Of a stretch of DNA of 64,000 nucleotides, positions 1-64,000 are shown piece by piece. Where the stretch lies: contig NC_060114.1 of NCBI RefSeq assembly GCF_021155765.1, positions 14,145,501 to 14,209,500 of the forward strand, written 5' to 3'. Numbering within the stretch: the stretch's first letter is position 1; every line of letters starts with the position of its first letter. Origin of the DNA: Diprion similis. Taxonomy: Eukaryota; Arthropoda; Insecta; Hymenoptera; Diprionidae. The position numbers and the translations under genes were made by a program. Below the pieces are notes generated by a model. It had not been told where the DNA came from. It saw only the letters and a program-made list of their open reading frames with translations, and ran no database searches.

Positions 1-355
1 CATGTTTTAGTTATTTTGAAATGAATACGACAATTTACTTCGAATATAACAAAGCTGATGTGATCCGATCGTTTTTAAATAGATATTCTGGACAGAAACT
101 GCAAAACAAAGGATGAAATTATCAAATTTAGCTCTGTGCCTCACAATCTGAGATACGCAGAGGTCGTTTGGAGGTTTCGCGGTCGTAATTCAATATTAGA
201 TATTATTGAAAACGCCCACCAATGCACAAATATCCAGAGATCGACACTTCTCCTAACTCAGTTGTTCTGCAAGGGTGTTAGCGGAAAGATCTTTCTATTC
301 AGTCATGTTACTTGTTCTGAATATACATGAAAGTGAATAAATAATTCTGTACGAC
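1..355. other. upstream region / 5' UTR of cubilin
   Basis: No convincing gene is seen. The stretch immediately precedes the cubilin start codon at 356 and should contain its promoter and 5' UTR. A 64-codon open frame at 136-330 lacks any family feature and is not called. Confidence 0.5.
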
Positions 356-1633
356 ATGACTGCAGAGAACCTCTTGCGGTCCCGATGGACCGTGACTTTC
401 GCATTGCTTCTCACGTTTTTAGGCATTTGTGAAGCGTGGACGAACGACAGGTGAGATTTCATCTAATAAGTGAAAACGGACTAATTTGCCGATCTCGAAA
501 TTTTGACGGCTTTGGTACAAAGAGAATTAATTTTCAAGCAGAACCAAACAATTTCAGCGAGCGTGAATTCATTCCTTTTTGGAATCATTAATGTTTCGTA
601 TCGATGAAGTCGATTGATTTTCATATTAATAGGCCGCTGCTGGAAGTTCGTGACGGAAATCTCTTCATCACTAGTGCCCAAGATAAGAACATCACTTTAC
701 AGACTCGCGGCGCGAGCTACGTCACCGTGAACGGACTTAATCTGGTACAGGTCGCGTCGTCGGTGAGTCGATTACTTCCAAATTTTCATTTTACATGTAG
801 GAATGTAACATTTGTAATTTTACCCGCTTTGTTCGGACGATTTTTGAAAATTTTAAATCGATCACAGGCGTACAACGCTTCGAAATTGGTGGAAAGATGG
901 AAATACGGAATCCTCGCAGATGTCGAGTCTAGTCTCAGAGAGATAAAAGGAACCATATACGACGATCGCTCTGGTCTAGTGAATAGAATTAATGCCATTG
1001 AAATTGGCACTGGACAAAATAATACCGATAGTATTACTCCTAGACGTCAAAATACCGTAAGAATATATGAATTCGATGTCCACCTCCCCTGTTTGGTTAA
1101 GGAAACTCTAACTTAATTGTTTCAAGTAATTGCTACTCCAGTGGAAAGAAAACTGGGATGAGTCCCACACTTCCTTCTAGGTCTCAGTTTGCAATTAAAT
1201 ATTCTAAGTGCTGCCAAATTGTTTCATTCGACGGTTATTTACTTTCATTCATTTATCTATAGTAAATTATAGCTCACCTCTCATATTTTAGGATGGACGC
1301 GATAGTTTTGCACGAACTCGAATTCAGCGACTCACCGTACGAGTAAGTATTACGTATTTGCTAGTTGATAAAAAAATTATTCTTCGTTTCAGTAGGAATC
1401 TTGACCTGAATTCTTTTGCTTCACCAGTTTATATTGTCTTACATACCCTCGGCTTTCCAGTATGCATATAAACACTTTTATTTATTACTCAGATGCGTCA
1501 AGCGGAACGTCAGATCACGAATCTCCTTAATAAATTGCAAACCGATGAATGTGCACGTAATCCTTGCCAGAACGGCGGTACTTGCGAGGATTTAATAGAC
1601 GGGTATAAATGCCGCTGCACGGAAGGTTGGGAG
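356..1633 (+). other. CUBN: cubilin exons 1-5: signal peptide, N-terminal stalk, start of EGF block
   Basis: Exons are 356-450, 633-762, 868-1056, 1292-1342 and 1493-1633. Exon 1 encodes the signal peptide with a run of Leu/Phe/Ala. Exon 2 carries the cubilin-typical stretch [18 protein letters not shown]. Exons 3-5 are rich in charged and hydrophobic residues with heptad-like spacing (for example [15 protein letters not shown]), matching the region that trimerises mammalian cubilin. The first EGF-like repeat begins at DECARNPC near base 1544. All exon joins keep frame (phases 2, 0, 0, 0, 0). Confidence 0.9.
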
Positions 1634-4600
1634 GTAATTTCTTTTCACCCTTTGTTGCGGCGATTCAAGTGCCTCGATGACGTATTTAATAAAATTAAAT
1701 GTATTTCCTGTTATCCTAGGGATCGCAGTGCACTACGGATATTAACGAATGCGCCAGGTACCTTGGAACTGATTTAGGATGTCAGAATAATGCTGTCTGT
1801 AGAAATCTCCCTGGAAGTTATCGGTGGGTTTGGGAGAAAAAACCATGTCCTAGTAGATTTTTAAAACGCTTTTACCATAATTGATTTCGTATTAGCTTAA
1901 TGGTACAGAGGAGAAGAGAATTGACTGTTTTTGAGGAACAGCTGGTTTCACTAGATACTCGAAACACACAAAACTTGTACATGATATAGGATAAAGATCT
2001 GTTATAGGCACTTAAATCAGAATGCAACTGATGGAGCTTTTGTTTGTTAAACAACAGATGCGACTGTACAGCAGGATGGTACGGTATTCACTGCACTAAA
2101 CCGACGAAAGTATGCAACAGAGAAAACTCAAACGAACTTTGCGGGCACGGCGTCTGCGTTGAAAGTGATACATTACTTGGTTACTCTTGCTCGTGCGACG
2201 AGGTACAAATCTAAAACAAATCGTTGTCGGTAGCGGTTTTCTTTGCGCGAAGATCTTTCAATGGTTCATTGTGTAGGGCTGGACTAGCACCAGTGCAAAT
2301 CCGGCTTGTGTCCAAGACGTCGACGAGTGTGCCGCCAAGCATCCTCCATGCTCCGTCAGTCCCATGGTGCCGTGCATCAACGTGCCTGGGGGCTTTCACT
2401 GCGGATCGTGTCCTCAGGGCTTTACAGGAAACGGGTACTACTGCGCGGATATCGATGAGTGTCTTACTAACAACGGTGGTTGCAGTCTTTCACCCTTAGT
2501 GCGGTGCTTCAATACAATGGTATCGCGTCAAACAAAATCATCGGGAACTTTAATGCGTGGCCCTTACGAATGATTGACAGTGAAACTGCATCCTTTTTGC
2601 AGGGGTCAAGGATGTGCGCGCCGTGTCCAACTGGTTATGAAGGTGATGGAGTGACCTGCAACTACGTCGGGCGTTGCAGAATAAACAATGGCGGTTGTCA
2701 TCCGTTAGCGACATGCATCAATAGCCCAGGGATGGGCGACTGGTCCGTTCAATGTCGCTGTCCGGCAGAATATCACGGTGATGGAATGGGACCAAACGGT
2801 TGCGAGGTGGGATCCGATGCTTTGAGCCCTTCGGCCTGCACCAGCAACCCCTGCAGCCACGGAACTTGTATTCTGAATGGGCCTCATGATTACACATGTC
2901 GATGTGAATCTGGATTTACCGGTGAGATATTCTGACGTGGATATTAACCTTGGTGATTAAAAATCTTGGCTTTGAAATCTAACGGAACTGTGTGTATATT
3001 CATCTTTGGAAATGAGCTAGTGGATCAAAAGTATACTCAGGGACCAGGTGGCGTATTTTTCAATGTTTAGGAAGAAACTGCGATACTCAAGCGAATCCTT
3101 GCGATCCCAATCCTTGTCGAAATCGAGGGACATGCACTGTTTCTACAAGACAACGACCAATTTGTGTGTGCACCGGAAGCTTTACTGGACCCCAGTGTGA
3201 AATTCCCAGAGAGACTTGTGGGGGATTTATTGAGGATCCAGCAGGAATTTTGCAATTCCCCAGTGACGGTAGTAAGTATCCAAATGGCTTGAGCTGCGCC
3301 TGGGTTCTTGGCGCCGATGAAAACAAAGTTTTGAATGTCACCTTCACGGCGTTCGACTTGGAATCTTCCACGGATTGCCAGAACGATTTCCTTCAAGTGA
3401 GTCACGGAAGACTATTTGTAATACTACCACCATGTCCATAGGATATACTTTTTATTATGCATAAGTAATCCGTAGATTCACGACGGCTACACGGCTGGAG
3501 AACACTTGATCGGAAGATACTGTGGCGCGAACTTACCCGGAAACGGAAGTATAATGTCATCTGATAGGCATTTATACCTTTGGTTCCACTCGGACAGAAG
3601 CATATCTCACAACGGATTCAGCATGAACTGGACGTCGATAGATCCGCAATGTGGAGGTGAGGTGAGCGCAGGTTTCGGTAAGATAAAGTCTCCGGGATCG
3701 CCACGCAGATATCCGCCAAACAGAGACTGCCGGTGGCACGTTATCGTCAACCCTGGAAAACGAATTCAATTCCATTTCTACACAATAATGCTGGAGGAGA
3801 GTCCTACCTGCCAGAAAGATTATCTCAAGGTAAAGTTCTTCTGTTTCTTTCCATAAGCTCTTCGAGTATGCTTCAGTACTGCAGTCGTTAACTGGACGTT
3901 TCATTCATTCCAACAGATTATGGATGGACCAGGCGACAGAAGCCAACAGTTGGGACTATTCTGTAACCACACCAGTCCACCACAACTTGTGACATCTGGA
4001 TCGGAAGCTTGGATTCATTTTCACTCCGATGATTCAGGACAAGACGTCGGTTTTGAAATCGGTTTCTCAACCATTGAAGGTATGGAAAATGTTTTACCTG
4101 TATCAGTAACTTTTCGCGTGTTTAAAACAGCAGAAACGCGGGTCACTGGTCTTGCGAGAGTTGTTTCTAGTATTACTTGAAAAATAATTTCTCCAGGATC
4201 GCCGGGATGCGGAGGCATTTATACAACTCCTTCTGGTACCATCACTTCACCCAATTTCGAGACTCGGTACGATCGAAACTTGGATTGTGAGTGGAGAATT
4301 CAAATACCGGTTGGAGAACGAATCAAGATAACATGGGTCAGCTTCGACGTCGAGACTTCCACTAGCTGCAGCTGGGATTTTGTCGAGGTGCGTAAATTTT
4401 TCGGCGCAGACTTTTCACACCGCCGCCACGCAGATTTTTGACTAGTCATATGCTAGTACGCAACGTTTTACTCGAGTTTGGGCTACAAAATACCGAATGT
4501 ACATATCTTTCTACTACAGGTGCGGGAAGGGATGGACGTAAGAGGTCCGTTGATTGGGAGGTACTGTGGATCCATGCTGCCGCAGTCTCTACGATCTGAA

Positions 4601-7600
4601 TCAAATGTTGTACTGATAAGATTCAAAAGTGATGCGAGTCTTCAGGGGAAAGGATTTAAACTAAATTACGAGGTCAATTGCGGTGGCGAATTTGTTGACT
4701 CCACGGGCGTTTTGAAATCCCCTTACTATCCGAATCCTTATCCGGCCTCGAAGACATGCATTTACGAAATAATACAGCCACCTGGAAAAGCTATAAGATT
4801 TACTATCAAGGATATGGATATTGAGCGTTTAGGGCGACCTCCTTGCCGCTACGATTCCTTGGAAGTCCACAACGGTAAAAGTGAAGAGGCGGCAATAATC
4901 GGAACCTACTGTGGCACAAACGCATCGATTCCGAATTTTCCCATTTTGTCAACGCACAATTATATGTGGATCAAGTTTAAGACAGACGCCAGCGTTCACA
5001 AACGAGGCTTCATGGCTACCTATGACGTTGTCGATATAAGTGAGCAGAATTATCCTATTTCTAAATTACCCTTAGATCAAAATTGCACCTACGACTGTTA
5101 CCTTATCATTTTTCCCAACCAGGGTGTGGAGGTATCTTTACAGCGAGAACGGGTATAATTCAGTCCCCCTTTGAAAACGGAAAATACGGGCACAACGAGA
5201 AATGCACCTGGATCATTCAGGCACCCCCAGGATTTATTGTGCAGCTTAATTGGATCACGTTTGAACTAGAATCGAGTCCAACGTGCTACCTTGATTATGT
5301 TACAGTATTTGATTATACAGAGTCGAATGCGAAACATGAAATGGGAAAGTAAGTTATACTCTGTAAGATGGCATTTCTGTAGCTAGTTGGGTAGCGATCC
5401 GGGAGCGTGATTCGGTAGCGGTCTGGGTAGAAGTCAATGGTCAGACCATGCAGTCATCCACAGAGCAAAAGTCCCGGGTTAGAATCTCGGTCCACTCCAA
5501 GCCCAACGCCGGATTAAGGACGAAGTGAACTTTTTTTTTTTACTTTGATGCTTTGAGATATTTTTTTATCACCACTCTAACATTGATGTGCAAAAAGAAG
5601 CGTAGCTTCCAAACGACGGTTGCAGCCATTTCATGTATAATGTAAAAAAGTTTTCTTCTGGGTCAAAGAAAATTGACAAGAATCAAAGATACACAAGGAT
5701 CGGGGTCAATCCTTGTTTACGTCCATTTTGACTATCCCATAAACGTACCAAATACAAAGTCAGTGAATTCAGCATTTTTTCACGTATATTTTTGAATTAT
5801 CGAGTCAAAAACGTTTTCAATACTGTGTCAACCATATTTCTGGCAATGTATAGTAATTCTCTGCCTTGCTTCAGGTTCTGCGGATCGGCAAAACCACACA
5901 TCATGACGACGCAATCGCGAATGATGTCAATCAACTTTCATACAGATGCGTCTGTTGCACGTGACGGATTCACGGCTGTGTATACATTTATCGATGCTTC
6001 AAGATCCTGTGGCGGACACTTTCGAACACTGACAGGCGTCATCAAGTCGCCAGGTTATCCCCAGCCCTACCCGGGCAGGAGAGTATGCGAATGGGTCATC
6101 TATGCTCCTAGCAAGCACCGAGTCGTATTGAATGTTAGGAATTTCAGCATCGAGGCACACTCACGCTGCTTATTCGATGCTTTCGAAGTGAGGTGAAGTA
6201 CCCATCCGTTACTTATATTTTCTTATGCATGGGACGTAATTTACGACGATAAAACTACAAAGTATGACAATAACCTGTCCACTAAATTCCGCTTCCGGAG
6301 CCGTAGAGATACAGTTTATATGATACATAATATTCCACTCTCTTCAGAAACGGAGGTTCGGATTCTTCACCTCTGATCGGAAGATACTGCGGAACAGAAA
6401 TACCGAAGCAAATTTCGAGCTTCGGCAATCAAATGTACCTGAAATTTACGTCTGATATATCGAGAAGTGCGGCTGGTTTCAATATAGAATGGAACAGCAA
6501 CGCCGTTGGTTTGTAGTTCTTGCTTTATACGGATTCATGGACTATGCGAAGAATCTATTTATTTATTGCATACGTGTATCAACTTTACCTTGTTTATTGA
6601 ATCTCAACAGGTTGTGGGGGTGTTTTAACAACCTCAAGTGGATCGTTTATTTCTCCTAATTACCCTCAGCCGTATTATCACACCGCTGAATGTAATTGGA
6701 ATATTACAGTTGCTCACGGCAGCGTCATTCAATTTATCATAGTGGATCTCCAGCTCGAGGAACGCAGCCAATGTCCATTTGATTTTGTTGAGATTACTGA
6801 AGGGATTTCTGGACATACCAAAAGCTTGGGAAAATATTGCAGCAGCGACCATCCTACGTATATACAGACCACAACAAATATAGCCAGAATTCGTTTTCAT
6901 ACTGATTACAGCAATGCCGGTCGTGGTTTTCACATTAATTACCAAACTCGTGAGTATTAATGATTTCAATGAATACGAGCAAGCTCGAATTATACCTTAA
7001 AGAAAAATATTCACCTAAAGACTTTCAATTTTTCCAGTATGCCACCACACACTTCGAAGTTTTCGAGGAGTGATTGAATCGCCAAATTTCCCGAACAATT
7101 ACCCACACCGAGAAAACTGTAGCTGGGTGATCGAGGCACCCCTGGGCAACAAGATAAATGCGACCTTTTCTCACTTTGACTTGGAAGCAGGGCTCGAAGA
7201 CTCTTGCGATTTCGATTACCTAAAAGTAACCGAGGGGGACCACAATGTGTCGACAAAATTTATCAACAAATACTGTGGCATGGAACTTCCACCCAAGATA
7301 GTATCTACTCAACGTCAGGTCTTTCTTCAATTTTATTCCGACAGCTACACTGCAAGAAATGGCTTCCGGCTTGAATGGGTTGTCAACGGTTAGTTTATGA
7401 AGTCAAGCATACGTTCTTTCTTAGAAAAAATTTAGCATGTACGTAATTTTATAAAAATTCTAGGGTATTAATTCATTGCTGAAACGTCAATAAATTCATA
7501 GGTTGCGGCGGTTTCTTAACTGAACCAAGAGGAACGATCACATCTCCAGGATGGCCCGGGCCATACCCAACAAATATTGAATGCAGTTGGAACATCGAGG

Positions 7601-10600
7601 TGGACTATTCTCACAGTATAGAAATTCAGTTGGTTAGAGTCGATATGGAAAGGACGTCGGGATGTGAAGTTGATAAATTAAGCGTGTACAATGGAGTCGA
7701 TGATAAAGCGATACAACTAATAGAAACATGCCACGTGTCCAGCCCGCAGATACTTACCAGTACAGGAAGGCAATTGTTTATCAAATTTCACTCCGAATCC
7801 CTAATCGAACACTCGGGATTCAAAGCTACTTTTAAAAGCGTTCCTATCGAATGCGGTGGTAAATTTACCACACTTACGGGGGTCATACATTCCACAAACT
7901 ACCCGTTAAATTATCCCGCAAATCAGAACTGCGAGTGGCTCATTGAAATTGCTGAAAACCACCTCGTCAATCTGACATTCCTTGACTTTGATGTCGAGAC
8001 GACGAGAAACTGTAAAGACGATTATGTCAAGGTACGTACTAGGTTCTCGTAGTTCATTTTCAATCTTATTGTCAAGAAAGAGTATCAGCCAACCTAAACA
8101 AAATCCGCGGGTTTCATTCGGTTGTCCATGATTGCTGAATATTGTGGGGGTGTGTGAAAATGCACCATTTGCTACGATCATGGTAGATTAACAATGTCTG
8201 CATCTCGTAACAGATTTACGATGGTTCAACGCGAGATTCGCGCCTACTGGCAACTCATTGCGACAATCGACTACCTCCGTCTTATATTTCCTCGAGCAAC
8301 AGTCTTTTAGTAGTCATGAGAACAGACGCCCACATGCAGGCGAAGGGCTTCAAAGCAAGATATGATATGGCATGCGGCGCACGCATTGTCACCCGTAAGG
8401 CCGGAACTATCACAATGAATTCTGCAATCGGCTCACATAGAGATCTAGTGAACTGCACGTGGACCATTATAGCCGAAGATCCAGGTGAAGTTCTTCACTA
8501 ATTGCATATTACTTCAATGATTCAAGCATAACCTGTTTGCTCTAATGATTCATGAAATTTAACAGCACAGTTAAATCTTCTGACTAAAGTCTTTTGATCC
8601 AAGGGACAGTTATTCGAACTGATTGGAATCCCGGTCAAGATAAGGATAAAATTTTTGTTTCCTGAACCGATATTTGATAGGGATTTCAGCAAATTAAACG
8701 CGTTATAATTATCATGTTATCCCATATTTCACACAGCGGATCATGTCACGTTAACGCTAACGGATATGAGACTACCGACATCGAACCCTATAACGTGCGA
8801 TAGACGTTCTATAAAGGTTTTCGAGGGCAGTGAAACAGATGGACCACCGCTGGGAACATGGTGTGGGACTAAGGTTCCACCGCCAATAATAAGTCAAGGA
8901 AATGTTTTAACTATCCATGTCATATCTGAGTACAACTCAGTGCACCCGGCAAAGTTTACAGGGGTTTACTCTGTCCTTAACTCAGGTATTGTTCAAATAT
9001 CTGAAACCCAATCCAATGTTTTACAAAATAGACGAGTAGGGTAATGTTTTTGTGAGGTGACAATACTGATTGTTCAAAAATAACGACAGCTTGTGGAGGT
9101 ACTTACACATCGGAACAGGGAGCGATTGCCACACCTGGATATCCAAGCAATTACCCCCGAAACGTGGAATGTGTTTGGAACCTTCAAACATCGCCGGGGA
9201 ACTCGATAATCTTGACATTCCGGGAGTTCGATTTGACTGAAAGTGAAAACTGTAATTTGGATTACGTCGAGGTACGGGAAGTGAATGCGACTGGAAGACT
9301 ACTCGATGTTTATTGCGGTAAAAACGCAAGCATGATAACTTCACAAAAAAATTTGTGGATCAAGTTCAGAAGTAGCGTCGAAGATACGAAGAAAGGATTC
9401 CTAGCTGATTATAGACTTATGCATGGAAATCTAGAGCTCTCAGGACCTACTGGAGACATTGCGTCTCCGTTGTATCCAATTTCATGCATGCTGGAAGGAG
9501 AATATTTCTGGCGTGTTACCGTTGATTACAGATTTGCTATACAAATCAGCTTCAGAGATTTCTACATCGAAAAATACGGAGACGGATGTTACATTGCACT
9601 TACTGTGAGTACCTCCACGTAACAGCCGATAGGAATTGACTTTCACGGGAGGAAAGGGCGCAAAATCTTGCAATAGCAATTTGGTACGACTGTTATACTT
9701 GGTGATTAATTTTTGTACTTCGTAGATTTATGACGGATATAACGCAGATGCTCCAATTTTGATGAGTAAGTGTGGTATGATATTACCGGGGATGGTACGA
9801 ACTTCCAGTAATGTAGTGTACATCAAGTTCAACTCGGTGCCATATGGAGACGGCAGCAAATTCTGGCTAACCTGGCTGCAAGTTCCGATAAGTAGCGCTG
9901 ATGATAATGAAACTCTTATTTCGGGTAAAGGTAAGTGCCGTTTGAGTAAAATTCGACTGTACGATTCGCATGCACGTCATATGTGTGTAACTTCTTTTTA
10001 ATAAAAACCTGCAGAGTGTGACACAGTAGTGGCGTTAACTGCTTTGAGAAACAACACCTACACCTTAACGTCACCTGGCTGGCCATATGGTTACAAATCC
10101 AATCTCGACTGCACCTGGACCATCGAATCACTTCCTGGAACAAAATTAACAATAAACTTCGACAGTGTGGACCTAGAAGAAACCGAGGGCTGCATTGCTG
10201 ATCGAGTTAAAATTTATAAGGGGAATTCTCTGACATCACAGCAACAGTGGGAACAGATAGGATCATTTTGCTACCGCAATAGTTCTCTCACGACTATACA
10301 AACATCAAATTTAATGAAAGTTCAATTCAGCACCGACTCATATGGAAATAAAACCGGATTCAAAGCTACCGTTCGAAGAGGTATCGCTTTAGAATTCTTC
10401 AACGATTAAGGTCATCGCGAAAATATTAGACTGCCCCATGAGATCATGACTACATTTATACATTTTGTGTCGCTAGTTTGTGGTGGTGAACTGTACGGAC
10501 CGAACGGAGTTATAGAAGTTAACGGAACGACGGATTCCAGAAATAGATGGTGGAATCTTGTATGTGAATGGAAGGTTACCGTAAGGCCAGGGAAAACCAT

Positions 10601-13600
10601 AGAAGTGAAGTTTACTGGTTTGAACATACCGAGTACCACCGATGTCGCTTGTTCGCGAGCCTATGTTATGGTAATATGAAATTATTCGTATCCCAATAAT
10701 ATTTTCCACTCTGTTTATTTACAATGATTACTGATTGCAGTTGAAAAACGGCCACGCAGTCTCCTCCCCTCTCCTCGGCCTTGGCAAATATTGCGGTAGC
10801 ACACTTCCGGCTCAGAGTTTGCATACAACTGGGAATTTACTCTATGTTAAGTTCACTGGCCCACATATGGGCGGTATTCTCTTCAAACTCACGTACAGGT
10901 GAAATTGTGGTTCCTTTATTTCGTCCTTTGGTCGATTTCATTCCCACGTGTAACGTGCTACGTTATGGAAGACAAAGACATTTATCGATCCATTGACAGA
11001 AATTAATACTCTTTAGGGAGGTGGGAATGAACTGTGGCGGTGAAATCATTCTCACGCAGGAAAATCAAAGCTGGAACATAAGCAGTCCAAATTACCCGAA
11101 CATTCCAAATCCATATACCGAGTGTTTCTGGACAGTAATGGCACCAGGTGGAGAACTCATCTCGATTCATTTCCCAGAGAGATTTGATTTCACCTACGAT
11201 CCAAAGTAATTAATTTCTTTTCTAATTCTCGATTATTTGCTGCGAAGTTTACTTTGCAATGTGGAATATTTGATGATGTCACGTTTAATGCTATTCCGTT
11301 TCAGTTGTAATAAAGAATATATTGAAATCAAAGATGGAGGAACTGATTTATCGACGTCCTTTGGACGATTCTGTTACGGGCAGCCACCCAGCTTCACTAC
11401 GACCGGAAATGTAATGCACCTTCATTTTTATACTGATGTACCTGACCCTATGAATGGTTTCAAGGCTACAGTGAACATTGGAAGTAAGTGAATTATTGAG
11501 AATTTTTAAAGCTAGTTGAAATACCATCCGCTTTAATTATTCAGTTTTTCAATAATTCAATCATTTCTATGATGCACAGATCATTGTAACAGAGTTGTAC
11601 GAGGCACACAAGGAGTGATAAAATCACCTAATTATCCGGCCCCATATCCAACGGGTTATCATTGTAACTGGACCATCATCGGCGTGCCTTCTCTCATAAT
11701 AAAACTGCAATTTTTAGATCTTGATTTACCAAGCAGCATGAATTGCAAATATTATGACCATGTCGAAATTATCGATCATGCAAAGCCCAGCTGGAATGAC
11801 CGTAAGTGGTTGGGCCCTATTCCAAGTTATTAATATTCAATGCGTTTACCGGAGAATTTAGAAAATGTTCAGCATGTCACAGGAATAGGTAGACTATCCC
11901 CTTCTCTTTCACACGATAATAAAATTACGAAGGCTGATCATCAGTGCATGCATTTGGACTTAAAACAATAAATAAATTCTTGTATTTTCGTTTAGCTGAG
12001 ACGAAAATCAGCATTGGTAAATATTGTGGTCGCTCAAAACCTGGGGTGATTCAAACAGCGGGAAATAAGGCAGAAATTGTTTTCACAAGCGATCAAATTC
12101 CGTCCACTCACTTCAAAGGATTTATGATCAAATTCACTATTTCACGAGAGAGTAAGTGACTTTTTACATACTTTAGCATTCGCTGAGGATAAGTGAGAAC
12201 ATTTGGATTCACTAAGAGCATGGTACCTTGTCAGACTACAGCGTATATATTTTGACTCTGCACAAACTTTTAAGGCTCCTTAGGAAAGCATTTTGAGTTA
12301 GAACGATAGGATCACATCAGATTCATTATACCAGGAACAAGTGCTTGGTACCAAATCCTTCAAAGCCCTCTATAGCCGTCAGGATGAGTTTACCGGCCAT
12401 GGTGTCCTACTCCGAAATGCTTGCCTAGGTAGCCCCAACACGCCCTAGATGTTTGAGTAGAGTTAAAATGTACACCCTGTATATCTCCATTAAACTAAAC
12501 TTTGCAGCATGTGGCGGTGACCTCGTTGGTAACGCTGGTGAATTCACATCACCTGGATATCCTTATGCTTTGGGTGTAACAACGAGGTGATATCATTCCT
12601 AATATAAAAAAAACTTTGTTCAACTATTACATATATTAATGCCCGTTTTTTACAGACTTTGTGGATGGAAAATAACAGTGCCAGAAGGAAATCGTGTTCA
12701 AGTAGACCTAATTGATTTCAACCCACCCGAATCGTCTAATAGTTCACAACGACCCGTAATTTCACCACAGATGATTCAGGTACTTGATATCAATGCAAGC
12801 TTCTCTGCTTATCATAATATTCTCACAAGGTTGGGTTCGACGATACTTTGAATTTAAATATTTCTATTAAGTGTGTTGTTCTTGCCAAGCTCAACAGCTG
12901 CGTACTTCATACTTATGTACCTCGGTAATTCATAGAGGTATTTCTTTTAGTTTTACAATACTTTCAATCATGGAGGTGAGATTGGAACCGCCTCCAGCAC
13001 CCAAACGCAGAGGCAATTTAGCAGTAGCGGCAACACGATGCTTGTTTGGTACTATTCAAGCTTTCGGGCCACAAGCGGTTTTAAGGCTCGATACAGTAGC
13101 ATTGCTCCTGCACGTGAGTTTAGCAATGTCATAAGTACCATACGTTATCACATTTTAAATATATGAACCTTATTCACGAATTCATTTGATTATTGCAGTG
13201 TGTGGTGGCAAAGTAACAAACGATCAGGGTACTCTAATTTTCCGTGGTGACTCTATTTACAATCTAACGAGTTTTTATTGCAAATGGACACTTCGTTCGC
13301 CTTTCAGCGATTCAACAGAACAAACACTTGTATTGAACATGTCAGGAGCGATTGGTACACAAACCCTTCAGAGACCCGGCTACCCGTGTTCATTTTATGG
13401 TCCCAGCCTTAAAGTAACCGCCAGTAAGTTATAACGTTTAGCACAAATCTGAGGATAATAAATTAAGACAACTACCGTCTTTTGAAGATGATAGTATACG
13501 AAATATCGCGTTCTCTGTACACAGGGTGTTGAATTTTTTATTCCGCTTAAAATTTCGGATGAATGAATTAGGTTTTTATCCAAAATTTTCGTATCTGGTC

Positions 13601-16600
13601 TCTATATTGACTTATACTGATCCTGTCATATGGATGAGTTGCGAATAGGTCTAGGCACAAACCCGGTTTCACTATCCGACATTTTAACCACAGTAGAGAG
13701 AAATCCGGTTTTGTTTTCTTATTCTTCCTACAGAGATGAACTTTTATTTCCATCAAGGTACTTTTTATCAAATTGGTCAATTTTGCGGAAATGTGGATGG
13801 TGTGACCTCGCGAAGTTCTTCGCCAAGTAATGTAATCCTGGTGAGTACATATTTCGTGAAATGTTTTACATCTCATAATTGTTAATGAATTTTTACGTTT
13901 AATATTATTAGTTTAATTAAAATTTAGTAACAAACTCTTGTACTCCCAGTACAATGTATTAATTTATTGTGTGTTAATCTATCGGCAGTTAGAAAAAGCA
14001 AGGAAATATATTGTGAAGATAGAAGGAGGAGATGATAAGACAAATCTCACGCTCAGCTACCGATGGAATCAGTGTGGTGGATTACTTGGTGGTCCTTCTC
14101 AAACTATTACTGCACCAAAAAATCGAACTTACCCGATAGATTGCGTCTGGCGAATAGAATATCCGGATGCAGGCAGCCGAATCATAATGACTTTTAAGAA
14201 ATTGAATCTTACACGATGCGAACGGAACTACATTGCTATAAGGTGAATTGTGCGCTTAGTTGCATAAATATTGTTACGAAGTTGTGTTCACTCTCATCAT
14301 ACACTCGGGTACGGCTGATGCTGTTACCAATATTTATCCCTTGTTAGCGGTTTCATAATTTGCCTATCGGTGTACGGAGTTGGTCAGTCAACAGTCATTA
14401 TTGTAGAAGCTACTTTGTAAAATTTCTGTTTGTAAATACCTTGCAACTATTTATACCTTTCAAACAGAAATGGCGGCCCCTACTCACCAATGTTGCCCAA
14501 ATATTGCGGATCTGTTGTACCGAATGCTACAATGTCGACATCTAACAAATTGTGGATCGAGTATCGCGCCGAAGATCCGAGTGACTTTGAACTGCAGTTG
14601 GACACATATGATGCTTCTTGCAGTATTGCGTATCCGAGAAATTCTGGAGAAATTTCCAGTCCTAAGTATGCATTATTCCGATTACTCTAAATTCTTTGAT
14701 AGCTTATGGATATTCAATCAATTGTTTTTTATACAAAAGCTATGTGGTCTAAGAACACGGTAGGAACCACTCTTGCCGCGTATCTGTGATGTAGTATATT
14801 TTTACAGGTTCCCAATAACACAGTATCCGAATAATGCAGAGTGCTCGTGGAATATAAAAGTAGACAACGGATATCACATTGTATTAGAGTTTGTAGACCG
14901 GTTCCAGCTGGAACAAAGTGCAGAATGTGTCAAGGACTTCGTCCAGGTACCTCATATCGGTCTTACAATAGACTGAAGTATTTCAATCAGATAGTGCCCA
15001 CCAACAATTAATTACGAGGTTGAAGTGAGTAACGTTAACGTGACGAAAGAATGAGAAGATAACTACTATTTTGGAATGTTTAAGTGACTTTGAAGGGGTC
15101 AAGTTTTTAGAATTCGAGTATATTTTGCTTCATTATAGCTCACTGAAATTTTAAATAATCCTAAATGCGCAAAATGACAATTCTTCCTAGACATGCATCA
15201 TTGCTAAAATAACGTTACTGACTTTACCCTCATAATTAATTAAATGTTACGGTCTCTCCGCCAGAAACCCACTCAGATCAGTTAGCGTTTATTATCACGA
15301 ACAAGTGCAACTCCGATCACAGGTGTTCGATTGGCGCGAGGATCCTACAACCGGGGTTACTTCGTGGTATCCCTATCCGAAACTATGCGGCAGATCAATG
15401 CCTCAGCCGCTGAACTCAACTTCGAATCGCATGAGAGTTTTGTTCCGGTCGAATGACAAGATTCAAGGGGACGGATTTCGTGCAAGGTGGAGTGTCAATT
15501 GCGGTGAAACCACCATATTAGTAACGAAGCAAAAGAAGTATCTCACTTCGCCCGGGTGGCCCAGACCGTACGGAAGAAACCTGTTCTGTAACTATACGTT
15601 TATAGCACCAGGAGAGAACTTCATTGTACGGTTTGTCGCATTCGAACTGCAGCCTGTAGGTAAATTGGTTTGCCTAGTATGAATGGCGTGGAAATACTCA
15701 CTGGTTACGCTTTATGGCAGACACTCAAAGCAATTACGGTCTCCTCTACAGGCCGGAACAAAAACTGTCAGACGGATAACGTGACTCTAATAAAGGCCAA
15801 TAGGTATACAAGGGACCCGACTACATATTGTGGTTATGATCGTCCACCTATACAAAGAGTCGATTCACGATTGGAAATGCACTTCGCGACGGATAACTAT
15901 ATAGAAAATACGGGATTCAAATTAGAATATTACGCTGATGGTAAGTTTCTAAAACAGTTTCTGTAGTGCTATTGTTTTTTAAAATTACTCAATCATTTAC
16001 TAACGTTTCATCAAAATTCCTACTACATCTTCTCAACCCCATGCTGTAAACTAATTTTGCAGGATGCGGAGGTACGATAACCAGTCCTGCCGACGTAATA
16101 TCACCTGCGATAGATTACAGTGGTACTTATTATGGAAATATTGATTGTATTTGGATCGTGGAAGCCCCACCTGGAAAAACTATTGTTCTCAGAATTGAAA
16201 GCTTCGATCTTGAAACCAGTTCTGGGTCAGTAGTTAAATTTACTCTCTGAATTTGAGATATCGTCTTTGCAATGTATGAAGAGGTGGCAATATCTAGAAT
16301 TAGTACATGCTTATCTCAAAGACGTAAATTGTTGCTCGAAACGTGATGGATTTTGATTTTGATATGTAAAGTTTTAATTCACCAACTTACTGTACCCTGA
16401 TGTATATGTAGGTGCGTGTACGACTACGTAGCTGTGTACTCCACCCGTTCTATGGAGAAGGAAAGTAGGTTAATTCTACTATGTGGTACGTCGATCGGAA
16501 ACCCCTCAATCAGATCAACTACTGGTATCATGAGCATAAACTTCATTACGGACCCATTTGTTCACGGACGTGGCTTCAAAGCAAAGGCGAGTCAAGGAAT

Positions 16601-19397
16601 GAAGTGAAGGTGAGACATGTACTTATAACAGTATGATATGTGCTTTTCTCATTCCATAGGTTTTATTCACTACCGGTATCGCGGATGGCTGTGGAGGTGA
16701 TATCGATCTTTCAGGATCACAAACTTTCCGAACACAAAATAATACGATCTACAATTCTCTGGAAGATTGTCACTGGTCTATTCGAGCGCCGAGCGATAAT
16801 TACATTAGATTCACGATAAATAGCATTGATTTGAAAAATGCGACATCTCCAGCGGGCGAAAATCGGACAGCAAATGCGTCATGCTCTGGTGACTATTTGG
16901 AGGTAAAAAACATTCACGAATCTCAGGCAGTGATGTAAATTGAAAATTGTTTCAGACACTCGTTAAATATTTTTTTTTTTTTCTTTGCTTTCTTCCTAAA
17001 GGTGCGTGATGGATGGGGTCCTTTTTCCGAACTAATTGACACATACTGTGGAAATGTTATTCCACCACCTATAACGTCGTCGACAAATAGAATGTGGATC
17101 AGATTTGTGACCGATGGTACACTAAACGGGAATGGAGTGACAGCAACACTTGAAGCACTCCGTAGTAAGAATGGAATATAGTTTTTGTCTAATTTCCATC
17201 AAGATTAATAGTGGTATACATGCAGACCTAACGTAGTATGCTCTGTAAAATATTTTACAGTTGGAATAGTTTTAATTTCGCAATCAACTCGATTCGGTCT
17301 TCCATTGTAATATCGTAATGGCAAATTTTTTTTTTTTTTTGGGTTTACGAAGTTGCAAATATGTGTTCATGAAGTTTTTCTCTCGTTCTCTAAAAAGACA
17401 TTGCAGGTTCTCAAAATAGTTCAGGTCTTCTGAACTACATTTACTGTTCGATGTACTAGGTCAAATATTACCTAATACTTATTAGTACAAGCAATACTTC
17501 TACATTGCAGATCCTTGCGGTAATACAAGTCTGTTGATTCAAAATTATACTCAAGTATTGACATCACCGAAGTTTCCGGGCGTTTACGATGCTGGGTTGA
17601 GATGTCGCTGGTTCCTGTCTTACCCAGGTGGGAGGTCAATCCGTTGGAAGAGTTTGACAATACACTTCGAGCAATTTGACTTGGAGAGTTCTCAGAATTG
17701 TAATAACGAAAAGCTGACCATCCGCGATGCAAGTGTTTGTAGTTTTTGTACCGTGATTGTACTTTCCACATATACTTGTAGTAAATTTCATTACTGTAGC
17801 GTGCTGCATTGTTGATTAGGATGATGACTTCATCAGTGAAGGTTTCGGACAAAAATTGATATTCGGCGGTTTGAGAAGGAACGGAAGACACTGGATGGTA
17901 GGTGTTATAGAATATTCATATTTCATACAATAATCGTCTATGATGATTTATACAGAAGGTATTCATTAACTTTTCAGAGTAGCCGTCTAACGCAGGAAGC
18001 TTATACATACTGTGGTAGTGATCTACCATTCGATTTTCACAGGTATAAATCTACACCTACATGATATTTCTATTAATCGTGTGTTGCATTGCAAATTTGA
18101 GGACGAAGACATCAGCTCATCGAGTATAAACTTACCGTTAATTAACCGTTTCTCCACAGCCAGGCAAAAGGTGTTGAAATTACATTTGAATCGTCCCAAA
18201 ATACGAAAGAAAGGCACACTGGATTTAAGATCGAATACAGTGAGAGTGTGTGCAATAGAAATTTCACTCTTCCTCAAGGACGCATTTTTCACCTAGGTTC
18301 CAGCAATTGTTTCTTCACGATAACAGCTCCAGTGGGTTTTACGATTTCACTTTACTTCAACAAGCTTTCCCTGTTGCTCTATACAAATTGTTCGAGAGAA
18401 GCGGTACAGGTAGTGTATTCAGAAAATATGGGATGTAAGCGATGTCATGCTATGCAGTAATATTGCGGAAGGTTTCAGTGTGTACGATGATACATCCTAA
18501 ATTTGTAACAAACTTAATTGCAGGTATATGATGGAGGTTTCAGCAATACCACCTTAGCTCGCGTGTGTGGTTACACCATACCAAATCCTATCTTCAGTTC
18601 TGGGAATAAACTGAGCTTGCATACTTGGTCTCGTGCTGCGTCAGCCTCACAAATTTACGATATAACGTACACGACGACTGACAAAGGTACCAGGTTTCTG
18701 AAAATTGTATTGATTTTGATTGTTATATTGTACTTCTGTTTCATTGGTTTTCTAATCCATTATCTGTTTAATGTTTGCTGCAGGAAGAGGTTGCGGAGGG
18801 AAACTTTACAATACCAAAGGTCGCTTCACATCCCCGCTGTATCCGGAACCGTTCCATAACGTAAGCGAATGCACTTGGGAAGTGACTGTGCCAACGGGTT
18901 TTGTTGTGGATCTATTCTTCAAAGTGTTTGACCTTGGACTGAAGGAAACCTGCCTAACTGACGTTTTAGAAATTTATAATGTACAACCTGATGGGCAAGA
19001 ATTATTCGTGAAAAGTTACTGTGGGGAGGTGAGTACTGCAAACGTTAAAACAACACTTTAACAAAAATTGAAAATTGGTGTTTCCATGATCTAAACTGCA
19101 AATTGCAGTTCGATTTAACTTTGGACGCAAAACGTCCGTTGATTTTACTATACTGATTAGCTAGATTTAATCATATTTGTGTTTCCTTACAGGACCGTCC
19201 AACTCCGTACCGTTCCTCGAATTACAAAATATTGGTCAAGTATAAGACATCGATGAATAACGAAGGTACAGGCTGGATTATTGAATTCCAAGCACGTCGT
19301 CATGGTCAGTAATAATGAAAAATTGGAAATCATGATTGACTCTCCGACCTTGAAGCGTGGTTACTTAAAATATGTCTCTTGATGGATTACAGAATAG
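356..19397 (+). CDS. CUBN: Cubilin, complete 53-exon gene (about 3772 aa)
   Basis: Cubilin is a giant secreted, membrane-associated endocytic receptor. With amnionless it takes up protein ligands, in insects mainly in nephrocytes. The spliced model joins in frame throughout: ATG at 356, hydrophobic signal peptide (residues about 11-27, ending near GICEA), N-terminal oligomerisation region to about residue 170, eight EGF-like repeats (about 173-515) and 27 CUB domains (about 522-3772). Human cubilin has 3623 aa and the same 8 EGF + 27 CUB layout. There is no transmembrane segment, as expected, because amnionless supplies the anchor. Introns typically fall in phase 1 just before the CGG that opens a CUB domain, and in phase 0 just before the (I/V)xDG strand. 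The last exon is tiny, giving a Glu and the stop (19393-19397); reading through the preceding donor would stop at about 19313, almost the same C-terminus. The exons are listed in the four block entries below. Uncertain junctions: 12779/12951, 16586/16660 and 17752/17820. Confidence 0.96.
1544..3216 (+). other. CUBN: cubilin EGF-like repeats 1-8 (exons 5-10)
   Basis: Exons are 1493-1633, 1720-1823, 2058-2202, 2277-2519, 2603-2921 and 3071-3396. The eight repeats open at [55 protein letters not shown] and ANPCDPNPC. Repeats 2, 4 and 5 carry the D-x-(D/N)-E-C start of calcium-binding EGF modules. In mammals the EGF cluster and adjacent CUB domains bind amnionless; that role is inferred here. Confidence 0.92.
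3217..7850 (+). other. CUBN: cubilin CUB domains 1-9 (exons 10-20)
   Basis: Exons after 3071-3396 are 3476-3829, 3917-4079, 4197-4387, 4520-5039, 5123-5348, 5875-6192, 6348-6508, 6611-6949, 7038-7388 and 7502-8031. CUB starts are recognised as CGGFIED, CGGEVSA, CGGIYTT, CGGEFVD, CGGIFTA, CGGHFRT, CGGVLTT, CHHTLRS and CGGFLTE. Most domains keep four cysteines, the SPNYP-type loop, the Y/F-CG turn and the acidic positions of calcium-binding CUBs. CUB8 begins CHH instead of CGG. Exon 16 must use the second of two nearby donors (after 6192) to keep frame with 6348. Confidence 0.92.
5384..5541 (+). mobile_element. decayed tRNA-derived SINE-like element in cubilin intron 15
   Basis: This lies within the intron 5349-5874. 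It has a B-box-like stretch (gggttagaatctc, about 5477-5489) preceded about 60 bases upstream by A-box-like stretches (tagcggtctggg, about 5416-5427; also tagcgatccggg). It ends in a run of 11 T (5531-5541). This is the layout of a tRNA-derived SINE with a simple tail. It does not fold as an intact tRNA by eye. No second copy was seen in the window, so the family is unnamed. Confidence 0.4.
7851..13113 (+). other. CUBN: cubilin CUB domains 10-18 (exons 20-34)
   Basis: Exons after 7502-8031 are 8214-8484, 8737-8985, 9090-9604, 9726-9930, 10015-10380, 10477-10670, 10741-10898, 11017-11205, 11305-11483, 11580-11801, 11996-12151, 12508-12586, 12656-12779 and 12951-13113. Domain starts are CGGKFTT, CGARIVT, CGGTYTS, a Cys-less start near 9428 (ELSGPTGDI), CDTVVAL, CGGELYG, CGGEIIL, CNRVVRG and CGGDLVG. 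CUB18 (exons 32-34) lacks the second cysteine pair. The donor at 12780 was chosen because it restores frame with 12951 and places the intron at the same site as in sister domains (Q|FYN, comparable to K|IYDG). Confidence 0.86.
13199..19397 (+). other. CUBN: cubilin CUB domains 19-27 (exons 35-53)
   Basis: Exons are 13199-13423, 13734-13840, 13989-14242, 14468-14665, 14808-14946, 15323-15659, 15752-15940, 16063-16225, 16412-16586, 16660-16902, 17002-17164, 17511-17752, 17820-17897, 17978-18042, 18160-18409, 18524-18686, 18784-19028, 19193-19304 and 19393-19397. Domain starts are CGGKVTN, CGGLLGG, CSIAYPR, CGETTIL, CGGTITS, CGGDIDL, CGNTSLL, CNRNFTL and CGGKLYN, which completes 27. The donor after 17752 (gtgatt) is weak, so that exon end is the least certain of this block. 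Confidence 0.87.
16587..16659 (+). other. CUBN: likely GC-AG intron of cubilin (intron 43)
   Basis: The only junction that keeps frame between exon 43 and exon 44 (acceptor ag at 16658-16659) is AAG|gcgagt at 16587, a GC donor with otherwise good consensus. It yields the CUB strand GFKAK-VLFTTG followed by CGGD. Using a nearby GT donor instead either crosses an in-frame TGA at 16605-16607 or shifts frame. GC-AG introns are a known minor class of U2 introns. Confidence 0.7.
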
Positions 19398-20234
19398 GGA
19401 ACCTGCAAGTACGTTGTATCGTGGCGCTGAACAGTCTTTGCATGTTGAGCAGAACTTCTACACTTTGTCCTGTAAGAGGTTCGATGAATCGAAGTGGAAC
19501 TGACGTACAATAAAAATAAATTGCGAATTGCAAGTAGATTATTAAATTTAGAACATTGTAGGATTGACTACTGCGGAGATGCAAAGAAATTTTTCGATTT
19601 TCGGCTGAAACCATCGAAAAGTTGATGACAGCGACCGATTTCTTCCGTGGAATAAGATTGTTCTTGCGTCTGAATATTTTAATTCTACTACATTTGAGAA
19701 TCGCGGAAATTGAGGAACAAAGAAAGACTTTTTTGTGACTTTTGAAGGAGTTGACCATCTTTTTGTCAAGCGAAAAACTTTCCGTTTCAGAGTCAATTCA
19801 CAACGATTTGACCCTCTATAAACTAATTGTACCTCAAGGGTTACGAAAAACGTCTGTATACACTACGTAGTAGAAGCAACATCTGAAGGAAAGTGATAAA
19901 AAATAGTGATATTCGGTTATTTTTTTTTTTATTGAAGGTGACATAAAATAGTGACAATACAATATTATATACATCGTATCGTGCAGCGGCGCTCACCATC
20001 TGTACGCAGGCCGCAACTTAGGCTAATAACTATCTCATATGATGTTACTCATATTTTGCTTCGTGTAATGTTTATTGCACTGTTTTTATATACTAGTTAG
20101 ACACTTCTTGAGGTGAAAGACACTGACACTAGAGAACTTGTACTACAATTGAAGAATAATAAAGATGCTGAAATTGAAACTTTACACCTATGAGTTTGTG
20201 ATTTTTCTGACCCACCTTTTAAAAAACCCAATGA
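19398..20234. other. cubilin 3' UTR and gene-free spacer up to the satellite
   Basis: A canonical AATAAA lies at 19509-19514, about 112 bases after the cubilin stop, and probably directs polyadenylation. The rest of the stretch is AT-rich, with a T run near 19920-19931, and no gene or RNA is recognised. Two overlapping minus-strand open frames (19387-19796) have no family features. Confidence 0.6.
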
Positions 20235-20770
20235 AGATTTGACGTTTTCCGGTTGTAAGTTTTGATCCGTTGCTCGCAGTGACTCTGGATTACGCTTAAT
20301 CGACTCCTCGCGCAGAATTACGTCAATATAGTGCATAAAAAAGTAGCTACTAGCAATTGTCGGAGTCGATAAAATTTTCACCTGAAATCCAAAGGGGTTA
20401 GCCTGAGTTTTTTCCTCATTTTCGGAGCCGAAAATTTTTCGTTTCGAAATCGATTTGTATGACCCTTTCCGGAGTAAATCGACCCCCAGGAACCCAAAAA
20501 ACACATGAAAAAGAGCGTCGGACCAACAGCAGAGAAATGAGGACGAAAATAATCAGTTTTTCGCCTGTAACTTCTCAGGCGTTAATCGCAGCGTATTGGG
20601 ACTGCGCCCAATCAATTTCTCTCGCAAAATTACGTCGGAATGGTGCCTTAAAGAATTTATTGCAGCCCTTTTCAAAGTCGTCGAAATTTTCGCCAAAAAT
20701 CCAAAGGGGTTAGCCTTAGTTTTTTCCTCATTTTCGGAGCCTTAAATTTTTCGTCTCGGAATCGATTTGT

Positions 20771-23700
20771 ATGACCCTTTCCGGAGTAAATGGACCCCCA
20801 GGAACTCAAAAAACACATGAAAAAGAGCGTAGGACCAACAGCAGAGAAATGGGGACGAAAATATTCAGTTTTTCGCCTGTAACTTCTCAGGCGTTAATCG
20901 CAGCGTATTGGGACTGCGCCCAATCGATTTCTCTCGCAAAATTACGTCGGAATAGTGCCTTGAAGAATTTATTGCAGCCCTTTTCAAAGTCGTCGAAATT
21001 TTCGCCAAAAATCCAAAGGGGTTAGCCTTAGTTTTTTCCCCATTTTCGGAGCCGAAAATTTTTCGTCTCGAAATCGGTTGGTATGACCCTTTCCAGAGTA
21101 AATCGACCCCCAGGAACTCAAAAAACACATGATAACGAGCGTAGGACCAACAGCAGAGAAATGAGGACGAAAATAATCAGTTTTTCGCCTGTAACTTCTC
21201 AGGCGTTAATCGCAGCGTATTGGGACTGCGCCCAATCGATTTCTCTCGCAAAATTACGTCGGAATAGTGCCTTAAAGAATTTATTGCAGCCCTTTTCAAA
21301 GTCGTCGAAATTTTCGCCAAAAATCCAAAGGGGTTAGCCTTAGTTTTTTCCTCATTTTCGGAGCCGAAAATTTTTCGTCTCGGAATCGATTTGTATGACC
21401 CTTTCCGGAGTAAATCGACCCCCAGGAACTCAAAAAACACATGAAAAAGAGCGTCGGACCAACAGCAGAGAAATGAGGACGAAAATAATCAGTTTTTTGC
21501 CTGTAACTTCTCAGGCGTTAATCGCAGCGTATTGGGACTGCGCCCAATCGATTTCTCTCGCAAAATTACGCCGGAATAGTGCCTTAAAGAATTTATTGCA
21601 GCCCTTTCCAAAGTCGTCGAAATTTTCGGCAAAAATCCAAAGAGGTTAGCCTTAGTTTTTTCCTCATTTTCGGAGCCGAAAATTTTTCGTCTCGGAATCG
21701 ATTTGTATGACCCTTTCCGGAGTAAATCGACCCCCAGGAACTCGAAAAACACATGAAAAAGAGCGTCGGACCAACAGCAGAGAAATGAGGACGAAAATAA
21801 TCAGTTTTTTGCCTGTAACTTCTCAGGCGTTAATCGCAGCGTATTGGGACTGCGCCCAATCGATTTCTCTCGCAAAATTACGCCGGAATAGTGCCTTAAA
21901 GAATTTATTGCAGCCCTTTCCAAAGTCGTCGAAATTTTCGGCAAAAATCCAAAGAGGTTAGCCTTAGTTTTTTCCTCATTTTCGGAGCCGAAAATTTTTC
22001 GTCTCGGAATCGATTTGTATGACCCTTTCCGGAGTAAATCGACCCCCAGGAACTCGAAAAACACATGAAAAAGAGCGTCGGACCAACAGCAGAGAAATGG
22101 GGACGAAAATAATCAGTTTTTCGCCTGTAACTTCTCAGGCGTTAATCGCAGCGTATTGGGACTGCGCCCAATCGATTTCTCTCGCAAAATTACGTCGGAA
22201 TAGTGCCTGAAAGAATTTATTGCAGCCCTTTTCAAAGTCGTCGAAATTTTCGCCAAAAATCCAAAGGGGTTAGCCTTAGTTTTTTCCCCATTTTCGGAGC
22301 CGAAAATTTTTCGTCTCGGAATCGATTGGTATGACCCTTTCCGGAGTAAATCGACCCCCAGGAACTCAAAAAACACATGAAAAACAGCGTCGGACCAACA
22401 GCAGAGAAATGAGGACGAGAATAATCAGTTTTTTGCCTGTAACTTCTCAGGCGTTAATCGCAGCGTATTGGGACTGCGCCCATTCGATTGCTCTCGCAAA
22501 ATTACGTCGGAATAGTGCCTTAAAGAATTTATTGCAGCCCTTTTCAAAGTCGTCGAAATTTTCGCCAAAAATCCAAAGGGGTTAGCCTTAGTTTTTTCCC
22601 CATTTTCGGAGCCGAAAATTTTTCGTCTCGAAATCGATTGGTATGACCCTTTCCGGAGTAAATCGACCCCCAGGAACTCAAAAAACACATGAAAAAGAGC
22701 GTAGGACCAACAGCAGAGAAATGGGGACGAAAATAATCAGTTTTTCGCCTGTAACTTCTCAGGCGTTAATCGCAGCGTATTGGGACTGCGCCCAATCGAT
22801 TTCTCTCGCAAAATTACGTCGGAATAGTGCCTTAAAGAATTTATTGCAGCCCTTTTCAAAGTCGTCGAAATTTTCGCCAAAAATCCAAAGGGGTTAGCCT
22901 TAGTTTTTTCCCCATTTTCGGAGCCGAAAATTTTTCGTCTCGAAATCGATTGGTATGACCCTTTCCGGAGTAAATCGACCCCCAGGAACTCAAAAAACAC
23001 ATGAAAAAGAGCGTCGGACCAACAGCAGAGAAATGAGGACGAGAATAATCAGTTTTTTGCCCGTAACTTCTCAGGCGTTAATCGCAGCGTATTGGGACTG
23101 CGCCCAATCGATTTCTCTCGCAAAATTACGTCGGAATAGTGCCTCAAAGAATTTATTGCAGCCCTTTCTAAAGTTGTCGAAATTTTCGCTAAAAATCCAA
23201 AGGGGTTAGCCTTAGTTTTTTCCTCATTTTCGGAGCCGACAATTTTTCGTCTCGGAATCGATTTGTATGACCCTTTCCGGAGTAAATCGACCCCCAGAAA
23301 CTCAAAAAACACATGAAAAAGAGCGTCGGACCAACAGCAGAGAAATGAGGACGAGAATAATCAGTTTTTTGCCTGTAACTTCTCAGGCGTTAATCGCAGC
23401 GTATTGGGACTGCGCCCAATCGATTTCTCTCGCAAAATTACTTCGGAATAGTGCCTGAAAGAATTTATTGCAGCCCTTTTCAAAGTCGTCGAAATTTTCG
23501 CCAAAAATCCAAAGGGGTTAGCCTTAGTTTTTTCCCCATTTTCGAAGCCGAAAATTTTTCGTCTCGGAATCGATTGTTATGACCCTTTCCGGAGTAAATC
23601 GACCCCCAGGAACTCAAAAAACACATGAAAAAGAGCGTCGGACCAACAGCAGAGAAATGAGGACGAGAATAATCAGTTTTTTGCCTGTAACTTCTCAGGC

Positions 23701-26700
23701 GTTAATCGCAGCGTATTGGGACTGCGCCCAATCGATTTCTCTCGCAAAATTACGTCGGAATAGTGCCTTAAAGAATTTATTGCAGCCCTTTCCAAAGTCG
23801 TCGAAATTTTCGCCAAAAATCCAAAGAGGTTAGCCTTAGTTTTTTCCTCATTTTCGGAGCCGAAAATTTTTCGTCTCGGAATCGATTTGTATGACCCTTT
23901 CCGGAGTAAATCGACCCCCAGGAACTCAAAAAACACATGAAAAAGAGCGTCGGACCAACAGCAGAGAAATGGGGACGAAAATAATCAGTTTTTCGCCTGT
24001 AACTTCTCAGGCGTTAATCGCAGCGTATTGGGACTGCGCCCAATCGATTTCTCTCGCAAAATTACGTCGGAATAGTGCCTCAAAGAATTTATTGCAGCAC
24101 TTTTCAAAGTCGTCGAAATTTTCGCCAAAAATCCAAAGGGGTTAGCCTTAGTTTTTTCCTCCTTTTCGGAGCCGACAAGTTTTCGTCTCGGAATCGATTT
24201 GTATGACCCTTTCCGGAGTAAATCGACCCCCAGGAACTCAAAAAACACATGAAAAAGAGCGTCGGACCAACAGCAGAGAAATGAGGACGAGAATAATCAG
24301 TTTTTTGCCTGTAACTTCTCAGGCGTTAATCGCAGCGTATTGGGACTGCGCCCAATCGATTTCTCTCGCAAAATTACGTCGGAATAGTGCCTTAAAGAAT
24401 TTATTGCAGCCCTTTTCAAAGTCGTCGAAATTTTCGCCAAAAATCCAAAGGGGTTAGCCTTAGTTTTTTCCCCATTTTCGGAGCCGAAAATTTTTCGTCT
24501 CGAAATCGATTGGTATGACCCTTTCCGGAGTAAATCGACCCCCAGGAACTCAAAAAACACATGAAAAAGAGCGTCGGACCAACAGCAGAGAAATGAGGAC
24601 GAGAATAATCAGTTTTTTGCCCGTAACTTCTCAGGCGTTAATCGCAGCGTATTGGGACTGCGCCCAATCGATTTCTCTCGCAAAATTACGTCGGAATAGT
24701 GCCTTAAAGAATTTATTGCAGCCCTTTCTAAAGTTGTCGAAATTTTCGCTGAAAATCCAAAGGGGTTAGCCTTAGTTTTTTCCTCATTTTCGGAGCCGAC
24801 AATTTTTCGTCTCGGAATCGATTTGTATGACCCTTTCCGGAGTAAATCGACCCCCAGGAACTCAAAAAACACATGAAAAAGAGCGTCGGACCAACAGCAG
24901 AGAAATGAGGACGAGAATAATCAGTTTTTTGCCCGTAACTTCTCAGGCGTTAATCGCAGCGTATTGGGACTGCGCCCAATCGATTTCTCTCGCAAAATTA
25001 CGTCGGAATAGTGCCTTAAAGAATTTATTGCAGCCCTTTCTAAAGTTGTCGAAATTTTCGCTGAAAATCCAAAGGGGTTAGCCTTAGTTTTTTCCTCATT
25101 TTCGGAGCCGACAATTTTTCGTCTCGGAATCGATTTGTATGACCCTTTCCGGAGTAAATCGACCCCCAGGAACTCAAAAAACACATGAAAAAGAGCGTCG
25201 GACCAACAGCAGAGAAATGAGGACGAGAATAATCAGTTTTTTGCCCGTAACTTCTCAGGCGTTAATCGCAGCGTATTGGGACTGCGCCCAATCGATTTCT
25301 CTCGCAAAATTACGTCGGAATAGTGCCTTAAAGAATTTATTGCAGCCCTTTTCAAAGTCGTCGAAATTTTCGCCAAAAATCCAAAGGGGTAAGCCTTAGT
25401 TTTTTCCCCATTTTCGGAGCCGAAAATTTTTCGTCTCGGAATCGATTGGTATGACCCTTTCCGGAGTAAATCGACCCCCAGGAACTCAAAAAACACATGA
25501 AAAAGAGCGTCGGACCAACAGCAGAGAAATGAGGACGAGAATAATCAGTTTTTTGCCTGTCACTTCTCAGGCGTTAATCGCAGCGTATTGGGACTGCGCC
25601 CAATCGATTTCTCTCGCAGAATTACGTCGGAATAGTGCCTTAAAGAATTTATTGCAGCCCTTTTCAAAGTCGTCGAAATTTTCGCCAAAAATCCAAAGGG
25701 GTTAGCCTTAGTTTTTTCCCCATTTTCGGAGCCGAAAATTTTTCGTCTCGAAATCGATTGGTATGACCCTTTTCGGAGTAAATCGACCCCCAGGAACTCA
25801 AAAAACACATGAAAAAGAGCGTAGGACCAACAGCAGAGAAATGGGGACGAAAATAATCAGTTTTTCGCCTGTAACTTCTCAGGCGTTAATCGCAGCGTAT
25901 TGGGACTGCGCCCAATCGATTTCTCTCGCAAAATTACGTCGGAATAGTGCCTTAAAGATTTTATTGCAGCCCTTTTCAAAGTCGTCAAAATTTTCGCCAA
26001 AAATCCAAAGGGGTTAGCCTTAGTTTTTTCCTCATTTTCGGAGCCGACAATTTTTCGTCTCGGAATCGATTTGTATGACCCTTTCCGGAGTAAATGGACC
26101 CCCAGGAACTCAAAAAACACATGAAAAAGAGCGTAGGACCAACAGCAGAGAAATGGGGACGAAAATATTCAGTTTTTCGCCTGTAACTTCTCAGGCGTTA
26201 ATCGCAGCGTATTGGGACTGCGCCCAATCGATTTCTCTCGCAAAATTACGTCGGAATAGTGCCTTGAAGAATTTATTGCAGCCCTTTTCAAAGTCGTCGA
26301 AATTTTCGCCAAAAATCCAAAGGGGTTAGCCTTAGTTTTTTCCCCATTTTCGGAGCCGAAAATTTTTCGTCTCGAAATCGGTTGGTATGACCCTTTCCAG
26401 AGTAAATCGACCCCCAGGAACTCAAAAAACACATGATAACGAGCGTAGGACCAACAGCAGAGAAATGAGGACGAAAATAATCAGTTTTTCGCCTGTAACT
26501 TCTCAGGCGTTAATCGCAGCGTATTGGGACTGCGCCCAATCGATTTCTCTCGCAAAATTACGTCGGAATAGTGCCTTAAAGAATTTATTGCAGCCCTTTT
26601 CAAAGTCGTCGAAATTTTCGCCAAAAATCCAAAGGGGTTAGCCTTAGTTTTTTCCTCATTTTCGGAGCCGAAAATTTTTCGTCTCGGAATCGATTTGTAT

Positions 26701-29700
26701 GACCCTTTCCGGAGTAAATCGACCCCCAGGAACTCAAAAAACACATGAAAAAGAGCGTAGGACCAACAGCAGAGAAATGGGGACGAAAATAATCAGTTTT
26801 TCGCCTGTAACTTCTCAGGCGTTAATCGCAGCGTATTGGGACTGCGCCCAATCGATTTCTCTCGCAGAATTACGTCGGAATAGTGCCTCAAAGAATTTAT
26901 TGCAGCTCTTTTCAAAGTCGTCGAAATTTTCGCCAAAAATCCAAAGGGGTTAGCCTTAGTTTTTTCCCCATTTTCGGAGCCGAAAATTTTTCGTCTCGAA
27001 ATCGATTGGTATGACCCTTTCCGGAGTAAATCGACCCCCAGGAACTCAAAAAACACATGAAAAAGAGCGTCGGACCAACAGCAGAGAAATGAGGACGAGA
27101 ATAATCAGTTTTTTGCCCGTAACTTCTCAGGCGTTAATCGCAGCGTATTGGGACTGCGCCCAATCGATTTCTCTCGCAAAATTACGTCGGAATAGTGCCT
27201 CAAAGAATTTATTGCAGCCCTTTCTAAAGTTGTCGAAATTTTCGCTAAAAATCCAAAGGGGTTAGCCTTAGTTTTTTCCTCATTTTCGGAGCCGACAATT
27301 TTTCGTCTCGGAATCGATTTGTATGACCCTTTCCGGAGTAAATCGACCCCCAGGAACTCAAAAAACACATGAAAAAGAGCGTCGGACCAACAGCAGAGAA
27401 ATGAGGACGAGAATAATCAGTTTTTTGCCTGTAACTTCTCAGGCGTTAATCGCAGCGTATTGGGACTGCGCCCAATCGATTTCTCTCGCAAAATTACGTC
27501 GGAATAGTGCCTTGAAGAATTTATTGCAGCCCTTTTCAAAGTCGTCGAAATTTTCGCCAAAAATCCAAAGGGGTTAGCCTTAGTTTTTTCCCCATTTTCG
27601 GAGCCGAAAATTTTTCGTCTCGAAATCGGTTGGTATGACCCTTTCCGGAGTAAATCGACCCCCAGGAACTCAAAAAACACATGATAACGAGCGTAGGACC
27701 AACAGCAGAGAAATGAGGACGAAAATAATCAGTTTTTCGCCTGTAACTTCTCAGGCGTTAATCGCAGCGTATTGGGACTGCGCCCAATCGATTTCTCTCG
27801 CAAAATTACGTCGGAATAGTGCCTTAAAGAATTTATTGCAGCACTTTTCAAAGTCGTCGAAATTTTCGCCAAAAATCCAAAGGGGTTAGCCTTAGTTTTT
27901 TCCTCATTTTCGGAGCCGACAATTTTTCGTCTCGGAATCGATTTGTATGACCCTTTCCGGAGTAAATCGACCCCCAGGAACTCAAAAAACACATGAAAAA
28001 GAGCGTCGGACCAACAGCAGAGAAATGAGGACGAGAATAATCAGTTTTTTGCCTGTAACTTCTCAGGCGTTAATCGCAGCGTATTGGGACTGCGCCCAAT
28101 CGATTTCTCTCGCAAAATTACGTCGGAATAGTGCCTTCAAGAATTTATTGCAGCCCTTTCCAAAGTCGTCGAAATTTTCGCCAAAAATCCAAAGAGGTTA
28201 GCCTTAGTTTTTTCCTCATTTTCGGAGCCGAAAATTTTTCGTCTCGGAATCGATTTGTATGACCCTTTCCGGAGTAAATCGACCCCCAGGAACTCAAAAA
28301 ACACATGAAAAAGAGCGTCGGACCAACAGCAGAGAAATGGGGACGAAAATAATCAGTTTTTCGCCTGTAACTTCTCAGGCGTTAATCGCAGCGTATTGGG
28401 ACTGCGCCCAATCGATTTCTCTCGCAAAATTACGTCGGAATAGTGCCTCAAAGAATTTATTGCAGCACTTTTCAAAGTCGTCGAAATTTTCGCCAAAAAT
28501 CCAAAGGGGTTAGCCTTAGTTTTTTCCTCCTTTTCGGAGCCGACAAGTTTTCGTCTCGGAATCGATTTGTATGACCCTTTCCGGAGTAAATCGACCCCCA
28601 GGAACTCAAAAAACACATGAAAAAGAGCGTCGGACCAACAGCAGAGAAATGAGGACGAGAATAATCAGTTTTTTGCCTGTAACTTCTCAGGCGTTAATCG
28701 CAGCGTATTGGGACTGCGCCCAATCGATTTCTCTCGCAAAATTACGTCGGAATAGTGCCTTAAAGAATTTATTGCAGCCCTTTTCAAAGTCGTCGAAATT
28801 TTCGCCAAAAATCCAAAGGGGTTAGCCTTAGTTTTTTCCCCATTTTCGGAGCCGAAAATTTTTCGTCTCGAAATCGATTGGTATGACCCTTTCCGGAGTA
28901 AATCGACCCCCAGGAACTCAAAAAACACATGAAAAAGAGCGTCGGACCAACAGCAGAGAAATGAGGACGAGAATAATCAGTTTTTTGCCCGTAACTTCTC
29001 AGGCGTTAATCGCAGCGTATTGGGACTGCGCCCAATCGATTTCTCTCGCAAAATTACGTCGGAATAGTGCCTTAAAGAATTTATTGCAGCCCTTTCTAAA
29101 GTTGTCGAAATTTTCGCTGAAAATCCAAAGGGGTTAGCCTTAGTTTTTTCCTCATTTTCGGAGCCGACAATTTTTCGTCTCGGAATCGATTTGTATGACC
29201 CTTTCCGGAGTAAATCGACCCCCAGGAACTCAAAAAACACATGAAAAAGAGCGTCGGACCAACAGCAGAGAAATGAGGACGAGAATAATCAGTTTTTTGC
29301 CCGTAACTTCTCAGGCGTTAATCGCAGCGTATTGGGACTGCGCCCAATCGATTTCTCTCGCAAAATTACGTCGGAATAGTGCCTTAAAGAATTTATTGCA
29401 GCCCTTTTCAAAGTCGTCGAAATTTTCGCCAAAAATCCAAAGGGGTAAGCCTTAGTTTTTTCCCCATTTTCGGAGCCGAAAATTTTTCGTCTCGGAATCG
29501 ATTGGTATGACCCTTTCCGGAGTAAATCGACCCCCAGGAACTCAAAAAACACATGAAAAAGAGCGTCGGACCAACAGCAGAGAAATGAGGACGAGAATAA
29601 TCAGTTTTTTGCCTGTCACTTCTCAGGCGTTAATCGCAGCGTATTGGGACTGCGCCCAATCGATTTCTCTCGCAGAATTACGTCGGAATAGTGCCTTAAA

Positions 29701-30385
29701 GAATTTATTGCAGCCCTTTTCAAAGTCGTCGAAATTTTCGCCAAAAATCCAAAGGGGTTAGCCTTAGTTTTTTCCCCATTTTCGGAGCCGAAAATTTTTC
29801 GTCTCGAAATCGATTGGTATGACCCTTTTCGGAGTAAATCGACCCCCAGGAACTCAAAAAACACATGAAAAAGAGCGTAGGACCAACAGCAGAGAAATGG
29901 GGACGAAAATAATCAGTTTTTCGCCTGTAACTTCTCAGGCGTTAATCGCAGCGTATTGGGACTGCGCCCAATCGATTTCTCTCGCAAAATTACGTCGGAA
30001 TAGTGCCTTAAAGATTTTATTGCAGCCCTTTTCAAAGTCGTCAAAATTTTCGCCAAAAATCCAAAGGGGTTAGCCTTAGTTTTTTCCTCATTTTCGGAGC
30101 CGACAATTTTTCGTCTCGGAATCGATTTGTATGACCCTTTCCGGAGTAAATCGACCCCCAGGAACTCAAAAAACACATGAAAAAGAGCGTCGGACCAACA
30201 GCAGAGAAATCAGGACGAGAATAATCAGTTTTTTGCCTGTAACTTCTCAGGCGTTAATCGCAGCGTATTGGGACTGCGCCCAATCGATTTCTCTCGCAAA
30301 ATTACGTCGGAATAGTGCCTTAAAGAATTTATTGCAGCCCTTTTCAAAGTCGTCGAAATTTTCGCCAAAAATCCAAAGGGGTTAG
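20771..30385 (+). repeat. higher-order duplications in the left half of the satellite
   Basis: Diagnostic variants recur at fixed offsets. The unusual monomers at 20771 and 21083 reappear at 26075 and 26387 (offset 5304 = 17 monomers). The run 24827-26017 reappears from 28883 (offset 4056 = 13 monomers; monomers 25139, 25451 and 25763 match 29195, 29507 and 29819). The run 23891-24769 reappears from 28259 (offset 4368 = 14 monomers). The change from 14 to 13 is explained by one extra monomer, since 24515 and 24827 are near-identical neighbours. This shows block duplication by unequal exchange. Confidence 0.8.
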
Positions 30386-33300
30386 CCTTAGTTTTTTCCC
30401 CATTTTCGGAGCCGAAAATTTTTCGTCTCGGAATCGATTGGTATGACCCTTTCCGGAGTAAATCGACCCCCAGGAACTCAAAAAACACATGAAAAACAGC
30501 GTCGGACCAACAGCAGAGAAATGAGGACGAGAATAATCAGTTTTTTGCCTGTAACTTCTCAGGCGTTAATCGCAGCGTATTGGGACTGCGCCCATTCGAT
30601 TTCTCTCGCAAAATTACGTCGGAATAGTGCCCTCAAGAATTTAATGCAGCCCTTTTCAAAGTCGTCGAAATTTTCGCCAAAAATCCAAAGGGGTTAGCCT
30701 TAGTTTTTTCCCCATTTTCGGAGCCGAAAATTTTTCGTCTCGAAATCGATTGGTATGACCCTTTCCGGAGTAAATCGACCCCCAGGAACTCAAAAAACAC
30801 ATGAAAAAGAGCGTAGGACCAACAGCAGAGAAATGGGGACGAAAATAATCAGTTTTTCGCCTGTAACTTCTCAGGCGTTAATCGCAGCGTATTGGGACTG
30901 CGCCCAATCGATTTCTCTCGCAAAATTACGTCGGAATAGTGCCTTAAAGAATTTATTGCAGCCCTTTTCAAAGTCGTCGAAATTTTCGCCAAAAATCCAA
31001 AGGGGTTAGCCTTAGTTTTTTCCTCATTTTCGGAGCCGAAAATTTTTCGTCTCGGAATCGATTTGTATGACCCTTTCCGGAGAAAATCGACCCCCAGGAA
31101 CTCAAAAAACACATGAAAAAGAGCGTGGGACCAACAGCAGAGAAATGAGGACGAGAATAATCAGTTTTTTGCCTGTAACTTCTCAGGCGTTAATCGCAGC
31201 GTATTGGGACTGCGCCCAATCGATTTCTCTCGCAAAATTACGTCGGAATAGTGCCTTAAAGAATTTATTGCAGCCCTTTTCAAAGTCCCCGAAATTTTCG
31301 CCAAAAATCCAAAGGGGTTAGCCTTAGTTTTTTCCCCATTTTCGGAGCCGAAAATTTTTCGTCTCGAAATCGATTGGTATGACCCTTTCCGGAGTAAATC
31401 GACCCCCAGGAACTCAAAAAACACATGAAAAAGAGCGTAGGACCAACAGCAGAGAAATGGGGACGAAAATAATCAGTTTTTCGCCTGTAACTTCTCAGGC
31501 GTTAATCGCAGCGTATTGGGACTGCGCCCAATCGATTTCTCTCGCAGAATTACGTCGGAATAGTGCCTTAAAGAATTTATTGCAGCCCTTTTCAAAGTCG
31601 TCGAAATTTTCGCCAAAAATCCAAAGGGGTTAGCCTTAGTTTTTTCCCCATTTTCGGAGCCGAAAATTTTTCGTCTCGAAATCGATTGGTATGACCCTTT
31701 TCGGAGTAAATCGACCCCCAGGAACTCAAAAAACACATGAAAAAGAGCGTAGGACCAACAGCAGAGAAATGGGGACGAAAATAATCAGTTTTTCGCCTGT
31801 AACTTCTCAGGCGTTAATCGCAGCGTATTGGGACTGCGCCCAATCGATTTCTCCCGCAAAATTACGTCGGAATAGTGCCTTAAAGATTTTATTGCAGCCC
31901 TTTTCAAAGTCGTCAAAATTTTCGCCAAAAATCCAAAGGGGTTAGCCTTAGTTTTTTCCTCATTTTCGGAGCCGACAATTTTTCGTCTCGGAATCGATTT
32001 GTATGACCCTTTCCGGAGTAAATCGACCCCAGGAACTCAAAAAACACATGAGAAAGAGCGTCGGACCAACAGCAGAGAAATGAGGACGGAAATAATCAGT
32101 TTTTTGCCTGTAACTTCTCAGGCGTTAATCGCAGCGTATTGGCACTGCGCCCAATCGATTTCTTTAGCAAAATTACGTCGGAATAGTGCCTTAAAGAATT
32201 TATTGCAGCCCTTTTCAAAGTCGTCGAAATTTTCGCCAAAAATCCAAAGGGGTTAGCCTTAGTTTTTTCCCCATTTTCGGAGCCGAAAATTTTTCGTCTC
32301 GGAATCGATTTGTATGACCCTTTCCGGAGAAAATCGACCCCCAGGAACTCAAAAAACACATGAAAAAGAGCGTGGGACCAACAGCAGAGAAATGAGGACG
32401 AGAATAATCAGTTTTTTGCCTGTAACTTCTCAGGCGTTAATCGCAGCGTATTGGGACTGCGCCCAATCGATTTCTCTCGCAAAATTACGTCGGAATAGTG
32501 CCTTAAAGAATTTATTGCAGCCCTTTTCAAAGTCCCCGAAATTTTCGCCAAAAATCCAAAGGGGTTAGCCTTAGTTTTTTCCCCATTTTCGGAGCCGAAA
32601 ATTTTTCGTCTCGAAATCGATTGGTATGACCCTTTCCGGAGTAAATCGACCCCCAGGAACTCAAAAAACACATGAAAAAGAGCGTAGGACCAACAGCAGA
32701 GAAATGGGGACGAAAATAATCAGTTTTTCGCCTGTAACTTCTCAGGCGTTAATCGCAGCGTATTGGGACTGCGCCCAATCGATTTCTCTCGCAGAATTAC
32801 GTCGGAATAGTGCCTTAAAGAATTTATTGCAGCCCTTTTCAAAGTCGTCGAAATTTTCGCCAAAAATCCACAGGGGTTAGCCTTAGTTTTTTCCCCATTT
32901 TCGGAGCCGAAAATTTTTCGTCTCGAAATCGATTGGTATGACCCTTTCCGGAGTAAATCGACCCCCAGGAACTCAAAAAACACATGAAAAAGAGCGTAGG
33001 ACCAACAGCAGAGAAATGGGGACGAGAATAATCAGTTTTTTGCCTGTAACTTCTCAGGCGTTAATCGCAGCGTATTGGGACTGCGCCCAATCGATTTCTC
33101 TCGCAAAATTACGTCGGAATAGTGCCTTAAAGAATTTATTGCAGCCCTTTTCAAAGTCGTCGAAATTTTCGCCAAAAATCCAAAGGGGTTAGCCTTAGTT
33201 TTTTCCCCATTTTCGGAGCCGAAAATTTTTCGTCTCGGAATCGATTGGTATGACCCTTTCCGGAGTAAATCGACCCCAGGAACTCAAAAAACACATGAAA

Positions 33301-34796
33301 AAGAGCGTAGGACCAACAGCAGAGAAATGGGGACGAAAATAATCAGTTTTTCGCCTGTAACTTCTCAGGCGTTAATCGCAGCGTATTGGGACTGCGCCCA
33401 ATCGATTTCTCTCGCAAAATTACGTCGGAATAGTGCCTTACAGAATTTATTGCAGCCCTTTTCAAAGTCGTCGAAATTTTCGGCAAAAATCCAAAGAGGT
33501 TAGCCTTAGTTTTTTCCTCATTTTCAGAGCCGAAAATTTTTCGTCTCGGAATCGATTTGTATGACCCTTTCCGGAGTAAATCGACCCCCAGGAACTCGAA
33601 AAACACATGAAAAAGAGCGTCGGACCAACAGCAGAGAAATGAGGACGAAAATAATCAGTTTTTTGCCTGTAACTTCTCAGGCGTTAATCGCAGCGTATTG
33701 GGACTGCGCCCAATCGATTTCTCTCGCATAATTACGTCGGAATAGTGCCTTGAAGAATTTATTGCAGCCCTTTCCAAAGTCGTCGAAATTTTCGCCAAAA
33801 ATCCAAAGAGGTTAGCCTTAGTTTTTTCCTCATTTTCGGAGCCGAAAATTTTTCGTTTCGGAATCGATTTGTATGACCCTTTCCGGAGTAAATCGACCCC
33901 CAGGAACTCAAAAAACACATGAAAAAGAGCGTCGGACCAACAGCAGAGAAATGAGGACGAGAATAATCAGTTTTTTGCCTGTAACTTCTCAGGCGTTAAT
34001 CGCAGCGTATTGGCACTGCGCCCAATCGATTTCTCTCGCAAAATTACGTCGGAATAGTGCCTTAAAGAATTTATTGCAGCCCTTTTCAAAGTCGTCGAAA
34101 TTTTCGCCAAAAATCCAAAGGGGTTAGCCTTAGTTTTTTCCCCATTTTCGGAGCCGAAAATTTTTCGTCTCGGAATCGATTGGTATGACCCTTTCCGGAG
34201 TAAATCGACCCCCAGGAACTCAAAAAACACATGAAAAAGAGCGTCGGACCAACAGCAGAGAAATGGGGACGAAAATAATCAGTTTTTCGCCTGTAACTTC
34301 TCAGGCGTTGATCGCAGCGTATTGGGACTGCGCCCAATCGATTTCTCTCGCAAAATTACGTCGGAATAGTGCCTTAAAGAATTTATTGCAGCCCTTTTCA
34401 AAGTCGTCGAAATTTTCGCCAAAAATCCAAAGGGGTTAGCCTTAGTTTTTTCCTCATTTTCGGAGCCGAAAATTTTTCGTCTCGGAATCGATTGGTATGA
34501 CCCTTTCCGGAGTAAATCGACCCCCAGGAACTCAAAAAACACATGAAAAAGAGCGTAGGACCAACAGCAGAGAAATGGGGACGAAAATAATCAGTTTTTC
34601 GCCTGTAACTTCTCAGGCGTTGATCGCAGCGTATTGGGACTGCGCCCAATCGATTTCTCTCGCAAAATTACGTCGGAATAGTGCCTTAAAGAATGTATTG
34701 CAGCCCTTTTCAAAGTCGTCGAAATTTTCGCTCAAAATCCAAAGGGGTTAGCCTTAGTTTTTTCCTCATTTTCGGAGCCGAAAATTTTTCGTCTCG

Positions 34797-37700
34797 ATTT
34801 GTATGACCCTTTCCGGAGTAAATCGACCCCCAGGAACCCAAAAAACACATGAAAAAGAGCGTCGGACCAACAGCAGAGAAATGAGGACGAAAATAATCAG
34901 TTTTTTGCCTGTAACTTCTCAGGCGTTAATCGCAGCGTATTGGCACTGCGCCCAATCGATTTCTCTCGCAAAATTACGTCGGAATAGTGCCTCAAAGAAT
35001 TTATTGCAGCACTTTTCAAAGTAGTCGAAATTTTCGCCAAAAATCCAAAGGGGTTAGCCTCAGTTTTTTCCTCATTTTCGGAGCCGAAAATTTTACGTCT
35101 CGGAATCGATTTGTATGACCCTTTCCGGAGTAAATCGACCCCCAGGAACTCAAAAAACACATGAAAAAGAGCGTAGGACCAACAGCAGAGAAATGAGGAC
35201 GAAAATAATCAGTTTTTCGCCTGTAACTTCTCAGCCGTTAATCGCAGCGTATTGGCACTGCGCCCAATCGATTTCTCTCGCAAAATTACGTCGGAATAGT
35301 GCCTTCAAGAATTTATTGCAGCCCTTTTCAAAGTCGTCGAAATTTCGCCAAAAATCCAAAGGGGTTAGCCTTAGTTTTTTCCTCATTTTCGGAGCCGAAA
35401 ATTTTTCGTCTCGGAATCGATTCGTATGTCCCTTTCCGGAGTAAATCGACCCCCAGGAACTCAAAAAACACATGAAAAAGTGCGTAGGACCAACAGCAGA
35501 GAAATGAGGACGAAAATAATCAGTTTTTCGCCTGTAACTTCTTAGGCGTTAATCGCAGCGTATTGGGACTGCGCCCAATCGATTTCTCCCGCAAAATTAC
35601 GTCGGAATAGTGCCTTCAAGAATTTATTGCAGGATTTTTCAAAGTCGTCGAAATTTTCGCTAAAAATCCAAAGGGGTTAGCCTTAGTTTTTTCCTCGTTT
35701 TCGGACTCGAAAATTTTTCGTCGAGGAATCGATTTGTATGACCCTTTCCGGAGTAAATCGACCCCCAGGAACCCAAAAAACACATGAAAAAGAGCGTCGG
35801 ACCATCAGCAGAGAAATGAGGACGAAAATAATCAGTTTTTCGCCTGTAACTTCTCAGGCGTTAATCGCAGCGTATTGGGACTGCGCCCAATCGATTTCTC
35901 TCGCAAAATTACGTCGGAATAGTGCCTTAAAGAATTTATTGCAGCCCTTTCTAAAATCGTTGAAATTTTCGCCAAAACTCCAAAGGGGTTAGCCTTAGTT
36001 TTTTCCTCATTTTCGGAGCCGAAAATTTCTCGTTTTGGAATCGATTTGTACGACCCTTTCCGGAGTAAATCGACCCCCAGAAACCCAAAAAACACATGAA
36101 AAAGAGCGTCGGACCATCAGCAGAGAAATGAGGACGAAAATAATCAGTTTTTCGCCTGTAACTTCTCAGGCGTTAATCGCAGCGTATTGGGACTGCGCCC
36201 AATCGATTTCTCTCGCAAAATTACGTCGGAATAGTGCCTTAAAGAATTTATTGCAGCCCTTTTCAAAGTCGTCGAAATTTTCGCCAAAAATCCAAAGGGG
36301 TTAGCCTTAGTTTTTTCCTCATTTTCGGAGCCGAAAATTTTTCGTCTCGGAATCGATTTGTATGACCCTTTCCGGAGTAAATCGACCCCCAGGAACTCAA
36401 AAAACACATGAAAAAGAGCGTCGGACCAACAGCAGAGAAATGAGGACGAGAATAATCAGTTTTTTGCCTGTAACTTCTCAGGCGTTAATCGCAGCGTATT
36501 GGGACTGCGCCCAATCGATTTCTCTCGCAAAATTACGTCGGAATAGTGCCTTAAAGAATTTATTGCAGCCCTTTTCAAAGTCGTCGAAATTTTCGCCAAA
36601 AATCCAAAGGGGTTAGCCTTAGTTTTTTCCTCATTTTCGGAGCCGAAAATTTTTCGTCTCGGAATCGATTGGTATGACCCTTTCCGGAGTAAATCGACCC
36701 CCAGGAACTCAAAAAACACATGAAAAAGAGCGTAGGACCAACAGCAGAGAAATGGGGACGAAAATAATCAGTTTTTCGCCTGTAACTTCTCAGGCGTTGA
36801 TCGCAGCGTATTGGGACTGCGCCCAATCGATTTCTCTCGCAAAATTACGTCGGAATAGTGCCTTAAAGAATTTATTGCAGCCCTTTTCAAAGTCGTCGAA
36901 ATTTTCGCCAAAAATCCAAAGGGGTTAGCCTTAGTTTTTTCCTCATTTTCGGAGCCGAAAATTTTTCGTCTCGGAATCGATTGGTATGACCCTTTCCGGA
37001 GTAAATCGACCCCCAGGAACTCAAAAAACACATGAAAAAGAGCGTAGGACCAACAGCAGAGAAATGGGGACGAAAATAATCAGTTTTTCGCCTGTAACTT
37101 CTCAGGCGTTGATCGCAGCGTATTGGGACTGCGCCCAATCGATTTCTCTCGCAAAATTACGTCGGAATAGTGCCTTAAAGAATTTATTGCAGCCCTTTTC
37201 AAAGTCGTCGAAATTTTCGCTCAAAATCCAAAGGGGTTAGCCTTAGTTTTTTCCTCATTTTCGGAGCCGAAAATTTTTCGTCTCGATTTGTATGACCCTT
37301 TCCGGAGTAAATCGACCCCCAGGAACCCAAAAAACACATGAAAAAGAGCGTCGGACCAACAGCAGAGAAATGAGGACGAAAATAATCAGTTTTTTGCCTG
37401 TAACTTCTCAGGCGTTAATCGCAGCGTATTGGCACTGCGCCCAATCGATTTCTCTCGCAAAATTACGTCGGAATAGTGCCTCAAAGAATTTATTGCAGCA
37501 CTTTTCAAAGTAGTCGAAATTTTCGCCAAAAATCCAAAGGGGTTAGCCTCAGTTTTTTCCTCATTTTCGGAGCCGAAAATTTTACGTCTCGGAATCGATT
37601 TGTATGACCCTTTCCGGAGTAAATCGACCCCCAGGAACTCAAAAAACACATGAAAAAGAGCGTAGGACCAACAGCAGAGAAATGAGGACGAAAATAATCA

Positions 37701-40700
37701 GTTTTTCGCCTGTAACTTCTCAGCCGTTAATCGCAGCGTATTGGCACTGCGCCCAATCGATTTCTCTCGCAAAATTACGTCGGAATAGTGCCTTCAAGAA
37801 TTTATTGCAGCCCTTTTCAAAGTCGTCGAAATTTCGCCAAAAATCCAAAGGGGTTAGCCTTAGTTTTTTCCTCATTTTCGGAGCCGAAAATTTTTCGTCT
37901 CGGAATCGATTCGTATGTCCCTTTCCGGAGTAAATCGACCCCCAGGAACTCAAAAAACACATGAAAAAGTGCGTAGGACCAACAGCAGAGAAATGAGGAC
38001 GAAAATAATCAGTTTTTCGCCTGTAACTTCTTAGGCGTTAATCGCAGCGTATTGGGACTGCGCCCAATCGATTTCTCCCGCAAAATTACGTCGGAATAGT
38101 GCCTTCAAGAATTTATTGCAGGATTTTTCAAAGTCGTCGAAATTTTCGCTAAAAATCCAAAGGGGTTAGCCTTAGTTTTTTCCTCGTTTTCGGACTCGAA
38201 AATTTTTCGTCGAGGAATCGATTTGTATGACCCTTTCCGGAGTAAATCGACCCCCAGGAACCCAAAAAACACATGAAAAAGAGCGTCGGACCATCAGCAG
38301 AGAAATGAGGACGAAAATAATCAGTTTTTCGCCTGTAACTTCTCAGGCGTTAATCGCAGCGTATTGGGACTGCGCCCAATCGATTTCTCTCGCAAAATTA
38401 CGTCGGAATAGTGCCTTAAAGAATTTATTGCAGCCCTTTCTAAAATCGTTGAAATTTTCGCCAAAACTCCAAAGGGGTTAGCCTTAGTTTTTTCCTCATT
38501 TTCGGAGCCGAAAATTTCTCGTTTTGGAATCGATTTGTACGACCCTTTCCGGAGTAAATCGACCCCCAGAAACCCAAAAAACACATGAAAAAGAGCGTCG
38601 GACCATCAGCAGAGAAATGAGGACGAAAATAATCAGTTTTTCGCCTGTAACTTCTCAGGCGTTAATCGCAGCGTATTGGGACTGCGCCCAATCGATTTCT
38701 CTCGCAAAATTACGTCGGAATAGTGCCTTAAAGAATTTATTGCAGCCCTTTTCAAAGTCGTCGAAATTTTCGCCAAAAATCCAAAGGGGTTAGCCTTAGT
38801 TTTTTCCTCATTTTCGGAGCCGAAAATTTCTCGTTTCGGAATCGATTTGTACGACCCTTTCCGGAGTAAATCGACCCCCAGAAACCCAAAAAACACATGA
38901 AAAAGAGCGTCGGACCAACAGCAGAGAAATGAGGACGAAAATAATCAGTTTTTCGCCTGTAACTTCTCAGGCGTTAATCGCAGCGTATTGGGACTGCGCC
39001 CAATCGATTTCTCTCGCAAAATTACGTCGGAATAGTGCCTTAAAGAATTTATTGCAGCCCTTTTCAAAGTCGTCGAAATTTTCGCCAAAAATCCAAAGGG
39101 GTTAGCCTTAGTTTTTTCCTCATTTTCGGAGCCGAAAATTTTTCGTCTCGGAATCGATTTGTATGACCCTTTCCGGAGTAAATCGACCCCCAGGAACTCA
39201 AAAAACACATGAAAAAGAGCGTCGGACCAACAGCAGAGAAATGAGGACGAGAATAATCAGTTTTTTGCCTGTAACTTCTCAGGCGTTAATCGCAGCGTAT
39301 TGGGACTGCGCCCAATCGATTTCTCTCGCAAAATTACGTCGGAATAGTGCCTTAAAGAATTTATTGCAGCCCTTTTCAAAGTCGTCGAAATTTTCGCCAA
39401 AAATCCAAAGGGGTTAGCCTTAGTTTTTTCCTCATTTTCGGAGCCGAAAATTTTTCGTCTCGGAATCGATTGGTATGACCCTTTCCGGAGTAAATCGACC
39501 CCCAGGAACTCAAAAAACACATGAAAAAGAGCGTAGGACCAACAGCAGAGAAATGGGGACGAAAATAATCAGTTTTTCGCCTGTAACTTCTCAGGCGTTG
39601 ATCGCAGCGTATTGGGACTGCGCCCAATCGATTTCTCTCGCAAAATTACGTCGGAATAGTGCCTTAAAGAATTTATTGCAGCCCTTTTCAAAGTCGTCGA
39701 AATTTTCGCCAAAAATCCAAAGGGGTTAGCCTTAGTTTTTTCCTCATTTTCGGAGCCGAAAATTTTTCGTCTCGGAATCGATTGGTATGACCCTTTCCGG
39801 AGTAAATCGACCCCCAGGAACTCAAAAAACACATGAAAAAGAGCGTAGGACCAACAGCAGAGAAATGGGGACGAAAATAATCAGTTTTTCGCCTGTAACT
39901 TCTCAGGCGTTGATCGCAGCGTATTGGGACTGCGCCCAATCGATTTCTCTCGCAAAATTACGTCGGAATAGTGCCTTAAAGAATTTATTGCAGCCCTTTT
40001 CAAAGTCGTCGAAATTTTCGCTCAAAATCCAAAGGGGTTAGCCTTAGTTTTTTCCTCATTTTCGGAGCCGAAAATTTTTCGTCTCGATTTGTATGACCCT
40101 TTCCGGAGTAAATCGACCCCCAGGAACCCAAAAAACACATGAAAAAGAGCGTCGGACCAACAGCAGAGAAATGAGGACGAAAATAATCAGTTTTTTGCCT
40201 GTAACTTCTCAGGCGTTAATCGCAGCGTATTGGCACTGCGCCCAATCGATTTCTCTCGCAAAATTACGTCGGAATAGTGCCTCAAAGAATTTATTGCAGC
40301 ACTTTTCAAAGTAGTCGAAATTTTCGCCAAAAATCCAAAGGGGTTAGCCTCAGTTTTTTCCTCATTTTCGGAGCCGAAAATTTTACGTCTCGGAATCGAT
40401 TTGTATGACCCTTTCCGGAGTAAATCGACCCCCAGGAACTCAAAAAACACATGAAAAAGAGCGTAGGACCAACAGCAGAGAAATGAGGACGAAAATAATC
40501 AGTTCTTCGCCTGTAACTTCTCAGCCGTTAATCGCAGCGTATTGGCACTGCGCCCAATCGATTTCTCTCGCAAAATTACGTCGGAATAGTGCCTTCAAGA
40601 ATTTATTGCAGCCCTTTTCAAAGTCGTCGAAATTTCGCCAAAAATCCAAAGGGGTTAGCCTTAGTTTTTTCCTCATTTTCGGAGCCGAAAATTTTTCGTC

Positions 40701-41030
40701 TTGGAATCGATTCGTATGTCCCTTTCCGGAGTAAATCGACCCCCAGGAACTCAAAAAACACATGAAAAAGTGCGTAGGACCAACAGCAGAGAAATGAGGA
40801 CGAAAATAATCAGTTTTTCGCCTGTAACTTCTTAGGCGTTAATCGCAGCGTATTGGGACTGCGCCCAATCGATTTCTCCCGCAAAATTACGTCGGAATAG
40901 TGCCTTCAAGAATTTATTGCAGGATTTTTCAAAGTCGTCGAAATTTTCGCTAAAAATCCAAAGGGGTTAGCCTTAGTTTTTTCCTCGTTTTCGGACTCGA
41001 AAATTTTTCGTCGAGGAATCGATTTGTATG
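34797..41030 (+). repeat. higher-order repeat of 8-9 monomers (2489 and 2801 bp) in the right half of the satellite
   Basis: The block starting with the 306-bp spacing variant at 34803 recurs at 37292 and 40093 (offsets 2489 and 2801 bp). Each block carries the same ordered set of variants: a 306-bp spacing, a monomer with cagccgtt, a monomer missing one base in gaaatttcgcc, a monomer with tcgaggaatcg, and so on. The second block has one additional monomer (near 38539-38851). The third block is cut off by the array edge near 41170. Confidence 0.85.
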
Positions 41031-41779
41031 ACCCTTTCCGGAGTAAATCGACCCCCAGGAACCCAAAAAACACATGAAAAAGAGCGTCGGACCATCAGCA
41101 GAGAAATGAGGACGAAAATAATCAGTTTTTCGCCTGTAACTTCTCAGGCGTTAATCGCAGCGTATTGGGACTGCGCCCAATCGATTTTTCTCGCAAAATT
41201 ACGTTGATATAGTGCACGAACAAATCGTTTCCAGCACTTCTTCAAATCGATGAAATCTTCACCAAAAATGCAAAGGGGTTAACTCTCTATTTTCGGTGAT
41301 TTTTGAATCCGAATCTTTCGTCCCAGAATCGATTCGCATGACCCTTTTTCAACCAATTGGACCCCCAGAAACTCAGAAAATTCAGCAAAAACAGCATAGG
41401 ACCAACAGCAGAGAAATTATGCTGGAGAGCAGAGCAGCAAGAGAATTAGATAGCAAAGCGTTCCGTCATTTGGCTGTCACTCTTGATCCGTAGCTTGCCG
41501 CATATTCGGACTGCGTTCAACTGATTCTCCTGGCAAACAAATGACGAGAAAGCGCATCAAAGAATTACTTCAAGCATTTTTCAAAGTTCGACAAATTCCG
41601 ACTAAAAAATTACAAAGAAGTTCAAGGTTTTCATGTATTTATTAATATTCCCATTGCATTCTTGGGAAACAGCTTACAACAGAAAATCAAAAGGGCTACA
41701 ATAATGTACAAGGAAAAATTTACACACGTTCATTCAAAGCTAAAAACTCAACTCTGACTAAAATTTAAACTAACGAGGG

Positions 41780-41900
41780 CAAACTGTTTTTGTGCGAAAT
41801 ATTTTTTGGCGCAGAATCAGCCGAAATGACTCTGTCCGGACGAATCGGTTTCCAAGGATTGCAGAAAACGCATTTGGAGCATCGTGGGACCAATACCTGA
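41780..41900 (+). repeat. isolated, strongly diverged satellite relic
   Basis: Short matches in the right order and spacing to the monomer are visible: cagaatcagccgaaatgac..ctgtccgga, then a cca-gga segment, then aaaacgcat, and then gggaccaa with gagaag. The similarity is well below that within the array, which suggests an old edge copy stranded outside the homogenised block. Confidence 0.5.
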
Positions 41901-43950
41901 GAAGACACAAATTTACTCGTGCATCATTTATTCTACTCCAGGTTACGTAAAACAGTAACAATGCAAATCTATACATCCCGTATACGGCACAGGAGCATTG
42001 TACCTGTACACAGATCGGAACCTGAACTGCACTTACATACTCCAAGAATAACTACCCTATGCAACATTGTTCACATCCTGCTTATTGCAATGTTTATCGC
42101 AGTTTTTATTTCTTATACGTACAGTATTCACACCTCTTATGCAATGATCATTCATTGTATTGCATTTTTTTTTTATCTTGAACTCCATTGCTATCGGAAA
42201 CATCATACTTATTGTACGAATCAGTATAATGTTATAATTATCATTGGTATGACATGTCATTATTAGTATTTTATATTAGTATAATATATTTTAATTGTAC
42301 TATTTGGAAACTTGTTAAGTAGCATACACTGATACCTGAACACTTGTGATAGAACTAAGATATATAAATTTTTTCATTCTGTGTCCTCAAAATTTGTAAA
42401 TGCTTATCCTAGCGATTCAAGCTTATACGCAAGCGTCTAGAGTCCCAAACCGACGTCGACACGGTTCGTCTAATAACCTGTGCAAAATCTTCACAAGCCT
42501 GTGTAGCCGAAGTCAATTTTCAACCCAACCAAAAACTTGCCAATCATTCTTCAACAGGCATCCCACACTTCAATGGGCCCTGTCAACATAACAAATAGTT
42601 TTATCCACGTATTCCAATCCAGCAAATCTGATCTACAGAATCCAATCACAAATTGTTATTCGTACCACATAAGTTACAATTTTTCTCAAGACCTTATGTA
42701 TTCAAAAATATTTAACACTTCTAATCCTACATAAATGGCTAGATTGAACGAATAATCGTGGATGATTCCACTGGATATTCGTGGATAATTGACCAATTTC
42801 AGACAATACAGAGCTTCCGTTACAAAACATAATCATTTTATACATACGGTAGAATGAAAATTACCTGCGGAACGGTTTCTCTTTGCCAAGAGAGAGCTGT
42901 AGTTTATCAATACGCGAGAAAGATGGGGTGAAAATCTGCACCAGACCAAAGGCTTCGTTTCGCGATGTTATTGCTGATATCAATACTTTCGATAACTCCT
43001 GCCAGCAGTGAACCGAAGCTTATGCTTTAACCAAATCCCCGAAACTGTTCCGCGCAGAATTAGCTGACAGACACTGTTCACGAACCCCCTTTTTTCACGA
43101 CCATTAATCCCAAACCATCAATCGATTGTACATAATCATTACATAAATCGGTTTTACCACTACATCAAGATGTCATCGACAACGTCACTCGTTCAGACTC
43201 ATCCTTAATTTCTAATCGGCAAATAAATATTGATAGTATAAATCTTATTCACGAATAATAGTTTTCCTGGATGGTGAAAGAAACGGCAACGTGTGGTTAA
43301 GTCTTCAGGCTTCATGTTCAAAATAGCGAAGAAGTCGATGCGCAGGGTGACTTAAGTTCGACTGTGCTCGAAAGTTTTCAAGTTGAGTGTAATGGAGCCT
43401 ATGTACTAGCTCCCTCGATTGGGGGTTCGCGCTCTGCACGAGTGTTACTTAGCAACAAAAGACACTCCAATCCTTGCGCCTTTTAAAGTTTTATTCCTTG
43501 TTTTAGCCTCGTCTCGCACACCTATACCCGTTTACGCATATCGGCAACGACTTGAGCATATATACCTAAGCGTAATGGAAGAAATGAGGAAAATGTGTGG
43601 ATGAAAAACCTTTTGATTATCGGGTCAATACGGTGTATTGAGTCTCATCGTCTATTCTATGCGAGCATCGAAATTAAGCCACTACACGCGGATTTATAAT
43701 ACTTCCAGGGTTAAAAAATCATTGTCAGTACAATCTATGTATCGAAAATTGTACAAATTACTCTAGTAATAACCGAATGCTTAAGAAAAGTAGTTTTACC
43801 GTCGTTTCACTTTGGGTATTTAAAGTGTGCGAAATTCACGTGCAGCCTTCATCGCTGTATTTGGAAACTGGATAACGCTGTATAGGAGAGTTGAACGTGT
43901 ACGAAGCACGAGAAAGAAGTTTCAATAACACCGCACCGAAGGAGTATTCA
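41901..43950. other. gene-free stretch
   Basis: The stretch is AT-rich unique-looking sequence. Open frames of up to 115 codons (41919-42266) have no recognisable domain, biased codon use or splice context. No RNA gene was recognised. Confidence 0.5.
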
Positions 43951-44290
43951 CTTGTTGAAATCGCAAACCACTATAGAAAGCAGTCACTTTTAAATCGCTG
44001 GAAATCGTATGAAATCACGTAAAATTGCATGAAATGGCACATGTGTTAACTTGTTATAATCGCAAACCACTTTAAAACGCAGTGACTCTAAAATCGTTTT
44101 ACATCACTTTAGATTTATTTGAAATCTCTTTAAATCGTATGAGATCCCTTGAAATTACATGGAATGGTACGTGTATTAACTTGTTGAACATTGCCTAAAC
44201 GACTTTGGAAAGCAGTCACTTTAAAATCAATTGAAATCAGTTAAAACCCGTTGAATTTGCTTGAAATCGCATGAAATCATTTCAATCGCT
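43951..44290. repeat. degenerate tandem repeat (three copies, about 100-130 bp) with short internal repeats
   Basis: Three copies open at 43951, 44050 and 44180 with cttgtt(g/a), followed by a (a)tcgcaaacca-like segment and a gcagtcact(t)taaaatc segment. Inside the copies a shorter unit of the type ttgaaatcgca/tgaaat recurs many times. It looks like an old minisatellite with a nested short period. Confidence 0.65.
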
Positions 44291-44493
44291 TGTCACCCGA
44301 TCTATGAGTAAATATCCCCTCGCGCCGCACGATACTTGTACGAATAACGTCGGGTAGCTATTTGGAACTTCGAGGTCTGCAAGAGCGATAGCAACGTAGC
44401 TTTTGCTGCTGATGACACATTGGTAATGATACATCCCCGCAGCTATTCATCGGCGAGTAACATTGTTAACTTGCTAATAAAGGGGGCGAAGAG

Positions 44494-44522
44494 TGGAGAG
44501 AGGGAAAGAGAGAGAGAGAGAG
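44494..44522. repeat. GA-rich microsatellite
   Basis: Imperfect (GA)n tract on the + strand, flanked by purine-rich sequence. Confidence 0.85.
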
Positions 44523-45207
44523 CGCGGGAAGAGAAGGGAGGTTAAGCACCGGGGTGGCGAAGAGGTGAAAGGAATCTGAAGCGAGATGCAAAATGGAGGA
44601 CAACGGGTGATCGAAGCTCGGCTACAGCCACCAACCTTCGCGACACCGCGCCGCATCTCGGGATGATAATGACTTGACATCTGCACTCGGACCCCTGCTG
44701 GGAGGAAACGCAATTAATATTCGTAATTACCCCATTCCCGACTTTGCTCCAAGATCCACATTTAATGAGGAGAAAAAATTTACTTTTATTTTCCTGCACG
44801 ACTCTTTCATCGTCGTAATAATACAGTTTATTCACGTTCATTTATGTTTACGTTACATCTACATATAGTACATTAAGGTGTTTCGAAAAAAAAAAATTTT
44901 TTTATTCATTTTCCATCGGGCCACACCTGAAATAGTTAGTTTATGTAAAAACAAAAATTCTTGAGAAAGATTGGCATTGTCGACTGAGCGGAAGATCGGG
45001 TGCATTTGATTTTTCATTTTTTATTTCCCCTTTTTATCGAATTTATGATAGATAATATAAAACATTTTCTCACTCGGATTTCAATTTTTTATTCAATATT
45101 TACACATTTCCCATTACAATGTAATTAAGAGATAATTAAGTTTAATTATTAATGATATTAAAAGTTAATTGCTTAATATTTCGATAAATGTTTTACATAG
45201 GGCACAC

Positions 45208-45231
45208 ACATATGTATATATATATATATAA
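45208..45231. repeat. TA microsatellite
   Basis: An uninterrupted alternating TA run follows a short acacatatg stretch. Confidence 0.85.
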
Positions 45232-45342
45232 ATTTGTATATCACACGTTATAGGTCCGCGTTATAAATCTCTTAATATTCTCATATTTTATTACTTTTAA
45301 GGAACATACAATGATCACACCTGACATGATAAACACGACTAA

Positions 45343-45364
45343 CCCCCCCCCCCCCCCCCCCCCC
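45343..45364. repeat. homopolymer of 22 C
   Basis: Uninterrupted C22 on the + strand, followed by gcaccccc and an A run. Long C/G homopolymers are rare in AT-rich insect DNA. The exact length may be affected by sequencing error. Confidence 0.9.
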
Positions 45365-46601
45365 GCACCCCCAAAAAAAACTGTCAGAAGCAGCATGCAA
45401 AGTTCAACCAACAGTAATTTCGTGTTTCATGTATAATTACCGTAATATGGAAGACAAGAAAAATATTCATGCCGATAATAATGACAAATATTTCACGTAC
45501 ATTATTTGCACTGCAGGCTGATTGATTCGGTACTAGAAACACGTTTATATTAGAGAACGCCACTTCCTATAACCACTTTTATTTCGAAACTCTGCAACAT
45601 TTATTTAACAAAGGAGTGAATGAATAAATTGAGACCGAAATGGCTTGGCCAACAGTCAGTACAGATTTGACTTATAAAATTCTCAGTCATTTGCTCAGAA
45701 TATATTATACATACCGTCTCTAAGATTGTCTTTATTGAAACTGTAAATTGCGTTCCAAATTTGACTTCTGTAGAAAAAAAATAACAAATACTGACCTGTC
45801 TTGGGTTGGACGTTTATTTTAAAAGAATGAAAAATTTCGTTCATTATAAATTCCTAGAATTATTAGTATCATATACCTACTGAACATAAATTTTCTGTTA
45901 ACTCGAAATAATATTTTAGGTCGATTTCTAAATATCTAACAATAGTCACACCATTAAACCCGCGTTTGAGAATAAGAAAACAGAAGTACATGGTGTGCCT
46001 AGAACTCCTACGACACACCCCTTTCTTCGAGGTTAAAGCCTTTAAGTGAGATGTGTACCAACTGTCTAAAAAAATCCCTATATTGTTAGGGAATTATTTA
46101 TCTGGCGAACGCTACCCTGCTCGGCAATACCATCACGTATAGTTATGGTGTGAGTTATTCAAAGTACCTCGCATCTTTGTCCCACGCAGATTCAACGTCA
46201 CAACAATTAATCACCACCGATCTAGGGTATTTTCGCGCCGTTGATACACATCTTACTTAAGTGCAGTCCAGCGCGAGAAAAAAACTTTTTTGGAGAAGAA
46301 TCTGCTCTCCTAGGCACGCAATGTACACTCACACCACGGAAACGCTCGCTTGCACCCTGCACATTCCTGCAAGTGTGAACGTGTATAGACATTTCACTAC
46401 ATGTCGTACTTAGGTATACATGAAGAGGGTGGAGTTGAAGGAAGGGACGTAGCGGCGTATCCGCGCGGGGAAGTTCTCAAAGCCGTATGATGATCGGTGA
46501 GATATTATCGGTAAATGGTGGCAATTATGATAATGGGGGGTAATTCCCTGCGAAATTCGTCCTGTGCAGAATCACCACTTCACGGGCGAAGAAGGGAAGA
46601 G

Positions 46602-46645
46602 CGGGGACATGGATGGGGATGGGGATGAGGATGGGAACGGGGATT
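46602..46645 (+). repeat. GGGGAT-type short tandem repeat
   Basis: Imperfect hexamer repeats of the type ggggat/gaggat form six to seven units. The spaced G-runs could in principle form a G-quadruplex on the + strand. Confidence 0.7.
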
Positions 46646-47989
46646 GGTACCCGTACGTACGAACCGAGCACCGAGTAGACTCCTAATAAAGGAAACAGTT
46701 AGATTCAAACGACCTCTCCGATAATTATTCTCGTTCCCGCTCTCCCGCCCCTCAAATATCCCATCACACCCCGCTGCAACAGAGCACCTACAACCTCTGA
46801 CAATGCGACAAATTGTTCACACTTCCCTCTTTCGGGGCCACAACGATTAGCTGAACCTAATAACTGCGCAACTTTCGGTTATAAACCGCGTACGAAATAT
46901 TAGATTGATATACCTGCTGGATTGTCGTGCACTTAATCCTGACGAAAAGAAAGAGATTCGTTTAGCGTGATGCAGGTATTTACTGATGTACGATTGAGGG
47001 GGTTCGTCGATTGACAATCAATACTTTTTTCACTATTTTATTACGGTTTTGTCAAAGATGCAATACCAAGAACAAACGATTTTTCATCTAGGATAACCTT
47101 GGAACGGTGAGAATGCCGGTACGTTCATTAGATTTCACTCTGTAACGATGGGTCATTTTATTCAGAAGACCATTTCCTGCAATTCTACAACGGCAATTTG
47201 TGGTCATCTTCTTGTTTATCGCGGTGGCGTCGTTGAATATTTAATTATTTCAATATTAAACTGATTTTGATTTCAATCAACAAATGTATAACATATTGAA
47301 TTGACAAATTATGAGAAAAAAATCTGTCCCCGCGAATTTTCTGAAAAAACTTTTCCGAACGAAGTAATTAGTCACAGTGACAGTGAAATCGAACGAGTCT
47401 ACCAAATTTTTATTTTAATAAGGTAATCAAAAAAATATTGATTTTTGATGGTACAACCTACAGTATAACAGGAAAACTAATATTGCTGATCGAAAGACAG
47501 TTTAGGTATTTAATTGCTCATGGCCTTGCAGTTTATTGTTTACCGTATCTACATTGAATTTAACTGGTATAATTTCCTATCAAATTCATAGTGTATAATG
47601 CAAACCCAATCAGACTGAAAATAAGAAGATCTTTGATGCCTGAAATTATGGGCATACATCCACGAATAAGAGGTGTGACAGGAGAAAATTCGCCCAGATA
47701 AAGAGAAAAAATATTCGACTGAAGTGTTATCCATGACGCTGGTGTCTGTTAGAGAATTTTTTCCGCACCCGAGTTCGGCTGTAATGAATCTGCGTTATTA
47801 AAAAATTCATTTCAGGCACACCGTGGTGTGGTATGGATCCTTCAAAAATACAACCCCGTAACCCTTGACCGTGGAGTAAATATCTAACTCTGTGCACGTA
47901 CGAGTTTGGAAAAATAAGAGACAAAGAAACGGTTTCGACAATGGAAAGTTAAAGAATTGTAATCGTTTTTTTCTTATTCCAGTTAAATA

Positions 47990-47995
47990 TTATTA

Positions 47996-48026
<31 letters not shown>

Positions 48027-48028
48027 TT
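47990..48028. repeat. TTTA microsatellite grading into a T run
   Basis: (TTTA)n with about seven units is followed by ttttattttttttt-like sequence. Confidence 0.85.
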
Positions 48029-48377
48029 ACTTGTAACGTTTGTACTAATAACTATTCTGTTTTAAAAATCCCATCCCCATCATGCATCCGCAATTATTTA
48101 TTCGTAGCGACTGTAGCGGCAGCAGTTGCAGTGGCAACCAACAGCCACGCATGCGGTATAAGTATTAGCTCAACTAATTTGATGGTTTAATCAATTTCCA
48201 CCACGACCCGTCGAGAGTTTAATAGTGACGTCATCATTTCCAACGGGCACAATAGGGTTAATCTCGCTAGGACGGGTTAATATTCGGTGAGTTAACAGAG
48301 TTTCAAATCCAGACAGGGCCGTACGTCCCACATTCGAAACTATAAGCCCGTAGCCATACACGGTGAAAACGCGCATA

Positions 48378-48638
48378 TTGGAAAATGTCCTCATGACGTC
48401 AGAGCCTGGTTGTCGGCGCCATTTTTTCTCCACATAACCTAAGTTTTTCATTTCAGTGGAGACAAATGGTAGTTATTGGGTTTTCAAATTACTCATGACA
48501 CATAAATTAATGAAACATAATCAATAATACACCTGTTCTACTATCCAAACGCGAAAAAACACGGTCAGCTGTCAGCCTAGTTGCATTAGTTTAATTTTTT
48601 TCCACCAGATGACGCATTGCAATGTGACAATCCCAATA
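48378..48638 (+). repeat. inverted repeat, left copy (about 261 bp)
   Basis: This stretch matches the reverse complement of 51901-52169 along its whole length with substitutions and small indels. Shared landmarks in order are ttggaaaatgtcc, tgacgtca, gagcctggttgtcggcgcc, tcaataatacacctgttct, gtcagctgtcagcc and accagatg..gtgacaatccca. Similarity stops abruptly at both ends. It could be one of two copies of a non-autonomous DNA element, or a terminal inverted repeat of a larger one. Confidence 0.8.
48394..48401. promoter_or_regulatory. CRE palindrome TGACGTCA in the left inverted repeat
   Basis: A perfect 8-bp CREB/ATF-type site, conserved in the partner copy at 52146-52153. Function is not shown. 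Confidence 0.5.
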
Positions 48639-51600
48639 ATGCATGGTTCCTTCGCAGCTCCAGCTACTTGCTGGAGTTCTACCCAAAACGCCATTGGAGA
48701 TTTGGATAAAAATTATGTTAACTCAAATAATGAAAAACGTATTGAATCTATGACTATTACCGCAGTACTGTTATTGTTAATAATTCAAAGAGTGTATAAA
48801 CAAAAACGTAATTACGGCGAAGAAGAAGTAACCAATGAAAAAGTAGAATTTGGGATTTTTGGTGTTTCGTTTAGTTCGTCCCTGAATGCAGATTTCGAGC
48901 TCGCATATTAGGTAGGTACGCAGTTAGGCAATAACCGCTGTCAATAGAGGAGGAACCCTGTGGAACGGTAAAGCGGCGGCGGGACCGAGAAGAGCGACGA
49001 GCGAAGAGGGATGAAGGCGGGAGGATGAGAAGCAGGCTGGCTGCCGCTTGGAGTGGTCCGCGCACTCGAAAATGCTACTCGCTAAATTAGGTGGGTTATA
49101 TATGGGTTTCGTTTCATTTGCGAGCAAACTTTAATAAACGCTAAAATTGCGTAAAAGAGCAAGGTTTTCAAACGGTGAATTGAGGGCGCTGATTTCACTG
49201 ATCCGGACTATATTGAGTTTCTGTACCTATGCGGCTACGTAGACTGTATACACACAGTTATATACTCTGTGCCTCACTCACGCCTCAAGTTATAGTGTAA
49301 CTGTCATAATGAAGAATTCTTTCTTAACCTCAATTATGATGAATTTAGGGATTCTTGGATGCGAAGGTCGGTGAGACGAACAATTTTTTAAGTTTACGTT
49401 TGGCCCGAGTGGGAGCCCTCCTCGAAACGAATGTTTTATTTGTTTCTCATCTGTCACAACTAATTGTTATAATATACTAAGTAATAAATACTTTTTATGG
49501 GACACTGGTAGATCAACCACATAACATTTAGTTGAATGCACCAGGATGATGTTCTTTATATAAGTATTCGAGATGCGTATTCCAAAGACAATAAAAAGCA
49601 AGATGGCGGATTTTGACACGCTTCAGATTTCTTTTGCCTTACAAAATCGTTTCTAGCGCTCGCTAAATACCTAGCGCTACTTCACTCCCCACAGAAAAAT
49701 GGCAAGAATAGGTCGATTCTGGTTCCAACTTTGATCATGTCCGAAATCGCGAATATTTGTCTCGCGAAATTTTCTGTGGAAAGTATACAGATAAAAACTA
49801 TTTAAATCAATTATTCATCCGATCCTGTCTCTAATACACAGTTTTCGCTTTACCAAGCCGATTACTGTTATACTCATAATTAGAAGTAAACAGTTTGCAG
49901 GTAAACTTACAGTAAACGCAATCGTGGCGAATTTGAAGATCATCCAAGGCTTTTTAACGATGCATCTACATTGTATTTGTGCCATAAAACGATTCAAGAC
50001 TCCTGTCGACAGTCGGACAGACAGTCCTAATCACTCGCTAATCACCCAACAGGGTTATAATCCGCTGCGGCGAATTTAAGTACCACCAACTTATACCATC
50101 GGTATGAGACTATTCCATTAATTGTTTGCTAGAAGTGTTGAAGCTTATCGCGAAACGAATGAACGCGGCTTTGGAACAACCATTTGGAAGATTATCTCTT
50201 AAAAACTGTTATTCAGATTTAGACACATCCTTCGAGTAAGTGTCCAACAGTCTTGTCTTTTTCGCGATGCGTGATTGGATTTCTTATAACTCAGAATTAC
50301 TAGGTACTTTCCTAAAGAATATCTAGTTTTCATATGTAGAATGCAAATTCTTGAATGTCGACGAAGGAACAGCGTTTGGTCGAAGAATGTTTTGCGGGTT
50401 CGTCTGAAACAGTTTTGCAGGCAATAACCGTTTTCCGACATATCGTGATTGACTCACCCAGAATAAGGCAGATAATATGTGTAGAGAAATTCATGGAATT
50501 CAGGGGTTATATCTTCGTATAGGTAGAACGTATGTATATCGGCTGAATAAAATGCCCCATTCAAACGGAAACATCAAAGAGCTCAGTTTTCACATCGGAA
50601 TGGAAATTATTAAATTCACGGAATTAAATCAGAGTTGAAAAATATTCTCAATTGTGACTATTGAAAACGTGCGCGACAAAGGAATCGAACGTTCCGCTGC
50701 TGCCTCTATACATTCTACGAAAGTGGCGACTCCTGTCTCCTCCCAGCATTCCCAAGTCGTCTGCAGCATCGATTTAATATAATGTATAAAAAAATGATAC
50801 TCTTTCTTCAACTGAGTGCCTAGACATTTTTATTCACCTCTAAGATTTGATATAAAAAACTCTCCTCTTTTTTTCGCATCGTTTTTAAAAGGATTTCAAA
50901 GAAAATTTCCGCCACAGCGAACAGCCGCGATTACTCATATTTCAAAGTGAAACTGAACAAAATTTCAGATTCGAACGACTTCTAGATTCATATAGTAAGA
51001 GCAAGAACGATTGAAAGTTATTACTGACTTAAATTTGTCATTAAAATATAATTCTGCAATCGTATTACTCCAGGAAACACCAATAATGTAATGAAAATAC
51101 GAGTAATCCGAAGTAATGGAACTTGATTTAAAATAACATTCTTTTATACAACTGACAAACTACTAAAATGCATTTTTAATAAGTTCAAATGGGCTCCACA
51201 GTCTGAATCAAAAGTTAGGAAACGAAAAAAATCACAGTTTGAAAAATTTCCAGCCATGTTATTGGCACCAACGATAGTCAAGATATATTGAACAAATGTT
51301 CTAAAAAACATCCCAGACGTCTTACAGTATAGAATAGTCATAACGCGTAAATCTAATTGCAACGAATTCCGTTGCACAGTACTTACACAAATCTACTTTT
51401 ACCCACTCCGAGGACTAACTATTTGTAAAAAAATTTCCCCCTGCGATTTCTGGAAATTTCGATGGTGAACAAAATGAGCCGAAAAACTTTAGAACCAAAC
51501 CAGAATCACCAAAGTTTAATAATTGTAATGGTCATAATCTTTTAATTATATCACTTTATTCCAAATTATCGATATCTCAGCTTTCCTCATTCAAAATTGC

Positions 51601-51900
51601 TCCCACCACATTGCAGAAATGTGATTCTATTTGTCTTCACTATCGTAGGGGCAAATAATATTGCTAGAGAATTTTAAAACAGTTTTTTTTCTATCTTTTC
51701 CCAACTTTTGATTCAGCCTGTAGGATCCACTTATTCCTGACGTTTTCCATTTGATTGCGAAAGGTGGCACCAGAGTCTGGAAAACCCAATCGAGCGCCAG
51801 GCGTGGAAAATCATGTGTATGGTTAGATTGATTCCTCGGGGCTTCAGAAGCGTTCAATTGGAGTAAAAAGCAAGACAACACGTTGGGCGGACTAGACCCG
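48639..51900. other. gene-free interior between the inverted repeats
   Basis: Open frames are at most about 100 codons and show no transposase or other domain. A YY1-like motif (aagatggcgga) lies at about 49600-49610. Nothing else is recognised. Confidence 0.5.
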
Positions 51901-52169
51901 TTAATGGGATTGTCACTTTGCAATGTGACATCTGGTGGGAAAAAATCAAACTAATGCAACCAGGCTGACAGCTGACTGTTCACCGTCTTTTTTCACGTTT
52001 GAATAATAGAACAGGTATATTATTGATTATGATTAATTAACTTATGTGACACGAGTAATTTGTAAGAACAAAAATTACGATTTGCATCCATTAAAATTAA
52101 AAACTCAGGTTATGTGGTGATAAAATGGCGCCGACAACCAGGCTCTGACGTCATGAGGACATTTTCCAA
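51901..52169 (-). repeat. inverted repeat, right copy (about 269 bp)
   Basis: This is the reverse-complement partner of 48378-48638. It retains tgacgtca (52146-52153), the ggcgccgacaaccaggctc block and the acagctgac and aatgggattgtcac landmarks. It ends about 380 bases before the presumed 5' exon donor of PGPEP1 at 52550, so it sits in or near that gene's promoter. Confidence 0.8.
52146..52153. promoter_or_regulatory. CRE palindrome TGACGTCA upstream of PGPEP1
   Basis: A perfect CRE within the right inverted repeat, roughly 400 bases upstream of the likely non-coding first exon of PGPEP1. A regulatory role is inferred from position only. Confidence 0.4.
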
Positions 52170-53221
52170 AAGTCTGCTACTACTTGCAGCGTGATCAGAC
52201 CACTGAGTCGCGGGTAATAAGCAGGTAATGTAGGTATCGGCTGTTGATAGGCGGATCTTCGTATTCGAGCACGCGCCAAAACTTTGTATAATACGAACGG
52301 CCACGTGGCTCAAGCTGCAGCAAATCACGAGTTAATATGCGGTCACGTAGCGAAATTTCCTCATAGATCGCGTAACTCATCTGGTCACACGCCCCGATGA
52401 ACGTAAGAGGACAATTAGACGAGAGTAATTCTCAGTATCGGGCATAATTGCAGTATACGTACGTTGTCAGTTGAAATCGGAATTTTTTACGGCTTGTGTT
52501 TTTCAGCGCTGCTTCCGAATTTTAAACTGAATTACCGTCCAAGCAAGAAGGTGAGTAGTTGAAGCTTCGGATATTTTCCGTCAGCGATAAGTGAAGATTC
52601 TTGCACGGAAAAAACTTTAGTGAAAAACTTTGAAACTTGTAGTATTTGAAATTTTTCTTTATTAATCTTCTGCAAAGAGATACAATTCACGGAATTCAAT
52701 CGAATTCTTTAGAGAAAGTATTTCGGGATTATCCTTTAATGGAGTTTCAGAGAATAACGCCCACCAAGAATATGAGAGGAATAATGAAACTGATAAACGC
52801 TGCTTCTTACAGGAAGTTATTCATTCTTCGAAATTCGAAATAGCGGTCACTTCAAAATAAACTTTTCAAATATTCCAATTCTTTCTATTCGCATTGCAAC
52901 TGTTATCAGTCTAAATAATCGTGAAATTAGCGTACGTGCTGCTGACTTTCTAAAATGCAGTTCGAATTTAGTTCGCGGTTTTGGATTCTGCTTACTTTTA
53001 CGAATAGCAAGCGATTGAGATTGTTCCAAAATCTCTATAACTGTCGTGATTTTTCGAAATCAGTTAACGAAATGTCACAAAAAAGACGATCTATGCGTCC
53101 ACTAAATCGACTGCAAGTCGTCTGAATATTTAACAACGGTTAAATCAAAGGAGAGAAGATATCTAACGAAGTACCGAAAACATTGAAATGTGTTTCAGGG
53201 AATAATTATCAGGAGAAAATC
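52170..53221 (+). other. PGPEP1 promoter and probable non-coding 5' exon
   Basis: A good donor (aagcaagaag|gtgagt) ends a probable untranslated exon at 52550. A matching acceptor (tgtgtttcag|gg) at 53197-53198 opens the first coding exon 23 bases before the chosen ATG. The start of transcription is not visible. Other open frames here are not convincing. Confidence 0.55.
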
Positions 53222-54099
53222 ATGGCTGACGAATGGGATAATAAAGGAAATCGCGTTGTTTTAGTAACAGGATTTGGCCCGTTCTCAGGACATCCGACAA
53301 ACGCGAGCTGGGAAGCGGTTAAGGAACTTAAAAATTCGGATCTTGAGGATGCTTGCAACGTGACCATGATCACATTCGAGGTTCCAGTGGCTTATGAGTT
53401 TGTCTCAAATTTGATACCGAAGCTATGGATGGAGCACAAACCCATGGTAACCATTTGATCAGACATAGTGTAGTCTAATCTCTGCGGAGTTATTTGCATG
53501 GATATTTTGAAACTCTGACTGAATTCTATGCAGTAAAGTAGATAAACCGAATCTTTATTTTTTCCTTTCAAGAAACGAGTCGTCGGACAGAAGCTCGTTT
53601 GGTTTTTGGTTTTTAATCCTTTCGTCCGTTTGACCGATTGATTTACCTTATCTACTTTCGCTATTTTCCGCCGCAGCTTGTGGTGCATATTGGCGTTTCT
53701 GGAATGGCGAATTGCCTGGAATTGGAATGCCGAGCGCACGGAAGTGGCTACAATAAATTAGACGTGTTTCAAAGCCTTCCGGTTGCAGAAAACGAATTAC
53801 TAGAAAACCCCGAAGAAGTTATAGAGACCGGTATAAACGTGAAGAGTATTTGCGACAAGCTGAATCGCCGCGATGATCCGGTATCTTCGAACGACGAGGG
53901 CTGCAGGGCCATTTTGTCAAAAGATGCAGGATTGTACCTCTGCGAATACATATTTCGCAAGTCGCTTGAGATACGATCCGACAAGACGATTTTCGTTCAT
54001 GTACCCGACCTCAACGTCTACCCCGCAACCAAAAGCGCTAAGGGATTGTACCACGTGATAAGAATGGCTGTCGACGAACTTGACGCCGCTGAAAATTGA
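53222..54099 (+). CDS. PGPEP1: Pyroglutamyl-peptidase I (two coding exons, 215 aa)
   Basis: A cytosolic cysteine peptidase of family C15 that removes N-terminal pyroglutamate from peptides. Coding exons are 53222-53446 and 53677-54099 (phase 0 intron, gtaacc..cgcag), giving 215 aa against 209 in human. Seen in the protein: VLVTGFGPFSGHPTNASWEAV near the N-terminus (substrate-binding loop), HIGVSGM, a Glu at about 92 in LELECRAHG, the catalytic Cys at about 164 in DAGLYLCEYIF, and the His at about 183 in FVHVPD. The Cys/His/Glu triad of the family therefore appears intact. The ATG at 53222 is preferred because a splice acceptor lies between it and the upstream in-frame ATG at 53183. It ends 295 bases before the convergent INTS14 stop. 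Confidence 0.93.
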
Positions 54100-54394
54100 T
54101 CTTATCTCAGTAAGAAAAAGAAACTAAAAATAATCGAGACGAAGAAAAAAATTGGTTTTGCATTGAATTTAAAATACTCTTTGAAAGAAGGAGATAGTAG
54201 AAATAATCGATTAAACCCGACATGCACCACGTTGAAAATAAGATTCCAAGTATTATCCTCTTGCATGTAAAAAAATATTTTTTATAACAATGGTTGATAA
54301 GTATAATTAAATTAAAATTTGCTAAGATATTCTTGTATTCTTTATATAGAGCAAAGAAAAGGATAAATTGAAGAGTTTTGTTTGAACTTGTGAT

Positions 54395-56385
54395 CTAGTC
54401 GTGAGGAAATTTTGTTCGAACAGGAGTGATGTTGTTCTTCAGTTCTCGAGAGTGCGGCGTTTTCAGCACTTCGGCAACGTGTCCCATCTGTATCATGCAG
54501 TCTGGATTCAAATTGGCGGGAAGAAGCGCGCACTCTCTTTCGAATATAGACGCCAGGCCGTCCAAAAGTTCGACAAATCCCATCGACAAGGCAGCTCTTC
54601 TTAGTCTGTTCAATTCCTGGATGAAGAAAGAATATAACCAGTAGAAATATTCTAATCCTGAACTGCACTCGAGTAGTCACCTTGTAAAAATTCTGTGTCT
54701 TCTCCGGCAGCTTTCTGGCATGCCTCAATATCTTTTGGATATCCGACTGCAGTCCGACCTGACGTATCCAAGAGGGCGCGTTCTGGGAGTAGCTTCTTTT
54801 CTCAGTCGGTTTCACTGGAAACCCGCTTTCTCCATCTTTTAAGATGCTGGCATCGATTGGTCCCAAATTGTTCAAGTTTCCTAGCCAAGGTATAACGTCG
54901 GAACCTGGCTCTAGCACAGTCAGCATCAAGTTGGACTTCTTCTTGGTGTCTGCCCAGGAGTAGATGAAACCGTACCAGTCGCTATTCAGCAAACACAGAG
55001 CCGCCATGTTTTCCACCTTAGAGAACAACGGGAAGAAGAGATAAGGAGATGCATTGTTCGTTCTGTGCTCGGAATGTTTCTGGAATACGTAAGATCTTTC
55101 GATTCGTTTACCTTCAGTGCACCATGGAGCAGGACACAAAACGAAGGCGTTTTTCCCTCATCCCCGTTGTCTTCGGTGTCAGAGTCTTCCTCGAGGTTTA
55201 TTCCCTGCATACTCGTTGTTCTTTCAGTAGGAAGCGGCAGGACCAAGTGCCTCGATATCGCGTTTGGGCTTCCCACATCAACCACGGATATGAAGCCGCA
55301 AATTTCAAGGGTTTTTGATATCGTTTGACCAGTCAGAATCTCGAAATCAGTCTTTTTTGTGTAGGGCTGTAAAATTATGAGGAAGCTTAAATTTGTTTAG
55401 TATAATAGCTTGTGATGATTTCGGCCAAACATTATGAGGCTTTTTTTAAAACTTTTCAAAATCAAACGTATATAGATACCAGAGGCGGTGGAGACAGTAA
55501 AATGCGAGAACCCAATTGTCCACATTTCAAGTACCCTTGAAAAGACACGTAATTAACCTCAGCCATCTTTTGAAAACAGTTTGTCACTGAATTCCTCGTC
55601 AATGGTCCCTCAGGGACTAAAACTATGCTGTTGCCTCCTGCCAACTCGACTAGCCACTGATACAGCGGCATTCCAATAGCCAGACCCGGATCTAAGGCAC
55701 AAATTGAAATTAAGAGAACTAGAGAAAAAACTACATAAATGTAAAAGCGACCGCATGGTAGTAAGAAAAGTTAATACATCAATTTGAATAGGAATCCTTT
55801 GAACCATTTATACCTTGCTGCGACGAGACGCAAACAACGGTCAATTTCCCAGGGTAAGGAAACGGTAGCGGGAACAGATTCGAGTCCCGTTTAAGGTTCA
55901 GCGAGTTCAGAGAGTCTCCCAATGACATCGGGCCAACTCCAGGGTTGCCGTCAGTGACAAGAACTACTTGACAAGCCGTTGTGTTGCCCCATTCTGCCAT
56001 AACTACAGTATTAACGCCATGCAACGCAGTCTCGACACAGGTTTTATCGCACTCTTCGATATTCTGCAGCTTTGCTCTGATGCTATCGTAGTCCCTGGTG
56101 AATGGACAGATGACCTCGTATAGCGAGGAGAATACAACCTTTTGGAATAAGCGATATTATTGTCATTTTTTTTTCGTCTCAACAGTGTCAAGGAACAGAG
56201 TCACTCACCAGTGCCACAAATTCCAATTTGGAGTTAACTTGTAGGTAATCGATAAGGGCATTTATTCCGGCAACAGCGAGGTGATGCCGGGTGAGTTGTT
56301 CACTCTGAGTTCCATCCGGTGTGACCGATCCAACGACAGGGCGTCGCATAGAAAGGGAAACATCGAGGGCTATTACTGTCGGCAT
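54395..56385 (-). CDS. INTS14: Integrator complex subunit 14 (six coding exons, 508 aa)
   Basis: INTS14 (formerly VWA9) is part of the Integrator complex, which cleaves nascent snRNA and other Pol II transcripts in the nucleus; it pairs with INTS13 and INTS10. Minus-strand exons in reading order are 56385-56209, 56138-55814, 55691-55480, 55366-55112, 55016-54681 and 54616-54395. All phases agree and give 508 aa (human 518). The N-terminus is a von Willebrand A domain with a MIDAS-type DVSLS motif (residues 8-12) and a CQVVLVTDG strand. The middle contains HLVLP, FCVLLHGALK and the WADTKKKSNLM segment. The C-terminal helical part carries IQKILRHARKLPEKTQ and LNRLRRAALSMGFVELLD, all closely matching the family. 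It is tail-to-tail with PGPEP1 and head-to-head with the FASTK-like gene. Confidence 0.94.
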
Positions 56386-57102
56386 CGTTGGCTTTCTGTC
56401 TAGCGCATAGCTTTAGTCAATCGACTGAGCGGCCCTGGTGAATTCTGTTTACAAAGCAGGGGAATAGACAGTTAAAATATAGGTTAGGTTTCAAGTAACT
56501 CAACGACCTCGTGGTTTTCTCATTCACCAAGTTGACGGGTGTCTTCTCCTGAGTCGTAACGTTTTCCCTCGACGAAGATTCAACTCATTGACATTAATCT
56601 GCGATGGGTGAGCAATTTGCAACCGAAACAACGAGTTTCGTTACTTGCCAATGACGCCCCGGTTAGGATGTTGACGTTTGTTTTCGATTTTATAGGTTAT
56701 GCGCGATGATTACAACCGGAGAAAGTGATGCGAAAGAGTGAAACCTAGGCTAAACGTCACACATTGAACAAATGATTATTTCGCCGGCTGGAAAGTGCGC
56801 CTAATTTTACAATTAATACTTCGATACAAGTCAACTTGCTTTCCAAACGATCACAAAATGCAGTCGGATCGTTGTCATAATTTCAGGGAATCTCATGATT
56901 GAGTTATTCAATTTTCAAGATTTCTATATTTTTGCATGAATGGATTCCTGAAACCGTTTGGCAAATTTGTTTTGGTAACATGCGGAGCACTTTTTTACTT
57001 TTTTGAGACAAGTTCTTACCCCACTAACTTGAATTCTTATCTGTGTACATATTACAGGTATACATCATTTATACATCGTATATTTCATTTCCAGAAGTCA
57101 AA
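56386..57102. other. divergent promoter region between INTS14 and the FASTK-like gene
   Basis: 717 bases separate the two start codons, so this probably acts as a shared promoter region and holds both 5' UTRs. A possible acceptor (attacag at about 57057) may mark a spliced leader exon of the + strand gene. No other gene was seen. Confidence 0.5.
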
Positions 57103-59122
57103 ATGCAGTCTTGTGTGTACAGGAAATTATGCTACTGTCTTGTGAATAAGAACAACAAAATTTCAATAAGTTTGTATCATGCATCGAAACGACCGATTGA
57201 GAATTATGAAGAAGTTCGTCCTGAAGTAACAAGCTTATATAACACGTTTTTTAATTATCTTCAAGTAAACATTGTGTCAAAATCAAATTTGAAAGAGTAC
57301 ATAACGGATTTGAATATAACAACATTGGAACAAAAAAATTTTTTAGTTAATAAATTGAGAAAGATTCACCTTACACCGCTCGATGACATCAAACAAAGCC
57401 CACCTAATACCTCGGTTACTCAAACTCTGTCGAAATTGCTTCCCATACTAAACGCCATGGACAAACTGTATGAGCAACCTAACACCCGCCAATTTCTGCT
57501 TTTGCTCAATGAAGTGGACAAAAAATGTCATTGTATTATGAAGGATTTGTCTTTTGATGAAACTCTAATCCTTTTGAATGAACTCGCGCAAATCGTACCC
57601 ACCAGAGTGATGTCGCTGGACTTTTATTTGGAATCGATGACAATACTGCGATTGCGCCTGTCGAAAAATGAGCAAAGCTCCCTTCAAATTATGAACTTGT
57701 TGTATCTCATGAGCCTGAGAAAGACGACGGCATTATTGGACATTCAATATACGTTGAAGTATCTCTCGGACTTTGAAAAATTCTCTATAATAGAACAATG
57801 CATCGTATCAATAGCTGCCTTTAAATGCGGAGTTCAACTTAAACGAGAAATCATTCAGGTCATAGAAAGAACAGTACAAAAGAATGTTGACAAATTGCTA
57901 AAAGAACAAGTACTGTTTGTGCCCCTGTTAAAGGCTATGCGGCACGCAGGTCCATCAAAGGAATTTTCCTTGAATCATTTAAGTGAAAGAATCCTCAAGC
58001 ATAAGGAAACATACAAAATCACATTAGCAGCTCCAATTTTGGCGCTATATGCAGAAATGCTACAGGATGAGCACAAGGCGATAAAGCGACTAGCCGGAAA
58101 TGCTCTGTCACAAATATGGAAAAGCGGGTCAATATCAGATTCTAATGTCACAGCCACCAATCAGATCAGAGTAAAAGATGTTGATAGATTACTGTGGGCC
58201 CTCAGCACTTTGAACCATAGATTAACCCACAATGAACTCTCGAATGTGGAGAAATTTTTGTCAGATAATTTAGACGCATTTTTAAGGAATCCCAAAGCAC
58301 TTTGCAACTCAGTTGTGGCCCTCTGGATACTGGGATTCGAATGTCGTGAGGTGTGTATACTGGGTTAGTCTGAAAGCGAAAATCGTAAATGAGAATCAGA
58401 AGGGTTTCAGAACATAGGGAAAATTCAATAATTGCGCAATCACATGTTCAAATTTGATGCAACCATTCTCTTACAGATCATAGAATACTGCTTTCGCAAT
58501 CAGATTTTCCACCCGCTACTCCAAGACTCTTTGAATGATTCTACGAGACTGGGCGTGCTATTGGAATGCGTGAAAATTGAGGCACCCACGATAATAATTC
58601 CATCGAACCTCATCTTGAACACAGAAAAGAAACCATTGTTGAACGAATACAGCGAGCTTGAATGCATCAGTAACGTATTGCAGTGTTGCGAAAGTCAATT
58701 GGAATTGAGTGAGACTAATGTTACCTGCCCGGTTAATGGGATACGAATATATGGGATTAGTGCAAAGCATAAATCACTAGGGTATGGATAACAAGTGTTT
58801 ATAGATCCACGGTTCCTTTAAGAATAGATAAATTTCTGTTTCTAGATGGCTTCACATTGATTTGTTAAACAAGTATACGTGTTTACGTAAACCTCTTCAA
58901 CCACATGGATTAATGAACTTGAAACTTAGGCTAATCAAGAGACTGGGATACAAGTCTATACTAGTAAGTAAACGTTATTTCTTTTCACAAAAAGTTACCA
59001 AATTTCTACTATTCATGGATTCCATGTATTTATTTTACCAGCTTGACTGTACCGGACCATGGCAGGTGGAAAGGGTGGTCTCAACCATCGGGGAAGCGAT
59101 TGATGAACTTTTGACAAAATAA
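57103..59122 (+). CDS. FASTK-family, RAP-domain mitochondrial protein (four exons, 583 aa)
   Basis: Exons are 57103-58350, 58477-58781, 58846-58963 and 59042-59122, all in frame. The first 30 residues are basic and free of acidic residues (MQSCVYRKLCYCLVNK..SLYHASKR), as in a mitochondrial presequence. The body is a long alpha-helical repeat-like region rich in Leu, typical of FAST kinase-like proteins. The C-terminus has a RAP-like segment: LINKY-type helix, then LRLIKRLGYKSILLDC followed by W. FASTK-family proteins bind and process mitochondrial RNA. I could not decide which paralogue (FASTKD1-5) it is, so no symbol is given. The length (583 aa) is within the family range. It converges on TM2D3 with only 171 bases between stops. 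Confidence 0.7.
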
Positions 59123-59153
59123 GACAAACGAATTGTGATTATATATTGCTAAT

Positions 59154-59159
59154 AATAAA
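59154..59159 (+). terminator. polyadenylation signal of the FASTK-like gene
   Basis: A canonical AATAAA 32 bases after the stop codon at 59122, in AT-rich sequence between two convergent genes. Confidence 0.6.
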
Positions 59160-59293
59160 TAATAATATCTAATTCAGGGTATAATGAAATCGCTTAATTA
59201 AAAATTAACAATAAAACTTTCCTTAACTATAGTTCCACAGGACGATGGTGAAGTTAAACGTCAGTTATTGACTTGATGTAATCTATTCATCAT

Positions 59294-60419
59294 TCAAATG
59301 TACAACGAACCATCGGCAGGACCTAAATAACGCATGGAAATAAGAACCACGTCGATTAATGTCCAAACTCCAAGACCCCCGAAGCTGAACAGCTTCCCTG
59401 TTCCTTCCTGCCAGTGACCCAAATAAAACCTGCAAATATTTACCCCAACATTATTAATAATAGAAAGACAACTGATCAGAAATGTGAGCAAATGACAAAT
59501 CAAGGCTTACCTATCAGCTCCGAATCCTCCCAAAGTAATACTCAGTATGAGCGCGGTTGACCATCTGTATCCGCCTGTCCAATTGCAAGGTAAATTTTTC
59601 ATGAATCTTCTGTGACCCAAACAGACAATGTCACTATTGACTGTGCAATTTGTGCTTAAACATGGAATAATCAATTAGATGTACTGTAGTAGTGTCAATA
59701 CTATCGTAACTGCAGATTTTTATACTCTCAGTTGGACTTCTGAGTAAACAAGAATCAACTAAGTACAATGGCAACTAAGAGGTGCTTAAATACATACCGA
59801 TAAAGCTGTTGAGGAGAGGCAACTGAGCTGCAAGTAGCTTTTTGATGGCATCTGTGCTCCCAGTGCTCAGTCTGATAACAGTAGCGGCAGATGTAGTCTT
59901 TTTTAAAAGTTTGTTCACCCTGATGGATAAGAAATTGAACCATGTGACACGTAATTATTTAGTAAGTTATCTTGATGCTGTAATTTTAATCACAAATAAG
60001 CATACCACACATTTTATCTCATTGCGAACTGTGCAAGTCGATGTAATGGTCTTGCCATAGATGCAGCCCAGATCTGTGGTACAGTTGAGACACTCCACAC
60101 TTAATTCTGAGCATTGTTTATCAGCCGGGCAATCTTCCTGGAGAGTAGAGTTTGCGTTCCTCTTTTCTCTTTCATGTTTCACGAAGTCTGCCATTCCGCC
60201 TGAAATGTTTGTAGATGCGACTCTAAGTCCAGTACAATAATCGCAGCAAGTACATTGTCGAAGTAACGCTGCTCGCTCAGTTACACGTAAGACCAGGTTA
60301 GGTTATAATAAATGTGAGTAAACAATAAACTCACCCATTTGTGCCTCTTTGATGGTACTCAGTAGCAGTGCAAATATTATGTAAAATACATTTTTCTTAT
60401 TTATTCTAACGATATTCAT
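59294..60419 (-). CDS. TM2D3: TM2 domain-containing protein 3 / almondex (five exons, 226 aa)
   Basis: A membrane protein needed for Notch signalling in Drosophila (almondex, amx). Minus-strand exons in reading order are 60419-60335, 60199-60006, 59919-59798, 59654-59511 and 59429-59294, all in phase. Residues 1-26 form a signal peptide (basic start, then VFYIIFALLL). The extracellular part is Cys-rich (CPADKQC, CLNCTTDLGCIYG, ICRYCYQ, NCTVNSDIVCLGHR). The TM2 domain follows: CNWTGGYRWS, first membrane segment with SITLGGFGADRF including the family DRF motif, then the second segment (FSFGGLGVWTLIDVVLI). The protein ends with GPADGSLYI, a hallmark of TM2D3 as opposed to TM2D1 and TM2D2. Human TM2D3 is slightly longer (247 aa). 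Confidence 0.94.
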
Positions 60420-60625
60420 CCCTGCTCGACGAAATTTCACCTCTTATCGGCCTTCGGAAGACACCAAATATCCTAACCAAATTGTTTATTATGCTTTACT
60501 GCGAGTTGACATTCGACACCCAGTTTATCAAACGTCATGCATGTACCACGTTTCAATTGTAGAAACAAATGAATTTGGCAGGTCACGTGCTCAACACAGT
60601 GTCGTGCCGACCATCTTCGAATTCT

Positions 60626-60639
60626 CTACTAGATGGCGC
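60626..60639 (+). promoter_or_regulatory. CTCF-like insulator motif
   Basis: The 14-mer ctactagatggcgc matches the conserved CTCF core C-C-A-S-Y-A-G-R-K-G-G-C-R-S at 13 of 14 positions. It includes the AGATGGCGC core favoured by insect CTCF. It is part of a near-palindrome centred on TGGCGCCA (tag-a-tggcgcca-c-tag). It sits between two divergent promoters, about 210 bases upstream of the TM2D3 start. Confidence 0.5.
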
Positions 60640-61019
60640 CACTAGATATTTGTTCTCATGAGTTAAAAATCATGGTAATAATGAATCTACAGATATGAAA
60701 TGCTCTCGAGTACAGGCCACCTGCAAAAAAATATTGCAATTGCAAAAAAACACTTGTTCCTATCCATTATCATAAAGACTTCAGCTTTATTCGGATAATT
60801 ATTTAAACCAATATTTTCTAACTTCACAATACATGCCTCATTCATGACGATTGCATACATAAAATAGTTGAAAATCGTTGAATATTTCACCACCAGGTGA
60901 TCAAGTGAGCAGTGAGTATAATCAGCTGATTTGAATGAGGCCTGATGTTATTTGGACGAGCTATACGTTATTTCGATGTCGAGTTTTGTGACAGTAGAGT
61001 AAGGTATGTGTTATGATTA

Positions 61020-61078
61020 AAAAAGAGAAAAAGAAAGAGAGAAGGAAGATAGAAGGAAAGAAAGAATAAAAAGAAGGA
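61020..61078 (+). repeat. purine-rich low-complexity tract
   Basis: Almost pure A/G with imperfect aaag, gaag and ggaa repeats, inside the presumed 5' flank or leader of the gene starting at 62010. Confidence 0.75.
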
Positions 61079-62009
61079 ATAGCAATTTAACCAGTTTGCA
61101 GTGGTTATATAAAAGGGAATTCCTCTCATCGGATCGTCTGTTTAACAACCCCACGATAAATTCGTGGCGGTGTTAAAATAACGTCAAGGTCCCGGGATGC
61201 GCCGCGGATCGAAAAAGAAGATGAAAAGAAAGGGATAGAATAGAAGGCGGTAAGAAACAACGAAACACGGCTAACTTAAAGCTACACATCGCACGGTGTG
61301 TGTCACGAACCACGAACACAGTGTGTGTGTCGGTCTTATGTACGTACATAACAACGTACATGCGTGCAATACACGATGCCATGCAACTAATCGTAAGTAC
61401 CGTGGACGCGGTGCTGTTGCTAATACATAAAAAAATATAATCAGTAACAGCAGCAGTAGCTCGATCTGTGTTGATAATTGTGATTGGATTTTCGGTACAC
61501 ACAAAAGCAATTTAACGCAGAAATCAGTTGATAAACGGGACGATATTGAATCCTGCGGAGAAAACGGAGAGAAGAAACAGAGAAAGAAAAGAAAGCTCGG
61601 AAGACGTCTCGCAATGTTTCCTTCTTCAACCCCAGTTTAACCTCAGCCAAGATTTTATAACGCATCACTTTGTCTGCGGTATTTATTTATCCCCTTGTTA
61701 TTTCGTCCGTCTGAGGAGTTGGAGGTTCGTTGACTGTGCTAAGTCCACCAAGATCATTTTTTGGAATCCTAGTTTTGTCTTCTCTCCTTCTGGTATTCTG
61801 AAATTAAAAGGACAACATTGGTCTCCAACTATTCCGACAGCCAACGACGAGATTCGCGATACATTTACCCAGAGTTGGAAGAATTTAAAAATCATCTAGC
61901 GGATTAAAAGACATTGGTCATCAAAGCGCAATGACGATGACTGTAATCGAAGTTATAGCACTGACACCAGCGTGACAAGATTTAGGAGCCTGAATCACAC
62001 GCTGACAAA

Positions 62010-63961
62010 ATGAACTCAAAGGAAGACAACAATGGGCAAAGTTGCCCTAACGGCGACACAAGAATCGAGGGTCAACAGGAGGCGAACGAAAACAGATCTT
62101 CGCAGTGTGACGGGGGACCACACCAGGTAGCCAAGATCCCGAACAGACTGTCCAACGATCAGTTTAAACTAAATAATAACGTAGGTGAGGAGAATGGAGA
62201 CTTGCATCTCTCCCCACGATCGTCTTGCACCTTTGCCAACGGTCCCCAGAACCCACAGACGAAGAACTCAAGCGTCAATATGGGTCCCGATCATTTAAAC
62301 ACAAATTTGACCTGCGCTACTTATTCCGATACTTCCCAAACTAACGTGCATACCAATACAACCAGTCCATGCATCCTCGTCTATCCTAAATCGACCTCTG
62401 GCTACTCGAACTCAGTTTCCCCGTCAGCCCACTCAAACGTCGCCAATGTGTCGACAAGCATGGCTGAAAACGGAACCAAGGAAGACACTGACATGAGAAA
62501 CAATGTCGATTATGGATCTGGGATTGAGAAATGCCCGCCTAAAGTGGCCTGTGGTACAGAATCTAACGCCGATGGTAATCCCATTTGGAATTCCACCTCT
62601 TTCGTCCCTAATCGAGGTATGAACAACTTCGGAAGCAGCATCGGTTCCACCAGCCAAGGAACGTGCTGCTTTTTAAGACCTAATATCAATGGCAGCAGAG
62701 AAGCCGCTGGACCCAGCGGACTGCAGAGAGTAAGTTTTCTTGGAAACAGCTCTCTGCTCTGTGTCAATACGTTTATTCACTTTTTTATATCGTTCTTATA
62801 ATAGGTCTCGCAAAGGGAAGGCGACAGGCGAGATTCCAGTTCTGGAAATGAGGGAGACATGTCGGATGGCGAGGATTGCTGCTTTTATACTTACAAAGGA
62901 GTGGATGATCCTGCGCGATTGGATTTCAGACAGCAGTTAGGGCCTGTCGAAGGACAGAGAGAGGAAAGAGAGGCTGAACCCCAATATCACAGTGGAAGCT
63001 CGAGTCCAGAAATGGATTTTTTGGAAATGGATTTCGATCCTGGTCCGTCTTGTGAGCAGGTAATCAGGGGCAAATCATCTGTCCAATGTGGTTCATACAT
63101 CTTTTTTCCTTGTGATAACCACAATATTTCTCACCGATACTGCAAATTCTTTAGTCTGATCTGATTTTTTTTCTCCCCCAGGATACTGGAGACAGCGATA
63201 TGGCATCGATTAACGAAGATATTCAGAATATTGCGTTAGATAGTGTTGAGCCTGATCCTGTGCCACTGAATGATCTTAGCAGTGGAAGAGTCGCCTCCAG
63301 GCTCGACAATATACCATCGAATCAACAACCTACTCAGAACTCTGAAATATTGAACCAGAGGGCAACTCAGTCCTGTTCTAATCAAGAATGTACCTTTAAT
63401 CAAATTCCAAACCAGCCTAGTTCGTCAAACTGGATGCCGAGCACCAGTAGTAGAATAGGTATAATGCTTCCCATGTTAAAAATTGCACATCATTGTTATC
63501 CAACTCGTACGAGAAACCCTGTAATCGAGTGTTCGATTGAGGTTCTTGTCGAAAACTTGTATACACTTGGACGAGAAGTTCAGATCGACAGAATGCTTAC
63601 TATGAGAAATCATGTGAGACTCAAAATTTGAAAAAAAGTAAATTATCACAAAGTATATTCTCCGAATTTTACAGATAAGTGGGAGGCAACAGGACTGCAT
63701 CGCACAATGCTATGTCCACTCCAGGAGTCTTATGGACATCACAATACGAACGGCGATTTGATATCGCCTGGAGATAGCAGAGATTCGGATTCTGAGTTAT
63801 GGACACAAGACACGACAGGGACTGGAGGTTCAATACCTGAGAGTTCTAATTTGGATTCTAGAAAAGTAAATCTCAGTTCTACCCTTTACCACCGCATGAT
63901 GGCTAAGAAACTAATGCTCAACAAACAAACTGCTTTTAATCAAAGTGGCGACTCAAATCTT
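62010..63961 (+). CDS. unrecognised Ser/Asn-rich acidic protein, 5' part only (runs off the window)
   Basis: Exons are 62010-62729, 62805-63059, 63182-63458 and 63675-63961. They join in frame (phases 0, 0, 1) to give 513 residues, and the last exon ends at a good donor (gtaagt at 63962), so the gene continues to the right. Residues 1-240 are low-complexity, rich in Asn, Ser and Thr, and probably disordered. Residues about 241-325 look more constrained: GDMSDGEDCCFYTYKG, then an acidic PEMDFLEMDFDPG segment. The fourth exon opens DKWEATGLH and ends with YHRMMAKKLMLNKQ. I do not recognise the family. The ATG has a favourable aaaATG context, and the long N-terminal ORF with correct splicing makes it a real gene. 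A regulatory or adaptor role is possible but not shown. Confidence 0.8.
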
Positions 63962-64000
63962 GTAAGTATTACATTGCGCTAGCTCTATACAATCGCGAGG

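Follow-up and report, generated by a model that had tools for sequence, protein, structure and literature searches.

A dispersed 312-bp satellite of Diprion similis that very probably arose inside a PIF/Harbinger-like non-autonomous transposon

The stretch of DNA analysed here as a whole (the window) comprises 64,000 nucleotides of Diprion similis contig NC_060114.1. According to TRF, it contains a single tandem array at 20372-41417, with a period of 312 bp, 67.5 copies, 96% matches and 0% indels. An anchor scan registered 68 copies, whose 67 spacings were 312 bp in 59 cases, 311 bp in five and 306 bp in three, and 68 monomers were also called by a profile HMM (Table 1). These counts agree with the earlier note, made from the sequence alone, which had described about 67 phased and highly similar copies. 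The array ends given there (20235 and 41635) lie near the limits of recognisable homology, and decayed pieces extend beyond them. The same note had placed the array beside a cubilin gene and near a housekeeping cluster. A cubilin-like gene is supported by Pfam matches at 2471-2935, 9056-9622 and 15236-15682, which are to EGF and CUB domains. The housekeeping cluster found no support: among four ORFs tested, Pfam recognised a VWA domain in one (55779-56156) and nothing in the other three. Scans with Rfam and for tRNAs revealed no catalogued RNA, tRNA or tRNA-like gene in the window. The place of the array beside the cubilin-like gene looks incidental.

The mean pairwise difference between monomers of the window array was 3.6% (first copy and last three copies omitted), and a set of 60 copies of 312 bp, the final one trimmed to this length by construction, contained 16 identical pairs. 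Block copies were also detected: an 8-monomer block (33803-36291) is repeated at 36292-38780 with 0.24% difference, and a 7-monomer block (35980-38156) at 38781-40957 with 0.18% difference. When the monomer order was shuffled 500 times, the longest run was only 4. Outside the main array, decayed homology continues at 19558-20388 and 41787-42367, and on both sides a second segment, which we call X, has been kept.

Table 1. Satellite-related features of the window
Feature	Position	Strand	Detected by
Decayed monomer pieces on the outer 5' side, weak (17-18 bits each)	19558..19885	+	HMM
5' X insert, short subtype lacking X positions about 204-384	19910..20245	+	HMM
Partial monomer (148-312), joins X to the array	20224..20388	+	HMM
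Homogeneous satellite array, 68 head-to-tail 312-bp monomers, last copies decayed	20389..41607	+	TRF, anchor scan, profile HMM
Recent block duplications within the array	33803..40957	+	monomer-run comparison, shuffles
Decayed partial monomer (32-149), 3' side	41787..41904	+	HMM
3' X insert, positions 3-457 of 542	41909..42367	+	HMM

Beyond the window, a conserved 30-base stretch of the monomer was found at 43,486 places in the 269-Mb assembly when up to 3 mismatches were allowed (control, 0). From this number, the family amounts to about 13.6 Mb, i.e. ~5% of the assembly, and its pieces are present on contigs C1-C14. Long, homogeneous head-to-tail arrays in many genomic copies are what defines satellite DNA. 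The suspicion voiced in the earlier note, that this is a major satellite of the species and not an array confined to one locus, is thus borne out. Its further suggestion, a pericentromeric location or a euchromatic island, has to be replaced by many dispersed arrays and a family carried in a transposon-like frame; by our estimate, several hundred arrays would exist if each were as large as that in the window. X units and arrays occur at many positions along the contigs and not in one pericentromeric block per chromosome, and a share of the family may be pericentromeric. All 17 zero-mismatch places of a 36-mer fall inside the window array. A 25-base piece from the conserved stretch had no exact counterpart in one scan each of viral and prokaryote collections.

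X is a dispersed segment of about 540 bp (542 positions), found at 184 places. Its consensus was built without L024 and L033 (misaligned) and L034 and L032 (duplicates), and its HMM also without L027. In the other loci examined, X interrupts the monomer at the same position (about 163|168), in a single orientation. Short forms resembling the 5' X of the window were detected at C2:19.42 Mb (L051, L052) and C10:21.976 Mb (L077). A 121-aa ORF at 41901-42266 of the window lies within X; since X copies vary by insertions and deletions between loci, we treat it as a chance occurrence.

The flanks of X loci contain inverted ends, and arrays were found to sit in transposon-like elements with ~200-bp terminal inverted repeats (GGCTGGATTTTCACG...) and a common 3' module. 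Of 23 inverted ends that were aligned, about 12 extend to the terminus. The terminal 34-mer (at most 3 mismatches) occurs at 12 places (control, 0), several of which coincide with the ends of independently placed arrays. TTA or TAA precedes 10 of 29 listed ends, compared with 1.0 expected (p 2.6e-8). A 3-bp TWA target-site duplication is the mark of the PIF/Harbinger superfamily, and it is on account of these target sites that we call the elements PIF/Harbinger-like; an exact pair was seen in one of six two-ended copies, that at C8:25.57 Mb. The copy at C3:5.53 Mb is flanked by TAA and TGA, and the remaining four (C4:26.79 Mb, L076, L072 and C10:21.98 Mb) show no clean target-site pair. In their terminal inverted repeats, the dispersed copies resemble MITEs or non-autonomous TIR elements. 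The window copy does not: profile HMMs detected neither the inverted repeat nor the 3' module there (best nhmmer E 12 and 2.1), and it is assigned to the family by its X units and monomers. Helitrons or Helentrons as carriers were ruled out by the inverted repeats and the target-site signal. Helitrons are not known to have inverted repeats or target-site duplications, whereas the Diprion elements possess both.

A transposase search in the 3' part of one two-ended copy (L082, C4:21671500-21674900) was negative and yielded only four ORFs of 80-100 aa. The genome contains 93 DDE_Tnp_4 matches, none of which comes closer than 0.9 Mb to the 29 listed ends. The distribution of X relative to these matches was compared for 80 listed X places, the listing covering some of the 184, on 8 contigs harbouring 59 of the 93 matches; ten more listed places of the C10:19.56 Mb cluster and contigs without known size were omitted. 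Within 250 kb of a match there was 1 of the 80 listed places (6.2 expected, p 0.02) and within 500 kb there were 3 (9.4 expected, p 0.02). No avoidance was apparent at 1 Mb (12 versus 14.0, p 0.66), and the avoidance of DDE_Tnp_4 matches by X is weak.

Elements with no unit, one unit and many units exist side by side and share common ends, as expected of a satellite born from a MITE. The basic order is inverted repeat, one 312-bp unit, 3' module, inverted repeat, with one-unit elements represented by L070, L074 and L076. In the no-unit elements (L072, L073 and L075) the inverted repeat abuts the 3' module directly, and L072 folds into one long hairpin (z -8, 20 shuffles). On either side of the single unit stands an imperfect 8-bp direct repeat (consensus GCGTATTC). 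It is found in exact form in 4 of 8 left junctions and 2 of 7 right ones, and L074 alone has it exact on both sides. The junctions between unit and frame recur across loci at unit positions about 203 (left) and 209 (right). As for many-unit elements, a copy of about 9.3 kb at C10:21.976-21.985 Mb has inverted repeats at both ends and monomers spaced at 314 bp between them. Another of 12.9 kb (C8:25570217-25583085) has inverted repeats and TAA on both sides, with monomers at its ends and in the sampled middle. At C3:5.530-5.570 Mb, opposed termini lie 40 kb apart with monomers in three short places sampled, and at the right end the inverted repeat is represented by its terminal 27 bases alone; this is perhaps a framed array of 40 kb. 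Framed arrays are over-represented in our sample, because X, T5, T3 or the terminus served as bait for most loci; of seven array edges located by means other than X or inverted-repeat bait, five have X or the inverted repeat. A single genome thus appears to display successive stages: no unit, one unit, X units, framed arrays and relics without inverted repeats.

From these sequence features, we consider it very probable that the satellite originated within, and still partly resides in, a non-autonomous, PIF/Harbinger-like cut-and-paste transposon with ~200-bp terminal inverted repeats. The 8-bp repeats would allow replication slippage or unequal exchange to duplicate the unit, and transposase acting in trans would spread the elements along the chromosomes. 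Arrays would then grow in place by unequal exchange, as the copies of 7-8-unit blocks visible in the window suggest. One branch acquired X at a single place in the unit. The window copy would be an old one, from which the inverted repeats have gone while X-bearing edge units are left on both sides. The reverse order, in which a transposon took up and carried an older satellite monomer and no internal segment turned tandem, is considerably less likely, though not negligible. It would account for the no-unit elements, where inverted repeat and 3' module directly adjoin. These may equally be products of deletion between the direct repeats, however, and no unframed ancestral source was present among the loci fetched.

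Arrays and their frames evolve apart. Array consensuses differ less between loci (13%) than do single edge units of the same loci (34.5%), in all 36 pairs of the 9 loci that have a subfamily A array consensus, out of 16 edge pieces collected; omitted were the two edges of the window, L013 and L081, which lack an array consensus, and three loci of subfamily B (L017, L019 and L028). X diverges by about 32% between loci, and array distance was smaller than X distance in 127 of 136 pairs (r = -0.17), the consensuses from outside the window being built from 2-8 edge-proximal monomers that in some cases differ from one another by up to 25%. Since array consensuses are alike and edge units are not, array content seems to have been exchanged between loci. 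All 9 contrary pairs lie between subfamilies A and B, so that exchange is seen within a subfamily only. The swapping could proceed by conversion or by excised circles, and we propose it in view of the much greater similarity among arrays of a given subfamily than among their frames and edge units.

Exchange independent of the frames, together with a window copy devoid of inverted repeats, is also what an ordinary self-spreading satellite would produce (e.g. by excised circles), if it had been invaded by inverted-repeat elements and X by chance. We regard this as improbable. Independent insertions would be expected to be random in position and orientation, whereas the inverted repeat and 3' module meet the monomer at about 203 and 209 at different loci, X occupies one place in one orientation at the loci examined, and the unit of one-unit elements is bordered by direct repeats. 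Selection acting on the monomer, as in a centromere or boundary element, could also keep subfamily A consensuses 13% apart against about 32% for X. This is very improbable: when the same columns of the monomer are compared in edge copies of these loci, divergence is as unrestrained as in X, so the monomer sequence as such is not constrained, and the scatter of arrays along the sampled contigs fits poorly with one centromere per chromosome. An assembly artefact, or a collapsed or expanded local repeat, is hardly credible given array-specific variants, distinct neighbouring sequences and the presence of the family at many other loci.

Returning to the transposon-born satellite, we tentatively suggest that long-immobile, neutrally decaying frames could serve as docking sites, in which arrays of the same subfamily repeatedly renew each other through conversion or circles that re-integrate. 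If so, a satellite making up ~5% of the genome would undergo concerted evolution across chromosomes, with a separate history preserved in each frame, and the frame would offer a per-locus internal clock for measuring homogenisation between loci. Because single-copy edge units provide a neutral control for the adjoining array, concerted evolution between loci becomes directly measurable. How satellites originate, and why arrays on different chromosomes are alike, are long-standing questions on which such elements bear.

A literature search returned no report of Harbinger-linked satellite DNA derived from internal tandem repeats of non-autonomous elements, and none of a sawfly satellite DNA monomer, although there are papers that mention satellite arrays alongside PIF, Harbinger and MITEs, or Hymenoptera satellite DNA alongside Harbinger; "Harbinger" is absent from the main text of two reviews (PMC12628747, PMC9659126). 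Related systems can be compared by description. According to the sections of PMC4079207 devoted to it, Tetris / TIR-220 of Drosophila virilis is a non-autonomous foldback element whose internal repeats were amplified to up to 66 copies, with copies bearing few or many repeats. It resembles our elements in that tandem repeats grew inside an inverted-repeat element. Its 220-bp repeats lie within the inverted repeats, whereas the Diprion unit lies between them; its amplification took place in beta-heterochromatin, with 610 repeats in the assembly, compared with scattered arrays, 43,486 places and an array decoupled from its frame in Diprion. For miDNA4 of Xenopus tropicalis, the passages concerned in the two reviews (PMC12628747, PMC9659126) describe a MITE holding either a single monomer or an array of varying size, whose expansion is proposed to be driven by short direct repeats bordering the monomer, with later loss of inverted repeats and a proposed capture of a pre-existing repeat. 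The passage from one to many units, the direct repeats and the loss of inverted repeats are shared with Diprion. However, miDNA4 is a Tc1/mariner MITE, while the Diprion element has TWA target sites and additionally contains X, and its framed arrays measure about 9-13 kb or more. By the same descriptions, tandem repeats are likewise tied to MITEs in Xstir (Xenopus) and in satellites of Messor ants (PMC12628747, PMC9659126), and the many Helentron-borne satellite-like arrays of Crassostrea gigas (PMC7492417) are likewise reported to be scattered over the genome by a mobile frame. Transposon-born satellites are thus already known from Tetris and miDNA4; what sets the Diprion case apart is its scale, the framed dispersed arrays and the decoupling of array from frame.

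The array of about 67 copies of a 312-bp monomer described in the earlier note was confirmed, extending over window positions 20372-41417 with a period of 312, 67.5 copies and 96% matches. Sixty-eight copies could be registered, and among the 67 spacings between them 59 were exactly 312, five were 311 and three were 306. Monomers of the array core differed by 3.6% on average. Two block copies within the array (table below) are recent; when monomer order was shuffled (n = 500), the longest run was 4. The neighbouring gene is supported as cubilin-like by EGF and CUB domains, which cubilin also has. Beyond the array, window 43924-44271 contained direct repeats, degenerate (67-81% alike) and 36-75 bp long, to which the monomer HMM gave no match.

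On both sides, the sequence flanking the window array is itself a dispersed repeat. This insert of about 540 bp, X, splits the monomer at one point (~163/168) and was found in a single orientation at the loci examined. X was also present on both sides of the array at C2:19.42-19.45 Mb (C numbers denote contigs), which was chosen for its monomers. A 25-mer of X occurred at 184 places of the whole assembly (83 + 101; control 0). At C10:19558981-19583795, 11 X units were spaced by 2165, 2479 or 2793 bp, i.e. in steps of 314, which suggests a higher-order repeat including X. The 3' X of the window contains a 121-codon open frame (41901-42266), probably by chance.

Comparison of the outer flanks of X loci revealed two modules, one 5' and one 3', with mutually inverted outer ends. 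The inverted repeat is about 200 bp long and starts with GGCTGGATTTTCACGGGCGTC (from 23 aligned ends, of which about 12 extend to the terminus). Its terminal 34-mer was detected at 12 places, several coinciding with the ends of independently placed arrays. The terminus with its flank was found at 29 places; the three bases preceding it were TTA or TAA in 10 of these (p 2.6e-8 against an expectation of 1.0). T occupied position -3 in 18 and A position -1 in 20. Target sites of the form TWA mark PIF/Harbinger transposons. Judged by these sequence features, the frame around the arrays is probably a transposon. An exact TWA pair was present in one of six two-ended copies inspected for target sites, and the 93 DDE_Tnp_4 matches in the genome all lay at least 0.9 Mb away from the 29 listed ends. 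These Harbinger-type matches cluster at C2:0.4-3.3, C3:18.1-18.9, C4:6.1-9.8 and C10:0.2-3.1 Mb; none of the X units listed fell into these blocks, a comparison with weak statistics. Two fetched loci, L026 (C6:17.11 Mb; 1931-3212 of the locus) and L013 (C6:21.50 Mb; 1-865), carry another tandem repeat, of 191 bp with 94% matches, within or next to the 3' module of this transposon family. The frame may thus host more than one satellite.

Copies with no unit, with one unit, with units carrying X and with arrays appear, from their sequences, to form a graded series (table); L070, L073, L074 and L075 have one end or both truncated or unseen, and the 3' module of L076 is interrupted. The single unit of one-unit copies is bounded by an 8-bp direct repeat with the consensus GCGTATTC. 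L074 carries exact copies of it on both sides, and L070 and L076 carry copies with one or two changes at each end. Taking all the junctions read together, exact copies were seen at 4/8 left and 2/7 right ends. Such a repeat could provide microhomology usable by slippage or unequal exchange. The no-unit copy L072 folds nearly full length into a single hairpin of -129 kcal/mol, compared with -81 +/- 6 kcal/mol in 20 shuffles.

Features of the satellite family in the window and at fetched loci (L numbers)
Feature	Location	Size or number	Remarks
Monomers	window 20389-41607	68	profile HMM
8-monomer block copy	window 33803-36291 to 36292-38780		difference 0.24%
7-monomer block copy	window 35980-38156 to 38781-40957		difference 0.18%
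5' X	window 19910-20245		internal gap; profile HMM
3' X	window 41909-42367		profile HMM
Framed array	C10:21.976-21.985 Mb	~9.3 kb	an inverted repeat at either end; monomers between at 314-bp spacing
Framed array	C8:25570217-25583085	12.9 kb	each end with inverted repeat and monomers; monomers also in sampled middle; TAA both sides
Framed array between opposed termini	C3:5529935-5570160	40 kb	monomers at three places sampled; TAA/TGA; right end, terminal 27 bases only
Framed arrays, second end decayed or undetected	C3:0.905-0.929 Mb; C8:20.220-20.239 Mb
No-unit elements	L072, L073, L075		inverted repeat, 3' module, inverted repeat
One-unit elements	L070, L074, L076		unit ~203 to 308, then 4 to 209
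Elements with X-bearing units	L013, L014, L081
Edges with X or inverted repeat	window; C2:19.42 Mb; C8:19.90 Mb	2; 2; 1

The assembly comprises 269.0 Mb in 60 contigs, the window occupying C10:14145501-14209500. A monomer 36-mer (up to 3 mismatches) was found at 3,515 places (1,419 + 2,096; control 0), which represent only part of the family: it matches 67 of the 68 monomers of the window but no monomer of several other fetched arrays, such as L054 and L055 (0 of 31 in each). A monomer stretch chosen for breadth occurred at 43,486 places (21,003 + 22,483; control 0), corresponding at 312 bp each to 13.6 Mb, or 5.0% of the assembly. Its recall of 0.91 (mean over 68 loci, 474 full monomers) was measured on loci themselves found by similarity, leaving the true monomer number uncertain.

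At the 17 loci having both, mean difference was 18.7% between array consensuses (outside the window, built from 2-8 monomers near an edge) and 31.8% between X copies. In 127 of 136 pairs the arrays were closer to each other than the X copies, without correlation between the two measures (r = -0.17). All nine contrary pairs joined a subfamily A with a subfamily B array, therefore exchange is seen within a subfamily. The window consensus differed by 1.6% from that of L033 (C10:9.72 Mb) and by 5.1% from that of L042 (C10:11.49 Mb), while the X copies of the window and L042 are 32% apart. Constraint on the monomer does not account for the likeness of arrays, as shown by single monomers at array borders: over the same 163 columns at nine subfamily A loci other than the window, edge monomers were 34.5% and array consensuses 13.3% apart, the array distance being smaller in 36/36 pairs. 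From this we infer that array content was exchanged between loci once the frames had become established; array and frame evolve separately. Subfamily B monomers (L017, L019, L028, L065) differed by about 25-32% from others, with a spacing of 314 bp in L065 and L017.

The window copy is placed in the family because of its monomer and the X on both sides. Neither the inverted repeat nor the 3' module was detected in its flanks with profiles (best E 12 and 2.1), and it is therefore read as a decayed or truncated member. Among seven distinct edges reached without X or terminus as bait, five had X or the inverted repeat; the L038 and L043 edges had neither, with less than 0.6 kb outside recognised monomers.

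Expansion of internal tandem repeats of MITEs or foldback elements into satellites has a precedent in Tetris of Drosophila virilis (PMC4079207, in the portion available), and miDNA4, Xstir and Messor ant elements are further precedents in the available parts of two reviews (PMC12628747, PMC9659126), where the word Harbinger is absent. A single literature search found nothing on the combination of Harbinger, satellite DNA, internal tandem repeats and non-autonomous elements. The Diprion similis family is of the same kind as these precedents. What sets it apart from them are TWA target sites, a scale of ~5% of the assembly, the scattered positions of its inverted-repeat-framed arrays, the presence of X at one place, and a measurable decoupling of array and frame.
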